From positions 1 to 64,000 of the forward strand of contig JAVTVY010025079.1 of NCBI GenBank assembly GCA_036873755.1: DNA of 64,000 bases. The letters run 5' to 3'. Positions within the stretch are counted from its first letter, which is position 1. Every line of letters starts with the position of its first letter. This document shows positions 1-64,000 of the stretch, one piece after another. Position numbers and translations under genes: made by a program. The stretch is from Hanleya hanleyi. Taxonomy: Eukaryota; Mollusca; Polyplacophora; Lepidopleurida; Hanleyidae. The notes under the pieces are model-generated. The model searched no databases and was not told the origin of the DNA. It was given only the letters and a program-made list of their open reading frames with translations.

Positions 1-585
1 AAATAAATATACAGTGTGTCTATGGCTAAAAGTGAAGAGCGAAATGGAAATGTGAGAAGCTTGAATCTGGAAAATATACCATTTTTCACAATCATAAAGT
101 GGTTGAATTTGCACAAACGCACTATTCGAGATGTTGCGTCTTCTCCGTGCAATTATTTTATATATACAACAAGATACTATTTTATGCTGATGGATCACGT
201 GATGAATTTTGCATCCAGAAATCTAGCATCGCTTATGTAACACGAAACTATTTAAATTGTCACCGCACAGTTCGTGTGCCGCAAGGCGTGATGTTTTGAG
301 TGCTCATAGATGAATAAACCCAGAACCCATAAAAACCCATAACAAGTCTATAACCCGTAATACCCGTAAGAAGTTAGGTGGATACTTCATGTAAGGAAGC
401 ACGAGAGAGACTATAAGAGGGTGGAAAACCTGCACCATTCTCTTATTTTCAGCCGTACAAGTGCCATATTAATGAAACACAATGTGGTTCAAAGTAGTTT
501 CTTTGTGCAGCAGAGTACAGCTCTGTCTTTGTCAACGCTCTTTGCACCTTCTTAATGGAAGGAAATGAAATTGACTTTTCAATTT
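1..585. other. No gene recognised
   Basis: AT-rich unique-looking sequence. Short open frames are present but show no motif, no promoter and no conserved partner elsewhere in the window. Nothing here can be supported as a feature. Confidence 0.5.
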
Positions 586-589
586 GTCA

Positions 590-2060
590 TCAGGAACATT
601 ACCTTTTCTCGGTACGGCAGAATGCAGCGGCACAATGGAAAATCAGAGGGTTTTCTTCTGCCGGCACTTTGAACCGGCAGAATGGAAAGAAGGGTGAGCC
701 TAACCCTGTAACGTGACAATGAAGCGCATCAGAATGAACATGTCTTTCTTGAGAGCGTCACTTTGCAACGTCACAATCAAAGTCAAATCCTGCTTACCAG
801 CATCACAATATAACACAATGGCTTCTTCCCTCTACGGCAGAATGGAACGGCACAATGAAAAATGAAAGACTCTCTCTCTTTCTGCCCGCCGGCACTTTGA
901 ACCGGCAGAATGAAAGGAAGGGTTGAGCCTAACCCTGTAACGTCACAATGAAGTCCATCAGAATGAAGATGTCTTTGTTGAGAGCGTCACTTTGCAACGT
1001 CACAATCAAAGCCAATCCTGCTTTCTAATTGGAGGTAGTTGCTATACAAGGTACCTGTTTTGTCGGTACGGCGACGTTAAACCTTAATTCTCTCTCTCCC
1101 GGTACGGCAGAATGGAACGACACAATGAAAAATTTAAGACCATATTTTTTCGAACGGACGCTGCAACGTCGCAATGAAAGACAGTCCCATTACCTCTTTA
1201 CGGCAGAATGCAGCGACACAATGGAAGATGAAAGAATTTTCTTCTACCGACACTTTGAACCGGCAGAATGGAAGGAAAGGTGAGCCTAACCCTATAACGT
1301 CACAATGAAGTGCGTCAGAATGAACATGTCTTTCTTCAGAGCGTCACTTTGCAACGTCACAATCAAAGTAAATCCTGCTTCTCAGCATCACATAACACAT
1401 TCACTTTTTCCCTCTACGGCAGAATGGAACGGCACAATGGAAAATGAAAGACTTTCTTTCTGCCGGCACTTTGAAGCGACAGAATGGAAGAGAGCCTACC
1501 CTGTAATGTCACAATGAAGTGCGTCAGAATGAACATGTATTTCATCAGAGCGTCACTTTGCAACGTCACAATCAAAGTCAATCCTGCTTACCAGCATAAC
1601 AATATAACACAATCACTTTTTCCCTCTACGACAGAATGGAATGGCACAATGGAAAATGAAAGACTTTCTTTCTGCCGGCACTTTGAAGCGACAGAATGGA
1701 AGGAAATAAAGCGGTTAATTGATCATCAGAAACATTACTTTTTCTCGGTACGGCAGAATGGCACGTCACAATGAAAAATTTAAGACCATCTTTTTTCATA
1801 CTGACGCTGCAGCGTCACAATGAAACACAGTCACTTTAGTTCTTTATGGCAGATTTGCAGCGGCACAATGGAAAATCAGAGACTTTTCTTCTGCTGGCAC
1901 TTTGAACCAGCAGAATGGAAGGAAAGGGTGCGCCTAACCCTGTAACGTCACAATGAAGTGCGTCAGAATGAAGCTGTTTTTCTCGAGAGCGTCACTTTGC
2001 AACGTCACAATCAAAGCCAATCCTGCTTTCTAATTGGAGATAGTTGCTAAATAATTAGCT
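590..2060 (+). repeat. Irregular tandem repeat, GGCAGAATGG family
   Basis: Recurring blocks built from CGGCAGAATGG, GGCACAATGG and GCGTCACTTTGCAACGTC. The last block recurs near 747, 987, 1339, 1552 and 1988, giving irregular units of roughly 215-240 bp with deletions. Small open frames inside, such as 1029-1283 and 1484-1774, simply read the repeat and are not genes. The same family occurs inverted at 6.1-6.6 kb. Confidence 0.85.
1069..1101. repeat. SINE-like tail fragment (possible)
   Basis: A GCGACGTTAAACC block followed by a CT run interrupts the GGCAGAATGG repeats. It resembles, in reverse orientation, the GTGAGTGAG...TTTAACGTCG block at 54.9 kb and the TTTAATGTCG block at 17.66 kb. It is too short to be sure. 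Confidence 0.35.
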
Positions 2061-2074
2061 ATTACGCTATACAA

Positions 2075-5000
2075 GGTACAATTTGACATTCGACTTGACA
2101 TACATTCCGTGACACTGCTTTGACACTCTCCTAAACATACATTCCTCCCTAATACAGCTTTGACACTCGATTGCACGTACATTTTTCCCTAATACCGCTT
2201 TGACACTGCACTTCAGATATATTCCGTCCTAACAGTGCTTTGAAAGTCAACTTCAAGCACACTCATGCCTAACATCCAGCTTCAACATTACCCTAGTTAC
2301 GCTTTGGTGGAGAAATTATCTGACTTCTATAGCTGAACTGACCCAAACCCTGATAGTTATGAAGCATACCTAACCCTAAGTCCTAATCCCGCTTTGACAC
2401 TCGACCTGACATACATTCCTCCCGAACACCGCTTTGACATTCGACTCAACGTACATTTTTCCCTAACACTGCTTTGACACTGCACTTCTATAGCTGAAAT
2501 GACCCTAAACGTGATAGTTATGAAGCATACCTATCCCTAAGTCCTAATCCCGCTTTGACACTCGACCTGACATACATTCCTCCCTAACACTGCTTTGACA
2601 CTTGACTTGACGTACTCCTCCCTAACACCGCTTTGACACTCGACTTTACATACATTCCTCCCTAACACCGGTTGACACTGGACTTCACGTACAATGCAAC
2701 CCGAAGACTGCTTTGACATTCGACTCCACATACGTTTTTCCCTAACATCGCTTTGACACTGCACTTCAGATATATTCCTTCCTAACAGTGCTTTGAAAGT
2801 CAACTTCAAGCACACTCATGCTGAACGCCCAGCTTCGACATTACCCTAGTTACGCTTTGGTGGAGAAATTATTTGACTTCTATAGCTGAAATGACCCTAA
2901 ACCGGATAGTTATGAAGCATACCTAACCCTGAGTCCTAATACCGCTTTGACACTCAACATTACATACATTCCTCCCTAACACAGCTTTGACACTCGACTT
3001 CACATACATTCCTCCCTAACACAGCTTTGACAGTCGACTTCACATACATTCCTACCTAACACCGCTTTGACATTCAACTTCAAATACATTCCTCCCTAAC
3101 ACCACTTTGACACTCGACTTCACATACATTCCTCCCTAACACCGCTTTGCCACTCGACTTGACATACATTCCTCCCTAACACTGGTTGACACTCGACTTG
3201 ACGTACATTCCTCCCTAACATCGCTTTGACACTCGATTTGACATACATTCCTCCCTAACACCGCTTTGACACTCGACTTGACGTACATTCCTCCCTAACA
3301 CCGCTTTGACACTCGACTTCACATACATTCCTCCCTAGCACCGCTTTGACACTTGACTCCACATACATTTCTCCCTAATAACAATTTGACATTCGACTTG
3401 ACATACATTCCGTGACACTGCTTTGACACTCACCTAAACATACATTCCTCCCTAATACAGCTTTGACACTCGATTGCACGTACATTTTTCCCTAATACCG
3501 CTTTGACACTGCACTTCAGATATATTCCTTCCTAACAGTGCTTTGAAAGTCAACTTCAAGCACACTCATGCTGAACGCCCAGCTTCGACATTACCCTAGT
3601 TACGCTTTGGTGGAGAAATTATCTGACTTCTATAGCTGAAATGACCCTAAACCTGATAGTTATGAAGCATACCTAACCCTAAGTCCTAATACCGCTTTGA
3701 CACTCAACATTACATACATTCCTCCCTAACACCGGACGTACATTCCTCCCTAACAGCGCTTTGACAGTCGACTTCATGTACATTACTCCCTCACTCCGCT
3801 TTCACACTCGACTTCACATACATTCATCCCGAACACCGCTTTGACATTCGACTCAACGTACATTTTTCCCTAACACTGCTTTGACACTGCACTTCTATAG
3901 CTGAAATGACCCTAAACGTGATAGTTATGAAGCATACCTAACCCTAATTCCTAATACCGCTTTGACACTCAACATTACATACATTCCTCCCTAACATCGC
4001 TTTGACACTCGACTTCACATACATTCCTCCCTAACACTGCTTTGACAGTCAACTTCACATACATTCCTCCCTAACACTGCTTTGACATTCAACTTCAAAT
4101 ACGTTCCTCCCTAACACCACTTTGACACTCGACTTCACATACATTCCTCCCTAACACCGCTTTGCCACTCGACGTGACATACATTCCTCCCTAACACTGC
4201 TTTGACATTCAACTTCAAATACGTTCCTCCCTAACACCACTTTGACACTCGACTTCACATATATTCCTCCCTAACACCGCTTTGCCACTCGACGTGACAT
4301 ACATTCCTCCCTAACGCTGGTTGACACTCGACTTCACGTACATTCTTCCCTGACACCGCTTTGACACTCGATTTGACGTACATTCCTCCCTAACACCGCT
4401 TTGACACTCGACTTGACGTACATTCCTCCCTAACACCGCTTTGACACTCGACTTCACATACATTCCTCCCTAACACCGCTTTGACACTTGACTCCACGTA
4501 CATTCCTCCCTAACAACAATTTGACATTCGACTTGACATACATTCCGTGACACTGCTTTGACACTCACCTAAACATACATTCCTCCCTAATACAGCTTTG
4601 ACACTCGATTGCACGTACATTTTTCCCTAATACCGCTTTGACACTGCACTTCAGATATATTCCTTCCTAACAGTGCTTTGAAAGTCAACTTCAAGCACAC
4701 TCATGCCTAACACCCAGCTTCGACATTACCCTAGTTACGCTTTGGTGGAGAAATTATCTGACTTCTATAGCTGAACTGACCCTAAACCTGATAGTTATGA
4801 AGCATACCTAACCCTAAGTCCTAATCCCGCTTTGACACTCGACCTGACATACATTCCTCCCTAACACCGCTTTGACACTCGACTTCACATACATTCCTCC
4901 CTAACACTGCTTTGACAGTCTTCTTCACATACATTCCTCCCTAACACCGCTTTGACATTCGACTTCAAATACATTCCTCCCTAACACCGCTTTGACACTC

Positions 5001-5157
5001 GACTTCACGTACATTCCTCCCTAACACCGCTTTGCCACTCGACTTCACATACATTCCCCCCTAACACTGGTTGACACTCGACTTCACATACATTCCTCCC
5101 TAACACCGCTTTGACACTCGACTTGACATACATTCCTCCCTAACACTGGTTGACACT
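2075..5157 (+). repeat. 3-kb minisatellite of ~40-bp units
   Basis: About 75 units, each containing CCTCCCTAACACCGCTTTG followed by ACACTCGACTTCACATACATT-like sequence. Several non-canonical blocks recur within the array, for example TATAGCTGAAATGACCC with GATAGTTATGAAGCATACC near 2330, 2490, 2880, 3630, 3900 and 4770. The array therefore has higher-order structure from segmental duplication. The open frame at 2537-2815 (-) only reads the units. Confidence 0.95.
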
Positions 5158-6110
5158 GCCAAACGCCGTAACGCCGTTTCTATGAAGAGATACATTACCG
5201 CAGTAGTATAGGCCGACAGGCAAAGTGATTTACCACTCTCAGCCCGACCACTGACCCCTTATGGAAATGTTTCAAACGCCGCTAAAAGACACTCTTCGCC
5301 AAATTCGTGATCCTTACAAGGAAGATGCACCAAAATTACCAATACAAAACACAGCATCAAACAGACCAGATCCTTCGAAAATATGTTCCCTGAAATATTC
5401 GGGTCATTCCGGATGGCTTAAAGATTTATGACTTGAAACCGCCAACAAACACTCCACAGAAATGGAGTACTGATCAGGAGACATTCTCGGATTTAAGACC
5501 TGGTGACAGGGGGACGCACCGCCCCCTCCCCCTACTCCTTGCCTCCGCACTGGAGGATGTGTTCGGGTAATGATAACATTTGCAGAGAATCGGCCTATTT
5601 ATATAACAATAAATATTTTTACAACTAATCTTTACATAATTTGTGACGAGACGTATTTTCCACAAAATACTTAAGTTTTAGAACAAGCAGCTGAACTCGC
5701 GGATCAGTACACAGGCTCTGCTTTACTTTCCAAGGTCTCGCATGCATGCAGATTAAGAGATAGAATAGCGACCAAAGAAACTATCCAAGTAGCTGAACTG
5801 ACGGATCGCTGAACACAGGCTCTGCTTTACTTTCCAATTAAGTAAAACAATTGAGCCTAAACTTGCCATACACATTGTCCATCATTTCACGATGGAGCCT
5901 GGGATGTTTATGAATTGGTACACAACTGGAGTGGATGAAGCATGGCAAGGAAAGAATAATACATATCGGAAGGAAATACCAGGCGAGCTCTTTGGTAGCC
6001 TTGCTGTATATGTAGGCCTACATTTTTCAATCGATGTCAAATCCTCCTACATATATGTATGTAACATTGACACATTTTGTGTCTAAAAAAAATTAACAAA
6101 GAGTACGGTC
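5158..6110. other. Unassigned spacer with a ~49-bp direct repeat
   Basis: No coding region is recognised. A ~49-bp block containing GTAGCTGAACTGACGG and CAGGCTCTGCTTTACTTTCC is present near 5686-5734 and again near 5792-5840. The 64-codon frame at 5892-6086 has no recognisable motif. Confidence 0.5.
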
Positions 6111-6114
6111 AGTC

Positions 6115-6640
6115 TGTCACTTCATTCTTCCGATCACAGAAATCCTTGTATTTCAAATACTTGATACATTGAGAAAGTGACATTGTGCCGTGCACCCAAA
6201 AAAAAAGAGAAATCCTTCTAGTTTTTATATTTTAAATAGTTGATAAGTTGGAAATGTTGAATTGGATCGGTTGGATCATTCTGCCGTGATAAAAAAAAAA
6301 GACTAATTAAATAGTTGATCAATTGAGAAAGTTTAATTGAGACATTCTGCCGTGATAAAATAAAACGAGTACAAGGCCATAATTTTCATTGTGCCATTCT
6401 GCCGTCTTCCCCAAATAAGGGAGACTACGGTCATTCTGCCGCTTCATTCTGCCGGCCACAGCAATAGTCCTATTTGTAAATACTTGATAAATTGAGAGAG
6501 CTTCATTGTGCCATAGTGCCGTCGCCAAAATAAAAGAAGGCCTACTCGACCACGATTTTCATTCTGCCATTCTGACGTCTCCCCCAAAACAGACAGCATA
6601 CGGCCATTCTGTCGCTTCATTCTGCCGGTCACAGAAATAC
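6115..6640 (-). repeat. Inverted block of the GGCAGAATGG repeat family
   Basis: Reads CATTCTGCC and CATTGTGCC repeatedly, the reverse complement of the blocks at 590-2060. It is interleaved with TTGATAAATTGAGAAAG-type spacers and AT-rich runs. With the 0.6-2.1 kb block it could form the right arm of one large foldback structure enclosing the 40-bp minisatellite; this is inference. Confidence 0.7.
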
Positions 6641-7868
6641 TCCTTGTTCAATGTCCATGTATCACGGTCTCCAACCACCACCACCCACCCACCCACCCAC
6701 CCTATTAAAGTTGAGAGGAGAGGATATCTCTCTCGTGCTCTCTTACGTGAAGTATGGACCAGAAGTTACGGGGTGGTGCCGATACACCAAAGTAAAACAT
6801 GCTCTTCCGAATGTGCCAGTCCAGGGTCCTCGCGCTGGCAAATAAGTTGATGTCATCTTACATGAGGGAGGTGACAGGCTAATTGAATTGTATTACGATC
6901 CCCACCTGCAATTTAGTTTTCATGGATGTTGGGGGCTACATTGCATCAAGGGATAGAAATGGGATAAAAGGTCATCCGGTTTCAGTCCTATTGAAAAGTA
7001 ATTTTATTCTGACATTGAACCTCATCTCATTGGGAGACGCACCATTTCCTTTATTTACAGTACCTGTTTTGAATGACTAGAAAAAGGACTATCCTAAAGC
7101 ATTTCCATAATTCTACAGGTCACACCCGCTAAAAACTATTTCATGGAAAGCCTATGACCGGGGGTTCTTTTTTTATTGTGTTAGAATTTTTATTTTCTTA
7201 CCAACCGATTGACCACAGAAGAAGATAAAGCATGCTTTGCAGATTGTATTTCATTTGGTCAAGGTTGGTTTTATATGGCGTGCTTGTCTGTCAAGACGTG
7301 TAAATATGACTTGCTTTCAAGGTCTCGCTGGTCAAGGATTATAGAATGATGCTTGGCAGATTTCTCAAACACTCAAATCCCGATATGGCAGAACTTAACC
7401 GAGAATGACAGCACGTGAGTGCATGGTCGAGATCAGTGAGTCAATACAGGTGGACTCCATACATCCAAAGATATGAACCCTGACCTCTCCTTCTATGTAC
7501 TGAATAAGAATAGTTAGTAACTTTATTTTATACTTACTCTATTAGCATGAGAAGTGGTTAAACCGAAGATTCCTTTGAAACACGATGCCCAGTATGCTTA
7601 TTTTGTTCAGAGGTATTAATGAGTCTGTCGTGTATGTATTCTATAGGTAACATCAGTGGGATATTGTAGTGGAATTCAATCCGGCCTATATTCCTGATTC
7701 CACGGTCACGGATTCAGAAAGTACCTAACTGGTATGGAAATAAAATAAAATAAAATCAATTTTCCTAATTCCGACTTTATCAAATTTGGAGACGTGATGT
7801 ATAATTATTGGATATGCATGAGGAATGTGCGAGTACTCGCGTGAGCATGCCGACACAATTAATCAAAG
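6641..7868. other. No gene recognised
   Basis: Contains a short CCACC run (6669-6704) and several small frames without motifs (6506-6850, 6883-7080). I see no splice-flanked or conserved coding segment. Confidence 0.45.
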
Positions 7869-7869
7869 C

Positions 7870-8005
7870 ATACAGTGGCGTCGGAAGCCGGGGGGGGGGA
7901 GGGGTAGGGCACGGGGGCCCGGGCCCCCCCACTTTGATTTTTGGGGGGGGGGGAGGCGAATATCATTGGGCCCTCCCACTTTCCGGCACTCCTAACTGAT
8001 CATGT
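7870..8005 (+). repeat. G/C homopolymer-rich start of R-family repeat
   Basis: AGTGGCGTCGGAA followed by long G and C runs and CCCACTTT. The AGTGGCGTCG-type end recurs at 11270 and, in reverse, at 8810, always beside R-family repeats. The G/C runs may be miscounted by sequencing. Confidence 0.55.
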
Positions 8006-8039
8006 TACCACATAAAAATTACAGATAGTGTCAGGACGT

Positions 8040-8822
8040 GTAGTGGTGTGTTTTAGGCCTGTTTTGTTTGTGGTAAACCAGGAAGTCAAATGGATTCTGG
8101 CATATTCTTCAATATCGATGCGTGTTTAGGTTCCTCGCTTATCAGGCTGTGAGGATCGCTTATTTTAGCTTTGTGTACATGAATGGATATCATATTGGTT
8201 TTAATGTTCCATGATGTAAAGGTCATCGTTTTTTCACGTGTTATATAACTAGAAAGTCAAATGGATTCAGGCATGAAGTATAATTTTTTCAATATCGATG
8301 CGTGCTTATAAATGCGAAACAAACGTGAAAATAGAATCGTAAATCTACATACATTATGTTCGAATTTATTTCCGGGAAAACGCTTAGAACGCATCTTCGG
8401 AGATGTGGGACTTCGGAGCTTCCGGGGCCTAGGTGGCCCCTGCACCCTCGCCTGTTAGGCTGTGAGGATTTCCTTGTTTTATCTTTGTGTGAATGAATCG
8501 TATAGGCATATTGCTTAACCTTCCAAGACCTAAAAGTCATCGTTTTGTATGTTTTAAATATAACTAGAAAGTCAAATGGATGCAGGCATGATGTGCGATG
8601 TTTTCAATATCGATGCTTGCTTATAATTGCGAAAAAATCGTGAAAATAGAGCCATAAATCTGCATGCAGTATGATCAGTTTTATTTCCGAGAAAACGCTC
8701 AGAACGCATCTCCGGCGACCCATGACCCCGGAGCTTCCGGGGCCTAGGCGGCCCTGGACCCTCGTCTGTTGGGCTGTGATAGTGCCCCCCCCCCCCCACT
8801 TTCAATTACGTTCCGACGCCGC
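8040..8822 (-). repeat. R-family interspersed repeat, about three head-to-tail units
   Basis: R is my label for a repeat whose core reads GGCCGCCTAGGCCCCGGAAG, followed by GCTCCGGGGTC. In this block, on the minus strand, the landmark GTCAAATGGAT (+ strand) occurs near 8087, 8256 and 8571, each followed by CAATATCGATGC. The last unit ends at a GTTCCGACGCC. Other R copies are at 10.93, 11.27, 13.17 and 31.86 kb. The small frames across it are repeat-derived and it has no protein-coding signal. The class is unknown; it could be a SINE or MITE. Confidence 0.8.
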
Positions 8823-8845
8823 TGGCACAGTCAAAAAATCTGCAC

Positions 8846-9010
8846 ATAACAGTACACGCTTAAAACTAAAGTGTTGTAAAGTGTTGAAATAACACTTTAA
8901 GTGTGTCCACAGGGACTGCACTTTAAAGTGCTGTCCCTGTGGACACACTTAAAGGGTTATTGCAACACTTTACGAGTAGGTTTCGACACTTAGTTTTAAG
9001 CGTGTACGAG
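8846..9010. mobile_element. Hairpin MITE, ~160 bp
   Basis: Two inverted arms meet near 8925. The left begins GTACACGCTTAAAACTAA and the right ends TTAGTTTTAAGCGTGTAC; the inner arms read CACTTTAAGTGTGTCCACAG and its complement. It is a non-autonomous DNA transposon by structure. The superfamily is not clear because the target duplication is not obvious. Confidence 0.75.
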
Positions 9011-10660
9011 TAGTGAAAAAGTAGGGTCCCGAAGACTCAGGAGAAGGAGAATGATCATGGATGTGAGGGTGTGGGGTTGTAGGGCTGTAGTCAGCCAATC
9101 ACATTTCTCCATTTATACGACCGTCATGAATGATCACATGACACATTTCTGAAGAACAGATGGCCATTTCTTTCCAATGGTTATATCAGCGTAGATGTGA
9201 TAAAATGTATCAAGACGATTAAGCATACAAGTGACGTCACAAGGCAATCAGGGGATGTTTAATTGTCTTTGTCTTCAGATCATTGATATACGAGGTGCTA
9301 TCAAAAGAACCGATCGGTTTCAAAGCCGTGCAGAATCGCCTAACACCTGAGCAGCAAAAATCTGGCTCACAAATTTTCTGTGTTCGGGAAACAATGTCGG
9401 AGTTTTCTTACGAAGGATCCAGATAGTCCGCTTGTTTAATATTTGGAGACAAAACTCAGACTCGGTGTTAAAAAAAACTCCCATGTGCAGGAATATGATA
9501 TTTGGATCCGATCGCCTGCTACATCAACCAATCAGTGTCAGGATAGAGATCACGTGAGCAATCGAAATGACACGATCATATCATGTGACATTGCTATAGT
9601 CAGCGAGGAGTTCAAACAGTTCACAGGGGTAGAAATGAAGTATCCGGAGCGTCGATCCAGAGACATCACGAGTAAAGAGAGAGAGATTGCTGGTACGCCA
9701 TTCTGGCCCAGTGAGCAGGTTGCGAGGAGTGGCGAAAGAACAGCATCTGGAAGTTTTTGGCTCACAAATCGCTGGTGTCGGAATATCCAGAGACTCAGTC
9801 AAAGAACTCCCGTGTGCGGTGCGTATGAAGGATTCCTGGTTCCCAAACTCCCAAATGTTGCAATGCATTCGTAATATGAGGCTTCCTTCTTCACCTTCTT
9901 GAATTTTCATATCCTAGAACTGTTTCGAAAATGTTCTGTAACACGCCATTTTCTACAGAAAGGATATCTGGAAACTCCTTTGCCTGTGACGATAGAAAAG
10001 ATTACAGTAGGTAAGTTAGTATATAGGCCTAATTGTCACTGTCATAGAGGTCAGGGTATGGTAGAAAATTAAAACTGTAGAAACTCGGTTTGACATCAAA
10101 GGGAATGACTTTATTTGATTTTTTTTTTCAGTGTAAAAATCGGTACAGCTTAGCAACCTGGAGTGGGAAATATCCAAGTCCGTACATCGCTGGCTGGGTG
10201 GATTTAAGCTATGTTTGCGTTATCTGCCATTTCTGAAGAGTAAAATGTGATAATTTCGACACATTAATCTAGCGATAAGATAGTGGACGCGTGCTAGCTT
10301 TAACAACAGTTTTCTTTATGTGTATCGTACATGCCCAATGTTTGTTTGAGATTTCTATTCAAATTCAACTTCAAAAAAAAAAGGATGTGTGTATTAACCA
10401 AGAGCTGATCCGGTTGTTTTGTTACTGCGAACTGGGTCATGTGTAAGAAAGGGAATACTTTGCGACAATGAATATAGTTTTATAAAGTTATTCTCTGCAC
10501 TACTATCATATTCCAAGGGCCGGGTCAAGTATACTTTCCATAATTATTGGATCTGATATTCAAAACTGGACGCTTCCAATTCTGTAAATGTGCATCATTT
10601 AAGCACTTTGAAGATGCAGGAACGCTTTATGTTTTTAAATCTGCGTAACAGGTTTCCACA
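9011..10660. other. No gene recognised; one unexplained 143-codon frame
   Basis: The longest frame (9443-9874, +) has overlapping frames of similar length on the other strand and no motif I recognise. Blocks near 9330-9490 and 9700-9840 resemble each other weakly (both contain TGGCTCACAAAT), suggesting a decayed duplicated repeat rather than a gene. Confidence 0.45.
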
Positions 10661-10664
10661 ATCG

Positions 10665-10840
10665 ACTTGCTCACTCACTCACGGTCGAACGAGCATTGAC
10701 ACAAGCGGTGAGTTCGACTATCCCACGCCGTTCATGACAGTCGTGTAGGAAACGTCACCGATCGCTCGACTAAGCTTCACACACGGCGTGTTCGACTGGC
10801 TCACACGACTTACTCTAACTGATCCGGATAAGCGAAATTA
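10665..10840 (+). repeat. Left inverted arm matching 17.2 kb
   Basis: The stretch 10785-10840 (GTGTTCGACTGGCTCACACG and onward) is the approximate reverse complement of 17236-17291, about 47 of 56 positions by eye. It could be one arm of a 6.5-kb foldback element or simply one of several dispersed copies. Confidence 0.5.
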
Positions 10841-10929
10841 TTTCTACTCCCAAAAGATTCTAAGCAAGCCATTGGTCGACAGCGGTCACGTGCCGTTGTG
10901 ATGAAAACACGTCAAACTGCAACTGGAGT

Positions 10930-11155
10930 CATGCGCGTCGCTAGGATTTTTCAAAGGGGGGTCGATTATCATAGCACTTTAGGCGAGGGTGCAGGGGCCG
11001 CCTAGGCCCCGGAAGCTCCGGGGTCCTAGATCGCCGGAGATGCGTTCTAAGCGTTTTCCCGGAATTAATTCTGAACATAATGTATGCAGATTTAGGGTTA
11101 TATTATACAGCTCTGGGACCTTAGATGGCCTGAGATGCATTCTGAGCGATTTCCA
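10930..11155 (+). repeat. R-family interspersed repeat
   Basis: Carries the R core, then GGAGATGCGTTCTAAGCG and CATAATGTATGCAGATTTA. It lies in plus orientation, opposite to the 8-kb block. A weaker partial repetition (AGATGGCCTGAGATGCATTC) follows at 11127. Confidence 0.75.
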
Positions 11156-11264
11156 ACAATTAAACTAACACGTCATTTGTCAAATATCAGTATTATATTT
11201 TATTCTCTTGTCATCTTGAAAACACAATAATACTGCTTTGGGCCGATATACCTCGTAGGCTAAC

Positions 11265-11505
11265 CCAGTGGCGTCGAAACGTAATTGAAAGTGGGGGATC
11301 ACTATCACAGCGTAACAGGCGGGGGTCCAGGGGCCGCCTAGGCCCCGGAAGCTCCGGGGTCCTAGATTGCCGGAGATGCGTTCTGAACTTTTTTCGGAAA
11401 TAAAACTGATCATACTGCATGCACATTTATGATTCTATTTTCACAATTTTTTTCGTAATTATAAGCATGCATCGATATTGAAAACATCGCATCTCATGCC
11501 CATGC
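11265..11505 (+). repeat. R-family repeat, left part, interrupted by foldback element
   Basis: Starts at CAGTGGCGTCG, includes the R core at about 11330-11365, and runs to ATCGATATTGAAAACATCGC. The expected continuation is found beyond the foldback element, at 13170, minus about 70 bp. The R copy therefore appears to have been split by insertion with local deletion. Confidence 0.7.
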
Positions 11506-13168
11506 ATGGTGTTCTATTTGGGCCAAGTTTGCGTCGCGTGGCGACTTTTAGAAACTCGCCACTCGCCACGCGCCGTGGACCTCTCCGGCGCGCGGCGACT
11601 GGCGACTTTCTGCTATCTCTTAACCTGCAAAAACTCGCCAGTCGCCACCCGCCGTAAAACACGGCGAGTTTCGCTCTATCTCTTAACCTGGAAAAACTCG
11701 CCGCGCGCCACTCGCCGGATGAACCACGGCGCGCGGCGACTGGCGACTTTTGACTTCTGGAATTCTCAGGACTTTTTCTCAAGTGCGCATGCCCGGGGAG
11801 CATCAATTATCGGAATATTTTGTTCGAAACATGCTGTCATTTAATTTAATTTTAAATCTCTTCCTCGTGCATAAATATACATAATTTCTAATGAATGAAC
11901 TCTCCAGCTACATCTGATGCTATGTGACTAATTTTGAAGATGTAAGCTATCTGTAATAATTAATATAGTTGTTTTTTGAAACAAGTTCTTTTTAATGCAG
12001 TACGCATATAGGGCAATTCAATTTTGTCAAATGTGCAGATATTTTTTTTATTAAAATACTCGTTATCCGTTTCTGTGCAGAACTTGCATACTCGCGTTAT
12101 TATCTGCTGGTATATTTTAAAAAGTTAACACCAAGACAACATTTTCAATCGCTTTTTTTCATTCGTTTTATATAAGTGCCTATATATATTTATAAAACAG
12201 CATATCGTTTCAATTCAGAATGAATCGCCTTGAAATTGTTCCTTATTTAAGATACAATAAAGCACTCGACGCGGGAATTTTGTTTTACAAGATAAAAGCA
12301 ACGTCAACTAATATGCTGTATGAAATATTAAGAAAGCGAATAGAGCGTCATCGTCATATTGATTAAAAAAGTAAGAAATAATGCTAACATTTTCTCTGGA
12401 TGATTGAATTTCTCTCTTCGTAAGTTTTATGTGAAAAACGGGCGATATCTTTGTATAAGAGATCCTTTATTGCTGTTTTAATCCATAGAGCGGCTCTTTG
12501 TTGGGTTGCTTTGTCCTGTATCACAAACCCTACAAACTATCAAGACCCTATTTTTAAAGATGAAAAGACGTATTTCTTTCAACAGTTTCCATATTTTGTT
12601 TACTTCCTCAAATTCTATGAGATCGCGACTGTGATTTATGATATTGCAACTGTATAATTGATGCTCCTCGGGCATGCGCACTTGAGAAAAAGTCCTGAGA
12701 ATTCCAGAAGTCAAAAGTCGCCAGTCGCCGCGCGCCGTGGTTTGTCCGGCGAGTGGCGCGCGGCGAGTTTTTCCAGGTTAAGAGATAGAGCGAAACTCGC
12801 CGTGTTTTACGGCGCGTGGCGACTGGCGAGTTTTTGCAGGTTAAGAGATAGCAGAAAGTCGCCAGTCGCCGCGCGCCGGAGAGGTCCACGGCGCGTGGCG
12901 AGTGGCGAGTTTCACTACAGTCAAAAGTCGCCAGTCGCCGTGCGCCATGGTTCATCCGGCGAGTGGCGCGCGGCGAGTTTTTCCGGGTTAAGAGATAGAG
13001 CGAAACTCGCCGTGTTTTACGGCGGGTGGCGACTGGCGAGTTTTTGCAGGTTAAGAGATAGCAGAAAGTCGCCAGTCGCCGCGCGCCGGAGAGGTTCACG
13101 GCGCGTGGCGAGTAGCGAGTTTCTAAAAGTCGCCACGCGACGCGAACTTGGCCCAAATAGAACACCAT
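11506..13168. mobile_element. Foldback (FB-type) transposable element 1
   Basis: The inverted termini read ATGGTGTTCTATTTGGGCC at the left end and its complement at the right. Arms 11506-11815 and 12656-13168 are GC-rich and made of short GGCGACTGGCGAGTTTTT-type units that can pair along their length. Inner arm ends share TTCTGGAATTCTCAGGAC and GTGCGCATGCCC. The centre (11816-12655) is AT-rich with no recognised gene. Long GC-rich frames in the arms (for example 12608-13177) arise from the repeats. The terminal motif is shared with the element at 30.66-33.47 kb. No target duplication was seen. Confidence 0.85.
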
Positions 13169-13375
13169 AGAAACCAATATGCCTACAGATACGATTCATT
13201 CACACAAAGATAAAACAAGAAAATCCTCACAGCCCAACAGGCGAGGGTTCACGAGCCGAAGTTCCAGATCTCCAAGGACGCGTTCTAAGTGTTTTCCCAG
13301 AAATAAATTCGAACGTAATGTATGCAGATTTATGGTTCTATTTTCACGTATGTTTGGCCCCTCCGCTTCCGACGC
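13169..13375 (+). repeat. R-family repeat, right part
   Basis: Continues the R copy seen left of the foldback element: ATGCCTACAGATACGATTC, AAAGATAAAACAAGAAAATC, then a weakly preserved core and GTAATGTATGCAGATTTATG. Confidence 0.65.
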
Positions 13376-13961
13376 CAACCATGTTAAAATGATTAAAACT
13401 AAACATCATCATATCACTTTACGATTCATATGTCATTTTATGACTGTGAACATTAAACTTTTGCTGAAAATATCACAATAATATTGTGTAGAATATCAAA
13501 CTGTGTATCGTGGACTATATCTCGTGGCCATGGTGAAATACTGACTAGAAAAGTGAAACCAATATCACTCATTAAAACGTGGCCATGGTAAAATACTGAC
13601 TAGAAAAAAATTAAACTGATATATTTCCCGGAAATGAAATATCACGAATGTAGTATAGCCTACAAAGCTTTCACATATACAGCTTTCAGTTTATTGCCCG
13701 TTTTGCACTTCGCCAACGGTAGACCGAGGCTGCCGATGCTTCATTATCAAATCCACACGCATCGAGCAGAAGGAAAAAAACACACGAGTTAGTGTTAATG
13801 ATTAATTGCATAGTAAATTCGCCTGCTTTATCCGTCGATCCATCGAGGTTTGAGTCTCATGAACAGAGCTACAGCTCTTTCACAATCCACTTTATGACCA
13901 TAAAACGGAAAGTCGTGGTAAACCCAGTGTTGAGCTAACTGACGCGTCACTACTGGAACGG
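13376..13961. other. No gene recognised
   Basis: Unique-looking AT-rich sequence. There is a ~50-bp imperfect direct repeat containing CGTGGCCATGGTGAAATACTG (13522) and CGTGGCCATGGTAAAATACTG (13569). No coding region is supported. Confidence 0.45.
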
Positions 13962-13970
13962 AGCATGCTA

Positions 13971-14387
13971 CAACCTGTAACCATTTCGGTCATCTATACG
14001 CGGTAAGACTGACCCTGGGATCGTGTGTATCCATTTCAGACTACTCAATACCACGTGACTTCGTCAGCCAATCCGCTAAAGTCTACCGACGTAACCCCAA
14101 CGTAACCCGCCATTTTCGAGTCATGTGGTGATCTACTTGTTCAAAATTACAGATCTACCACACCTCTTGGATGATACGAAATTTATTCATACATATATAT
14201 CTTGTAAGCCCAGGCAATATCTGTTTCCGAAGCATGTATGAAAACCTGTAATTTATCAGAGTTTTCGAGTCTGTTCTCCGCCGGATGAAGGCCGAACAGA
14301 ATCCGGTAAAACACCGGATATCGCTCCGCGATAATGGAGACACACGATTCGCAAGCCATCTTATGGATGGCGAAGTGTACGCAAATG
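13971..14387 (-). mobile_element. Element X copy 1: 417-bp ORF-carrying transposon, 9-bp TSD
   Basis: Bounded by CAACCTGTAACC at the left and ACGCAAATG at the right. It is flanked on both sides by the 9-bp direct repeat AGCATGCTA (13962-13970 and 14388-14396). Its reverse complement matches 17963-18411, which has a different 9-bp duplication, so both ends are defined independently twice. Nine-base duplications are typical of Mutator-like elements (established knowledge), but the terminal inverted repeat is minimal (CA...TG). It contains a conserved reading frame and, on the opposite side, a CACGTGAC plus CCAATC block. Confidence 0.85.
14183..14359 (-). pseudogene. Conserved reading frame in element X, copy 1 (frameshifted)
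   Basis: Starts at the ATG at 14359, and the frame is open further upstream to the element end. The first 41 codons align with the plus-strand frame at 17991. They differ at only 8 nucleotides, 7 of them third codon positions; 5 are synonymous and 3 conservative (L/F, D/E, K/N). This shows recent descent from a sequence selected as protein. About codon 42 this copy has one extra base relative to copy 2, after which the shared KQILPGL motif lies in another frame, so copy 1 is probably broken. No family is recognised and no domain can be named. Confidence 0.6.
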
Positions 14388-14417
14388 AGCATGCTAAAGA
14401 GCCTGGAGACTGACATT

Positions 14418-14590
14418 TTTTATTTCTTTCTTTTCCCTTTTGCTTTTTTTGTTTTCTCTGTTTTTGTTTTGTTTTTGTTTTTGTTTTTTTTTGCTTTTTC
14501 TTCTGTTTTTTTTGGCGCGTCCAAGGGGGGGTCGTTCGCACCTGACGACCCCCCCCCCCCTAACGACGCCCCTGGGAGTCAAAAGATTGA
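14418..14590. repeat. T-rich and G/C-homopolymer low-complexity tract
   Basis: A TTTTTG-type tract of about 90 bp is followed by GGGGGGGTCGTT, a C run and ACGACGCCCCTGGGA. The lysine-rich (14155-14541, -) and phenylalanine-rich (14334-14630, +) frames are artefacts of this tract. Confidence 0.75.
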
Positions 14591-15200
14591 AAACGTAGAC
14601 GTTATTTGTCCCTTTAAGATCAGAAGGTAAATAATATATGGTGCAATCATGGAGGTCTCTTTTACCTTCATGGTGCAATGAATCGGTCGAGTTTTTTTTT
14701 ATCTTTTCTGGCTGTTAGAAAATTACACACGTTTCCTAGGGGAGATCATGGCTATTATAGTAGTTGTTACACATTGGTTATTTTTATGCCTCTGTAGGTC
14801 GGAACAAAAGGGTTAGCGCTCTCATCTCCATGGTGAAGAAAGTAAATTACTTATTAACGACGTAGAAAACGCCCCTGTTACTTCAGTAGTTCAGGATATA
14901 GTCGATCAAAAAAAATCTCTAACAACTAAAAATATGTAACAAGTTTTCAGCCGCCGTGGTCAATCTGGTTGTGATTATTTTCAGAAAACAATTCCTTTTG
15001 ATTAGGTATGCATTGAATATCATCCAGTGCACCAAACATTAACAGCATTGAACACGTTGGTCATATAAGGAAGATTGAGACCAAAGAGCACCACAGGCGC
15101 GGCGGAAGCAATTCAACATTGGGAGAGGGAAATTTTGAAAATTTAGCCTCCATTTTACGCACTCTGGCACATGTTCAGGAGAGATCTTAGGCTGAGAAAA
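14591..15200. other. No gene recognised
   Basis: Unique-looking sequence without a coding or repeat signal I can support. Confidence 0.45.
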
Positions 15201-15204
15201 TGTT

Positions 15205-15440
15205 CACAAATAACAAGCAAGGTTTTCAAAACCCCATTTTCTGCTCTCCAAACACCATTTTTGGGGTACGGAAACACTTGTGTTTTAAACACTTGTGTTT
15301 TAAAACCCCGCAATGTGTGTTCGAAACACTATATTTGAGGCACAGAAACGCCGATACAAAGGTTTCAAACACTGGTGTTTTAAAACCCCATAACGCAGAT
15401 TTGGGCGTTTATTCACCCATTCCCAAGTTTGATCTATCAA
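15205..15440. repeat. GTGTTTTAAAACCCC-type self-complementary repeats
   Basis: Several copies of AAACACTTGTGTTTTAAA and TTTTAAAACCCC, each nearly its own reverse complement. They resemble in style the block at 16.03-16.32 kb, and the two may be ends of one decayed element. The 100-codon frame at 15200-15502 reads through the repeats and has no motif. Confidence 0.55.
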
Positions 15441-16030
15441 AAATGATATACTGGTACTGTAAAATGCTCAAACTATCACAAGAAATTAGCACAACCGGAT
15501 AATCTTCAACGAAGTGATACCGGCAATTAATTGTGTAATTTACCGTATTTATTTTCTTGAAATTCCCATCAATCTAGTCTCTGGGAAGTCGGGTTTTTCG
15601 AAATAACACTAACGGCATTTCGAGATAAGGGACATAAATCTGTGGCATTATTCAAAGTGCACCTAAAAGGGATGCTGGGGCCCTATCTGTCCTGTAGGAT
15701 GGGGACGTTGTGCTAAAGTACCCGATGCACAATGTTTTAGAGAATCCCCACTATCATCCGAAGATCACTGAGTGATTTATTTGATGGAAGACTTATTTGA
15801 AGTTTTCAATAAAAGTACCCGCACTAAGTAAGGATTACATTACCCTTTTCCATGTTTGGCATAACATCCAGAAAGTGATTTTCTTTTGAAAATCCATTAT
15901 TCTTTCTGACTACCGGTACATGCTGTTACGCTTGTTCGCCGTGTCATCTGTGCTATTCATATAGTACCATTATGACATTTTGAACGACCTCATTTTTTTG
16001 TATCTCGAACTACCAAAATTGCATACTATC
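15441..16030. other. No gene recognised
   Basis: No coding or repeat feature can be supported in this stretch. Confidence 0.45.
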
Positions 16031-16326
16031 CTGCTGCAAGTCTGGTTTTCGAAAACCTGGTTGCAACTAGGCTGCAACGGGAAGTGGGGTTTGGAAAACC
16101 TGTGATCTGGGGTATGGAATAACTGCTTCTTGGTTCTGGAAAAACTGCAAGTCTGGTTTTCGAAAACCTGGTTGCAACTGGGCTGCAACAGGAAGTGAGG
16201 TTTGGAAAACCCATGATGAGGTCTCTCAAAAAACCGAGACCTCTGGTTTTCAAAAAACCACTATCCGTTGCAGCCCAGTTGCAACCACTTTTAGTGTTTC
16301 GAAAAACATTCTTTTTACAGTGTATA
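16031..16326. repeat. GGTTTTCGAAAACC tandem repeat ending in an ACAGTGTA terminus
   Basis: Two ~115-bp units (about 16034-16148 and 16149-16260), each with GGTTTTCGAAAACC, GGTTGCAACTGGGCTGCAAC and a GGTTTGGAAAACC block, then a reversed partial unit. It ends CTTTTTACAGTGTA, the same kind of end as at 35.41-35.43 kb. This is probably a non-autonomous DNA element. Confidence 0.6.
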
Positions 16327-16439
16327 TTCGCGCTTATTCTTATAAGACGTGTACAATTCTAGGTTATATGAATCAAAATACTGTTCTTAACATACGTTGT
16401 TTTAATTCACGATTGACCATTTTCAGACGTTTTCTGTTC

Positions 16440-17420
16440 TAAAACTGTGCAGTCCTTTATGTCGACTCGACTCCGGCTCGGCCGATCAGCCGGCAGAGTC
16501 GGCGACCAAACTCTAGCGCTGTACGGTCTTTTGACTTATTATTTCGAGCAAAAGTCAAGATTTCTTGCTGATTCCGAATATTTCAAAATATTTGATATTT
16601 CATTATCACTTTTCGCGTATTTAGCCAGTTTTAGACACACGTTACCTCGCCTGTTTCCAGAGTTTGAAAGACGGCTCGTAGAAATAAGTTTTAGACTTAC
16701 TCGTGTCAACAAAATTTTGATTTATAATCGAAATTATATTTATTTTTCATTGTAAATTCAACAAATCATACAGTTTCAATCAGAACCGAGTTGGTCCATC
16801 CATGAGACCGTGTTTGTTATATCATCGACTGACTGCGGTCGCCATTTTAAATCCGACTACGGCGAGTTCGATCGTACCGTACCTCTAAGTTCACTCTAGA
16901 GTCGAGTACATTGTAAGTGACGTCACAGATCCCCCGACCATGCGGCTTCACACAGTCGAACGTTTTAGACGCGTCGTGTCAGCAAAGCTTGAACAACACA
17001 CAATTATTGAAATTTGTAATCGAAATTATATTCATTTTTCATTATAGATTCAACAATTTTATAATTTTATTTAGAACCGAGCGGAGTGTGCCCATTGATG
17101 GGGTCTCATTCCTTTGGAGATGTCACCAGCCGACTGCGGTCGCCATTTTAAACTACTACTTCGCTCAGCGAGTGGGTTACTCAGGCCTCACTCGGGTCTA
17201 ACTCGTCAATGACGTCACGGACCAGTCGACTGATATTCCCGCTCACCCGGATCAGTTGGAGTAAGTCGTGTGAGCCGGTCGAACACGCTGGTTAGGCCTT
17301 ACCCGGGTAACTCGATAACGATGTCACGGACCAGCTGAACGGCATTTCCCCACTACTCGGATCAGTTAGACCACCACATGTAAGCCCTGTCGAACACGCT
17401 CGAGGGCTTCAAATAGCCTA
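16440..17420 (-). repeat. Tandem units and right inverted arm matching 10.8 kb
   Basis: Two ~300-bp units share ACTGCGGTCGCCATTTTAAA (16836 and 17134) and TAATCGAAATTATATT (16725 and 17020). They are followed by two ~115-bp units with CACGGACCAG and GTCGAACACGCT. The part 17236-17291 is inverted relative to 10785-10840. Frames here (16447-16755, 16917-17201) have no recognised motif. Confidence 0.6.
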
Positions 17421-17529
17421 ATCCAAACATAATGACGTATCTGATATACGTCATCTCCAATATCACAGGACAACCCCGCCTTCGGGAACCTTTGAAATTC
17501 ATTCAGAACTTATCGGAGAACTGTGAACC

Positions 17530-17953
17530 AGGTAGGCTACAGTATATTCACTGTATAACTGTGAACATGCACAGTATATTTATTGCATAAATGTGAATCA
17601 TGTACAGTATATATTTACTGTGGAAACTGTGAACCACTACAGTAAACGGTGAACCAGAGAGAGAGAGAGAATTAGGGTTTAATGTCGTGTTCAGCAACAT
17701 TTCAGCTATATAGCGTATATTTGCTGTATAACAGTAACCATGTACATTATATTCACTATATAGCTGTGAACCATGTATATACAATATATTCACTGTATAA
17801 CTGTGAACCCTGTATATACAATATATTCACTGTATAACTGTGAACTATCTGTACAGTATATTCACTGTAAGGTGAACCATGTACAGTATATTTACTGTGG
17901 ACCATGAACAGTATACTCATTGTATAACTGTAAACCATGTACAATATATTCTC
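17530..17953 (+). repeat. Minisatellite of ~33-bp CTGTATAACTGTGAACC units, left part
   Basis: Units read CAGTATATTCACTGTATAAC and TGTGAACCATGTA. A GAGAGAGAGAG...TTTAATGTCG block at 17659-17715, resembling the SINE at 54.9 kb, interrupts it. The array resumes at 18412 after element X copy 2. Confidence 0.85.
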
Positions 17954-17962
17954 TGTATAACT

Positions 17963-18411
17963 CATTTGCGTACATTTCGCCATCCATAAGATGGCTTGCG
18001 AATCGTGTGTCTCCATTATTGCGGAGCGATATCCGGTACTTTATCGGATTCTGTTCGGCCTTCATCCGGCGGACAACAGACTCGAGAAATCTGATAAATT
18101 GCAGGTTTTCATACCACTTCTGAAACAAATATTACCTGGGCTTAAAAAATATATAGGGATGTGTAACTTTCGTATCATCCAAGAGGTGTGGTGGATCTGA
18201 AATTTTGAACAAGTAGTTCATAACATGATTCGAAAATGGCGAGTTACGTTGGGGTTACGTCGGTAGACTTTATCTGATTGGCTGACGAAGTCACGTGGTA
18301 TTGATTTATGGAAATTCCCTCTGGCAGTTGCCGAAAGTAGGCTGAACATGGATACACACGATCCCAGGGTCAGTCTTACCGCGTATAGATGGCCGAAATG
18401 GTTACAGGTTG
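17963..18411 (+). mobile_element. Element X copy 2: 449-bp ORF-carrying transposon, 9-bp TSD
   Basis: Runs from CATTTGCGTAC to GGTTACAGGTTG. It is inserted in the 33-bp minisatellite and flanked by the 9-bp repeat TGTATAACT (17954-17962 and 18412-18420). That sequence is also part of the minisatellite unit, so this duplication alone would be weak evidence. Copy 1 at a different site, with a different 9-mer, confirms the boundaries. It is longer than copy 1 mainly through ~35 bp near 18311-18348. The region 18275-18300 holds ATTGGCTGACG and CACGTG, CCAAT-box-like and E-box-like motifs, outside the reading frame. Confidence 0.85.
17991..18200 (+). CDS. Conserved small reading frame of element X, 69 codons, unknown function
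   Basis: Chosen start is the ATG in AAGATGGC (17991), which is conserved in both copies; the frame is also open upstream to the element boundary. Against the minus-strand copy at 14.18-14.36 kb, 7 of 8 differences in the first 41 codons are at third positions, a coding signature seen directly. The predicted peptide has a cysteine pair near its start (residues 3 and 6), a mixed hydrophobic/charged middle, and KQILPGL near residue 46. It may be a captured host exon, with an intron junction lost, or an element-encoded protein. No family is recognised. AAGATGGC also matches a YY1-type site over a start codon, which may be coincidence. Confidence 0.5.
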   Translation: MACESCVSIIAERYPVLYRILFGLHPADNRLEKSDKLQVFIPLLKQILPGLKKYIGMCNFRIIQEVWWI

Positions 18412-18610
18412 TGTATAACTGTGATCCATGCACAGTATATTCACTGTATAACTTTGAACTACGTACAATGTATTCACTGTAGAACTATCAATCATTACAG
18501 TATATTCTCTGTATAACTATTACAAAATTTACGGTATATTCTCTGTTTTACTGTGAATCTTGCACATTATATTCGCTCTTTACTGTGAATCGTGTACAGT
18601 ACATATATAT
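18412..18610 (+). repeat. 33-bp minisatellite, right part
   Basis: Continuation of the array interrupted at 17953, with more diverged CAGTATATTC and CTGTATAAC units. Confidence 0.8.
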
Positions 18611-20535
18611 CACACTTTTTTAAAATGTATAAAATGTTGTTTTTTTTTATCTTTTGGGGTGAAACTTTTATTTCACGACTTCTTGGTGTTACTTTGGCCC
18701 ACGCCACACCGCATTGACTCGTTCATTTTCAATCCAATGAGTCCGAAATACTCAAGTGTGAGCCATTATACTCGTCTATTACGTGTAAGGAAAACACAAT
18801 AGGTGACTACATATAGGGAACCTTGTTAAACCTGGAAAAGCTACCCAACAAGCTGTTACCGGTTTGAAGATCCTGACATGACGAACTGCCCTCTATTACA
18901 CTTCATATGTTTACACCTTTGAGTGTGACCGTATACCTGTTAGCTCTTCAACCACTTCGTGGTGTTGTTCTTGTAGAGAATACATTTAACTACAATTGAC
19001 TCACATGTGGAATGGATCTGCCCCAGCTCGCGAAGATGAGTAACAAATACCAGTTTTAGTTTAAAACTGTAACGCAAATTTGTTCGTGTAAAGAGCGCGG
19101 ACTGGCGTAAAGCGAAAAGAGTACAAACGGTCCCAAATAAACTGACGGAATTCAAGTCGTAACCATAATCCACATTTATTAGGAATTCTGTTCAATCTCT
19201 TGACACTCAGGGCAGGCTGTTAACTTATACCTATATATATCCGTCGTCGAAGTACTAGCACACGACAAGAAAGCATGCAGTTGTAGGTCATTTCAGCGTT
19301 GTGCACTTTCGAAGTAACCTCACATATTTTTTTATCCTTTTCAAAGAAATACTGACAGTATGAGGCCATGTACCCGGCAACATGGATAATACATACAACT
19401 TTAATGATCAAGCACGCGCAATAAAGACCGGTCGCGTGAGCTATCAGCTATTACATTATAGGGGCCTATGCTGAGTATCGAGAAAGACAGTATTTCGTCC
19501 AGGTCATTTCTTGGAAACGTCGATTTAATCTGAATTCGAAAGTAATAACAATTTCATCGTTGTGCAACTGGTGTTTTTGAAGCACCTGTTAATCAAACGG
19601 ACTTGATTTAGAGAAAAAGAACAAATATTTTACCGGTACCGGTATCAAATGTGTTATTTCCTTCGTACAGTGGTTTACGGAAGCACAGAAGGGACATGGA
19701 TTTTTTTTTTTTCGAAATTATCTCGAACCTCCAACGAGAATGCAATGAAAACGCAGAATTATCTCGGATTCAGACCACCAGTCAGATTTGTTAACCGGAT
19801 TCGGGGCCGCGCGTACATAGCCGGAAGTGACATCATATATAGTAAAATAGATGTTTGCCGAATATTACTTTTCAAGTCTGCATAATACCTCTGTTGACAT
19901 AGCGTTAAAAAGAATTATCTGGAGATTCTTTTCCCTGTTTATCTGAACAGAGCATATGAAAAGTAGTTCGCTCATGTGCAAAACTGAAGTTGTTCGGCCG
20001 GATTCAAACTGAGCCGTGCGTACGTGGGTTTTCCCCTATACGTCATAGCAACGTAGTAAAGGTCAACTTCCGCCATTGGAGGCAGGGATGATAAATGAGA
20101 CTGTGAAATGGAGCATGCGCTGTGGGAAGGATGATGAAATCTCCGTATTAATGTGTGCCATTTCCTTTTCCAATTGAAGAGAACAGCTATCTATCAACGC
20201 CATACAAGATAAGTTCTACACAAGAAATCGACTCGGAATTGATTCAAGGAATGCCATTATAAATAAATATAAAAAAGTCATATTATTATGGACACGGGGG
20301 GAGGAGGATTGACGCTTATTAATGTTCAATGATTTTATTCATTAGATCCTTATGTCGATCTTTATGGCAAGCCGTTTTGATATTTATTCATTTATATTTG
20401 ATATCAAGAATTCGTTTTTGATATCAAAATTAAATGTGTGCCGTTATGTTTCAGACATAGCTATAATAAAACATATCTATATTATCTGTGTAGCCTCTGT
20501 GGTATTCGGCTAGCCTGTAGTATTAAAGGACCCGC
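18611..20535. other. No gene recognised
   Basis: Several frames of 60-80 codons occur on both strands (for example 18940-19173, 19649-19885), none with a motif or partner copy. I see no repeat family here. Confidence 0.45.
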
Positions 20536-20728
20536 CTGATAATACCTGAGTTGAGCGGCGAGCTGCCTTGTGCTGAGGTCATTATCCCGGTGTCCAAGGT
20601 AATTCTGCATTCTCATTGGACGATTATCTCGGCGTCCGAGATGATTCTGCATCCTCATTGGACGATTATCTCGGGATCCGAAGAAAGACACACACACACA
20701 CGAACAACAACAACAACAACAACAAATG
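20536..20728. repeat. Three ~40-bp repeats followed by CA and CAA microsatellite
   Basis: Units contain CTCATTGGACGATTATCTCG and TCCGAGATGATTCTGCATCC. They are followed by (CA)n and (ACAACA)n to 20728. Confidence 0.85.
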
Positions 20729-20912
20729 AAACAATACAGCTATCTTTTCTTTATCAGGTGTGTTTGTCTTACTCAAATACCAAGAAGTATATTTAATCAA
20801 GGTTTGCAATTATCGTATACGATCACAGTGAGCTGATCATCGTGTTAAAATTAAAATTCCATCTATTCTACAAGGCTCATAAAATGTGACATTATAGGTT
20901 GTGTGGTCGTGA

Positions 20913-23886
20913 GATTTTTAGCCCACCACCACCAGATGGTGGGCTATTCAAATCGCTTTTCGTCCGTGGTGTACCGTCCGTGGTCCGTCCGTCATACCGT
21001 CCGTCAGTCCCTCCGTCCGTAAACAATTCTTGTTATCACGATTTCTCAGGAACTACTTTATGGATCTTTCTCAAATTTGGTACACAGGTTCCCCTTGGGG
21101 TCTAGTTGTGCAAGATACCTTTTATGGTCCGATTCGAAAATCCAATATGGCCACCAGGCAGCCATCTTGGATTTCCCCCATGAAACCTTGTTATCGCGAT
21201 TTCTCAGGAACTTCTTCATGGATCTTTCTCAAATTTGGTACACAGGTTCCCCTTGGGGTCTAGTTGTGCCAGATACCTTTTCTGGTCCGATTCGAAAATC
21301 CAAAATGGCCACCAGGCAGCCATCTTGGATTTCCCCATGAAACCTTGTTATCGCGATTTCTCAGGAACTACTGCATGGATCTTTCTCAAATTTGGTGCAC
21401 AGGTTCCCCTTGGGGTCTAGTTGTGCAAGATACCCTTTTTGGTCCGATTTGAAAATCCAATATGGCCACCAGGCAGCCATCTTAGATTTCTCTATGAAAC
21501 CTTGTTATCGTGATTTCTCAGGAACTACTGCATGGATCTTTCTCAAATTTGTTACACAGGTTCCCTTTCGGGTCTAGTTGTGCAAGATACCTTTTCTGGT
21601 CCGATTCGAAAATCCAATATGGCCACCAGGCAGCCATCTTGGATTTCCCCATGAAACCCTGTTATCGCGATTTCTCGATCAGGAACTACTGCATGGGTCT
21701 TTCTCAAATTTGGTACACAGGTTCCCCTTGGGGTCTAGTTGTGCAAGATACCTTTTCTGGTCCGATTCGAAAATCCAATAAGGCCACCAGGCAGCCATCT
21801 TGGATTTCCCCATGAAACCTTGTTATCGCGATTTCTCAGGAACTACTGCATGGATCTTTCTCAAATTTGGTACACAGGTTCCCCTTGGGGTCTAGTTGTG
21901 CAGGATACCTTTTTCGGTCCGAATCGAAAATCCAATATGGCCATAAGGCAGCCATCTTGGATTTCCCCATGAAACCTTGTTATCGCGATTTCTCAGGAAC
22001 TACTGCATGGATCTTTCTCGAATTTGGTACACAGGTTCCCCTTGGGGTCTAGTTGTGCAAGATACCTTTTTTGGTCCGATTCGAAAATCCAATATGGCCA
22101 CCAGGCAGCCATATTGGATTTCCCCATGAACATTTATCGTCATTTCTCAGGAAGTACTTCATGGATCTTTCTCAAATTTGGTACACAGGTTCCCCTTGGT
22201 GTCTAGTTGTGCAAGATAACTTTCCTGGTCCGATTTGAAAATCCAGTATGGCCACCAGGCAGCCATCTTGGATTTCCCCATGAAACTTTATCGTCATTTC
22301 TCAGGAACTACTGCATGGATCTTTCTCAAATTTGGTACACAGGTTCCCCTTAGGGTCTCGATATGCAAGATGCCTTTTTCGGTCCGAAACGAAAATCCAA
22401 TATGGTCACCAGGGGGCCATCTTAGACTTCCCCATGAGATTTTGTTATCATGATTTCTCAGGAAGTACTGCCTGGATCTTCCTCAAATTTGATACACAGG
22501 TTCCCCTTGTGGTCCAGTTGTGCAAGATACCTTTTCTGGTCCGATTCCAAAATCCAATATGTCCATCAAGCGGCCATCTTGGATTACCCCATGAAACATT
22601 GTTATTGTGATTTCTCAGGAACTACTGCATGGATCTTTGTTAAATTTGGTACACAGGTTCTCCTTGTCGTCTAGTTGTGCAAGATACCTTTTACGGTCTT
22701 CGAAAATCCAATATGGCCAACAGGCTGCCATCTTGGATTTTCCCATGCAACTTTGTTATCGTGATTTCTCAGGAAGTACTGCATGGATCTTTCTCAAATT
22801 TGGTACACAGGTTCCCTTTATGGTCTAGTTGTGCAAGATACCCTTTTCGGTCCGAATCGAAAATCCAATATGGCCACAAGGCCGCCATCTTGAATTCCCC
22901 CTTGAAACATTGTTATCGTGAATTCTCAGGAAATATTTCATGGATATTTCTGAATTAGTAGTGCAAGATACCTTTTTGGCCCAATTCGAAAATCCAAGTT
23001 ACGCTTCAAATTAATACGGTATTCTCGAGTTGTATCATTGCATCACAAGAGTCGGCAGATCAAACGGTGGGGCATATTCTATATACTGACTATAGAGAAT
23101 ATCCATACCTTCCCCCTCCATATCAAGGAGTTCAAATAATTCGGAATTAAAATGTATTTCTTCAAATTTTAATTCAGTTTTCTTCAGTCCATGCAGTAGC
23201 AAGTGAACTGCTCCACCCTTTCTTCTGCCGGCGGGTCGGCTACATGAAGGGACGTCACTCTTGTGACTCAATGTCACAACTCGACAACTGTAGACTACTG
23301 GATGTTTCGATCCAAAGGAGATAATCAAGATTCAGGCACTTTCGAAGTTTCAACATTACTGCGCGGACCCTTCAGTATTGTACCATCTTACTATTTTCGA
23401 GCATGGTATCTTTAAAGAGATATCTCAAACTAGCTCAGTAAACAGAACAGAATTAGCATTCGTTCCTAATTATAAAATCTTAAGTAGCTCATGCCAAAGT
23501 GTCAAAAAGATTGGTCCTCGCTTCCAGTACCCAATGATGACACGTGCAAAAAAATAAAAAAAATAAAAATACTACAAAACAAAGGCGAAGGATCCTATGT
23601 GTGTACATTCACTTTCAGACTAACTTTGCTCATTTCTCTTGTATTATAACAATCGACATAAGTACAGTTTCTAGAAATCTTGAAACTTCTGAAACTTAGA
23701 TTATATCTTGGTGTTTTTCAGTGTCCCTTTTCCGATCTTTTTCGCTCAGATTCGAAATTCTGCAAACAAAATTACAAATCAATCGTTTGTTCTTAGTAAC
23801 AATGGACAAAAATATCCTCTAGTCATTAGCTTACAATTATCGGACAATGGTGGGCGCCAAGATCCTTCAGGATCTCTCGTTATATA
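20913..23886 (+). mobile_element. Hairpin-ended element with ~157-bp tandem core, copy 1
   Basis: The 5' end is ATTTTTAGCCCACC. AGCCCACCA pairs with TGGTGGGCT 8 nt later, making a stem-loop. A GTCCGTCC-rich lead is followed by about 12 tandem units and then a unique 3' part (22985-23886). The 3' end has the small hairpin AGATCC-TTCA-GGATCT about 7 bases before homology with copy 2 (27.08-29.27 kb) stops at CTCTCGTT. Terminal hairpins, an internal ~150-bp array and no target duplication fit non-autonomous Helentron-type elements and the molluscan 'pearl' elements (established families). The assignment is inference. No protein is encoded. Confidence 0.7.
21010..22980 (+). repeat. Tandem array, ~12 units of ~157 bp
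   Basis: Each unit reads GATTTCTCAGGAACTACTGC, GGATCTTTCTCAAATTTGG, TACACAGGTTCCCCTTGGGG, GTTGTGCAAGATACC and CAATATGGCCACCAGG. The landmark TTTGGTACACAGG recurs about every 157-158 bp from 21077. Overlapping 60-100-codon frames are by-products of the unit being open in two frames. Confidence 0.95.
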
Positions 23887-24086
23887 TACATTTACAACAA
23901 TTTTCACATTGCTTCTATTTATTTATTTATTTAGTTTGTCTGTTCACAAAAATGCGTCCATCACTTTATTAGCTATAGATTATAAGCTCTCATTTCGAGG
24001 ACGTTAACGCCGAGAGCTGTAGATTGAAACACGTCGTAAACTTGCGATGAGACGGCCACGGGTCCACGTCACAACTGTTTAAGGCG
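23887..24086. other. Short spacer, no gene recognised
   Basis: AT-rich sequence between the hairpin-ended element and the first MITE. The frame at 23708-24007 crosses the element end and is not credible. Confidence 0.4.
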
Positions 24087-24091
24087 TGGTA

Positions 24092-24277
24092 CCCACGAGC
24101 CAGTCTTCCTTGACAAGTGAGACTGAATTTATGGAAGTCTGTAGTGACCATTAGCTTGCTCACAAGCTATTTATTATAAACGGTGACTGTATACCAGTCA
24201 ACGAATGATCGTAACAGTCTTCCACAAGTTTGGCCTCACTTGTCAAGGAAAACTGGCTCGTGTGTACCAGGTCTAAA
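24092..24277. mobile_element. MITE, ~185 bp, family with copy at 26.86 kb
   Basis: Inverted ends: GAGCCAGTCTTCCTTGACAA at the left, TTGTCAAGGAAAACTGGCTC at the right, with inner arms GGAAGTCTGTAGTGACCAT and ACAGTCTTCC. The second copy at 26859-27024 shares the same arrangement. No autonomous partner is visible. Confidence 0.75.
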
Positions 24278-24376
24278 GGAAATTCTTACATTGATTGTCT
24301 GAATAAAGAACTGTCCATTGTTAGAAACCATTTTGTGCGCACTCACCTCTTCAAAAACTGTTCTTCCATGTTCACT

Positions 24377-24486
24377 CAATCTGATTAAAACTCAGACTTT
24401 ATAACCGCTCCTATGTCTGATATGTCGCTAATTAGCGACATGTCAGATATAGGAGCGGTTATTAAGTCTGAGTTTTAATCAGATTG
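24377..24486. mobile_element. Near-perfect 110-bp hairpin MITE with 9-bp TSD
   Basis: The arms are complementary over 55 bp each with about 3 mismatches and meet at GTCGCTAATTAGCGAC. The ends read CAATCTGATT and AATCAGATTG. It is flanked by ATGTTCACT at 24368-24376 and 24487-24495. A 9-bp duplication with long inverted repeats is the usual signature of Mutator-like MITEs (established). The near-perfect arms suggest recent origin. Confidence 0.9.
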
Positions 24487-24495
24487 ATGTTCACT

Positions 24496-25400
24496 CTATC
24501 ATCCTTTTGACGCTTCTTATACCCATTTTCCCGCCAAAATGAGCAACCGCGTATTGCCGCCCTGTCTCGTGAAACTGGACGACACGAGATTTTTTCGACC
24601 GCGGCGTGACTTATCTCACTTATCACAACCACTCGGCATAGGCTAGTAGTATATGTAGGCTAACCTGATCTCGCCCATCACTGGTAGGAATCCATACTGG
24701 CATCCATGCAGGCAAAGTATTACGCCTTATCTCCGAGCAGCGCATGTCAGCAGTATGGCCGTTGCCGTGGTCGGCTTGAGATGCAAAGCCAGGAGAAACA
24801 CCTCAAATTAGACTGGATCCTTCGGAGGCAGACTCAAGGGAATATTCATTTCATTTGGATATACCCTCCTGATAAGGGAGAATACCACGAGGACTATGTG
24901 AGCAAAAATACATCCTATAATATGTGGTGTGCCTCACGTGCGGCGGATTTCCTACACCATTAATGCGGGAGGTCATATGACTTCGACGGAATAGGTCGAG
25001 CGGTCGCGAATGTTATCACAACTTGCGTTTAAACATTATCCACGAGGTCAACCTAAAAATAGACCACGTGACTTCGTCCAAGGACCATAACTCTTTCTGT
25101 GTTAATGCTATTTTGTCACCGAACCCCGTATCAATTCATACGCTCATTGGTCGATTACACGGCTTGAAATTGCCATATCACGACAAACGGGTTTGAAATA
25201 ATTCACACACGGGTTTGAAATAGTTTGTAACCTGTTGCCCTTGACTACCGATCAAAAATGTCAACAAATTCAGCTGAACGAAGGTTTGTCGTACTTTTAT
25301 CTCTACTGTGGGCTTTTTCAGCTTTCTTACAATGATGATTGTCTTTCAATTCGAGAATATACGAGTGATATGAAAAAGAATTAATTATTTGGTGACAAAA
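24496..25400. other. No gene recognised
   Basis: An 85-codon frame (24706-24963) has no motif I recognise and no second copy in the window. It remains an unsupported candidate. Confidence 0.4.
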
Positions 25401-25402
25401 TC

Positions 25403-25585
25403 GTTGTCTAGATTTGAGTCAGGGTTGATCGAGTTTTGTGACCTGCCTGCGCGGCTCAGGGTTGAAATTTCACAGGCAGGTCACAAAACTCGATCATTTC
25501 AACCATTCGCCGCTGCGCGGCTCAGGGTTGAAATTTCACAGGCAGGTCACAAAACTCGATCAACCCTTCCTCAAACCTAGATAAC
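25403..25585. mobile_element. MITE with 47-bp terminal inverted repeats
   Basis: Left arm 25403-25449 and right arm 25539-25585 are reverse complements with about 4 mismatches; both contain GATCGAGTTTTGTGACCTGC on one strand. The interior repeats GCGCGGCTCAGGGTTGAAAT twice, so the right arm has been duplicated. Superfamily not determined. Confidence 0.85.
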
Positions 25586-26715
25586 TCATAATCTACATCG
25601 CCATGAAAAAAATGCATTCCTTCTAAAATATTTTTTATACTTGGACACGCCAAGTATCGTAGTGTGTTAAAGGACACCTAAGCGTCCATTGGTGTTCAAG
25701 CAAAATTGAACTCCCCCCCCCCCACCAAAAAAAAATTCCCCGGATCTTCGTTAAACCAAGGCAAATGTGAGCGTAGAAATGGACTTGGTGTAATGATGAT
25801 TGGAAGTCCCGAAGAACTGATTTCAATGTGCGATTTTATGTTGTTCATTTGCAAAATGTTCTAAACTGATAGTCACATGTTAAACGCTTATAACCGTATG
25901 GTATGTCGCGTGCAAGCAAGAGATTAATATTGGTAGAATGGGAAACGTCTTTATTTATATCCACAGGTAGTCAGGCTCAGGTGTTGATTGCTAGCGTGAA
26001 ATTATAGAGAAGCGACGTTGGTGAAATTATTAGGAGGGTTGACATGTAATAGTACGCCACAAGGCCTTTAGAAGACCATAATTTTGTGATTTCACAAACC
26101 TTTTGCCGCTTTCATCTGTATCACAATCCGCTTTTGATGTCGGAACACATAAGAGATTTATATACCTGGTGTTAATTGCATATGGTGATGGGTACAGGTG
26201 CACGAAGCCGGTCCAATCAGAAGTGAACTTGGACCGTGTCGAGTTACAAGTCAGTGGTATGTGTGGATCCTATACAAGAGATCGTTGTTCACATTGTGTG
26301 CATATTCTATTTCCTAATTGATTGGACGTGATCACAATTTCTGACTGGCAACTTGTAATTTCACATTGTTTCATATCCAATATATCTGGTTTACCTACGG
26401 TAGGTTTTATTAGAGCTTCGAAAAGTAGGACGGTGTTTCACATACCGGAATACTGACAGTACAGCCTGCTACCCTCCTCTGTGCTTCCGTACACGGGATA
26501 TCGGAATATTATAGGTCATACACAGTACAGTTTTATGGCAGATATGAGAAGATTTAATATAAATTGTGTTCTACATTTTGTTCAAGGTGATGTTATTTGA
26601 CGAATTAAGAATAGTGGTATTTACCATCAATTATCATGCGCAACAATCATCAGCCATCTTATGGTATGGCATTTAGTAGATGGGGTCGACATCTGTCTCT
26701 CTCACCCAGTAAATC
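25586..26715. other. No gene recognised
   Basis: A C run and an A run lie at 25711-25737. The frames at 25635-25826 and 26103-26321 have no motifs. Confidence 0.45.
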
Positions 26716-26730
26716 TCTCCGACGTTACAT

Positions 26731-26731
<1 letters not shown>

Positions 26732-26777
<46 letters not shown>
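26732..26777. repeat. (CT)n microsatellite
   Basis: An uninterrupted run of CT dinucleotides with a single CG near its end. Confidence 0.97.
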
Positions 26778-26780
<3 letters not shown>

Positions 26781-26858
26781 CTGATCAACACATATTAATG
26801 CCAGCAAAAGTGGCCTTCATAACATGTAGGCCTACCCTTAAAATTCAATAATCTAAGA

Positions 26859-27024
26859 CCGTGGACATACGACCAAGTTTTCCTTCACAAGTGAAACCAA
26901 ATATATGGAAGATTGTAGTTGCCATCATTTCTTACTATCTTGTATTATACAAGATGACTGTAGCAGATCTTCCATCAATTTTGTCTCATTTGTCAAGGAA
27001 AGCTTGGTCGTGTGTATAACAGTC
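26859..27024. mobile_element. MITE, second copy of the 24.1-kb family
   Basis: Left end CGACCAAGTTTTCCTTCACA, right end TGTCAAGGAAAGCTTGGTCG; inner arms read GGAAGATTGTAGTTGCCATC and GACTGTAGCAGATCTTCC. Same plan as 24092-24277, with substantial divergence. Confidence 0.75.
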
Positions 27025-27073
27025 GACACTTTTCAATAACTTTCGTTAGAACCATGATAATTAACATGTACGT

Positions 27074-29268
27074 ATTTTTAGCCCAGCATCACCAGATGGT
27101 GGGCTGTTCAAATCACTTTTCGTCCGTGGTCCGTCGTCCGTCCGTCAGTCCGTCGTCCGTCCATCAGTCCGTCCGTAAACAATTCTTGTTACCGCGATTT
27201 CTCAGGAACTACTTGATGGATCTTTCTCAAATTTGGTACACAGGTTCCCCTTGGGGTCTAGTTGTGCAAGATACCTTTTTTGGTCCGATTTGAAATCCAA
27301 TATGGCCACAAGGCGGCCATGTTGGATTTCCCCATGAAACTTTGTTACCGCGATTTCTCAGGAACTACTTCATGGATCTTTTTCAGATTTGGTACACAGG
27401 TTCCCCTTGGGGTCTAGTTGTGCAAGATACCTTTTTTGGTCCGATTCGTAAATCCAATATGGCCACAAGGCGGCCATCTTGGATTTCCCCATGAAACTTT
27501 GTTATCGCGATTTCTCAGGAAGTACTGCATGGATCTTTCTCAAATTTGATACACAGGTTCCCCTTGGGGTCTAGTTGTGCAAGATACCTTTTCTGGTCCG
27601 ATTTGAAAACCCAATATGGCCACCAGGTAGCCATCTTTGATTTCCCCATGAAACAAAGTTATCGTCATTCTCAGGAAGTACTACGTGGATCTTTCTCAAA
27701 TTTGGTACACAGTTTTCCCTTGGGGTCTAGTTGTGCAAGACACCTCTTTCGGTCCGATTTGAAAATCCAATATGGCCACCAGGCGGCCATCTTAGTTTTC
27801 CCCATGGAACTTTATCGCGATTTCTCAGGAAGTACTGCATGGATCTTTCTCAAATTTGGTACACAGGTTTCCCCTGGGGTCTAGTTGTGCAAGATACCTT
27901 TTCTGGTCCGATTCGAAAATTCAATATGGCCACCAGGCAGCCATCTTGGATTTCCTCATGAAACATTGTTACCGTCATTTCTCAGGAAGTACTACATGGA
28001 TCTTTCTCAAATTTGGTACACAGTTTTCCCTTGGGGTCTAGTTGTGCAAGATACCTTTTTCGGTCCGATTTGAAAATCCAATATGGCCACCAGGCAGCCA
28101 TCTTAGTTTTCCCCATGAAACTTTATCGTGATTTCTCAGGAAGTACTTCATGGATCTCTCCCAAATTTGGTACACAGGTTCCTCTTGTGGTCTAGTTGTG
28201 CAAGATACCTTTTTTGGTCCGATTCGAAAATCCAATATGGCCACCAGGCTGCCATTTTGAATTTCCCCATAAAATTTTGTTATCTTGAATTCTCAGGAAC
28301 TGATGCATGGATCTTTGTCAAATTTGGTACACAGGTTTCTCTTGTGGTCTAGTTGTGCAAGGTAGCTTTTCTGGTCCGATTCCAAAATCCAATTTTTTCG
28401 GTCCGATTCGAAAATCCAATATAGCCACCAGGCGGCCATTTTGGATTCCCCCATGAAATTTTATCGTGATTTCTCAGAAATTGCTTCATAGATCTTTCTG
28501 AAATTTGGTATACAGGTTCCCCTTGTGGTCCAGTTGTGCAAAATACCTTTTTGGACCGATTCGAAAATCCAAGTTACGCTTCAAATTAATACTGTATTCC
28601 CTAGTTGTGACCTTGCATCACAAGAGTCGGCTTATCAAACGATGGGGCATATTCTATATATTGACTATAGAGAATATCCATACTTTCACCTTCTATATCA
28701 AGGAGTTCAAATGATTCCGAATTAAAATGTATTTCTTCAAATTTTAAAGCAGTTTACTTTAGTCTATGCCGTTGCAAGTGAACTGCCCCACCGTTTTGTC
28801 TGCCGAAGGGACGTCACTCTTGTGAAACAACGTCACAACTCGACAACTGTAAAATACTGCGCGTTTCGATCCAAGGGAGATAATCAGGGCTCATGCCAAA
28901 GTGTCAAAGAGATTAGTCTTCGCTACCAGTACCCAATGATGACAACAACAAAAAATACTACAAAACGAAGACGAAGGACCCCCCGGACATTCACTTTCAG
29001 ACTAACTTTGCTCATTTCAATTGTACTATAACAACCGACATCAAGTACAGTTTCTAGAAATCTTGAAACTCCTGAACCTTAGATAGATAATATCTTGGTG
29101 TTTTCCAGTGTCCCTTTTTCGATCTTTTTCGCTCAAATTCGAAATTCTGCAAACAAAATTACAAATCAATCGTTTGTTCTTAGTAACAATGGACAAAAAG
29201 ATCCTCTTGTCATTAGCTTACAATTATCAGACAATGGTGGGCGCCAAGATCCTTCAGGATCTCTCGTT
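27074..29268 (+). mobile_element. Hairpin-ended element with ~157-bp tandem core, copy 2
   Basis: Homologous to 20.91-23.89 kb from TTTTTAGCCCA to CTCTCGTT, with about 9 tandem units (27180-28565). The 5' stem has one mismatch (AGCCCAGCA against TGGTGGGCT); the 3' hairpin AGATCCTTCAGGATCT is intact. A ~130-bp stretch present in copy 1 near 23340-23470 is missing here. Different flanks mark the true ends. Confidence 0.7.
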
Positions 29269-29272
29269 TGAA

Positions 29273-29730
29273 TTTATATGGACAAGCTGAGTAGCTAGCA
29301 GGTCCTCCGTCAAGTAGCCTGTTTTAGAGCGTACAGCATATACGCTTCCAATATCTCCTTAAATATAACTTGGAAAGTGTGTATGTGGAAAGAGACGTTT
29401 ATCTGGAATTGATGAGACACGTTGAAGAGGGTTGGGAAGCAGTAATGGGTAGTGTAACACTGGAATGTAAGTCTGTAGTTGTATATGGATTTGTGGATGG
29501 CGAGGTTTATAAATTTGAAGGAAACCAATCGACGGAATCGTGGAATACCGCGCGGTCGAAACAATTCAGCATCAAAGTAGATGCCTCAATTCCTCAGAAA
29601 ATAGCATGTTCACAAGATGCAGGGCGGTTCGACACACAGATGGAAGGAAAATATCCGGGATGAAGTTTACGACAGACGGACGCTGCTGCATGGGTATATA
29701 ACTAGCGTGTCACTGATGTAGAGATGGGCA
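29273..29730. other. No gene recognised
   Basis: A 97-codon frame (29370-29663, +) overlaps one on the other strand (29310-29564). Its last part already resembles the tandem repeat that follows, so it is not credible as a gene. Confidence 0.4.
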
Positions 29731-30655
29731 TCTAACTGATGTGAGGCAACTTCTCATGTTTCAGATCGATGGGTGGAATAGATCTCAAGATATCGCGTTC
29801 ACAACATAGATGGGTACAATATGGGTAAGTGAAATCCAAGATGGCCAATGGCAGCCATATTGTATTACATAATTGGCCATCTTGGATTTCATATTGGATT
29901 ACATACTACCTCAATGAAAAAGGCCAATGGCCTGATGTGACGCATCTTCTCAAGTTTGAAGTGAATCGGACGAATTGTTCTCAAGATACCGCGTTCACCA
30001 GATGCAGGACGGACGGAATCCAAGATGGTCAATGGCAGCCATCTTGGATTACATACTACCTCAATGAAAATCAATACCAATGACGGTCTAACTGATGTGA
30101 AGCACCTTCGCAAGTTTGAAGGCAATCGGACGAATTGTTCTCACGATACCGCGTTCACAAGACGTGGGACGGACGGAATCCAAGATGGTCAATGGCAGCC
30201 ATCTTGGAAAGATAGTCAATGACAGCTGTCTTGGATTACGTGCCGTGAAGCACCTTCTCAAATTTGAAGTCAATCGGACCAATTGTTCTCAAGATATCGC
30301 GTTCACAAGATGCAGGACGAACGGAATCCAAGATGGTCAATGGCAACCATCTTGGATTACATACTACCTCAATGAAAATCAATACCAATGGCTGTCTTAA
30401 CTGATGTGAAGCACCTTCTTGAGTTTGATGTCGATTGGTCAAATTGTTCTCAAGATGTCGCGTTCGCAAGATGCTGGACGGACGGAATCCAATATAGTCA
30501 ATGGTAGCCATCTTGGATTACGTACCTCAGTGAAAATCAATACCCATGGCCGTCTAACTGATGTGAAGCACCTTCTCAAGTTTGAAGTCGATTGGTCGAA
30601 TTCTTCTCGAGATATCTCGTTCACAAGATGTGGGACGCTCCGACGGACGGAAGGA
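29731..30655 (+). repeat. Tandem array of ~155-165-bp units
   Basis: About five units share CTAACTGATGTGAAGCACCT, TTGTTCTCAAGATACCGCG and CAATGGCAGCCATCTTGGAT. They stop exactly where foldback element 2 begins. The last unit ends in GACGGACGGAAGGACGGATG. Confidence 0.9.
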
Positions 30656-30661
30656 CGGATG

Positions 30662-33468
30662 TATGGTGTTCCATTTCGGCCATTTTTGCGTCGCGCGTCG
30701 CAGGCGACGGGAAGGGCGACGTCGCCCGCGACGTCGCCCTTCCCGTCGCGTTCTTATATTGTTAAGAGATAGAACGCGACGCGACGTCGTCCTTTTTAAA
30801 CGCGACGTCGCCCTTCCCGTCGCGCGTCGCGCGTCGCTTTAATCAACACGACGCGATGGGCGACGTCGCCTACGACGTCGCTAGCGACGTCGCCCTTCCC
30901 GTCGCCTTCCGGTATTTTAGGACAAAATCGACCTGCGCATGCTTAGGGAGCAGCTATTGCGATGTGGATCGTATGGCGAGGCCGTCATTTCATGAATGAT
31001 CACTGCCACTATCGATGAAGAAAATGTCAGCGTAAATGAATAATGATTATCCTGCATTATCGTATAGCTTTTAAATGGTGTTAAATATTAGTCCATGCTT
31101 GGAATGATGCCTGTTAGGAAGTTATCTCTCGGAAAGTCGCTGTGTTGTACTGTACAAATTATATCTTCGCTTCCAAAAAATATACGCAACCCCCACATCC
31201 GTGCATCGTCTTGAATTTCTTTATTCCCATTGGATTTACGCGTGTATGTGTCTGTGGCTTTTCTGTGTGCTTTTATGTGTTTGTGTTTTTCAGTTGTTCT
31301 TACAGTATACCTCCTTATGTGACCACATTTATCAGGCCGTTGAAAATATCCTTTTATTTACTGCTGTCCAACACTGTATACCGTTACTTGACCTGTCACG
31401 TCCCGACAGATTGTAGTGTAGATCTATAAGCTTTCAATTTAGCGGAGAGAGATAGTCCTATAACCCTCAAAAAGTAAAAAAAAAAATTATGATGGAATTG
31501 AAGTTATTTTGTTCTTTCTACTCTTTCTAAGAACTGACTGAAGAATATTAGTACTTCTGTACTCTTTAAATCGTCCGGCATTTCCACGATCGTTCTAGAC
31601 GATTGAACTTAAAATTCAGGACGAATTCTTGGAGTTCGAGTAAGTTGCTCTTAACTGCAGAGATTCTTTCCTCATTTTCAAGAAAAATATAAAAAAATCA
31701 TCCTTGAAACACAATTGTCGTCAAATGGCCTGAACAAAACCTGGAACAAAATCCATGAATTATTTTAAGAGTGCATATCAACGAGATTTGAATTTTTCTT
31801 GAAATTGAGGAAAGAACCCCTGCAGTTACAAGGACGTAGACAAGTTTTCAGATTTGGGGCGGGGGGGGAGCTATACTATGACAGCACAATAAGGCGAGGG
31901 TCCAGGGGCCGCCTAGGCCCCGGAAGCTCCAGGATCCCAGATGACTGGAGATGCGTTCTTGGCCTTTCCCAGTGAATAAAACTCAACATTAAAACGCACA
32001 CGTTGTAACCAGTTTTTTTTGTCTTTTCTTGCTTTTATGTGTGGGTATTTTCTTTCCAGGATTATTAAACCTCAAACTTGGTCAACACAAAAAACGCTGT
32101 GCAAACTGATTAGCTCAGCGACTCATCCAGGTTGTGGTTTTTGAGGGAATACGTGTTTTGTACATTTGGGGAGGAATTTATACAGTAGTTTTGTGGGTTC
32201 CGAATCACGGTGACTTGCGGATCACTTTCCTAATGAACGCCTTATATTTCTTGCAATATAGCATCTGTCTAAATCCTTTCTATTTTTATTGGAACGTCTG
32301 TTTCTGTACCTGCGTTGTTTGTTTCTCGGTCAATTCGGCATGGTAATGCTTCCGGTACCACGCAACCTTGTCTACGGCCATGAGTTAAGTGCAAATTACC
32401 CGAACTCCAAGAACTCGTCTTAAATTTGAAGTTCAATTGTCGTCAAACGTCTAGTACGATCGTGGAAATGCCGGATAATTCGAAGAGTGCAGAAAAACTA
32501 ATATTCTTCAATCAATTTTTAGAAAGAATAGAGAGAACATAATTCTCACAGTAAAATGACTTCAATTCCATCATAATTTCTTTTCTTTTTTTCTTCTTTT
32601 TGAGAGCTATAGGACTATCTCTCTCTGCTAAATTGAAAGCTAAAAGATCTACTACAATCTGTCGGGACGTGACAGGTTGAGTACCGGTATACAGTGTTGG
32701 ACAGCAGTAAATAAAAGGATATTTTCAAAGCCCTAGTCATTGTAGTAACATAAGGAGGTATACTGTAAGGATATCTGAAAAATGAAAACACACAAACACA
32801 TAAAAGCACGCATAAAAGCCAAACACACATCCATGCGTGTACGGAAGTGGGGGTTGTGCATATCTTTTGGAAGCGAAAATATAATGTGCACAGTACAACA
32901 CAGCGAGTTACAGACTTTCCGAAAGATAATTTCATAACAGGTATCATTCCAGGCATGGACTAATATTTAACACCGTTTAAAAGCTATACGATAATGCAGG
33001 ATAAGCATTATTAATTTACGCCGACATTTTCTTCGTCGATAGTGGCAGAGCTGATTCGTGAAATGGCGGCCTCACCATACGACCCACATCGCAATAGCTG
33101 CTCCTTGAGCATGCGCAGCTCGATTTTGTCCTAAAATACCGGAAGGCGACGGGAAGGGCGACGTCGCGTTTAAACAGAGCGACGTCGCGTCGCGTTCTAT
33201 CTCTTAACATTATAAGAACGCGACGGGAAGGGCGACGGGATGGGCGACGTCGCGAGCGACGTCGCCCATCGCGTCGTTTTGATTAAAGCGACGCGCGACG
33301 GGAAGGGCGACGTCGCGTTTAAAAAGGGCGACGTCGCGTCGCGTTCTATCTCTCAACATTATAAGAACGCGACGGGAAGGGCGACGTCGTGGGCGACGTC
33401 GTGGGCGACGTCGCCCTTCCCGTCGCCTGCGACGCGCGACGCAAAAATGGCCGAAATGGAACACCATA
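30662..33468. mobile_element. Foldback (FB-type) transposable element 2, with 6-bp TSD
   Basis: Inverted termini TATGGTGTTCCATTTCGGCC and complement, flanked by CGGATG at 30656-30661 and 33469-33474. Each arm is about 1 kb (to ~31650 and from ~32370): an outer GC-rich part built of GGCGACGTCGC units, then an AT-rich part in which sequences such as ATTAGTCCATGCTTGGAATG pair with the other arm. The central ~700 bp contains an R repeat and no gene. Terminal 20 bp nearly match foldback element 1, so both belong to one family. Valine/arginine/alanine-rich frames in the arms are artefacts. Confidence 0.88.
31855..31995 (+). repeat. R-family repeat inside foldback element 2
   Basis: The G run and GGCGAGGGTCCAGGGGCC are followed by the R core and GGAGATGCGTTCTTGGCC. 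It lies in the non-paired centre of the foldback element, so it inserted there or was carried as cargo. Confidence 0.75.
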
Positions 33469-33527
33469 CGGATGGCTAGCATTTCCAAGTCCTCCCATCA
33501 CTTCGTGGCGGAGGACAAAAATAGATT

Positions 33528-33790
33528 GACAGAAGCACGTGTATATAGCCATGGGATTTATGTACAGTAGTTCATTCCAGCGTTAAATTGATACTCATGT
33601 ACATCAAGGGATTGAAGCACGTGTAGAAATACCGATGGGATTGGTACAGATATACAGTGGGTTATTTCAGAGTTTACTTATAGCGCATGTACAGAATCAA
33701 GGGGTTGAAGGACGTGTATAGAGCACTGCATGGGATTGGTGCAGAAGTACAGCAGGTTATATCAGCGATTACCTGATGCACGTACAATGA
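33528..33790 (+). repeat. Three ~85-90-bp tandem units
   Basis: Units share GAAGCACGTGTATA or GAAGGACGTGTATA, ATGGGATTGGTACAG and CATGTACA-AATCAAGGG-type blocks, starting near 33533, 33615 and 33706. Confidence 0.75.
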
Positions 33791-33799
33791 ACAGGAGAT

Positions 33800-35175
33800 G
33801 GTGTGAGGGAGGTATGTGCTGTTGAGTCGAGAAGCCAATGTCCGCACACCCTCAAAGGGTACGACTCGCTTTGATGTCGCCACACAACTCGCCACAGCCT
33901 CGACCCCCATGAATTCGAGCGTATTTGCGGATTCCCTACTACTAATTTATATAAAGAGAGACGTATACAAATTATCATGGGTAATGGAGTGTATCGTTTA
34001 TACACGTTTTTGAGTACGTTTAATGCACACTGATGTGTACTTTCTGCTAAAAAAAGCGTGTATAAAAGATACCGTACACATCACCACTGCAGGATCGTTT
34101 ATAGAACACGATTGTGTAAGTTTTGCATGGTACATTTGAGAGAGTATCGTATAGTATATACAAACGGATTCTCAGTGATTGTGTTTTTTATACTAACCAA
34201 TATCATTTCTAATCTTTCTCAACTTGATATTTTACATCTTAACCTGCATTTCGAACACGAAATTCATTCAAAATGGCGACAAAAGTGATACGCAGGTTTG
34301 GATATTGCATTTTGGAAAAACACGATTCCATATATTTATTTGATGATACTTGGCCAGTGTATATCTGACTTTTATTATACTTTCAGTGTGTGTGACTCAA
34401 CACCTTCCCTAAGGATAACCCTTTATGTACGAATAAATGATAAATCCATTAATCTTTTTATGATGCCACATGCCTCCAGACTCATTTACAGAGTGGAGTA
34501 CATGGAGGCGTATATATTATATACATATGACAGATATGATATAGATCTAATAAATCATTCCATTCATACCGACTAGGGGAAAAAATGAGAAATATTAAAA
34601 CCTAACAGGTAAAAAGGCTTTTTATTAAGTTATCTCGTCTTTTCATCAGTTTTCTCATTCTTCCCTCCGGACAACGGGATAATCAAGAGCCTTTATCTCA
34701 TTCTCATCGCTGTTATTATTTTAATAATCATATTTAAAGTGGTCTACCCGCCTATCATGGTGTAAATATTACAATGTTGCGGTGATGAAGGGATTATTAC
34801 TTTAGAAAAACACTGGCGATATAACCAAGATAATGAGACGAACTAGAACTCTTCTATGGTCTCACACGGGTCGATCTAGACCACCGTGTTAGATAACCCA
34901 TTTCAATTTTAGACATACAGAATGTATTTTATACATTATATATGCAATAAATCCGAAATCACGACCTTGAGCGCTTGTTTGACGACACAAACAGCCTGAT
35001 TCAATGGATCCATATGGAATTTAGACGCAAAGAATTATTACTTAAATTGTAAGCTGGCAAACCAGCTTTTACACCTATTTGTAAGTGCATCAGTCACCAG
35101 TGTTTAATGATTCTTTTTCAATGAAATACTCAGATGAAATATTTCACTGATATAGAATCGTGTTAGACTGGTGTC
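33800..35175. other. No gene recognised
   Basis: AT-rich, with small frames (34058-34288, 34298-34576) lacking motifs. No repeat family identified. Confidence 0.45.
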
Positions 35176-35179
35176 GTTG

Positions 35180-35429
35180 ATACACTTAATTATATATTTC
35201 GAAACGGGATTAATATTGGAAGTATTGTGTCCTGTATTATTTATTAGTCGAAATACATTAATATGACATAAAAACAAATGTTTTATGTTGAAATGAACAT
35301 GGTTTTGTGTTGAACTGCATATATCAACAGAAATTCGACACAAATTGGTGTTCATTCTAACACAATTTGTGTTATTTTCAACACAATTCTGGTGCTGAAA
35401 TGGTTTCAATGCAATTTTTTTACAGTGTA
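35180..35429. mobile_element. Probable MITE end with AACACAAATTTGTGTT motifs
   Basis: Contains self-complementary AACACAATTTGTGTT blocks and ends TTTTTTTACAGTGTA, the same terminal motif as at 16.31-16.33 kb. The left end is not certain. The 101-codon frame at 35104-35409 (-) crosses it and is not credible. Confidence 0.5.
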
Positions 35430-35439
35430 GTTTTTGTCA

Positions 35440-35895
35440 TGGATAGTGATGGTCATTAAAGATGGTCATGGATAGTGATGTTCATTAACAGTGATGATCA
35501 TGAATAGTGACGGTCATTAACAGTGATGATCATGAATAGTGATGGTCATTAATAGTGATGGTCATTAACAGTGATGATCATGAATAGTGATGGTCATTAA
35601 CAGTGATGGTCATGAATAGTGATGGGCATTAATAGTGATGGTCATTAACAGTGATGATCATGAATAGTGATGGTCATTAATAGTGACAATCTCAGTGAAC
35701 TCAGATATGGTATTCTCCTGATTTACCATCTTGGTTTACCTAGATTGTAATAGTGATGGCCTTTAGAGATGGTCATTGATAGTGATGGTCCTTTATAGTG
35801 ATGATCATTAATAATGGTATAAATAATGGTGGTCATGAATATTGATGGTTATTAATAGTGATGGCCATTGAAGATGGTCATTAATTGTGATGTAT
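35440..35895 (+). repeat. Minisatellite of ~17-bp AGTGATGGTCATTAA units
   Basis: Alternating units AGTGATGGTCATTAAC and AGTGATGATCATGAAT form a ~34-bp higher-order repeat. A ~75-bp non-repeat block (35690-35750) interrupts the array. Confidence 0.95.
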
Positions 35896-36238
35896 ATAGT
35901 GACTTACGTATTGACCATATAAGAATGGAAAGAGGATCCCTGAAAATATCTGTTGCCAAGAATTAATCACGGTTAACATTCATGAACCAGGTATGGAACT
36001 TTGACGAAATGTTGAATTCATATTACAAAATATTTTGGGAATTGGACTAAAGCCACAAAAATTGTGATGTATATAGTGACTTACGTATTGACCATGTAAG
36101 AATGGAAAGAGGATCCCTGAAATATCTGTTGCCAAGAATTAATCACGGTTAACATTCATGAACCAGGTATGGAACTTTGACGAAATGTTGAATTCATATC
36201 TCAAAATATTTTGGGAATTGGACTAAAGCCACAAAAAC
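35886..36238 (+). repeat. 176-bp tandem duplication
   Basis: 35886-36061 and 36062-36238 are nearly identical, starting TTGTGATGTATATAGTGACT and ending GACTAAAGCCACAAAAA. Only a few differences are seen, indicating a recent event. Confidence 0.95.
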
Positions 36239-36348
36239 CTGAACAGATTCAAACTAAATAAATTACGGATAGATTGTAATGTGATGGAATTATCCTCACA
36301 TGAGTGACTGGGTCGGGCTGATGCCACGTAGTCTTAACTTTACAAACT

Positions 36349-36463
36349 CATTGATTCAATATTTTAGATCGGAATAATGAAATGTATAAAGTATGAAATA
36401 TCCCATTTATTCAATATTATAGATCGGAATAATGAAATATATAAAGTATGAAATATCGCCACT
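36349..36463 (+). repeat. ~57-bp tandem duplication
   Basis: TTCAATATTTTAGATCGG followed by AATAATGAAATGTATAAAG appears twice in a row with three or four differences. Confidence 0.9.
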
Positions 36464-37410
36464 CCTTAAGAAATGGGTCAAATGTAATTCGGTAACCAAT
36501 TTTTATTAACCACATTTATCAGTTTGAAACTTTACTTGACGGAAATCAGATGTAATGTATTCCAGACGCTCGGGGTTCGAATAAAAGTTCATCTAGACTA
36601 AGAAACATTCGAGTATTGATGGAATATGTATGTAACCAACATGTTTTCACATGAGGCCTACTTCATTGTAATTCCGTCACGCGGTATTCGAATGTCACGT
36701 GATCAGATACAAAACAATTTTATTTCACATTTTTCTATCATCCTACATCTCTTAATAATAGGGTATGTAAATGATATTCTATAACGGATGCTCTCACGGA
36801 CGAGTAATACCAGAGGTTCAGAAGGACTGAAAACATGGAGACCTTGTAATTCCGAAACTTAGGAATATTTATCCACGTATTATCTATCAAAAATGGTCCG
36901 TCGTAGTTGAAAAACGCTAGACGAAGTTCGAGCTGTATCCCAAGGAACGTTTTCGCAGTAGCTCACTCGAAAATTCTATCCCAGTATGGAATACAGCTAC
37001 TTATGTACTACTACTGTAAACCCGGATGATTCACGATTCCTGCAGTGCCATCTGTCTGTACTATTTGTCGATCACTTCCCTTTACTTCATATTCCACACT
37101 TGAAACTATCAATAATTTCACCAATGTTTATCCCTCGACAGCTGAGCGTTGTATACCATGATCGGAATTCACCAAGGCTTCTTCGTCGTGTACAGGCACA
37201 AACTGCATTACTCTCAGTTCGAATTAATTCTTCTGCCCGATCATTACACCATCACCAACAGAACTCCGTAGGGAATAGGGTACACCAGGGTGCGGGTGCA
37301 GCACAGGTACACGCGCATGCATGCGATGACGTAATTTCCGAGCTCTGAGCTCCACAAGCTTTGAGCTCCAAGAGCTCCGATCCAAGAGCTCTGCCACACG
37401 GGAACTACCA
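36464..37410. other. No gene recognised; AGCTC-rich tract near 37340-37390
   Basis: A 120-codon frame (36986-37348, +) has no motif I recognise. The stretch 37338-37392 repeats GAGCTCC and AAGAGCTC. This is the left flank of the virus-like unit. Confidence 0.4.
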
Positions 37411-37411
37411 C

Positions 37412-37449
37412 CACCACCGGGCGTTGACGCCCGTCAACGCCCGGTGGTG
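37412..37449. promoter_or_regulatory. Perfect 18-bp inverted repeat with 2-nt loop
   Basis: Left arm 37412-37429 ends GGGCGTTGACG; right arm 37432-37449 begins CGTCAACGCCC; spacer CC. The GGGCGTTGACG motif is the same one repeated in the 3' modules of the virus-like units (38.9, 60.3 and 63.4 kb). This may be a terminus, a recombination hairpin or two abutting ends of the element. It is followed by a GGTGTT/GGTGGT run to about 37500. Confidence 0.75.
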
Positions 37450-37509
37450 ATGTTGGTGTTGGTGTTGGTGTTGGTGGTGGTGGTGGTGGTGGTGGTGGTA
37501 GTGGTAGTG

Positions 37510-37523
37510 TCTGTAAATATAGG
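37510..37523 (+). promoter_or_regulatory. TATA-like box of the ATPase gene
   Basis: GTAAATATAGG lies about 50 bp before the zinc-finger start. It aligns with the better TATA box GTCTATAAAAGC at the same distance before the related gene at 63.26 kb, which is why I accept it. Confidence 0.5.
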
Positions 37524-37567
37524 AATGAACATGTGTCCCTCATCAGTCCATATGTATTGGTCGACTG

Positions 37568-38594
37568 ATGAACATGTCGTGTACGTGTACGTTCTGTCAG
37601 AGAACCTTCTCTCGTCGCGATAGTATGCTCAGGCACATTCAACGCAAACACAACCAAGAGACACAACCGAGTCCCGCCATAGGTCCAACAAGAGCAGTAG
37701 AGCATCCCTATACGATGAGGGTGAGCGGCCATACGGCATGTGGAAAGACGTCCTGGGTGATGAAGTTCTTAGAGGAAGGTGTGGCAACCCCAGCTCCGAC
37801 ACGTGTTGTTTGGTGTTATAGCCAATGGCAACCCGCCTACGAAACTACAAGGTCACAGGTTGGAGCTTCGTCCCAGGGATTCCCCACAACATAAACGTAC
37901 CGTATTACTTTGACCCCGAGCAGACCAACGTGGTAGTGCTAGATGATCTGATGAGTGCGGCCAAGGACAATTCACACGTCGCCGACTTGTTTACTAAAGG
38001 ATCCCATCATCGGAATCTGTCCATCATCTATTTGACCCAGAATCTCTTTCCTCAAGGGAAAGAGATATTGCCTTGAACTGCCAATACTTTGTGTTGTTCT
38101 CCAATCCCATTGACAGAGCACAAATCCGTGCGTTTGGTAGTCGAATTTATCCTCAGAACATCGACCATTTCATGCAGGAGTTTCAAGGAGCGACAAGTCG
38201 TCCGTACGGCTACCTGTTCGTAGATTTAAAAGCCCATACCCCCGAAGATCGTCGGCTGACGACCCACCTGTTACCCGGCGAGGGATCAGCAGCTACCAAT
38301 ACTCACGCTGAAGCGATCGAGGACGCGGGACAGGATAACTTACAACAGACGTACACCGAAATGCGGCCCCGCATCAGGAAAACAGCCATGGCGATCTATG
38401 AACAGTATACCTTACTACCGCTTGAAATGAAAGGCGACCCCACGCACAGGTCCATCATGAAGACCAAGCGTCACTTGGAAGAGGATATGGGGTTACCACC
38501 CACTGAGGCCCTGGAAAATGCGATCAGAATGCGCAAACAACTGTTTCAGGACATGCTGCCCGAACAATATCCAGGCCTGCCCGACGACGAGTAG
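37568..38594 (+). pseudogene. Zinc-finger/A32-type DNA-packaging ATPase of a virus-like element, two frameshifts
   Basis: About 340 residues in three frames: 37568-~37845, ~37830-~38070 and ~38065-38594. Residues 7-28 form a classical C2H2 finger (C-x2-C-x12-H-x4-H). The P-loop is at 37727-37753 (G-x4-GKTS), Walker B at 37930-37950 (four hydrophobics then DD), then a strand ending TQN (about 38034-38043), a SNPID...IYP block and PYGYLFVDLK (about 38199-38240). This order matches FtsK/HerA-class packaging ATPases of Polintons and adintovirus-like elements (family knowledge), which drive genome DNA into capsids. Breaks lie near 37840 and 38068, with no internal stops in the remaining frames. 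ATG at 37568 or 37574 could be the start. It is followed by an AATAAA and the shared 3' module. An ancient functional ancestor is likely; this copy is inactive unless the shifts are sequence errors. Confidence 0.8.
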
Positions 38595-38789
38595 AACAAA
38601 CGGATGAGAGCGAACATGGCCGAAGATGGGACGGCTTCTGATTGGATAAGAGCAGCCGAGAATACATCTAACGGGCAAGAACGAATATGACAGCGCCAAA
38701 TGGCGGTCTCTGATTGGACAAGAGTCTTCTCGAATTGTAAACATACCCAACGTGGCTCCCCAGCGTGGGTATGATGGAACATTGGGGAG

Positions 38790-38795
38790 AATAAA
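38790..38795 (+). terminator. Polyadenylation signal AATAAA
   Basis: GGGGAGAATAAA, about 196 bp after the ATPase stop. The same GGGGAGAATAAA context occurs in the right-hand copy (62521-62532, minus strand), so it is conserved between copies. A (TTG)n run follows. Confidence 0.65.
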
Positions 38796-38799
38796 CAAT

Positions 38800-39035
38800 A
38801 TGAAAACTTGTTGTTGTTGTTGTTGTTCTCTCATCTGTCATCGTTGTTGTTGTTGTTGTTTTTCTCTCATCTGTCTATATCATGGCGTCAAGGCGTTATG
38901 CTAGGGCGTTAAGGCGGACGTTGACGGGAGTCACTGCATTTCCAATGAATTAGTGACAATTCCATGAAAATCAGAGCTTTTGGGCTAATTCACCCGGGCG
39001 TTGAAGCGTTGAACTTGGCGTTGGCGGGCGTTGCT
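38800..39035 (+). repeat. 3' module (tail A) of the virus-like unit
   Basis: (TTG)n runs, then GGCGTCAAGGCGTTATGC, GGGCGTTAAGGCGGACGTTG, CACTGCATTTC, AATTAGTGACAATTCCATG, GCTAATTCACC and GGGCGTTGAAGCGTTG. The same ordered blocks occur, on the minus strand, at 60262-60380 plus 62440-62490 and at 63322-63530. It supplies the unoccupied version of the site hit by the 2.06-kb insertion at 60.38 kb. Confidence 0.85.
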
Positions 39036-39044
39036 ACAAGATGC

Positions 39045-40372
39045 CACTTCAAATGACGCATTCGGGCCAAGGATGGTCCATCTCTACCCCAAAAAACCGT
39101 CTTCACACCCCCAAAATGCCCACTTTGGCTACTACTCCTACTGATGACGTCACAGATGGAGTGGACATCCTTCAAATCGGAGCCTATACCCCGAGAGCTA
39201 CAAAATGACACCCCACACGACGCATTCGGAGCAATAGTTGTCCATCTCTACACCAAATACCTGCCTTCACTTCCCCAAAATGGCCACTTTACTTACTACA
39301 CCCAACTGCGCATGCGCAGATTGACGCGACTTGCAATAAAAAACACGCCATTCTGACTCTACCCCACAAAAGCTTCACTTTGACACATCCCACAACCCAT
39401 TTGGACCACTAGTGGGCCATATCGGCCCCAAAGTGTCTATTTCCATACTACAGCCTCCCTGTGCATGCGCAGAATGACGATATTCCTACCCCACATCCAC
39501 CCAGTCGGATGCTCCTCACGTGTGCTTCACATTGATACCTCACTTGACTCCATCGGACCAATAGTGGCCCACCTAAACCCCAAAACGTCTATTTCCATTC
39601 CCTTTTTCAATAATTCCCTGTCTGCGCATGCGCAGAATGTTGAACACGGACGACACACTAGTCCAGGCAGATGCTCCTTCGCAACTGCTTTACATTGATA
39701 CCTCATACAACTCCATCGGCTCATTAGGGACTCACCTAGATCTCAAAACGTCTATTTCCATACCCTTTGTCTACTGCGCATGCGCAGAATGACGTCAGTT
39801 CCACGTCTCACCCACCCCGTCGGATGCTCCTTCACGAATGCTTCACATTGATACCTCATACGACTCCATAGGACCACTAGTGGCCCACCTAGACCCCAAA
39901 ACGTCTATCTCCATACCCTTTTCCCACAATTCCCTGTCTGCGCATGCGCAGAATGTTGACAACGGCCGCGATACTAGTCCAGGCGGATGCCCCCTCACAT
40001 ATGCTTCACATTGATACCTCATACGACTCCATCGGCCCATTAGGGGCTCACCTAGATCCCAAAACGTTTATTTCCATACCCTTTGTCTACCGCGCATGCG
40101 CAGAATGCCGATATTTCAACCCCACACCCAGCCCACCGGATGCCCCCTCACATAGGCTTCACATTGATACATCACTCGATCCAATCGGACCGTTAGTGGC
40201 TCCCCTAGACCCCAAAACGTCTATTTCCATACCTTTTGTCCACCGCGCATGCGCAGAATTACGATATTTCAACCCCATACCCAGCTCATCAGATGCCCCT
40301 TCACGAATGCTTCACATTGATACCTCATGCGACCCAATCGGACCATCCATACCCCGGCATTTTCCCGTATAA
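39045..40372 (+). repeat. Satellite of ~155-bp units, each with a GCGCATGCGC palindrome
   Basis: About eight units. Recurrent blocks are TGCTTCACATTGATACCTCA, ACTCCATCGGACC, CCCAAAACGTCTATTTCCAT and TGCGCATGCGCAGAATG. The palindrome lies at 39307, 39460 (one mismatch), 39623, 39775, 39939, 40091 and 40244, spaced 152-164 bp. It fits the vertebrate/insect NRF1 consensus YGCGCAYGCGCR. Small frames across the array are repeat-derived. Confidence 0.92.
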
Positions 40373-40960
40373 ATTTAATATGCAAATGTTCGAATCAGGG
40401 GAGATAACCCGGAATTTGCCAAAATCACAAAAGTCCATCAAGAGTTACCTCCCTTTTGCGGGGAGCTCTCTTGAGTTGGTGGCGCCCCCTGTCGGATGCT
40501 TCACGGGAGTCAAGAGTTATCCCTCAAGTTTAAGTGCAAAGAGGGCAATACGACCTTTTTTCACCTTATACTACTACTGTTGTTTGTGATAATTGACGAT
40601 GATCAATATTCTTTCCGGACGATGGCTGTCTGACGTATATCCAATCGGACAAATCCAATCCCCCCATCACACTTATCATGCTGTCTTGCTGCAACTGTTC
40701 ATGGAAAGACCATGGAGATCTGCATGGTATATTACATATATAAGGGTTCATAACTGGTCTTAAATAGCAACGAGTCCGCACAACGCAGGGCAATTCCGCA
40801 CAAGATGTCGAATAAAATGAAATTCTGAGTCATTGTGAAAAGAATAAATAGTAAGCAATTAATGTGAGAGACTGAGGAAGATATCGTGCTGTACAAACTC
40901 CTCCCACCTCATACCATTACTATGGAAAATAACATGGGCAGGTGAGCCTCATACTCCGGT
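40373..40960. other. No gene; fragment of a GAGTTACCTCCC repeat
   Basis: 40440-40530 (AAGAGTTACCTCCC ... CTTGAGTTGGTGGCGCC) is the approximate reverse complement of 55190-55255, so it is a dispersed short element. The rest is not recognised. Confidence 0.5.
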
Positions 40961-40963
40961 AAG

Positions 40964-41425
40964 TACACATGCCCGAGCGACTCCTATCCTTTAACATGCC
41001 CGAGCGGTTCCTACTTTTTAGCATGCGTGAGCGGTTCCTACCATTTCACATGCCCGAGCGGCTCCTATCCTTTACCATGCTCGAGAGGCTCCTATCTTTT
41101 AACATGCCCGAGCGGCTCCTATCCTTTACCATGCTCGAGAGGCTCCTATCTTTTAACATGCCCGAGCGGCTCCTATCCTTTACCATGCTCGAGAGGCTCC
41201 TATCTTTTAACATCCCCGAGCGGCTCCTATCCTTTACCATGCTCGAGAGGCTCCTATCTTTTAACATGCCCGAGCGGCTCCTACCCTCTGACATGCCAGA
41301 GTGGCTCCTACCCTTTAACATGCCCGAGCAGCTCCTATCCTTATCATGCCCAAACGGCTCCTATCCTTCAACATGCCCGAACGGCTCCTATCCTATAACA
41401 TGCCCGAGCGGCTCCTACGTGTCGG
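40964..41425 (+). repeat. Minisatellite of 27/54-bp units
   Basis: CATGCCCGAGCGGCTCCTAT alternates with CATGCTCGAGAGGCTCCTAT in the middle of the array, giving a two-unit higher-order repeat. Units are multiples of three, so long frames stay open on both strands (40969-41448 +, 41046-41321 -). This is a consequence of unit length, not evidence of a gene. Confidence 0.95.
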
Positions 41426-42940
41426 TACAAGATACCGTGCTTATATGACGCGTTCAATCATTTCACAAACAATACACTGCAGGAACTAGTTCGAAGTTAC
41501 AGATTAGCGTCTTCGTTTCAAAGAGTTTGGTGATAAATACCATTCATCTCTTAAAATAATACAGCAGGCAAGTCAATAACGTTACATTTCGCATCGTAAC
41601 TAATCCAGAGCTATAGGGTTGTTCAAACACCTTGCCTGTCCAGCAAATGTCCATTGAATCTGTCTGACAAAATCGTGTTGTCTTGTCGGAATCATTAAAA
41701 ATGTTTGACCGCTATACGTTATGATGAACTCAGAAATCCAATGTCCAAAGTATGGTCAAATATGGACACGAACAATTTAGGGTGGCTATGGCGACTGTAG
41801 TGGACTACGATATCGCTTTTGTATTAGTGTTAGGCGGAAATTCTTTAATGGACGACGGCTGAATATTAAATGACGGACTATACGCTTGTATTTTAGGTAA
41901 ACTATAAAGAGATGTGGCTTGAAGCATTCGGTCATTCCATCGTATAGGTACAGGTGTGTTTCTTTTATTCTAGGTGATGCGAGTTCAAATCAGCAGTAGT
42001 GGGGTTTGCCTGTTCGGAAAAAGAGTAGGTTATATCTTATCACTGCTATATGAATGCAGTTCGTAATATCGCATCAAGTGGGAGGGGTTTATATTATGTA
42101 CTGGTATTCATAATATTATCATATATAGTATAGTTTACGGAAGGCATAGACGCCTATCCCTGATGAAATATTGCACTTGTACCAAATTAAAGATCCTTGG
42201 AGTCTACGTATGGAGCCCCAACAACATAATTATAGTTTAGTCAGTTGTGTGAATCGGAAATATCGTTGTTATGAGCGTAATCTGATACCACAAGGCAGAG
42301 TAGATAATACCTTTCGGAGAATGCACAAATCTATTGTAAAGCCATCTTAATCTCGAAGTTTGCCAGAAGCCACTGGAGTAGATGTAGATATCAGTTAAAT
42401 TAAGGTTCAGATGGCCGCCATTTTGAAAATTCGAGATGGCCTGTATTACACCATATCTATTGTGAAATAATCGTCTTGCTGAGCTCCAAAAATATCAGTG
42501 TATCGACAAGAATAATGTAGATACATGTATGATGCGTGGGAATTGAAATATTGTCTGAAATCGGCAGCCATCTTGAAATTCAAGATGACCGACACGGTCA
42601 TATGACCATTTTCATTTGTCTAACATAGTTATGGCACTTTCCCTCAATGTTTTGACAACTGACACCCCAAAAATCCCAAATAGAGAAAACAATGCAGGAT
42701 TCCAGATGTTAACATGGGCTCCTGTTGATCTTTTAAAACAAAAATAGCTGCTGTGACCTACTTAGGAAAAGTTCGCTGTGTTGCATATCTGGAAATGCTC
42801 CCCAGAACCCGATGTACATCTCTGCCAAATTTCATGCTTTGTGGATAATGGCACAATTTTTTTTCACATATTGCCTGGAATACAGGGCCATCTGCTGGCC
42901 AGTATGATGCGTACATGTACCATGAATGAAAACTGGTGGA
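41426..42940. other. No gene recognised
   Basis: Apart from the retroelement end at 41836-41895, no repeat or coding motif is seen. GGCCGCCATTTTGAAAATTC (42412) and GGCAGCCATCTTGAAATTC (42561) mark a weak ~150-bp internal repetition. Confidence 0.45.
41836..41895 (+). mobile_element. 3'-terminal fragment of an RT retroelement (copy 1)
   Basis: ATTCTTTAATGGACGACGGC, then TGAATATTAAATGACGGACT and ACGCTTGTATT. The same end is found at 48655-48709 and 56673-56724. Only ~60 bp is present, as expected for a strongly 5'-truncated insertion. Confidence 0.7.
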
Positions 42941-42946
42941 TAAGAA

Positions 42947-43382
42947 AGACGGATAAGGCCATTTGGCAACCTCGCTCCCTCGCCTTCATTTCCATAGGGC
43001 GAGGCTGTGATATTGTGAGAGAGCGAAGCGACAGAGCGGGATTGAGAGACAGAGCGAGGTTGCGAGATTGAGAGAAAGCGAGAGCGCGAAGCGAGACGGC
43101 AAGAGAGCGAGACTAATTTAACCTGGCTCCCTCGCTTTGCTCTCTCGCAACCTCACTCCCTCACAATCCCGCTACCTCGCTATCTCGCAATTTCGGAATT
43201 TCCCAGTCTCGCTACCCCATTACCTCGCAACCTCGCTCTGTTGCTCCGTTCTCTCGCATTCTGGCAACCTCGCTTCGCTCTCTCGCTGTGTCACAATCTC
43301 TGAACCTCGCTCTGTCACTTGGCTCTCTCGCAATCTCGCCCTATGGAAATGAAGGCGAGGGAGCGAGGTTGCTTATCCGTCT
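42947..43382. mobile_element. Small foldback element 3, CTCGCAACCTCGCTC repeats
   Basis: A 37-bp arm at 42967-43003 (CAACCTCGCTCCCTCGCC ... ATAGGGCGAG) is exactly inverted at 43335-43371, with AGACGGATAAG-type outer ends. The interior is CTCGCTATCTCGCAA-like short repeats on both strands. No coding capacity. Unlike elements 1 and 2, its terminus is different. Confidence 0.85.
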
Positions 43383-43389
43383 GTCTTCC

Positions 43390-44690
43390 AGGGGGCCTTG
43401 TATGAATCAAAATGGTGTGTTAGTATTACATCACACTTACGGTGATCATGATCAGATGTTATGATCGGTGTTAATTATATTAGGGTTCAGGGACGGTTTT
43501 ATTGGGTGTGATCATATAGGAGAGAACCTGTGATCGATCAATACTTGGAGTGAATCCAGCCATAGTGTTGTCGATATGGATGGGTGGTGTGGTACGGACA
43601 TGTCTGGCTGCATACATACTGTGTCCAACATACGCTTGTATACCATACACATGTAATATACGTGAGTGGTAGTTTAACCATGCTACAATAATTCGGCATA
43701 AATGGATTGCTTCTCCGATGAGAGATATATGAGATAATGTGCAAAATCTAATTAACGACAGTTGCAATGAAATGAGTAATGATAATTAGTTAATTTCATC
43801 CGCACAATAGCTTTCCGACATGCTTTCTGGGTTCTTTCTTCTATTTATAAAACTTCCAATTTTCCGATATGAAAACCCAGTATCTGAAAGGTCGAGAGCG
43901 ATTTCATATTGGCCTATCTTATACTCAATAATGAAGGGTTTACTCATTGATAAAAGAGTTTAAAACTGATGCGCAGACGCATTGTAAGACCTCCAGTTAT
44001 AGAAATCTTCGTACACCAAGTCCATTTTAACGCATAGGGAATCTGGGCTATTTGTTAAATAATCTAGGGTCGCCTGGATGGAAGAGGAAAGAGAGAGACC
44101 CCATCTCTCTGGTACATGAAGGTCTGAATTTGAATTATTCGACAACATTAGAAAATACATCTGTTCCTTCATGTGTTAAGGATATAAATCCGATTAATCC
44201 GATTAAAGTAACTTGCCCCTACCAGGGTTAGTTGTTCCATCTCACGGGGCATGTTGTTACAAATAACGACATGGGTCCAAAGAAACGTAATTACTCCATG
44301 ATATATATTATGCTTACTGCCATGCACTCTCATTAGTATAGCTACACATGTGCCATAACAAATAGGCTGATCGGAATAATAGTTAAATACTTACCCCAAT
44401 AGACATGGCAAGTTGTGAAAAAATTTCCGACACGGCACTCCGCCTTACTTCGACATGTCCTCAATTTAGATGGATGTAGCTTCTCGAGATAACACGTAGT
44501 CATAGACTAGTAATAATAGACATAAATTTATCCATATTTATACTACTTTGATAGATGAAAGATTCTTTTGACCAAAAGGATAATCTGCAGGCCCAAAGAA
44601 CGATTTTCTCCCATTATTTTTCAGGCTTTGAACGTTATCCGAGTTAGATGCCAGAACAAATAATGCTATTAGTATCTGAAACATCGTCAT
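43390..44690. other. No gene recognised
   Basis: A 95-codon frame at 43480-43767 (-) and others lack motifs. No repeat family identified. Confidence 0.45.
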
Positions 44691-44724
44691 TGTAGCAGCC
44701 TACCCCTGTAGGAACTCCTGCGGT

Positions 44725-45790
44725 AGTAAAAGACTGGAAGACTAAGACCTCCTGTTATGGCTATTAAATCTCTGGCTGTTAAAGAGTTCAAACGTATTAC
44801 TAAAAAGGTTATGGTTGTAAGACCTCATGTTATACGGTTCAACGATAGAAATAAGACGACCTCTTCTGGCTGTAAGAACTCCTGTTATAGGGTTTAAAGA
44901 TAGAACTAAGACCTCCTGTTATGGCTGTAAGACCTCCTGCTATGGGATTCAAATATAGAACTAAGATCTCCTGTTATGGCTGTAAAACCGCCTGCTATGG
45001 GATTCAAAGAAAGATCTAAGACCTCCTGTTATGGCTGTAAGACCTCATGCTATCGAATTCAAAGATACATCTACGACATCCTGTTATGGCGGCAACACAT
45101 CCCTCTAAAGGGTTAGATAGAACTAACATCTCTTATTGTGGCTGGTCCATGTGTGAAAGTTTGTCAGTTACTTGCCGAAGGGCGGTGGTTCTCTCCGGGT
45201 ACTCCGGCTTCCTCCACCAACCAAACTGGCTGTCACCATATGAGTGAAACAAACTTGAGTGTGACATTAAGCCAAATTCCCTCCCTCCTCCCTCCCTCTT
45301 ATTATGGCTGGAAGACCTCGCGTTATAGGATGCACAGATAGAACTAAGACCTCCTTTATAGGGTTCAAAGATAAACCTAAGATATCCTGATATGGCTGAA
45401 AGACCTTCCGTTATAGGGGTCAAAGATCTCCTGTTATGTTTGTAAAACCACCTGCTATAGGATTTAAAGTCAGAACTACTATACAATTTCCTGCTTTTGG
45501 GCTTAAATTAAGATAGAACAGATGTGAGACTTCCTGCTATAGGGCGTAAAGCCAGAACGGCTGTAAGATCTCCTGTCTTAACGCCAGGACGGTGGTGATA
45601 TCTTCTGCTGTAGGGTCAGAGCCAAAAATTATGTTTTTTGATCAGCTGCTTTTAGTTGAAAGACCTCAAATGGTCTGACTATGGCGGACTGTAAGACCTC
45701 CTGTTATAGGATTGAATGCCAGAACTGCTGTAAACTGTTACTGGGTTCTAAACCCGAGCGGTTATAAAACCTGTTAGTTGTGATCCCTAA
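44725..45790 (+). repeat. Diverged minisatellite of AAGACCTCCTGTTATGG units
   Basis: Roughly 25 copies of TAAGACCTCCTGTTATGGCT or TGCTATGGGATTCAAAGAT, spaced about 25-30 bp and paired into ~56-bp units. A ~170-bp unrelated insert lies at 45125-45300. Confidence 0.88.
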
Positions 45791-46160
45791 TGATCCAGAG
45801 TGATCAGGAGTGACCCGGAAAGGATCGAAGTATATCGACTGCCAGATAGTTCTTACAAGAGAGTGATGGATAATTAATATTCTTCATTCTTAGAAATTCA
45901 TACAAGACACACTAAACCCATGGTTTGCGTATGTCATATATTGTCAATGTCAATGCCTAACCCATCTAGTCTGAGAAGACATATTATAATTATCACATGT
46001 ATGAGAGGGAGGCAGTTATAATTATCACATGCATGATAGGCAGGCAGTTCGACAGATTGATGGACATGGACTAGTTTTATTTGGGTTAGAACATACTATT
46101 CCTAAACACATGGGACCTGAATTCGATTTAGATGAAAAACCATATATACCAAAGAGGAGA
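45791..46160. other. No gene recognised
   Basis: Possible extreme N-terminal remains of the ATPase relic that follows, but no convincing motif. A direct repeat GTTATAATTATCACATG occurs at 45984-46033. Confidence 0.4.
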
Positions 46161-46164
46161 AACT

Positions 46165-46835
46165 CGAATACCATCCATTTACGCCGAAAGTAGCTGGACC
46201 TACTGAGAGCGAGAAAATTAGTGGATAGATGCATTATTACGAAACCTCGAAGGATATGTACAGCCCAGTCCACAGAAAATTATCTACATTTACGGTAAAT
46301 GACAGATTATGGTCCAGGACATGAACAAGACTTTGTACAAGGTATTTCGGTGAATCTGGGTGTTGACGGATACTTCGATCCCTGTGAAACAAACCTAATA
46401 ATAGTGGATGACCTTGTGACATAGGTCAAACACAGAATGAGAATTTCAGACTTAGACTTATTTGTCAAAGGATTACACCACGAAAAGGTGTTTTTTTAAT
46501 GTACAGAACTTGTTCGATCGGGGTAAAGCTTCAACAGATAACGGGATGAATCGTCAGTATGTTGTTCTTTCCAAAAATCCCATCGATAAGTAGCAAATAG
46601 CTTCATCAGCCGTATTCATTCGAGACGACTTCACTACTCCATGAAAATGTATGAAAACGACTTCACGATAATGATAATTTTATCCGTAATATAGCTTTCA
46701 GACATTTATTCATTCCAAAGTTAATGGTCTTTACGGTTATTTATTTATTTATCGGTTGTACAAATTTAGACAAATATACTGCGAAATGTCACACCGACAA
46801 ATTGTAAGACAAAAAAAATTGAAAATGATTGATTG
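46165..46835 (+). pseudogene. Decayed A32-type packaging ATPase relic, second lineage
   Basis: The frame starting at 46172 reads an HPFT...VAGPT block followed by a ruined P-loop (GPTESEKI at 46196-46219, where GxxxxGKS/T is expected), then a stop. After a frame change, a block resembling the FVPG...YFDP region leads to Walker B LIIVDDLV (46395-46418) and a stop. Later pieces match FTKGSHH (LFVKGLHH, ~46457-46480), QNLF, the VLSKNPID block (~46566-46589) and YGYLF (~46735-46750). The order equals that of the ATPase at 37.6-38.6 kb, but it is far more diverged, with at least five stops or shifts. No zinc finger is visible. It indicates an older insertion of a related virus-like element, and is non-functional. 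Confidence 0.7.
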
Positions 46836-46904
46836 TACAAGCCGGGTACGAGCTATATACGCGGTCCATCCCACCTTGGTACAAACGGGATTCGTCTCAA
46901 CAGG

Positions 46905-47200
46905 GGCAAGGTCAGATCACGAATGAGAATAAAGTTGAAGGACTCCGCGTAAGAGAAAATACTCTTTAAATGATGCGAGTGTTTTGCAAATGTTCGTGGT
47001 TATCTCTTCCGGTCATCAAAATGTCGGTTTGATATACCTGGACCCTTGAAGTATCTGTTCAATCGTACCTTGAAAAATAGCTCCAGACGACGCCAAACCG
47101 AAGGGAAGACGATTGTAATGGCAGAGGCCTTTCTGTGTGTTGATCCTAAGGAATGAACGCGTCTACGGGAAGTTGTTGATAGGCATGGGCTAAGACACGT
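46905..47200 (-). pseudogene. Ty3/gypsy reverse transcriptase, central part, degraded
   Basis: The minus strand reads AYQQLPVD (about 47165-47190), then LPFGLASSGAIFQGTIEQIL (about 47050-47110) and VYQTDILMTG near 47020-47045, where the catalytic Y-x-DD is altered (YQTD). HLQNTRI follows. Several stops and shifts are present. It continues the frame at 47204-47929 after a break. Without the catalytic aspartate it cannot be an active polymerase. Confidence 0.8.
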
Positions 47201-47203
47201 TTG

Positions 47204-47962
47204 CTAAACTTCTCTCCCCCAAACATAAAACTTGGCATACAAGTCTTCTATCTTGGACAGGGAATATTTGTCAACTACCAGTGACGGGTTTACTGTCGAT
47301 TTGAAGTCTGCACATATACGGACGGAACCGTCGTGTTTCATCACAGGTACAATTGGACTGGCCCATTCCGCATGGTCGACCGTGCTGATGACACCTTGTC
47401 TCTCTAACCGGTTTACTGTCGATTTGAAGTCTGCACATATACGGACGGAACCGTCGTGCTTCATCACAGGTACAATTGGATTAGCCCATTCCGCATGGTC
47501 GACCTTGCTGATGACACCTTGTCTCTCTAACCGTTCGATGTCTTCATTCACTTTACTCTGTATGGCATATGACACTGATCTAGCCTTCATGAATTTCGGC
47601 TCAGTTTCATCGACATTAATCTTCACCTTGATGCCTTTAGCTTCTCCCATTTCATCATCAAATAAGATCTTATGTTTCTCAAGTAAGTTGTTGAGTTTTG
47701 CTGAGGTTTCAGTTTGTGATGTTCTGATGTGTTTGATTTCAGGCCAGTTGAGTGTGATGTGTTGCAGCCATGAACGACCAAAGAGTGCATGCGTGTGTAT
47801 ATTTGTGTGAACAACAAACAGTGGTAACTTTTGTGACTGACCATTATACACTACATTTACATCTACAATGCCCTGTGGCTTAAATTTTTCACCTGTGTAT
47901 GTGCGTAATGTGAGGTCACACTCTAACAAAGCTACATGTGGGAACAGGTTTTTATATGATCT
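47204..47962 (-). pseudogene. Ty3/gypsy pol: end of protease, linker and RT N-terminus
   Basis: A 241-residue frame. The N-terminal ~50 residues fit the distal part of a retroviral-type aspartic protease (LFGRSWL near residue 49 is the usual G-R-D/S-W-L). The RT entry then has KARSVPY-like KARSVSYA, IERLERQGVIS, WANPIVPVMK and SVRICADFK. A 41-residue block (IERLERQ... to ...FKSTVN) is present twice in frame (47286-47408 and 47409-47531), so the frame survived a 123-bp duplication. The upstream protease half, with DTGS, lies at 48.73 kb beyond a foreign insertion. The frame's annotated first codon is not a real start. Confidence 0.9.
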
Positions 47963-48710
47963 TATTTAGACCTATATCTCTATAAAAATGATGCGGGCCT
48001 TCTCTCCCGTCGACTTTACGACATAAAAGATGATTACAATTTCGACATCGTAAACTATCCCTTTATGGACAGTAATATATCAGAGGAACCTGCATATGGC
48101 GTATATTTTTCTCGCCTAGTAGCATTTGCTAGATCCTGTGTTTAATGTGATGATTTTAATCAACGTCACAAAATATTATAGCAGAAACTTATAAAACAGG
48201 GTTATGTCATCAAGCGCCTCCACTCGAAGTTTCTCAATTTTTGCGATACATATTGCATGCTGATGATAAAATACGAACGTAGCGTGCAAGATCTACGGTG
48301 GCACGTTTCGTAGTTTGAGTCCAATTCCGCTTAACCTGGGGCTCGGGGCCTTATAAACCCATGTATTTCAAGATCCCCATAGTGTTTATATGAACAGTAA
48401 CAACCAAAGCGTGGCTGAGATACATCATACTCTAGATAACGACTTCACAACGAAAATCATATGGATTAAGAATACTGATCAGCGATATGGATTTGATATT
48501 TTTGGACATCATGCTGTCCTGCTGGCATCATTAAAACAATCACCGCTTCTCTCTTGCAGGAAACTTGCCTAGTTTTATGCATACTATGATTTATTATTCT
48601 AATTTGCTGCTAACGCTATTATATGAATTAGGTATTTGGATTATGGACGCGTAAATTCTTTAATGGACGACGGCTGAATATTGAATGACGGACTGTACGC
48701 TTGTATTCAG
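47963..48710 (+). mobile_element. 5'-truncated RT retroelement inserted in the gypsy protease
   Basis: The plus-strand frame from about 47984 encodes LYDIKDDYNFDIVNYPF, SNISEEPAYGVYFSRL and a KLIKQGYV block (to ~48215). This matches the YDKRDDFxFxIVNFP ... PAYGVYISQL segment found downstream of reverse transcriptase in many invertebrate retroelement proteins (from memory of that family; classification uncertain). A stop occurs within it. The 3' end at 48655-48709 is shared with 41836 and 56673. Gypsy sequence resumes on both sides, so the insertion limits are well placed. Confidence 0.65.
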
Positions 48711-48860
48711 TGGAACAATGCTCACAGCGGAGCCGGTGTCTAATTCAATTTTCAGTTCATTCCCTTCAACGGTAGGATTTACCCATATCAAATCAACTTT
48801 GTTCACCTGATTATCTAATGCACAAAGACATCTTTATTTGGCCTAGTGCCTTGATTTTCA
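48711..48860 (-). pseudogene. Ty3/gypsy aspartic protease, active-site half
   Basis: On the minus strand: IELDTGSAVSIVPL with the catalytic D-T-G-S at 48729-48740, preceded by VEGNELK. The protease is cut after SIVPL by the insertion at 47963-48710, and its second half continues at 47962. The catalytic motif is intact. Confidence 0.85.
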
Positions 48861-49250
48861 TCTGGTTGAATGCCCTGACTTTCACTTAGCCTTATGCCTT
48901 GACTTTCACTTGACCTGATGCCTTGACCTTCACTTGGCACAGTGCCATGACATTCACTTGGCATAATTCCCTTACTTCACTTGGCATAATGCCTTGACTT
49001 TCATTGGCATAATGCCTTGACTTTCATTTGGCATAATGCCTTGACTTTCATTTGGCATAATGCCTTGACTTTTACTTGGCATATAGCCTTGACTTTCACT
49101 AGGCATATTGCCGTGACCTTCACTTGAATAACGCCTTGACCTTCATTTTGGCACAATGCCTTGACTTTCACTTGACATAATGTCCTGATGTTCTCTTGGC
49201 ATAATGCCTTCAGTTTGTACTGGCACAATGCCTAGACTAGTATCTTGGTT
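48860..49250 (-). repeat. 24-bp minisatellite inside the gypsy relic
   Basis: Units GCCTTGACTTTCACTTGGCA with variations, about 14 copies. Because 24 is a multiple of three, a frame (49001-49228, -) stays open and repeats a QVKVKALC-like octapeptide. It sits where gag C-terminus and protease N-terminus would join. Confidence 0.9.
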
Positions 49251-49319
49251 TTCGCCAAACACCACAGAAAGTTGATTCACAAAAATGTCATTGTTTGACT
49301 CCTCACTATCGCTGTCCTT

Positions 49320-50015
49320 TTCAACATAGTGGAATTTCCCCTGTTATGAGGATTTTCCAGTTTTCTTCCATTTCTTCCATATCATGTGCGTTTTGGGTGT
49401 CCCTTTTAACAACACTTTCTGCAGGTTTCATCTTTATACCAGCATTCATCCTTGTAGCGCCTAGTTCATCCACAGTATGTACAAAGTTTGTATTTTCCTT
49501 GCCGCGGAGCATTAGCTGAGATATTATTCGGCTCCTTCGATGGGGTTGGGTTCAAGTCGTTCGTATCCTGTGCAGCGGCCTCCACGGATAATGATATCTG
49601 AACGGCTTTATCATAGCAAAGATTTTCCGCGAGGCGTGACATCACTGCCAAATCTACACACTAGTCTGTCACGAATAGCAGCGTCGTGCAAAAATGAATC
49701 AAACTTGCAATGTTCAGTGAGTCCTTTCAGTTCTGCTATGTACATGTATGTAGCTATGCAGATTCCCCATCTTTTTGATCTCATTTGTAGAAACGGGAAC
49801 GTTCAGAAATGACAGAGGGCTGGGGGACAAATGTTCTGCCAAAAGTCCTACTATCGCGTCAAAATTCATCTCAGATGGCTTGGTAGGAGATGCCAGTTGT
49901 TTCAATATTTTGTAAGTTTGGGAATCCATTAGCTTAATGAGAACGGGTGCCTGCTTTCCAGGTTTCACGCCATTTGCCAAGAAATATTGACTGAGTCGCT
50001 CAACATATTATGGCC
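49320..50015 (-). pseudogene. Ty3/gypsy gag relic with damaged zinc knuckle
   Basis: Frame 49980-49714 contains a KLMDSQTYKILKQL block and a YSHIH-like stretch. After a shift comes TEHCKFDSFLHDAAIRDRLV (49640-49720), the characteristic gypsy gag C-terminal region, then RLAENLCYDKAVQIS in frame 49651-49466. A zinc knuckle begins LCTYCG and its second half CRKCC-KGH is broken by stops (49420-49475). The gene order gag, protease, RT on the minus strand is correct for Ty3/gypsy. No long terminal repeat was recognised on either side. Confidence 0.82.
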
Positions 50016-53000
50016 AGTCCTCTTCAGCCTCGTCCAATAATCGACATGTTGCTTCAAATATTGGGTGAAGTGTCGAAATATTGTGTCTCTATACATAACC
50101 CCATGCTTCATGTATATATATAAAGCATGGGGTTGTATCCATACATGAGGTTCTCTCCTACCCTCGCAAACTGTTTTGAGGGCCTGTGTGGGAAGCACAA
50201 GACCGTTGCCCTGTAGCAATCAGACATGTGTGATGACAAGAGTAACACTCCACACAAATATGCCTTATGTCTGTTGTGGCGTGTGCTCTGTAACATGAGG
50301 AGAGCTTTATTTTTTAGATTTGTTTGAAATGTAATATTTTCATTAGAGGTGGTGTTGAGAATAATACTGAGCTTTGTGCTCCGGTTGGCCGAGATACTAC
50401 TTGTTAAATGAAGCATGCTGGGCCTAGGCGCCCAGTGATTAGATCAACGGTGAGGACATGGTTCTTTAATATCCAACATATTTTAACTAATCTCCAGTTT
50501 ATTTACTACACGTGCCCAACCTATCGATACCAATCTCCACTGTGGTTTTGACCTGGGGACATCGCCATTGAACAATACGACTGGCCTTGCGATCCCTCCC
50601 CTCACACACGTCCACGCCAAGAGTCCGGCCCAGTCACGCTCCGTAAGACCGATAGTGCTGATAAAATTTACATTTGGTTTTAGCCTAAAATCTTCTAACA
50701 TTGTCATACTATCATTCACGGCAATCCATAAACAGAGCAAAAAAGAAATCATATTTCATTCTGATGTCTGAAATAATAAAGAAAATAAAAAAAAATATCT
50801 CACAGTAATTAAACAATTTTCCAGTTTTTTTATATGAATTTCTTTCATCAAACCTATTCATGGCTTGCCTCTAACGAAAGCTTGAGATTTGGAAGCATAC
50901 AAAACTTTCATAACATCGCACAAGGTATAAGGCAGCTTGAATTACACTCATTCATTTTTATGTCTTTGGCTGTATAAAAGAAACACACAGAGACACCTAC
51001 AAACGTGACAATACCTGGGAATCTGAACCAAACTTAATCCCAATTTAATTGACAGATTCAGTTGGACAACAAACACGAGTCTTTAATAAACTGGACGTGT
51101 GTTAAGTACAAGACATTTACAGACTTTTAGGATAAAGACACGCGGGCTTTTATATACGATGAAATATAAATATTTGAAAGGTTCGTTTTATCATAAAATC
51201 TACAGAAGTGATGAAGGCCTGTTCGATATTTCATCACAGACTTGTGAGTATCCGATTGACAATGGCATCAGTAGCAAGAGAACCTCAGTGTCTGTTATCT
51301 TACATGGACATAACCTGTGGGGCTATATGCCGCCCATCTCATTTGACTAGATGAAATCACGTAATCTTGTAAAAAAAAAATTTAGTCTTAATTCTATAGG
51401 CCTATCGAACTTTGAACGGGGCTTACCCTCGCATGATCGGTTTTGAATTGTTAACTACAGTTTTCAATTTTAAAAATATTATTCCCAGAACGGCCTGCAT
51501 ATGGTGTACACATTTGCCAGTTGTATATAGCATTTGCCTTAAACCAGCGTCAGATTCGACATTCACCAATAAACCTTCATCCACAAAATTTCCGTATACA
51601 ACCGAGAGACCGTATTCAAAGGCTGCGATTGGCACTGATATCTCGGCAGGCTAAGAAAAATCTGCAGGAGAGAAGCGGTCAACAGTTTCGGGTGTGTGTT
51701 CTCGTGTTACTCTATGCAACAATCATAATTAAATTTATAAATTAGAACAAATGACATCACCTTATCGAGCTTGTCCCACTCAGTTAATGTGTCAAGTATG
51801 GAGTTGAAATTCTGCAGGGAAAAGAACTCTAAAGGCAGTTAGCTCTTCTATTTGCTATTCAATTAGGTATTCGGAACAGCGCCCCCTGATATCCAAACGG
51901 AGAACTAATGAGATCATTTGTAGGTCTTGTTCCACTCAGTATGATGTTGTAACTTACTAACAAAACAATATTGGACCTATTTAAGTATATAAACTTACCA
52001 CAGAAATTTCTGACCTCATCCATATGCTTTTAACTCTCTTGCTCGAACATAATGACTGAAACTATGCATATTGGTCCCAGTGAATATTCAAGGGAAGCTG
52101 ACTAAGACGTTTTTCACTATTTCAGAAAGAATAATTTATTTGCCTACAAAACATACATACTGATCCTAACAGAAGAAATGGCATAAAAAACTGAACAGGG
52201 GGACGATGACTGGGTGATCCTGTTCTGTTCACAAGCTCTGACTGTAATTATGTTGATCAATCCCAATTTTAACTACAAGGTGAAAGAATCCTTCATAGAC
52301 CTCATAGGAAATCATATAATTTTATACGTATAGATACATGAGGTCCCGATAACCTCAGTTAATCTATATGCCCCGAACACAGATAAACCATCTTTTTTCA
52401 TCCTTAACATCACAAAGTGAGAAATGACTACAATTAACCTGTGGCCGTGGCAGTAATACAGTGAAAGACACATGGAGGGAATGGTCTTCATATGAGCAGT
52501 AATTTATGCACGTCAGAAAAGAACAGATGTACATATATGCCTCTGAATTTTAAAGTCTTTGCCCTTAGCAAGTGGAATTTCCACTCATATATTAACTTTC
52601 TGCAGGCGTTCAGATCCGTCATTTGGAAATCCTACGATTTTGATTGGTTCGTTCCGTGGCGTCTATTTTGAATAGACGGACCAAGTCTCTTTGATCGGAT
52701 TGGCGGTATCTTGGTCCAAGTATCATGTATGTCAAGTTTCAAAACAATCGCTTCAGCCATTATTTGGAGATTCTGTGGAAATTAGGTCAATCCAAGATGG
52801 TTGCCGATGATTTTGACTAATATTCCCTACCTCGACCGCCCGCCCCCCCCCCCCGTAATCAACCTAATTAACCAATTAGAAATGGTAACGAGCCCCTGTG
52901 AGTTCAGTAAGACAACTCCAAGGATCGTTGTTTCGATTCCCACAGACGGCTAAATTATTCTTCCTCTCAAAACATACTTCCATACAAACGAGTTGCTTAG

Positions 53001-53880
53001 GAGCTAAGGTGAACTTCATACCAAATTGTCATTTCTGTAAGTTAAGCAATATAATTTGACGAAAGTTGGTGAATTGTTCCCCTTACTTACGATACCCAAT
53101 TGTTGCGTTTGTTGTTATGATACATGTCCTATAATTCGATACCAAATATTATTCTTTTGCAATCATGATTATAATGCGTTACTTGTCTATTTATTATCAA
53201 TTTGTAAATTATTTAGGCTAGTTACTAGAAGTAATCAGCTTATTTTTTTTTGCTTATTAAGAAAGTCGTAGGCTACATGACCTGTATGCAAATTAGCGGT
53301 TGAACCACTGACAAGGCTGTGGATTATAGTCCTTGATATATAATAAGCAATTCAAAGATCTTGTGACAGATATGCGTGCTGTTCAATGAAACTGATTTTA
53401 GCCGAAGACACTGACTGATTGTCTATCGTCAGCTTTTTTTAAGCGACTGAACGGTAGATGAAAATAGTTTTCCATGTGGTGACGGAAGATAAATTGGCAA
53501 TTATTCGCACTGTCTAAACGGCAGCAATAATGCATTCCACCGAACATCTCAGAGAATTTGCAAATGGACTCCAAAGTTCCTCAAGGCTGGGTTGTTATGT
53601 GAGATCGAAGATTGAAAAATGTGACAGAGATCACAGTCTCTTAGCGCATACGTATTTTTAAAAAGTCACAAGAACAAGAAGAAGAAGAACAGCAACAACA
53701 ACAACAACTTCCGTGGACCTGCATGCCGCAGGTAAAAAGTTCGATGAAATTGGAAAGGCTTCAGTCAATATGTGTGGGGATTGGAATTGATTTTTAAACC
53801 CAAATATTGATATAAGTATATATCTCTGTCATCCCGAATTCCAGAGATGCTGTTTTGAAGCCAATAAAAGATAAAGATTA
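50016..53880. other. No gene recognised; small hairpin at 50096-50136
   Basis: ACCCCATGCTT and AAGCATGGGGT form a small inverted repeat around an AT run near 50098-50133. Frames such as 50483-50752 (-), 50108-50416 (-), 51099-51350 (+) and 51412-51654 (+) have no motifs and opposite-strand rivals. A C run lies at 52843-52853. No repeat family identified in the remainder. Confidence 0.45.
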
Positions 53881-53884
53881 CATG

Positions 53885-54300
53885 GCTATTTGGACGATAA
53901 TACAGGGAATTGGAACGAAGAGAGATACACATGGAGAAGAAGAAATAAAAGAAAACAGACAATATTCAATATATTGCTACTCGTGCAGATATTAACAGAG
54001 GATGCAGCGATATTGGAAGGACTAATCGGCTATCAAAAGATAAGTACTGCACTAAAAGCACTGATGAACAATGAGAAAAACACCGGGGTTGGACGGGTTT
54101 CCTGCAGACCTTTATCAAATGTTTTAGTAGAACCACAGAGAGTTTGCAGTAAGATAGCTAATGAAGGATTTATTAAAGCAGAACTAGCAATATCACAAAA
54201 GTATAGAATCATTACGTGTCTCCTCAAGCCAAATAAACAACAGAATCTATTAAAGAATTGACACCTGATCAACTCCATGTAGTCCATAAAACCAGCTGGA
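53885..54300 (+). pseudogene. LINE (non-LTR) reverse transcriptase fragment, L1/Tx1-like
   Basis: Frame 53890-54261 reads EERYTWRR..., then LTEDAAILEG and ISTALKALMNN, the usual stretch ahead of RT motif 1. A shift puts the motif TPGLDGFPADLYQMF in another frame at 54080-54124. After return, AISQKYRIITCLLKPNK and LLKN match the motif before the RT palm (normally followed by WRPISLLN, here lost). Frameshifts and a stop make it dead, and it is truncated at both ends. The L1/Tx1 affiliation is from motif style only. Confidence 0.8.
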
Positions 54301-54880
54301 TAAGAAGGTTGGTATGCGCGAACCAAAAATAACACAATTTTGTGTATGCACTCATGAGAAAATTAATACTGTTGGACCAGAATTCCTTCCACAAATAATA
54401 AAACAACTCAAACATACCTTCCAATCCTGTCTTAATGTTCAAAGACGAAATAAACCAGGATCCATAGATGACATATACAGCGAGTCACGATGCAGCAATT
54501 TCAAGTTTCCATTCTTTTTCATCAAACATTGGTATGATGATCATATTAGATATTTACGGGAAACGAAAATGGAAAATTATTAGAGTTTGCCGCTGTGAGG
54601 AAAAATATACAAGATCAAAGGAAATTTTCTTGACTATGCTAAACTCGTCAAGCATTTCAGCAGATTAGGGAAAAAATCATCAAAGACTATCTTTTTACTT
54701 CCATGCAAAAATGAGAAAGCGTCCTAAATATGACTAGAAGGTAACTGAAATGAAAACAGCGCTTTGTCTTGTATTTTAATACTACAATTTCTACCAACAA
54801 TTTTTTCTACTAAGCCTTTTTCACCGCATTTTAAACCTTTACATAGTGATGTAAACCTTTTAAACCTACGTGTAAATCTT
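54301..54880. other. No gene recognised
   Basis: Frame 54314-54583 has no reverse transcriptase motif and is not clearly LINE-derived. Confidence 0.4.
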
Positions 54881-54883
54881 TAA

Positions 54884-55045
54884 GTGAGTGAGTGAGTGAG
54901 TAGGATTTAACGTCGTTTTCAACATTTTTTCAGTCATATCCCGACGGTGCCATCATGTGCCAGAACGCGAGAGTGTCCACAGTTCCTATTATCTTGGACA
55001 CTGATCAGCCCAGCCAGTACAGCACCACCTCGATATAAATCTTTA
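54884..55045 (+). repeat. SINE-like interspersed repeat (GTGAGTGAG head)
   Basis: A (GTGA)n start, then GGATTTAACGTCGTTTTCAA, ATTTTTTCAGTCATATCCCG, CGAGAGTGTCCAC and CACTGATCAGCCC. This layout (GAGTGAG, TTTAACGTCG, CAACATTTCAG, a later CTGATCA block) is common in gastropod genomes (family resemblance recalled, not searched). Confidence 0.6.
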
Positions 55046-55690
55046 CAACACCGTTTAACCTCGGTGTAGATCTTTTAACCTCGGTTTAAACATAACCGTG
55101 GTGTAAACATTTTGAGTCAAATGTAGGCCCTATACAACTGTAAGTAAGAGAGAAGCAGTATAGTCACGGGATATAGACGTAGGTTTTGCCGGGGGAGGTA
55201 ACTCTTGATTCCGACAGATGACGCCACCAGCTCAAGAGACCAAAATCTTTTCAACATCCGGATGACGTCATGTGTGACTTCACTTCAGGTGTGACTCCAT
55301 CGGGCGTGACCTTGGAGCGGGGGCCTTTTCAACATCCGGGGTTTCGGGTTTCCCCACTGGATTTCCCCCCGGGCCCGACCGCACGCCTGCGCGGGTTATC
55401 CGGCCGCACGCCTGCGCGGGTTGTCCGGCCGCACGCAAGAACACCTCGTCTGGCACCTACGTGTCTGTGTGAGTGAGCTCACGTGCCGAACACCTGGCTC
55501 CGCGAAGAATTTTTATATGCAGCTTATGATCAAACTGTATGTTTACTCAATCTCGAAACCAGAGCTATCCGGTCCTGTCCTCCCTACTAGGCTCTGGGAC
55601 GGCGCTCAGGCGTACGATCGATCATTGGCTAGCACACAAAACCCTAGAATTCAGAACATAACGAGGGCGTCTCTGTGGAGATAATGTCGA
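55046..55690. other. No gene; GC-rich tract and short dispersed-repeat pieces
   Basis: 55190-55255 (GGGAGGTAACTCTTGATTCC ... CCACCAGCTCAAGAG) is inverted relative to 40440-40530. 55376-55435 repeats CCGCACGCCTGCGCGGGTT twice. GTGAGCTCACGTGCCGAACA (55468) recurs at 56067. Confidence 0.55.
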
Positions 55691-56550
55691 TGTCCCGACG
55701 TCATGGATGTTACGAGCGCGTCTGCGCGATGACGGACTCAATATGCATTCTTGCGAAATATTTTCTATTATGACGTCAAGACGCCATGACGCTTGCCATG
55801 CAAGTGACTCGTGACTGACGTTTCACAAGGAATTGGATATGTTCCAATGGAACAGGAAGAGGACACGTGAACGAATTTTTCAATGCATTATGGGACCCAC
55901 TTTCAGTGAGCGTGGTCCCAGGGGTTCGTAGGAGCGGCCAATTTTCCAGCGGAGAGCGACCCCTGGTGGCGAGGTTGTATGTTTACTATCCATAATAATA
56001 ACCTAATATGATCAGATTGTATGTTTGCTGTCCATAATAAAAACCTAGTATGTTCAGGTTGTGAGTGAGTGAGCTCACGTGCCGAACACCTGACTCCGCT
56101 TTTCTTTTAAAAATTCTTCGCTGGCGTCTCGGTGCGGAAAAAGAATTTACTGTGGACAAGGTCACCAAGTTCGTTCGAGATGTCAGCCACCATGTTCGAA
56201 AATGCGTTGTCTTCTTGCTGAATTCAGAGCTGTATTCATAGTTATATATTTTTACACCCTGGTGACTGCTTTTCTTATTCAACCGTAAGTCAAATTTATT
56301 ACAAAACTTATTACGTTGTGTCACTGATCGACACCTCAGCACTCGAAAACTGGTGTTTTCATAATGTGTGTTGTTTTTCATCGATGCATTTTTGGTTTAT
56401 TTCTTATTTCGCTGCCTCACCCCTCACTTCACATTAATGCTAAAAATGTTCTCCGGCATGTCCTATGACAGACATCAATCTCGATCCGTGATGAAAACAC
56501 GGAAAAAATCCACCCATATAATAACGTCGTTGTTGTTGTTGTTGTTGTTG
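55691..56550. other. No gene recognised; ~43-bp triplicate at 55970-56060
   Basis: GTTGTATGTTTACTATCCAT, GATTGTATGTTTGCTGTCCA and a shortened third unit follow one another. The 131-codon frame at 55986-56381 (-) begins in this repeat and has no motif. Confidence 0.45.
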
Positions 56551-56574
56551 TCATTGTTTATTTTCTGGCTTGAA

Positions 56575-56724
56575 ACAAGCCTACGTTTATGTATACTATG
56601 ATTGTCTTTTTGAATTTGGTGCTAATACTGTTATATGGAATATGGAATAGGTCTTTGGATTATGGACGCGGATATTCTCTAATGGACGACGGCTGAATTA
56701 TGAATGACGGACCAGACGCTTGTA
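56575..56724 (+). mobile_element. 3'-terminal fragment of an RT retroelement (copy 3)
   Basis: Homologous to 48560-48709: TATACTATGATT, TGCTAATACTGTTATATGG, TTTGGATTATGGACGCGG, TAATGGACGACGGCTGAA and ACGCTTGTAATT. The homology to the 48-kb copy stops at the same 3' point, defining the element end. Confidence 0.7.
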
Positions 56725-56729
56725 ATTCG

Positions 56730-57560
56730 AGTCATTTCTTGTTTCCAAGACTGTTTTCATTACTCCAAATGTATACGAACATATTCTATGACATGTCTTC
56801 TAAGACACATCAGTCTCTGCCCATCGAACTATAGCCTATTAGTCGTCAGATCAATTTACCGAACAAAGGGGGGGATATACATGTAAAAATTTTGTAAATG
56901 CATGTTTTAGTTTTGGTTCAAATTCGTATTTTTCTGCATGTTTGGGCCTGTATCCACAAAGCTTCCACTGACATATAATGTAGATAGCAAACCTATCTCT
57001 TAGTCTGTAAAGCCCAAATTGTATGAAAATTCAATGCAAACAACATATATATATATTCATGCAAACTTCATATTTGTATTTTCAGTCATTTCTTGTTTCC
57101 AAGACTGTTTTCATTACTCCAAATGTATGCGAACATATTCTATGACATGTCTTCTAACACACATCAGTCTCGGCCGATCGAACTATAGCCTATTAGTCGT
57201 CAAATCAAGAACTGAACAAAGGTGGGCATGGTCCATATACATGTATAATATTTTTTTTGGTAAAATGCATGTTTTTAGTTTTGGTTCAAATTCATATTTT
57301 TCTGCACGTTTGGGCCTGGAAAAGTATCCACCAACTTCCACTGACATATAATGTAGATGGCAAACCTATCTCTTAGTCTGTAAAGCCCAAATCGTATGAA
57401 AATTCAATGCAAACAACATACTATTTTATGCAAAATTCATATTTACTTTTGGGTCAAATTCATATTTTCATGCTTGATTGGGACTGCAAATGCATTGAAA
57501 AACTTCCACCTATGTCTCGTAGCCCATAAGACTTCCACGTAGTCTGCGGAATCAAAATTC
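56730..57560 (+). repeat. ~356-bp tandem duplication plus partial third unit
   Basis: 56730-57085 and 57086-57440 share TCATTTCTTGTTTCCAAGAC, ATTCTATGACATGTCTTC, AACTATAGCCTATTAGTCG and CATATAATGTAGATAGCAAA. A shorter third unit follows. The unit starts directly after the RT element end, so it may be flank or cargo. Confidence 0.85.
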
Positions 57561-57930
57561 TGCGCAGCACAACATACCGTCAAATTCATGCACATGTATC
57601 ATGTCGTATGGTTGGCTTTTTTTCTGCAAATTCATGTTTTCCTGCCTGTGTCGGACTGGAAAACCATCAAAAACTTCTGCAAACATGTCACTCTGTCCAT
57701 GAACCTTTCATGTAGTTTGAGAAATCAAAATTTTTCAATAATCGACACATTGTACTATTCCAATGTTGTTGTGGTTGTTAAACAAAAGTCCTGCAGATGC
57801 TATCTTCTAGGATATGCTAGGTTTGAGTCCTGGGGGATTTAAAAAAACAACCCTTTCACATTTACGGAATAGCACGCGTCATTATTTTTATTCAGCATTG
57901 CCTTTTCAACGCTTTTTTGGTTATAATCAT
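57561..57930. other. No gene recognised
   Basis: Short AT-rich stretch between two tandem arrays. Confidence 0.4.
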
Positions 57931-57934
57931 TACA

Positions 57935-59125
57935 ACACATATAAGGGAAGTGGGAAGAGGTGCCGACATACTGACAGAGCCACATGACTTCACAGTATAG
58001 TCTTCTGATTAACCTATTCTGAAGCACATACCAAGAATCAAACGATTCGTGATATGTGTTGTATCTCAGGTACGCTTTTATTGTACCTGTTCATGTGGCA
58101 ACTTAGATGACATGACCACACGACAGCACCGGCATACGCGGTATTAGATACCAATCTAGAGAGCTATGATGGAAATGCTCTGACAACTCGTATATTGGTA
58201 ATTGGTGAGCTGTTTTGCTGTGACAACTCGTACACTGGGGATTGGTGAGCTGTATCGTCGTCAGATGAAAATGATGGCATTTAACACAAAAGACTAGTCT
58301 GTAAGGCTCGATGTCGACCCAGCATCAACTTCCCACAAATGCCAACATATATCAAAGACCAAAGGTCTGTACAGGGGGCAGGCCTCGAGGTTGAAACGTC
58401 CACCAGCAGAATATCGCCATATACAGGTAAAAATTACAACACATATAAGGGAAGTGGGAAGAGGTGCCGACATACTGACAGAGCCAGATGACTTCACAGT
58501 ATAGTCTTCTGGTTAACCTATTCTGAAACACATACCAAGAATCAAACGATTCGTGATATGTGTTGTATCTCAGGTACGCTTTTATTTTGTACCTGTTCAT
58601 GTGGCAACTTGGATGACATGACCACACGGCCCCTAGCACCGGCATAAGCGGTATAGATACAAATCTAGAGTGCTATGATGGAAATGCTCTGACAACTCGT
58701 GAGCTGTTTCGCTGTGACAACTGGTACACTGCCGGGGATTGGTGAGCTGTATCGTCGTCAGATGAAAATGACGGCATTTAACACAAAATACTAGTCTGTA
58801 AGGCCCAATGTCGACCCAGCATCAACTTCCCACAAATACCAACATATATCAAAGACCGAAAGATCTGTACAGGGGGCGGGCCTCGGGGACGAAACGTCCA
58901 CCAGCTGAATCTCGCCATATACAGATAAAAATTACAACACATATAAGGGATGTGGGAAGAGGTGCCGACATACTGACAGAGCCACATGACTTCACAGTAT
59001 AGTCTTCTGGTTAACCTATTCTAAAGCGCATACCAAGAATCAAACGATTCGTGATATGTGTTGTATCTCAGGTACGCTTTTATTGTACCTGTTCATGTGG
59101 CAACTTGGATGACATGACCACCATA
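57935..59125 (+). repeat. Tandem array of ~497-bp units, 2.4 copies
   Basis: Units begin ATATAAGGGAAGTGGGAAGA near 57939, 58443 and 58939. Shared blocks are GCCGACATACTGACAGAGCC, AATCAAACGATTCGTGATAT and GACGAAACGTCCACCAGC or its variants. The antiparallel frames at 58778-58987 (-) and 58808-59002 (+) read the same block; neither is demonstrably coding. Confidence 0.92.
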
Positions 59126-59344
59126 TCGCACCATTTAGTACCATATAGTACCAGTACCATGTTTTTCATCACTAAAATGACACAATTTTCCGTCGGAATA
59201 CCAGTTGACTTGTAACCAGTATAGAATATGCTGAATATGCAGAGAGTTAGTGTGGGTTATAATTTCCAATATAACAAAGCTAGCTATAGCTCCTAATTCT
59301 GTAGAATTAACATTTGTGTCAAAATTGCCTATATCTATATACAT

Positions 59345-59610
59345 GTATTCAATTCATCATCATTCAATAATTCATAATTCTTTAATTCGCCATTCTATAA
59401 GCCACCATTATCCTCCAATTCACCATTAATTAATTCACTGTTCTTTGATTTACCATTATTATTCAGTTCACCGTTATATAACTCACCATTATTCTTTGTG
59501 CATGTCCTTGTACTCCGTGCATGTCCATGTATTCTTTGCATATCCCTGTACATGTACGATGTACCTATACATGTACTATGAACACAGTATCCTGATAATA
59601 TATATATCAC
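59345..59610. repeat. AATTCACCATTATTCTT and GTGCATGTCCATGTA minisatellites
   Basis: An ATTCACCATTA-type short repeat to about 59490 is followed by CATGTCCATGTATTCTTTGC units. It ends with ACAGTATCCTGATAATATAT, repeated at 60236, so the blocks 59.50-59.61 and 60.11-60.26 kb are duplicated. Confidence 0.75.
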
Positions 59611-59950
59611 GGTGATGTAGCGTTAGTCAGCCTACCTGGCTGGTGCTTCACACATTTATCGTTGTGAATTGTTGATTAATTCTTAATTGTAAGAAATTAC
59701 ATGTAGCTTGTCAGTATTTATATTCTTATTTTAGTCTTTCTCTTATTTTGATACCAATGATTACATTAACACCAAGAACGATATTGTTGTTGCCGTTCAA
59801 TATCGGTCTGACGCTTATATGGAGCCGTATTCAAGGTAATCGACACAAACATTGGATATAAATATTATAGAATACCTGTCCCGTATTATACAATATCTGT
59901 CCTGTATTATATAATATCAGTCCAGTACTATACCTTATCTGTGCTGTATT
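59611..59950. other. No gene recognised
   Basis: A short CTGTCCTGTATTATA-type repetition occurs at 59873-59955. No coding signal. Confidence 0.4.
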
Positions 59951-59959
59951 ATACAAAAA

Positions 59960-60261
59960 TGTCCATGAGCCTGTACATGTAATCTGTCAATGTACATGTT
60001 GCTTGCCATATAAATGTACTCTGTGCGTATCCATTTATACATACCCCGTTCATGTTCATGTATATACACTCTGTTCATGTCGCTATATATCTGAAATATT
60101 TCGGAATGCGACGTTAAACCTTTTCTCCCTCGCCATGTACATGCACTCTGTCCATGCAAACGTACATATACCTTCCGCATGTTCATATTCATGTACTCTG
60201 TGCATGTCCATGCACATGTACTCTTGCGGGAACATCACAGTATCCTGATAATATATATATA
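59960..60261. repeat. CATGTACTCTGTGCATGTCC minisatellite, second block
   Basis: About ten loose units. ATTTCGGAATGCGACGTTAAACC (60097) is a SINE-like piece. The block ends with the same ACAGTATCCTGATAATATAT as at 59.59 kb, immediately before the virus-like unit. Confidence 0.7.
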
Positions 60262-60380
60262 TCTTTAACCCAACGCCAAGCTCAACGCTTCAACGTCCTG
60301 GTGAATTAGCCCAAAAGCCCAAAAGCACATCGAAATGCAGTGACGCCCGTCAACGTCCGTCGTTACGCCTTAACGGCCTA
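60262..60380 (-). repeat. 3' module (tail B) of the right-hand virus-like unit, distal part
   Basis: On the plus strand: AACCCAACGCCAAGCTCAAC, GGTGAATTAGCCC, CGAAATGCAGTGACGCCCGT and CCTTAACGGCC. It equals the reverse complement of 38905-39020, with ~25 bp around the ATTTTCATGGAATT block missing. Separated from its proximal part (62440-62490) by the 2.06-kb insertion. Confidence 0.85.
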
Positions 60381-61030
60381 GGGTGCACTCCGGAGATTCT
60401 TTTATTCGGCATGGAATAGACTATGGATCCGTTTTTCGGCCACCAGTTGTCGCAAAACCTTCAACCCAAATCACTTACATGTATATATTTTCTGAAAGAG
60501 CATGATGAAACTATTATTTTAAGATATAACACGGCTATGTTATAGAAAAATTTAACTCGAACATTCTCCTCCATGCTTGCTTCATTTTTCCTAGAAAACC
60601 CCTTAAAAATGTCGAAAAATGGTCAAATTCGGCTCAATTTCCAGAAAAATCTGTAAGAGCGATTTCAATTAAACTTCTTACTCACGTTCCCTGGTCCGGT
60701 CTCAACTTAAAAAGGCAAAAAAAAGGGGTGTTAACCTAACCGTTTTTTGTCAGATTTTCTTCCCGTAAATGAGTCCCGATTTTTAGGCACACCCAAGGGG
60801 CATAACTGAGGCAGGACAAACTTTACTCCATGATCCCGATCAGCGTGTAGACGAAGCCAGCACTCGATTTGTACGTACTCGTTTGCAGCGTTGATAATGC
60901 TGAATAGGATGGCATTATAGATATAAGCTATTAAGAAGACAAGAAGAATTATGATGTAGCAGAACAAGGGCAGTCTATCGTATTATGAAATTAGAGAGGG
61001 GCCATTACTACGAAACTGCGGAGGGCCACC
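60381..61030. repeat. 650-bp direct repeat, copy 1
   Basis: Runs from GGGTGCACTCC to GGGCCACC, followed by TTAA. It includes a 78-codon minus-strand frame (60731-60967) also present in copy 2. Since the copies hardly differ, that frame's conservation carries no information on function. Confidence 0.95.
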
Positions 61031-61788
61031 TTAAGGGGCAGGATGTTTTTTACGAAATTAATTATTCACATGTATCGTAATCTCAGAGTGTTTGCGAGTA
61101 TGGCGGTATACAACACTTGCCAGTTATACATATTATTTTGTGAAATCCGACCGATAACTTTCCCCCTACCCTATCTTTGTTTTGATCAATTTTGCCAATT
61201 CTAGCAGGATTTTCGAGAACAAAACTCAAAATTAACCTATTTCTTCTTAATAATGGTCATCCATTCGGCAATATGAAGGCCGTGGTTACTTTTCCGCTTT
61301 CCAATGATAGCAGAAACGCGGGAAAATGCAAATAAGCGATGTAACCAAGTCAAATTATTGGTAATTTTGCACTCAATTTTCTCTTAGAAACATGGGAAAT
61401 ACTTCAGAAACTTGAGAAATAATTTGTAAAACCATAATAATATACATCCATTCCATCCTTTATGGACTGTAAATGGGTTCTCTTGTAAAGAAAATTTATA
61501 TATCATTCTGATAGGACCTCGTTCTGCCATAATATCCACCGAAATCTCAGTCCAGGGGGAGATAACTCCTGTATGGAATACAGTATGCAGTAACCTCAAT
61601 TGTATACTAATGGACACACTGTGGATTATTTTAATCGAACTCCTGGTCTTCTTTCCACCTGCTTCCGAAAATAGCGCTTCAGGTATAACTAGGCAGTCAA
61701 AATTAAACAATCTGGCGTAATGATACATCTCCGCTCCGTAACGGAGTCTACATTAAGATAATGCATAGACTCCACTATTATGCCTTAA
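61031..61788. other. Spacer bounded by TTAA on both sides
   Basis: TTAA at 61031-61034 and 61785-61788 frames a 750-bp inner segment beginning GGGGCAGG and ending ATTATGCC. This would fit a piggyBac-type insertion into the junction of a tandem dimer, but its inverted ends are too weak to be sure. The 114-codon frame at 61384-61728 (-) has no motif. Confidence 0.45.
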
Positions 61789-62439
61789 GGGTGCACTCCG
61801 GAGATTCTTTTATTCGGCATGGAATAGACTATGGGTCCGTTTTTCGGCCACCAGTTGTCGCAAAACCTTCAACCCAAATCACTTATATGTATATATTTTC
61901 TGAAAGAGCATGATGAAACTATTATTTTAAGATATAACACTGCTATGTTATAGAAAAATTTAACTCGAACATTCTCCTCCATGCTTGCTTCATTTTTCCT
62001 AGAAAACCCCTTAAAAATGTCGAAAAATGGTCAAATTCGGCTCAATTTCCAGAAAAATCTGTAAGAGCGATTTCAATTAAACTTCTTACTCACGTTCCCT
62101 GGTCCGGTCTCAACTTAAAAAGGCAAAAAAAAGGGGTGAAAACCTAACCGTTTTTTGTCAGATTTTCTTCCCGTAAATGAGTCCCGATTTTTAGGCACAC
62201 CCAAGGGGCATAACTGAGGCAGGACAAACTTTACTCCATGATCTCGATCAGCGTGTAGACGAAGCCAGCACTCGATTTGTACGTACTCGTTTGCAGCGTT
62301 GATAATGCTGAACAGGATGGCATTATAGATATAAGCTATTAAGAAGACAAGAAGAATTATGATGTAGCAGAACAAGGGCAGTCTATCGTATTATGAAATT
62401 AGAGGGGGGCCATTACTACGAAACTGCGGAGGGCCACCC
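61789..62439. repeat. 650-bp direct repeat, copy 2
   Basis: Nearly identical to 60381-61030. One visible difference is GTGAAAACC here against GTGTTAACC in copy 1 near the poly-A stretch. Confidence 0.95.
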
Positions 62440-62520
62440 TAGCATAACGCCTTGACGCCATGATATAGACAGATGAGAGAAAAACAACAACAACAACAAC
62501 AAGGATGAGAGATCAATCAT
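62440..62520 (-). repeat. 3' module (tail B), proximal part
   Basis: TAGCATAACGCCTTGACGCC and the (AAC)n run. It is the reverse complement of 38812-38902, continuing the module cut by the 2.06-kb insertion. Confidence 0.85.
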
Positions 62521-62526
62521 TTTATT
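62521..62526 (-). terminator. Polyadenylation signal AATAAA (minus strand)
   Basis: TTTATT on the plus strand in the context GGGGAGAATAAA (minus), identical to the signal after the ATPase gene at 38790. It is about 166 bp after the stop at 62692. Confidence 0.65.
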
Positions 62527-62691
62527 CTCCCCAATGTTACATCATACCCACGCTGGGGGAGCCGCGTTGGGTATGTTTACAATTCGAGAAGACTCTGTCA
62601 TATTCGTTCTTGCCCGTTAGATGTATTCTCGGCTGCTCTTATCCAATCAGAAGCCGTCTTTTCAGAAAGTTCCATCTTTGCTCGGTGTGAC

Positions 62692-63264
62692 CTAAGCATC
62701 GTCGGGCAGTTCAGGATATTGTTCGGGCAGCATGTCCTGAAACAGTTGTTAGTGCATTCTGATCGCATTTTCCAGGGCCTCGGTGGGTGGTAATCTCATA
62801 TCCTCTTCCAAGTGACGCTTGGTCTTCATGATGTACTTGTACGTGGGGTCGCCTTTCATTTCAAGCGGCAGCAGGCTATACCGTTTATAGATGGCCATGA
62901 CTGTTTTCCTGATGCAGGGGCGCATGTCGGTGTACGACTATTGTAAGTTATCCTGTCCGCCGTCTTCTATTTCCGCAGCATAACTACGAATAGCTTCATA
63001 CACAATACTATCCCAGAAGGTAGGTTCTGCTTCACTTTCCTGGGATGCAGGCTGACTATCTGAGGTCAAGCTCTCCGTATCAGTAGATAGACTCTCAGCA
63101 ATCTCGGTTTCGGTATCAGTCGATACACTTTCAGCAGTCTCTGTATCAGCATCCGCCTCAACGGACTCCTCGGAGTCTTCAATCTCATGTATATTTTTCT
63201 GGTGTCGCATCATATCGTAATGTCTGGTGAACGTGCGTTCGCACTCAAAGCAAGTATAAGCCAT
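62692..63264 (-). pseudogene. C2H2 zinc-finger, acidic-linker protein sharing the ATPase C-terminus
   Basis: Start ATG at 63264 (MAYTC). Residues 5-26 form a C2H2 finger with the same spacing as the ATPase gene (C-x2-C-x12-H-x4-H). About 60 residues of almost only E, D, S, T and A follow (to ~63030), then WDSIVYEAIRSYAAE and IEDGGQDNLQ. From there it aligns with the last ~90 codons of the 37.6-kb ATPase. The P-loop, Walker B and YGYLF regions are absent. A C-to-T-type nonsense codon at 62938-62940 (Q to stop) precedes an otherwise well preserved tail, with another stop further on. It is either an internal-deletion derivative of the ATPase or a separate DNA-binding, acidic protein built from the same ends. 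A truncated product ending at 62938 could still be made. Confidence 0.75.
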
Positions 63265-63310
63265 GTTGACGGTTGAACGTCGACTGTGCGTGTTTTGGAA
63301 ATACACTTGC

Positions 63311-63317
63311 TTTTATA
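63311..63317 (-). promoter_or_regulatory. TATA box of the zinc-finger gene
   Basis: TATAAAA on the minus strand (context GTCTATAAAAGC), 47 bp upstream of the ATG at 63264. Transcription would start ~20 bp before the start codon, giving a very short leader, a layout common in compact viral genes. Confidence 0.7.
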
Positions 63318-63321
63318 GACA

Positions 63322-63532
63322 GTAACGCCCGTCAACACATAGCTTAACGCTTCAACGCCCTGGTGAATTAGCTCAGAAGCTCTGATTTTCATGGAATTGA
63401 CACTAATTCATCGAAATGCAGTGACGCCCATCGTTACGCCCGTCTCAATGCCTTAACGCCCGTCTCAACCCCGTCAACGTCCGTCTTAATGCCTTAACGC
63501 CCGTCTCAATACCTATCTCAAGGCGTGATGCA
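63322..63532 (-). repeat. 3' module (tail C) between two genes
   Basis: Same ordered blocks as tails A and B: CTTCAACGCCCTGGTGAATT, TGATTTTCATGGAATTGACA, CACTAATTCATCGAAATGCA and GTGACGCCCATCGTTACGCC. They are followed by an expanded CCCGTCTCAATGCCTTAACG repeat. It lies after the 63.56-63.90 kb gene and directly before the TATA box of the zinc-finger gene. Confidence 0.85.
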
Positions 63533-63559
63533 TTGTCGATCATCACTGGACGGACATCA

Positions 63560-63895
63560 TTATGTTCGAGGTTGAAGGAGATAATTTTCCGTCCCCAGCT
63601 GGGTCTTCATAAAGGTTTGAAATGCCTCACGCAGGGTCAGCAGATTCTGGGCACGGGTAGTTGTGTTGGTATTCTGATTGGGTATTATTTGTTTCTTATG
63701 CAGCAGAAGACATACGCGTGTCACCCATTGGATGTCATCTATGAGCGTGTTAAGGTGAGAACGCATGCGTTGGTGCTGAACGGTGGATGCACCTTGCGCT
63801 GTATCAATAATAGCATCGACATTGGCTTGACGTAACGCTTCGGCTAGAATATCCGCGTTGTCGGGTTCAGACAAGTTGGACTCTGCAGTGCTCAT
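63560..63895 (-). CDS. Small gene of the virus-like unit, 111 codons, unknown function
   Basis: A complete frame from ATG (63895) to stop. The start is supported by a TATA box 31-40 bp upstream. The product is hydrophilic and probably helical: an acidic start (residues 1-20), ILAEALRQANVDAIIDTA, then HLNTLIDDIQWVTRVCLLLHKK and a C-terminal AFQTFMKTQLG. No membrane segment or cysteine motif is seen. It is the only intact gene here with a clear core promoter. It lies in the same orientation as the zinc-finger gene and is separated from it by tail C, so the two probably belong to one element continuing beyond the window. I do not recognise the family. Confidence 0.6.
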   Translation of the reverse strand: MSTAESNLSEPDNADILAEALRQANVDAIIDTAQGASTVQHQRMRSHLNTLIDDIQWVTRVCLLLHKKQIIPNQNTNTTTRAQNLLTLREAFQTFMKTQLGTENYLLQPRT

Positions 63896-63925
63896 GGTGA
63901 AATGGGGGGACTAGTGCCGTGCGGT

Positions 63926-63934
63926 CTATTTATA
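63926..63934 (-). promoter_or_regulatory. TATA box of the 111-codon gene
   Basis: TATAAATAG on the minus strand (context CCACTATAAATAGACCGC), 31-40 bp before the ATG at 63895. This is a near-consensus TATA box with a very short predicted leader. Confidence 0.75.
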
Positions 63935-64000
63935 GTGGGACGTTTTTTTATCTTAATGATGCGTTCGAACAAATGTTTCTTTTCTGCTATTGCTCTGAAA

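Follow-up and report, generated by a model that had tools for sequence, protein, structure and literature searches.

The window, a 64,000-nucleotide stretch of Hanleya hanleyi DNA (contig JAVTVY010025079.1, positions 1 to 64,000), harbours two copies, both complete, of a mobile family designated element X, at 13971-14387 on the plus strand and at 17963-18411 on the minus strand. Copy 1, a 417-bp member of subfamily A running from CAACCTGTAACC to TGTACGCAAATG, is bounded by the duplication AGCATGCTA on its left (13962-13970) and right (14388-14396), and was matched end to end at no fewer than 37 other places among the matches listed. Copy 2, a 449-bp member of subfamily B delimited by its ends and duplications, is bounded by TGTATAACT at 17954-17962 and 18412-18420. 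Both pairs of ends, and the two different exact 9-bp duplications reported in an earlier sequence-only reading, were confirmed at these positions. The left duplication of copy 2 lies within a tandem array which itself contains TGTATAACT, so that this duplication alone is weaker evidence; the target duplication is accepted because 76 of 97 copies of the family carry an exact one of 9 or 10 bp.

In copy 1, the CAACC end forms a degenerate terminal inverted repeat of about 64 bp (13971-14034, plus strand), and the opposite, CATTTGCG end spans about 54 bp (14334-14387, minus strand); the corresponding segments of copy 2 are 18348-18411 (minus strand) and 17963-18016 (plus strand). These boundaries were obtained from the alignment of one B copy and of the subfamily consensuses, and carried over to the two copies in the window. 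Copy 1 has a CACGTG motif at 14052-14057 and CCAAT at 14068-14072, and copy 2 has ATTGG at 18277-18281 and CACGTG at 18292-18297, all read on the plus strand. Both motifs, already pointed out from the sequence alone, recur throughout the family, with CACGTG found in 85 of 97 copies and ATTGG, the complement of CCAAT, in 94 of 97. Each copy also contains an open frame, of 58 aa in copy 1 (14183-14359, minus strand) and of 69 aa plus a stop in copy 2 (17991-18200, plus strand); the two share the same frame only over the first 41 codons, and approximately the first nine codons overlap the terminal inverted repeat.

Among the 97 extracted copies, the exact duplication measured 9 bp in 41 and 10 bp in 35, while 12 showed a duplication with up to two mismatches and nine showed none, the latter including loci L100-L102, for which the position of one end was extended by extrapolation beyond the matched sequence. 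The target sites display a palindromic preference: the 37 non-redundant 9-bp sites are preceded by C (frequency 0.62) and A (0.59) and followed by T (0.62), G (0.76) and A (0.54), and the 30 sites of 10 bp are preceded by C (0.50) and A (0.70) and followed by T (0.70) and G (0.53), although the preference for A after TG, seen at the 9-bp sites, is absent from them (0.33). At locus L064 one X is inserted inside another, and removal of the inner element together with one duplication restores the intact site, yielding a continuous X with 422 of 450 aligned columns identical.

The ends of X are degenerate inverted repeats which start with CA and end with TG, the two termini beginning CAT and CAA. 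Of 2000 Markov-randomised sequences, only 8 attain the alignment score of the OLD consensus, 1 that of the Y consensus and 3 that of the B consensus, with the OLD alignment omitting the outermost 24-33 bases or so; for one B copy, 1 of 500 randomised sequences does so. The repeats are nevertheless poorly matched, in contrast to the long ends of Mutator. Most copies are 417-458 bp long. A single 28-bp end of X occurs exactly 4,547 times (2,219 + 2,328) in 2.48 Gb of the genome, the reversed control sequence gave no exact match in the same count, and the 28-bp end was not found exactly in viral contigs. Among L020, L024, L025 and L026 there are pairs of copies that are 100% identical, and the family has been recently active, in bursts.

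Short, high-copy, with fixed ends and terminal inverted repeats and with no recognisable transposase gene, X has the traits of a MITE. We consider it probable that it is a non-autonomous cut-and-paste element that moves by means of a Mutator-like (MULE) transposase supplied in trans. The original suggestion of a Mutator-type mobile unit with duplications of about 9 bp is supported by the 9-10-bp duplications, the inverted-repeat ends, the palindromic targets and the self-insertion. The exact duplications of the 76 copies fall within the 8-11 bp described for MULEs, some groups of which are described as having short terminal repeats or none (PMC6446971). The MULE transposase domain PF10551 is present in the same genome, with at least 62 matches among the best 150 of 175 candidates. 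The transposase would bind the terminal repeats of X and cut the target with a 9-10-bp stagger before inserting the element, and gap filling after insertion would then create the duplication.

Affiliation with another superfamily, such as Merlin- or P-like elements with 9-10-bp duplications, is unlikely, although several observations fit it. CA...TG ends occur in hAT and P elements too. A survey of arthropod MULEs reports that most begin with G/C-rich termini, G or C being conserved among their outermost three bases (PMC13359780); X begins CAT and CAA. Nor was a transposase partner seen in the loci inspected: none of four PF10551 loci (L108-L111, out of the matches above) has X ends, with L108 and L109 carrying inverted arrays of 15-bp repeats, L111 other inverted repeats, and L110 being a fragment without inverted repeats. 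A search for a longer autonomous element sharing the ends of X likewise found no transposase-bearing candidate in the fetched loci plus the window (331,605 bases), where, apart from full copies, it picked up a 67-bp derivative at L076/L112, an X interrupted close to its end at L079, and a fragmented, diverged relative at L065. Against another superfamily, however, stand the duplications themselves, which are of 9 or 10 bp in nearly equal parts rather than 8 bp and which lie in the MULE range; hAT membership was rejected on the same 8-bp grounds. A CATTTCGGC-type motif initially considered common to the X ends and two MULE loci was dropped as inconsistent between X copies: it forms an 11-bp run at the CAACC end of copy 2 (0.7% of random 35-mers reach 11), but in a second B copy the two ends give runs of only 9 and 5 bp (a run of 9 is reached by 8.6% of random 35-mers). 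The chance that X is a SINE or another retroposon is negligible, even though it is short, high-copy and not obviously palindromic: the duplications in most copies are only 9 or 10 bp, not variable, and the ends are fixed inverted repeats at palindromic target sites. There are no tRNA genes in the window and no Rfam match inside X (13800-18600 searched), and in these comparisons X did not show the traits of a SINE, namely a pol III-type promoter or a tRNA, 5S or 7SL relationship together with variable duplications.

The sequence-only reading had drawn attention to the open frame, arguing that X descends from coding sequence under selection. Its comparison of the first 41 codons was reproduced exactly: copy 1 and copy 2 differ at codons 10, 16, 17, 18, 28, 32, 33 and 37, with seven of the eight differences at third positions, five of them synonymous (codons 10, 16, 18, 32 and 37) and three replacing (L/F at 17, D/E at 28, K/N at 33), and the binomial chance of about 0.003 was recomputed as 0.0026. 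The 41-codon stretch, however, stops exactly at a 1-bp indel which shifts the frame of copy 1 relative to copy 2, and was therefore chosen after looking. Across the 61 copies ascertained by DNA similarity, the synonymous share of the changes in codons 1-38 is 9 of 29 on internal branches (9 S : 20 N) and, on terminal ones, 26 of 96 (26 S : 65 N : 5 stop); both are at the neutral proportion of 23-32%, so that a deficit of replacing changes is not supported. The OLD-subfamily copies alone yield 1 S : 11 N internally and 17 S : 47 N : 2 stop terminally. Beyond codon 38-41 or so the frame varies by subfamily, with lengths of 49, 58 and 69 aa. As the youngest, identical copies have a frame unlike that of copy 2, the frame is not needed in cis.

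A Pack-MULE-like element, or a MITE with a frame encoding a small protein that selection maintains in master copies, is an improbable reading, but some observations do favour it. Between the four subfamily consensuses, codons 1-38 show 6 synonymous to 5 replacing changes (P 0.02-0.10, depending on the neutral model), and in 41 DNA-found copies third-position changes make up 23 of 50 in codons 1-41, compared with 14 of 55 across codons 42-69 and, downstream of these, 40 of 98. Changes at CpG sites in codons 1-41 fall at third positions in 24 of 30 cases (76 copies). All 97 copies, protein-found ones included, lie slightly above neutral, with 16 of 44 changes synonymous on internal branches and 45 of 134 on terminal ones. 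The own-genome protein search gave matches to all 69 residues at 90-100% identity in each of the best 150 of 11868 candidates, most of which keep the 69-aa frame without a stop. This search and the copies taken from it are, however, biased to conserved protein: 16 of the 40 DNA-nearest copies are absent from its list, and among the 11 B copies that are also among those 40 (6 S : 5 N), 10 came through the protein search. The 40 loci fetched from the best 150 all contain X or pieces of X; a diverged parent gene could be hidden, because X copies fill these listed matches. No Pfam family matched the 69-aa frame, and a search requiring shared 5-residue words found no homologous protein. Selected descent is thus not upheld by the neutral ratios in 61 copies, the varying frame, the codons lying in the terminal repeat and the lack of a protein relative in these searches. 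There is no convincing sign that the small protein is used, and the residual coding signal, consisting of the 6 S : 5 N between consensuses and a mild third-position excess, is weak. The 58-69-aa frame is probably an incidental open stretch starting within one terminal repeat. It is very doubtful that the 38-codon core represents a genuine peptide, or the opening exon of a longer protein, selected in a few burst-seeding master copies, overlapping the transposase-binding repeat, with the neutral bulk ratio reflecting dead offspring only. The third-position pattern that stands out when two copies are compared is for the most part lost across tens of copies; should the residual signal between subfamilies be confirmed with more of them, a MITE encoding a peptide would attract broader interest.

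The X family is named in none of the titles listed for MITE, Mutator and mollusc literature, and two 12-mers from its ends, searched as printed sequence, brought up one listed paper, on Vibrio secretion. X shares short length and non-autonomous, MULE-like character with an open frame with Pack-MULEs such as the tomato examples of PMC3310237; unlike them, it yielded no parent gene, protein relative or clear coding constraint. The 9-10-bp duplications, inverted-repeat ends and cut-and-paste signature are in common with MULEs, including the groups MULE-Mollusca and MULE-Cg of PMC6446971, whereas the degenerate terminal repeats and lack of a recognisable transposase set X apart, making the likeness one of signature rather than a sequence link to a named MULE. 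In being short, abundant and non-autonomous, X resembles the bivalve MITEs that are left unclassified in PMC10294476. MITEs are often left unclassified; X, in contrast, is a very abundant, recently active repeat classed by mechanism, its duplications and target signature pointing to one superfamily.

Element X, a high-copy non-autonomous mobile family (MITE), occupies two places in the window, each bounded by exact 9-bp direct repeats: copy 1 (13971-14387, + strand, 417 bp) and copy 2 (17963-18411, - strand, 449 bp). Both copies and their target-site duplications (TSDs) are thus as the sequence-only reading had described them, and, because the duplications and the subfamilies differ and the orientations are opposite, they represent independent insertions. 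Across the genome assembly (2,481,469,871 bases in 52,793 contigs), a 28-bp X end gave 4,547 exact matches, versus 0 for the reversed control, and a DNA search with copy 1 recovered X end to end in 38 of 41 rows, window row included, among the best 40 of 2,326 first-look candidates. We fetched 39 loci from this search, 40 of 150 from a protein search with the 69-aa open frame of X, and 20 of 39 further ones from a search with an old X copy; these and the window yielded 97 full-length or nearly full-length copies, with partial and nested ones excluded. The fetched set contains some duplicate loci (e.g. L009-L011, L070/L072 and probably L088/L089). Four subfamilies were recognised: A, containing copy 1; B, containing copy 2; Y, a young burst that includes 100% identical copies; and OLD, with copies 94-97% identical to their own consensus.

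In the orientation of the frame, nearly all copies start with CATTTGCG and finish with AGGTTG. TSDs are exact over 9 bp in 41 of the 97 copies and over 10 bp in 35, have up to 2 mismatches in 12 and are lacking in 9, with a palindromic target preference of TCAN[TSD]NTGA for 9-bp sites (37 non-redundant) and CAN[TSD]NTG for 10-bp sites (30 non-redundant). At locus L064, one X copy is nested in another and bounded by two ATCCCCAAC repeats, and deleting the inner copy with one repeat restores a continuous X. The TSDs, the palindromic targets and this nested copy together form the signature of a transposase making a 9-10-bp staggered cut. The two ends, about 54 and 64 bp long, are degenerate inverted repeats of each other, most clearly as TAAGA-TG...ATCGTGTGTMTCCAT. 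Among 2000 Markov-randomised sequences per consensus, 8 reached the score of OLD, 1 that of Y and 3 that of B, and for one B copy 1 of 500 shuffles did so. The first 49 bp of these three consensuses are identical, and the OLD alignment is confined to the inner part. A 67-bp derivative (L076:1-34, with L112) keeps only ~25 and ~31 terminal bases and has 9-bp repeats on its two sides that differ at one position; it may have moved in miniature form, or may be the product of a later deletion. A diverged X relative at L065:1253-1956 consists of three pieces separated by unrelated DNA.

The sequence-only reading had also proposed that the frame was under codon selection, comparing codons 1-41 of the two window copies. 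Its figures were correct, but the stretch had been cut at a frameshift. The Y and A frames diverge from that of B after codon 41, and the OLD frame has a stop at codon 50, so that the newest copies were amplified without the 69-aa frame. We assigned changes in codons 1-38 to tree branches by parsimony. In the 61 copies found by DNA similarity, there were 9 synonymous and 20 replacing changes on internal branches, and 26 synonymous, 65 replacing and 5 stop changes on terminal ones. On both kinds of branch the synonymous share lies within the 23-32% expected under random change (a range set by transition and CpG bias), which argues against selection on codons. OLD copies alone gave 1:11 on internal and 17:47, plus 2 stops, on terminal branches. 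All 97 copies gave 16:27 with 1 stop and 45:84 with 5 stops, slightly more synonymous, in line with about a third having come from the protein search.

A coding frame under selection would nevertheless draw some support from a mild third-position excess in codons 1-41 (23/50 changes in 41 DNA-found copies, compared with 14/55 in codons 42-69 and 40/98 in the same phase downstream). Of the 11 changes that separate the four subfamily consensuses in codons 1-38, followed along the path OLD-B, B-Y, Y-A, 6 are synonymous and 5 replacing, a count with P of 0.02-0.10 by neutral model that overlaps the copy pair behind the original idea. CpG-site changes in codons 1-41 also fall mostly in third positions (24/30 in 76 copies), although the CpG bases themselves number 5, 7 and 8 at first, second and third positions; the only reasons we can offer for this excess are that a small number of sites may be hot and the sampling biased. 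The 69-aa peptide of copy 2 had no Pfam match, and no relative at E <=1 in a protein collection of unstated animal content, by a search requiring shared 5-residue words. In its own genome, each of the best 150 of 11,868 first-look candidates covers 69 residues at 90-100% identity, and all 40 fetched protein-search loci contain X or pieces of it; with X-like matches filling the list, a parent gene that has diverged may lie concealed behind them.

The most suitable class for X is a MITE bearing a Mutator-like signature, a known kind of element; no title among those listed by literature searches names the family. Mutator-like elements (MULEs) have 8-11-bp duplications and, in some groups, no long terminal repeats, the listed mollusc groups having terminal repeats of 48/296 bp or none (PMC6446971). 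Most arthropod MULEs have G/C in the first three bases (PMC13359780), whereas X begins with CAT and CAA, a poor match. Bivalve genomes contain many MITEs, which were left unclassified (PMC10294476).

Two further MITE families are inserted in X copies (L059:1250-2085, L067:1311-1715, L068:457-508 and L075:945-1001): M2 (CATTCTCGTCTCGCG...GAGAATG) at L059, L068 and L075, and M3 (CAACCACCTCG...AGGTTG) at L059 and L067. Both have CA...TG ends, with 9-10-bp duplications in the closely read loci L059, L067 and L075, and the CCCCAAC site of X hosts four nested insertions (L064, L067, L068, L075). It is reasonable to suppose that M2, M3 and X share a common or related transposase. The genome holds at least 62 matches to PF10551, the Pfam profile of the MULE transposase domain (150 of 175 candidates scored), and X ends were absent at the four such loci inspected: L109, with a 500-aa frame flanked by inverted arrays of 15-bp repeats; L108, where similar arrays lie either side of a 478-aa open stretch that extends past one of them; L111, with a 422-aa frame and other inverted repeats; and L110, a fragment. 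The repeat units at L108 and L109 are GACATTTCGGCAGGC and GACATTTCGGCACGC, and the open stretches there are MULE transposase.

Elsewhere in the window, inverted repeats 24 kb apart (37529-38594 and 62682-63910) carry frames with only one C2H2 zinc finger, a weak match under the Pfam cut-off, and resemble a pair of copies of some other mobile element. A 253-aa frame with a repeated segment (47204-47965, - strand) had no Pfam match above cut-off, and we take it to be retroelement pol-like. Large imperfect palindromes, with arms of 77-260 bp that are 85-98% complementary, lie at 30661-33469 and 11506-13168, and long tandem arrays, their units about 40, 157 and 27 bp in length, occupy 2095-5199, 20889-28616 and 40914-41399.
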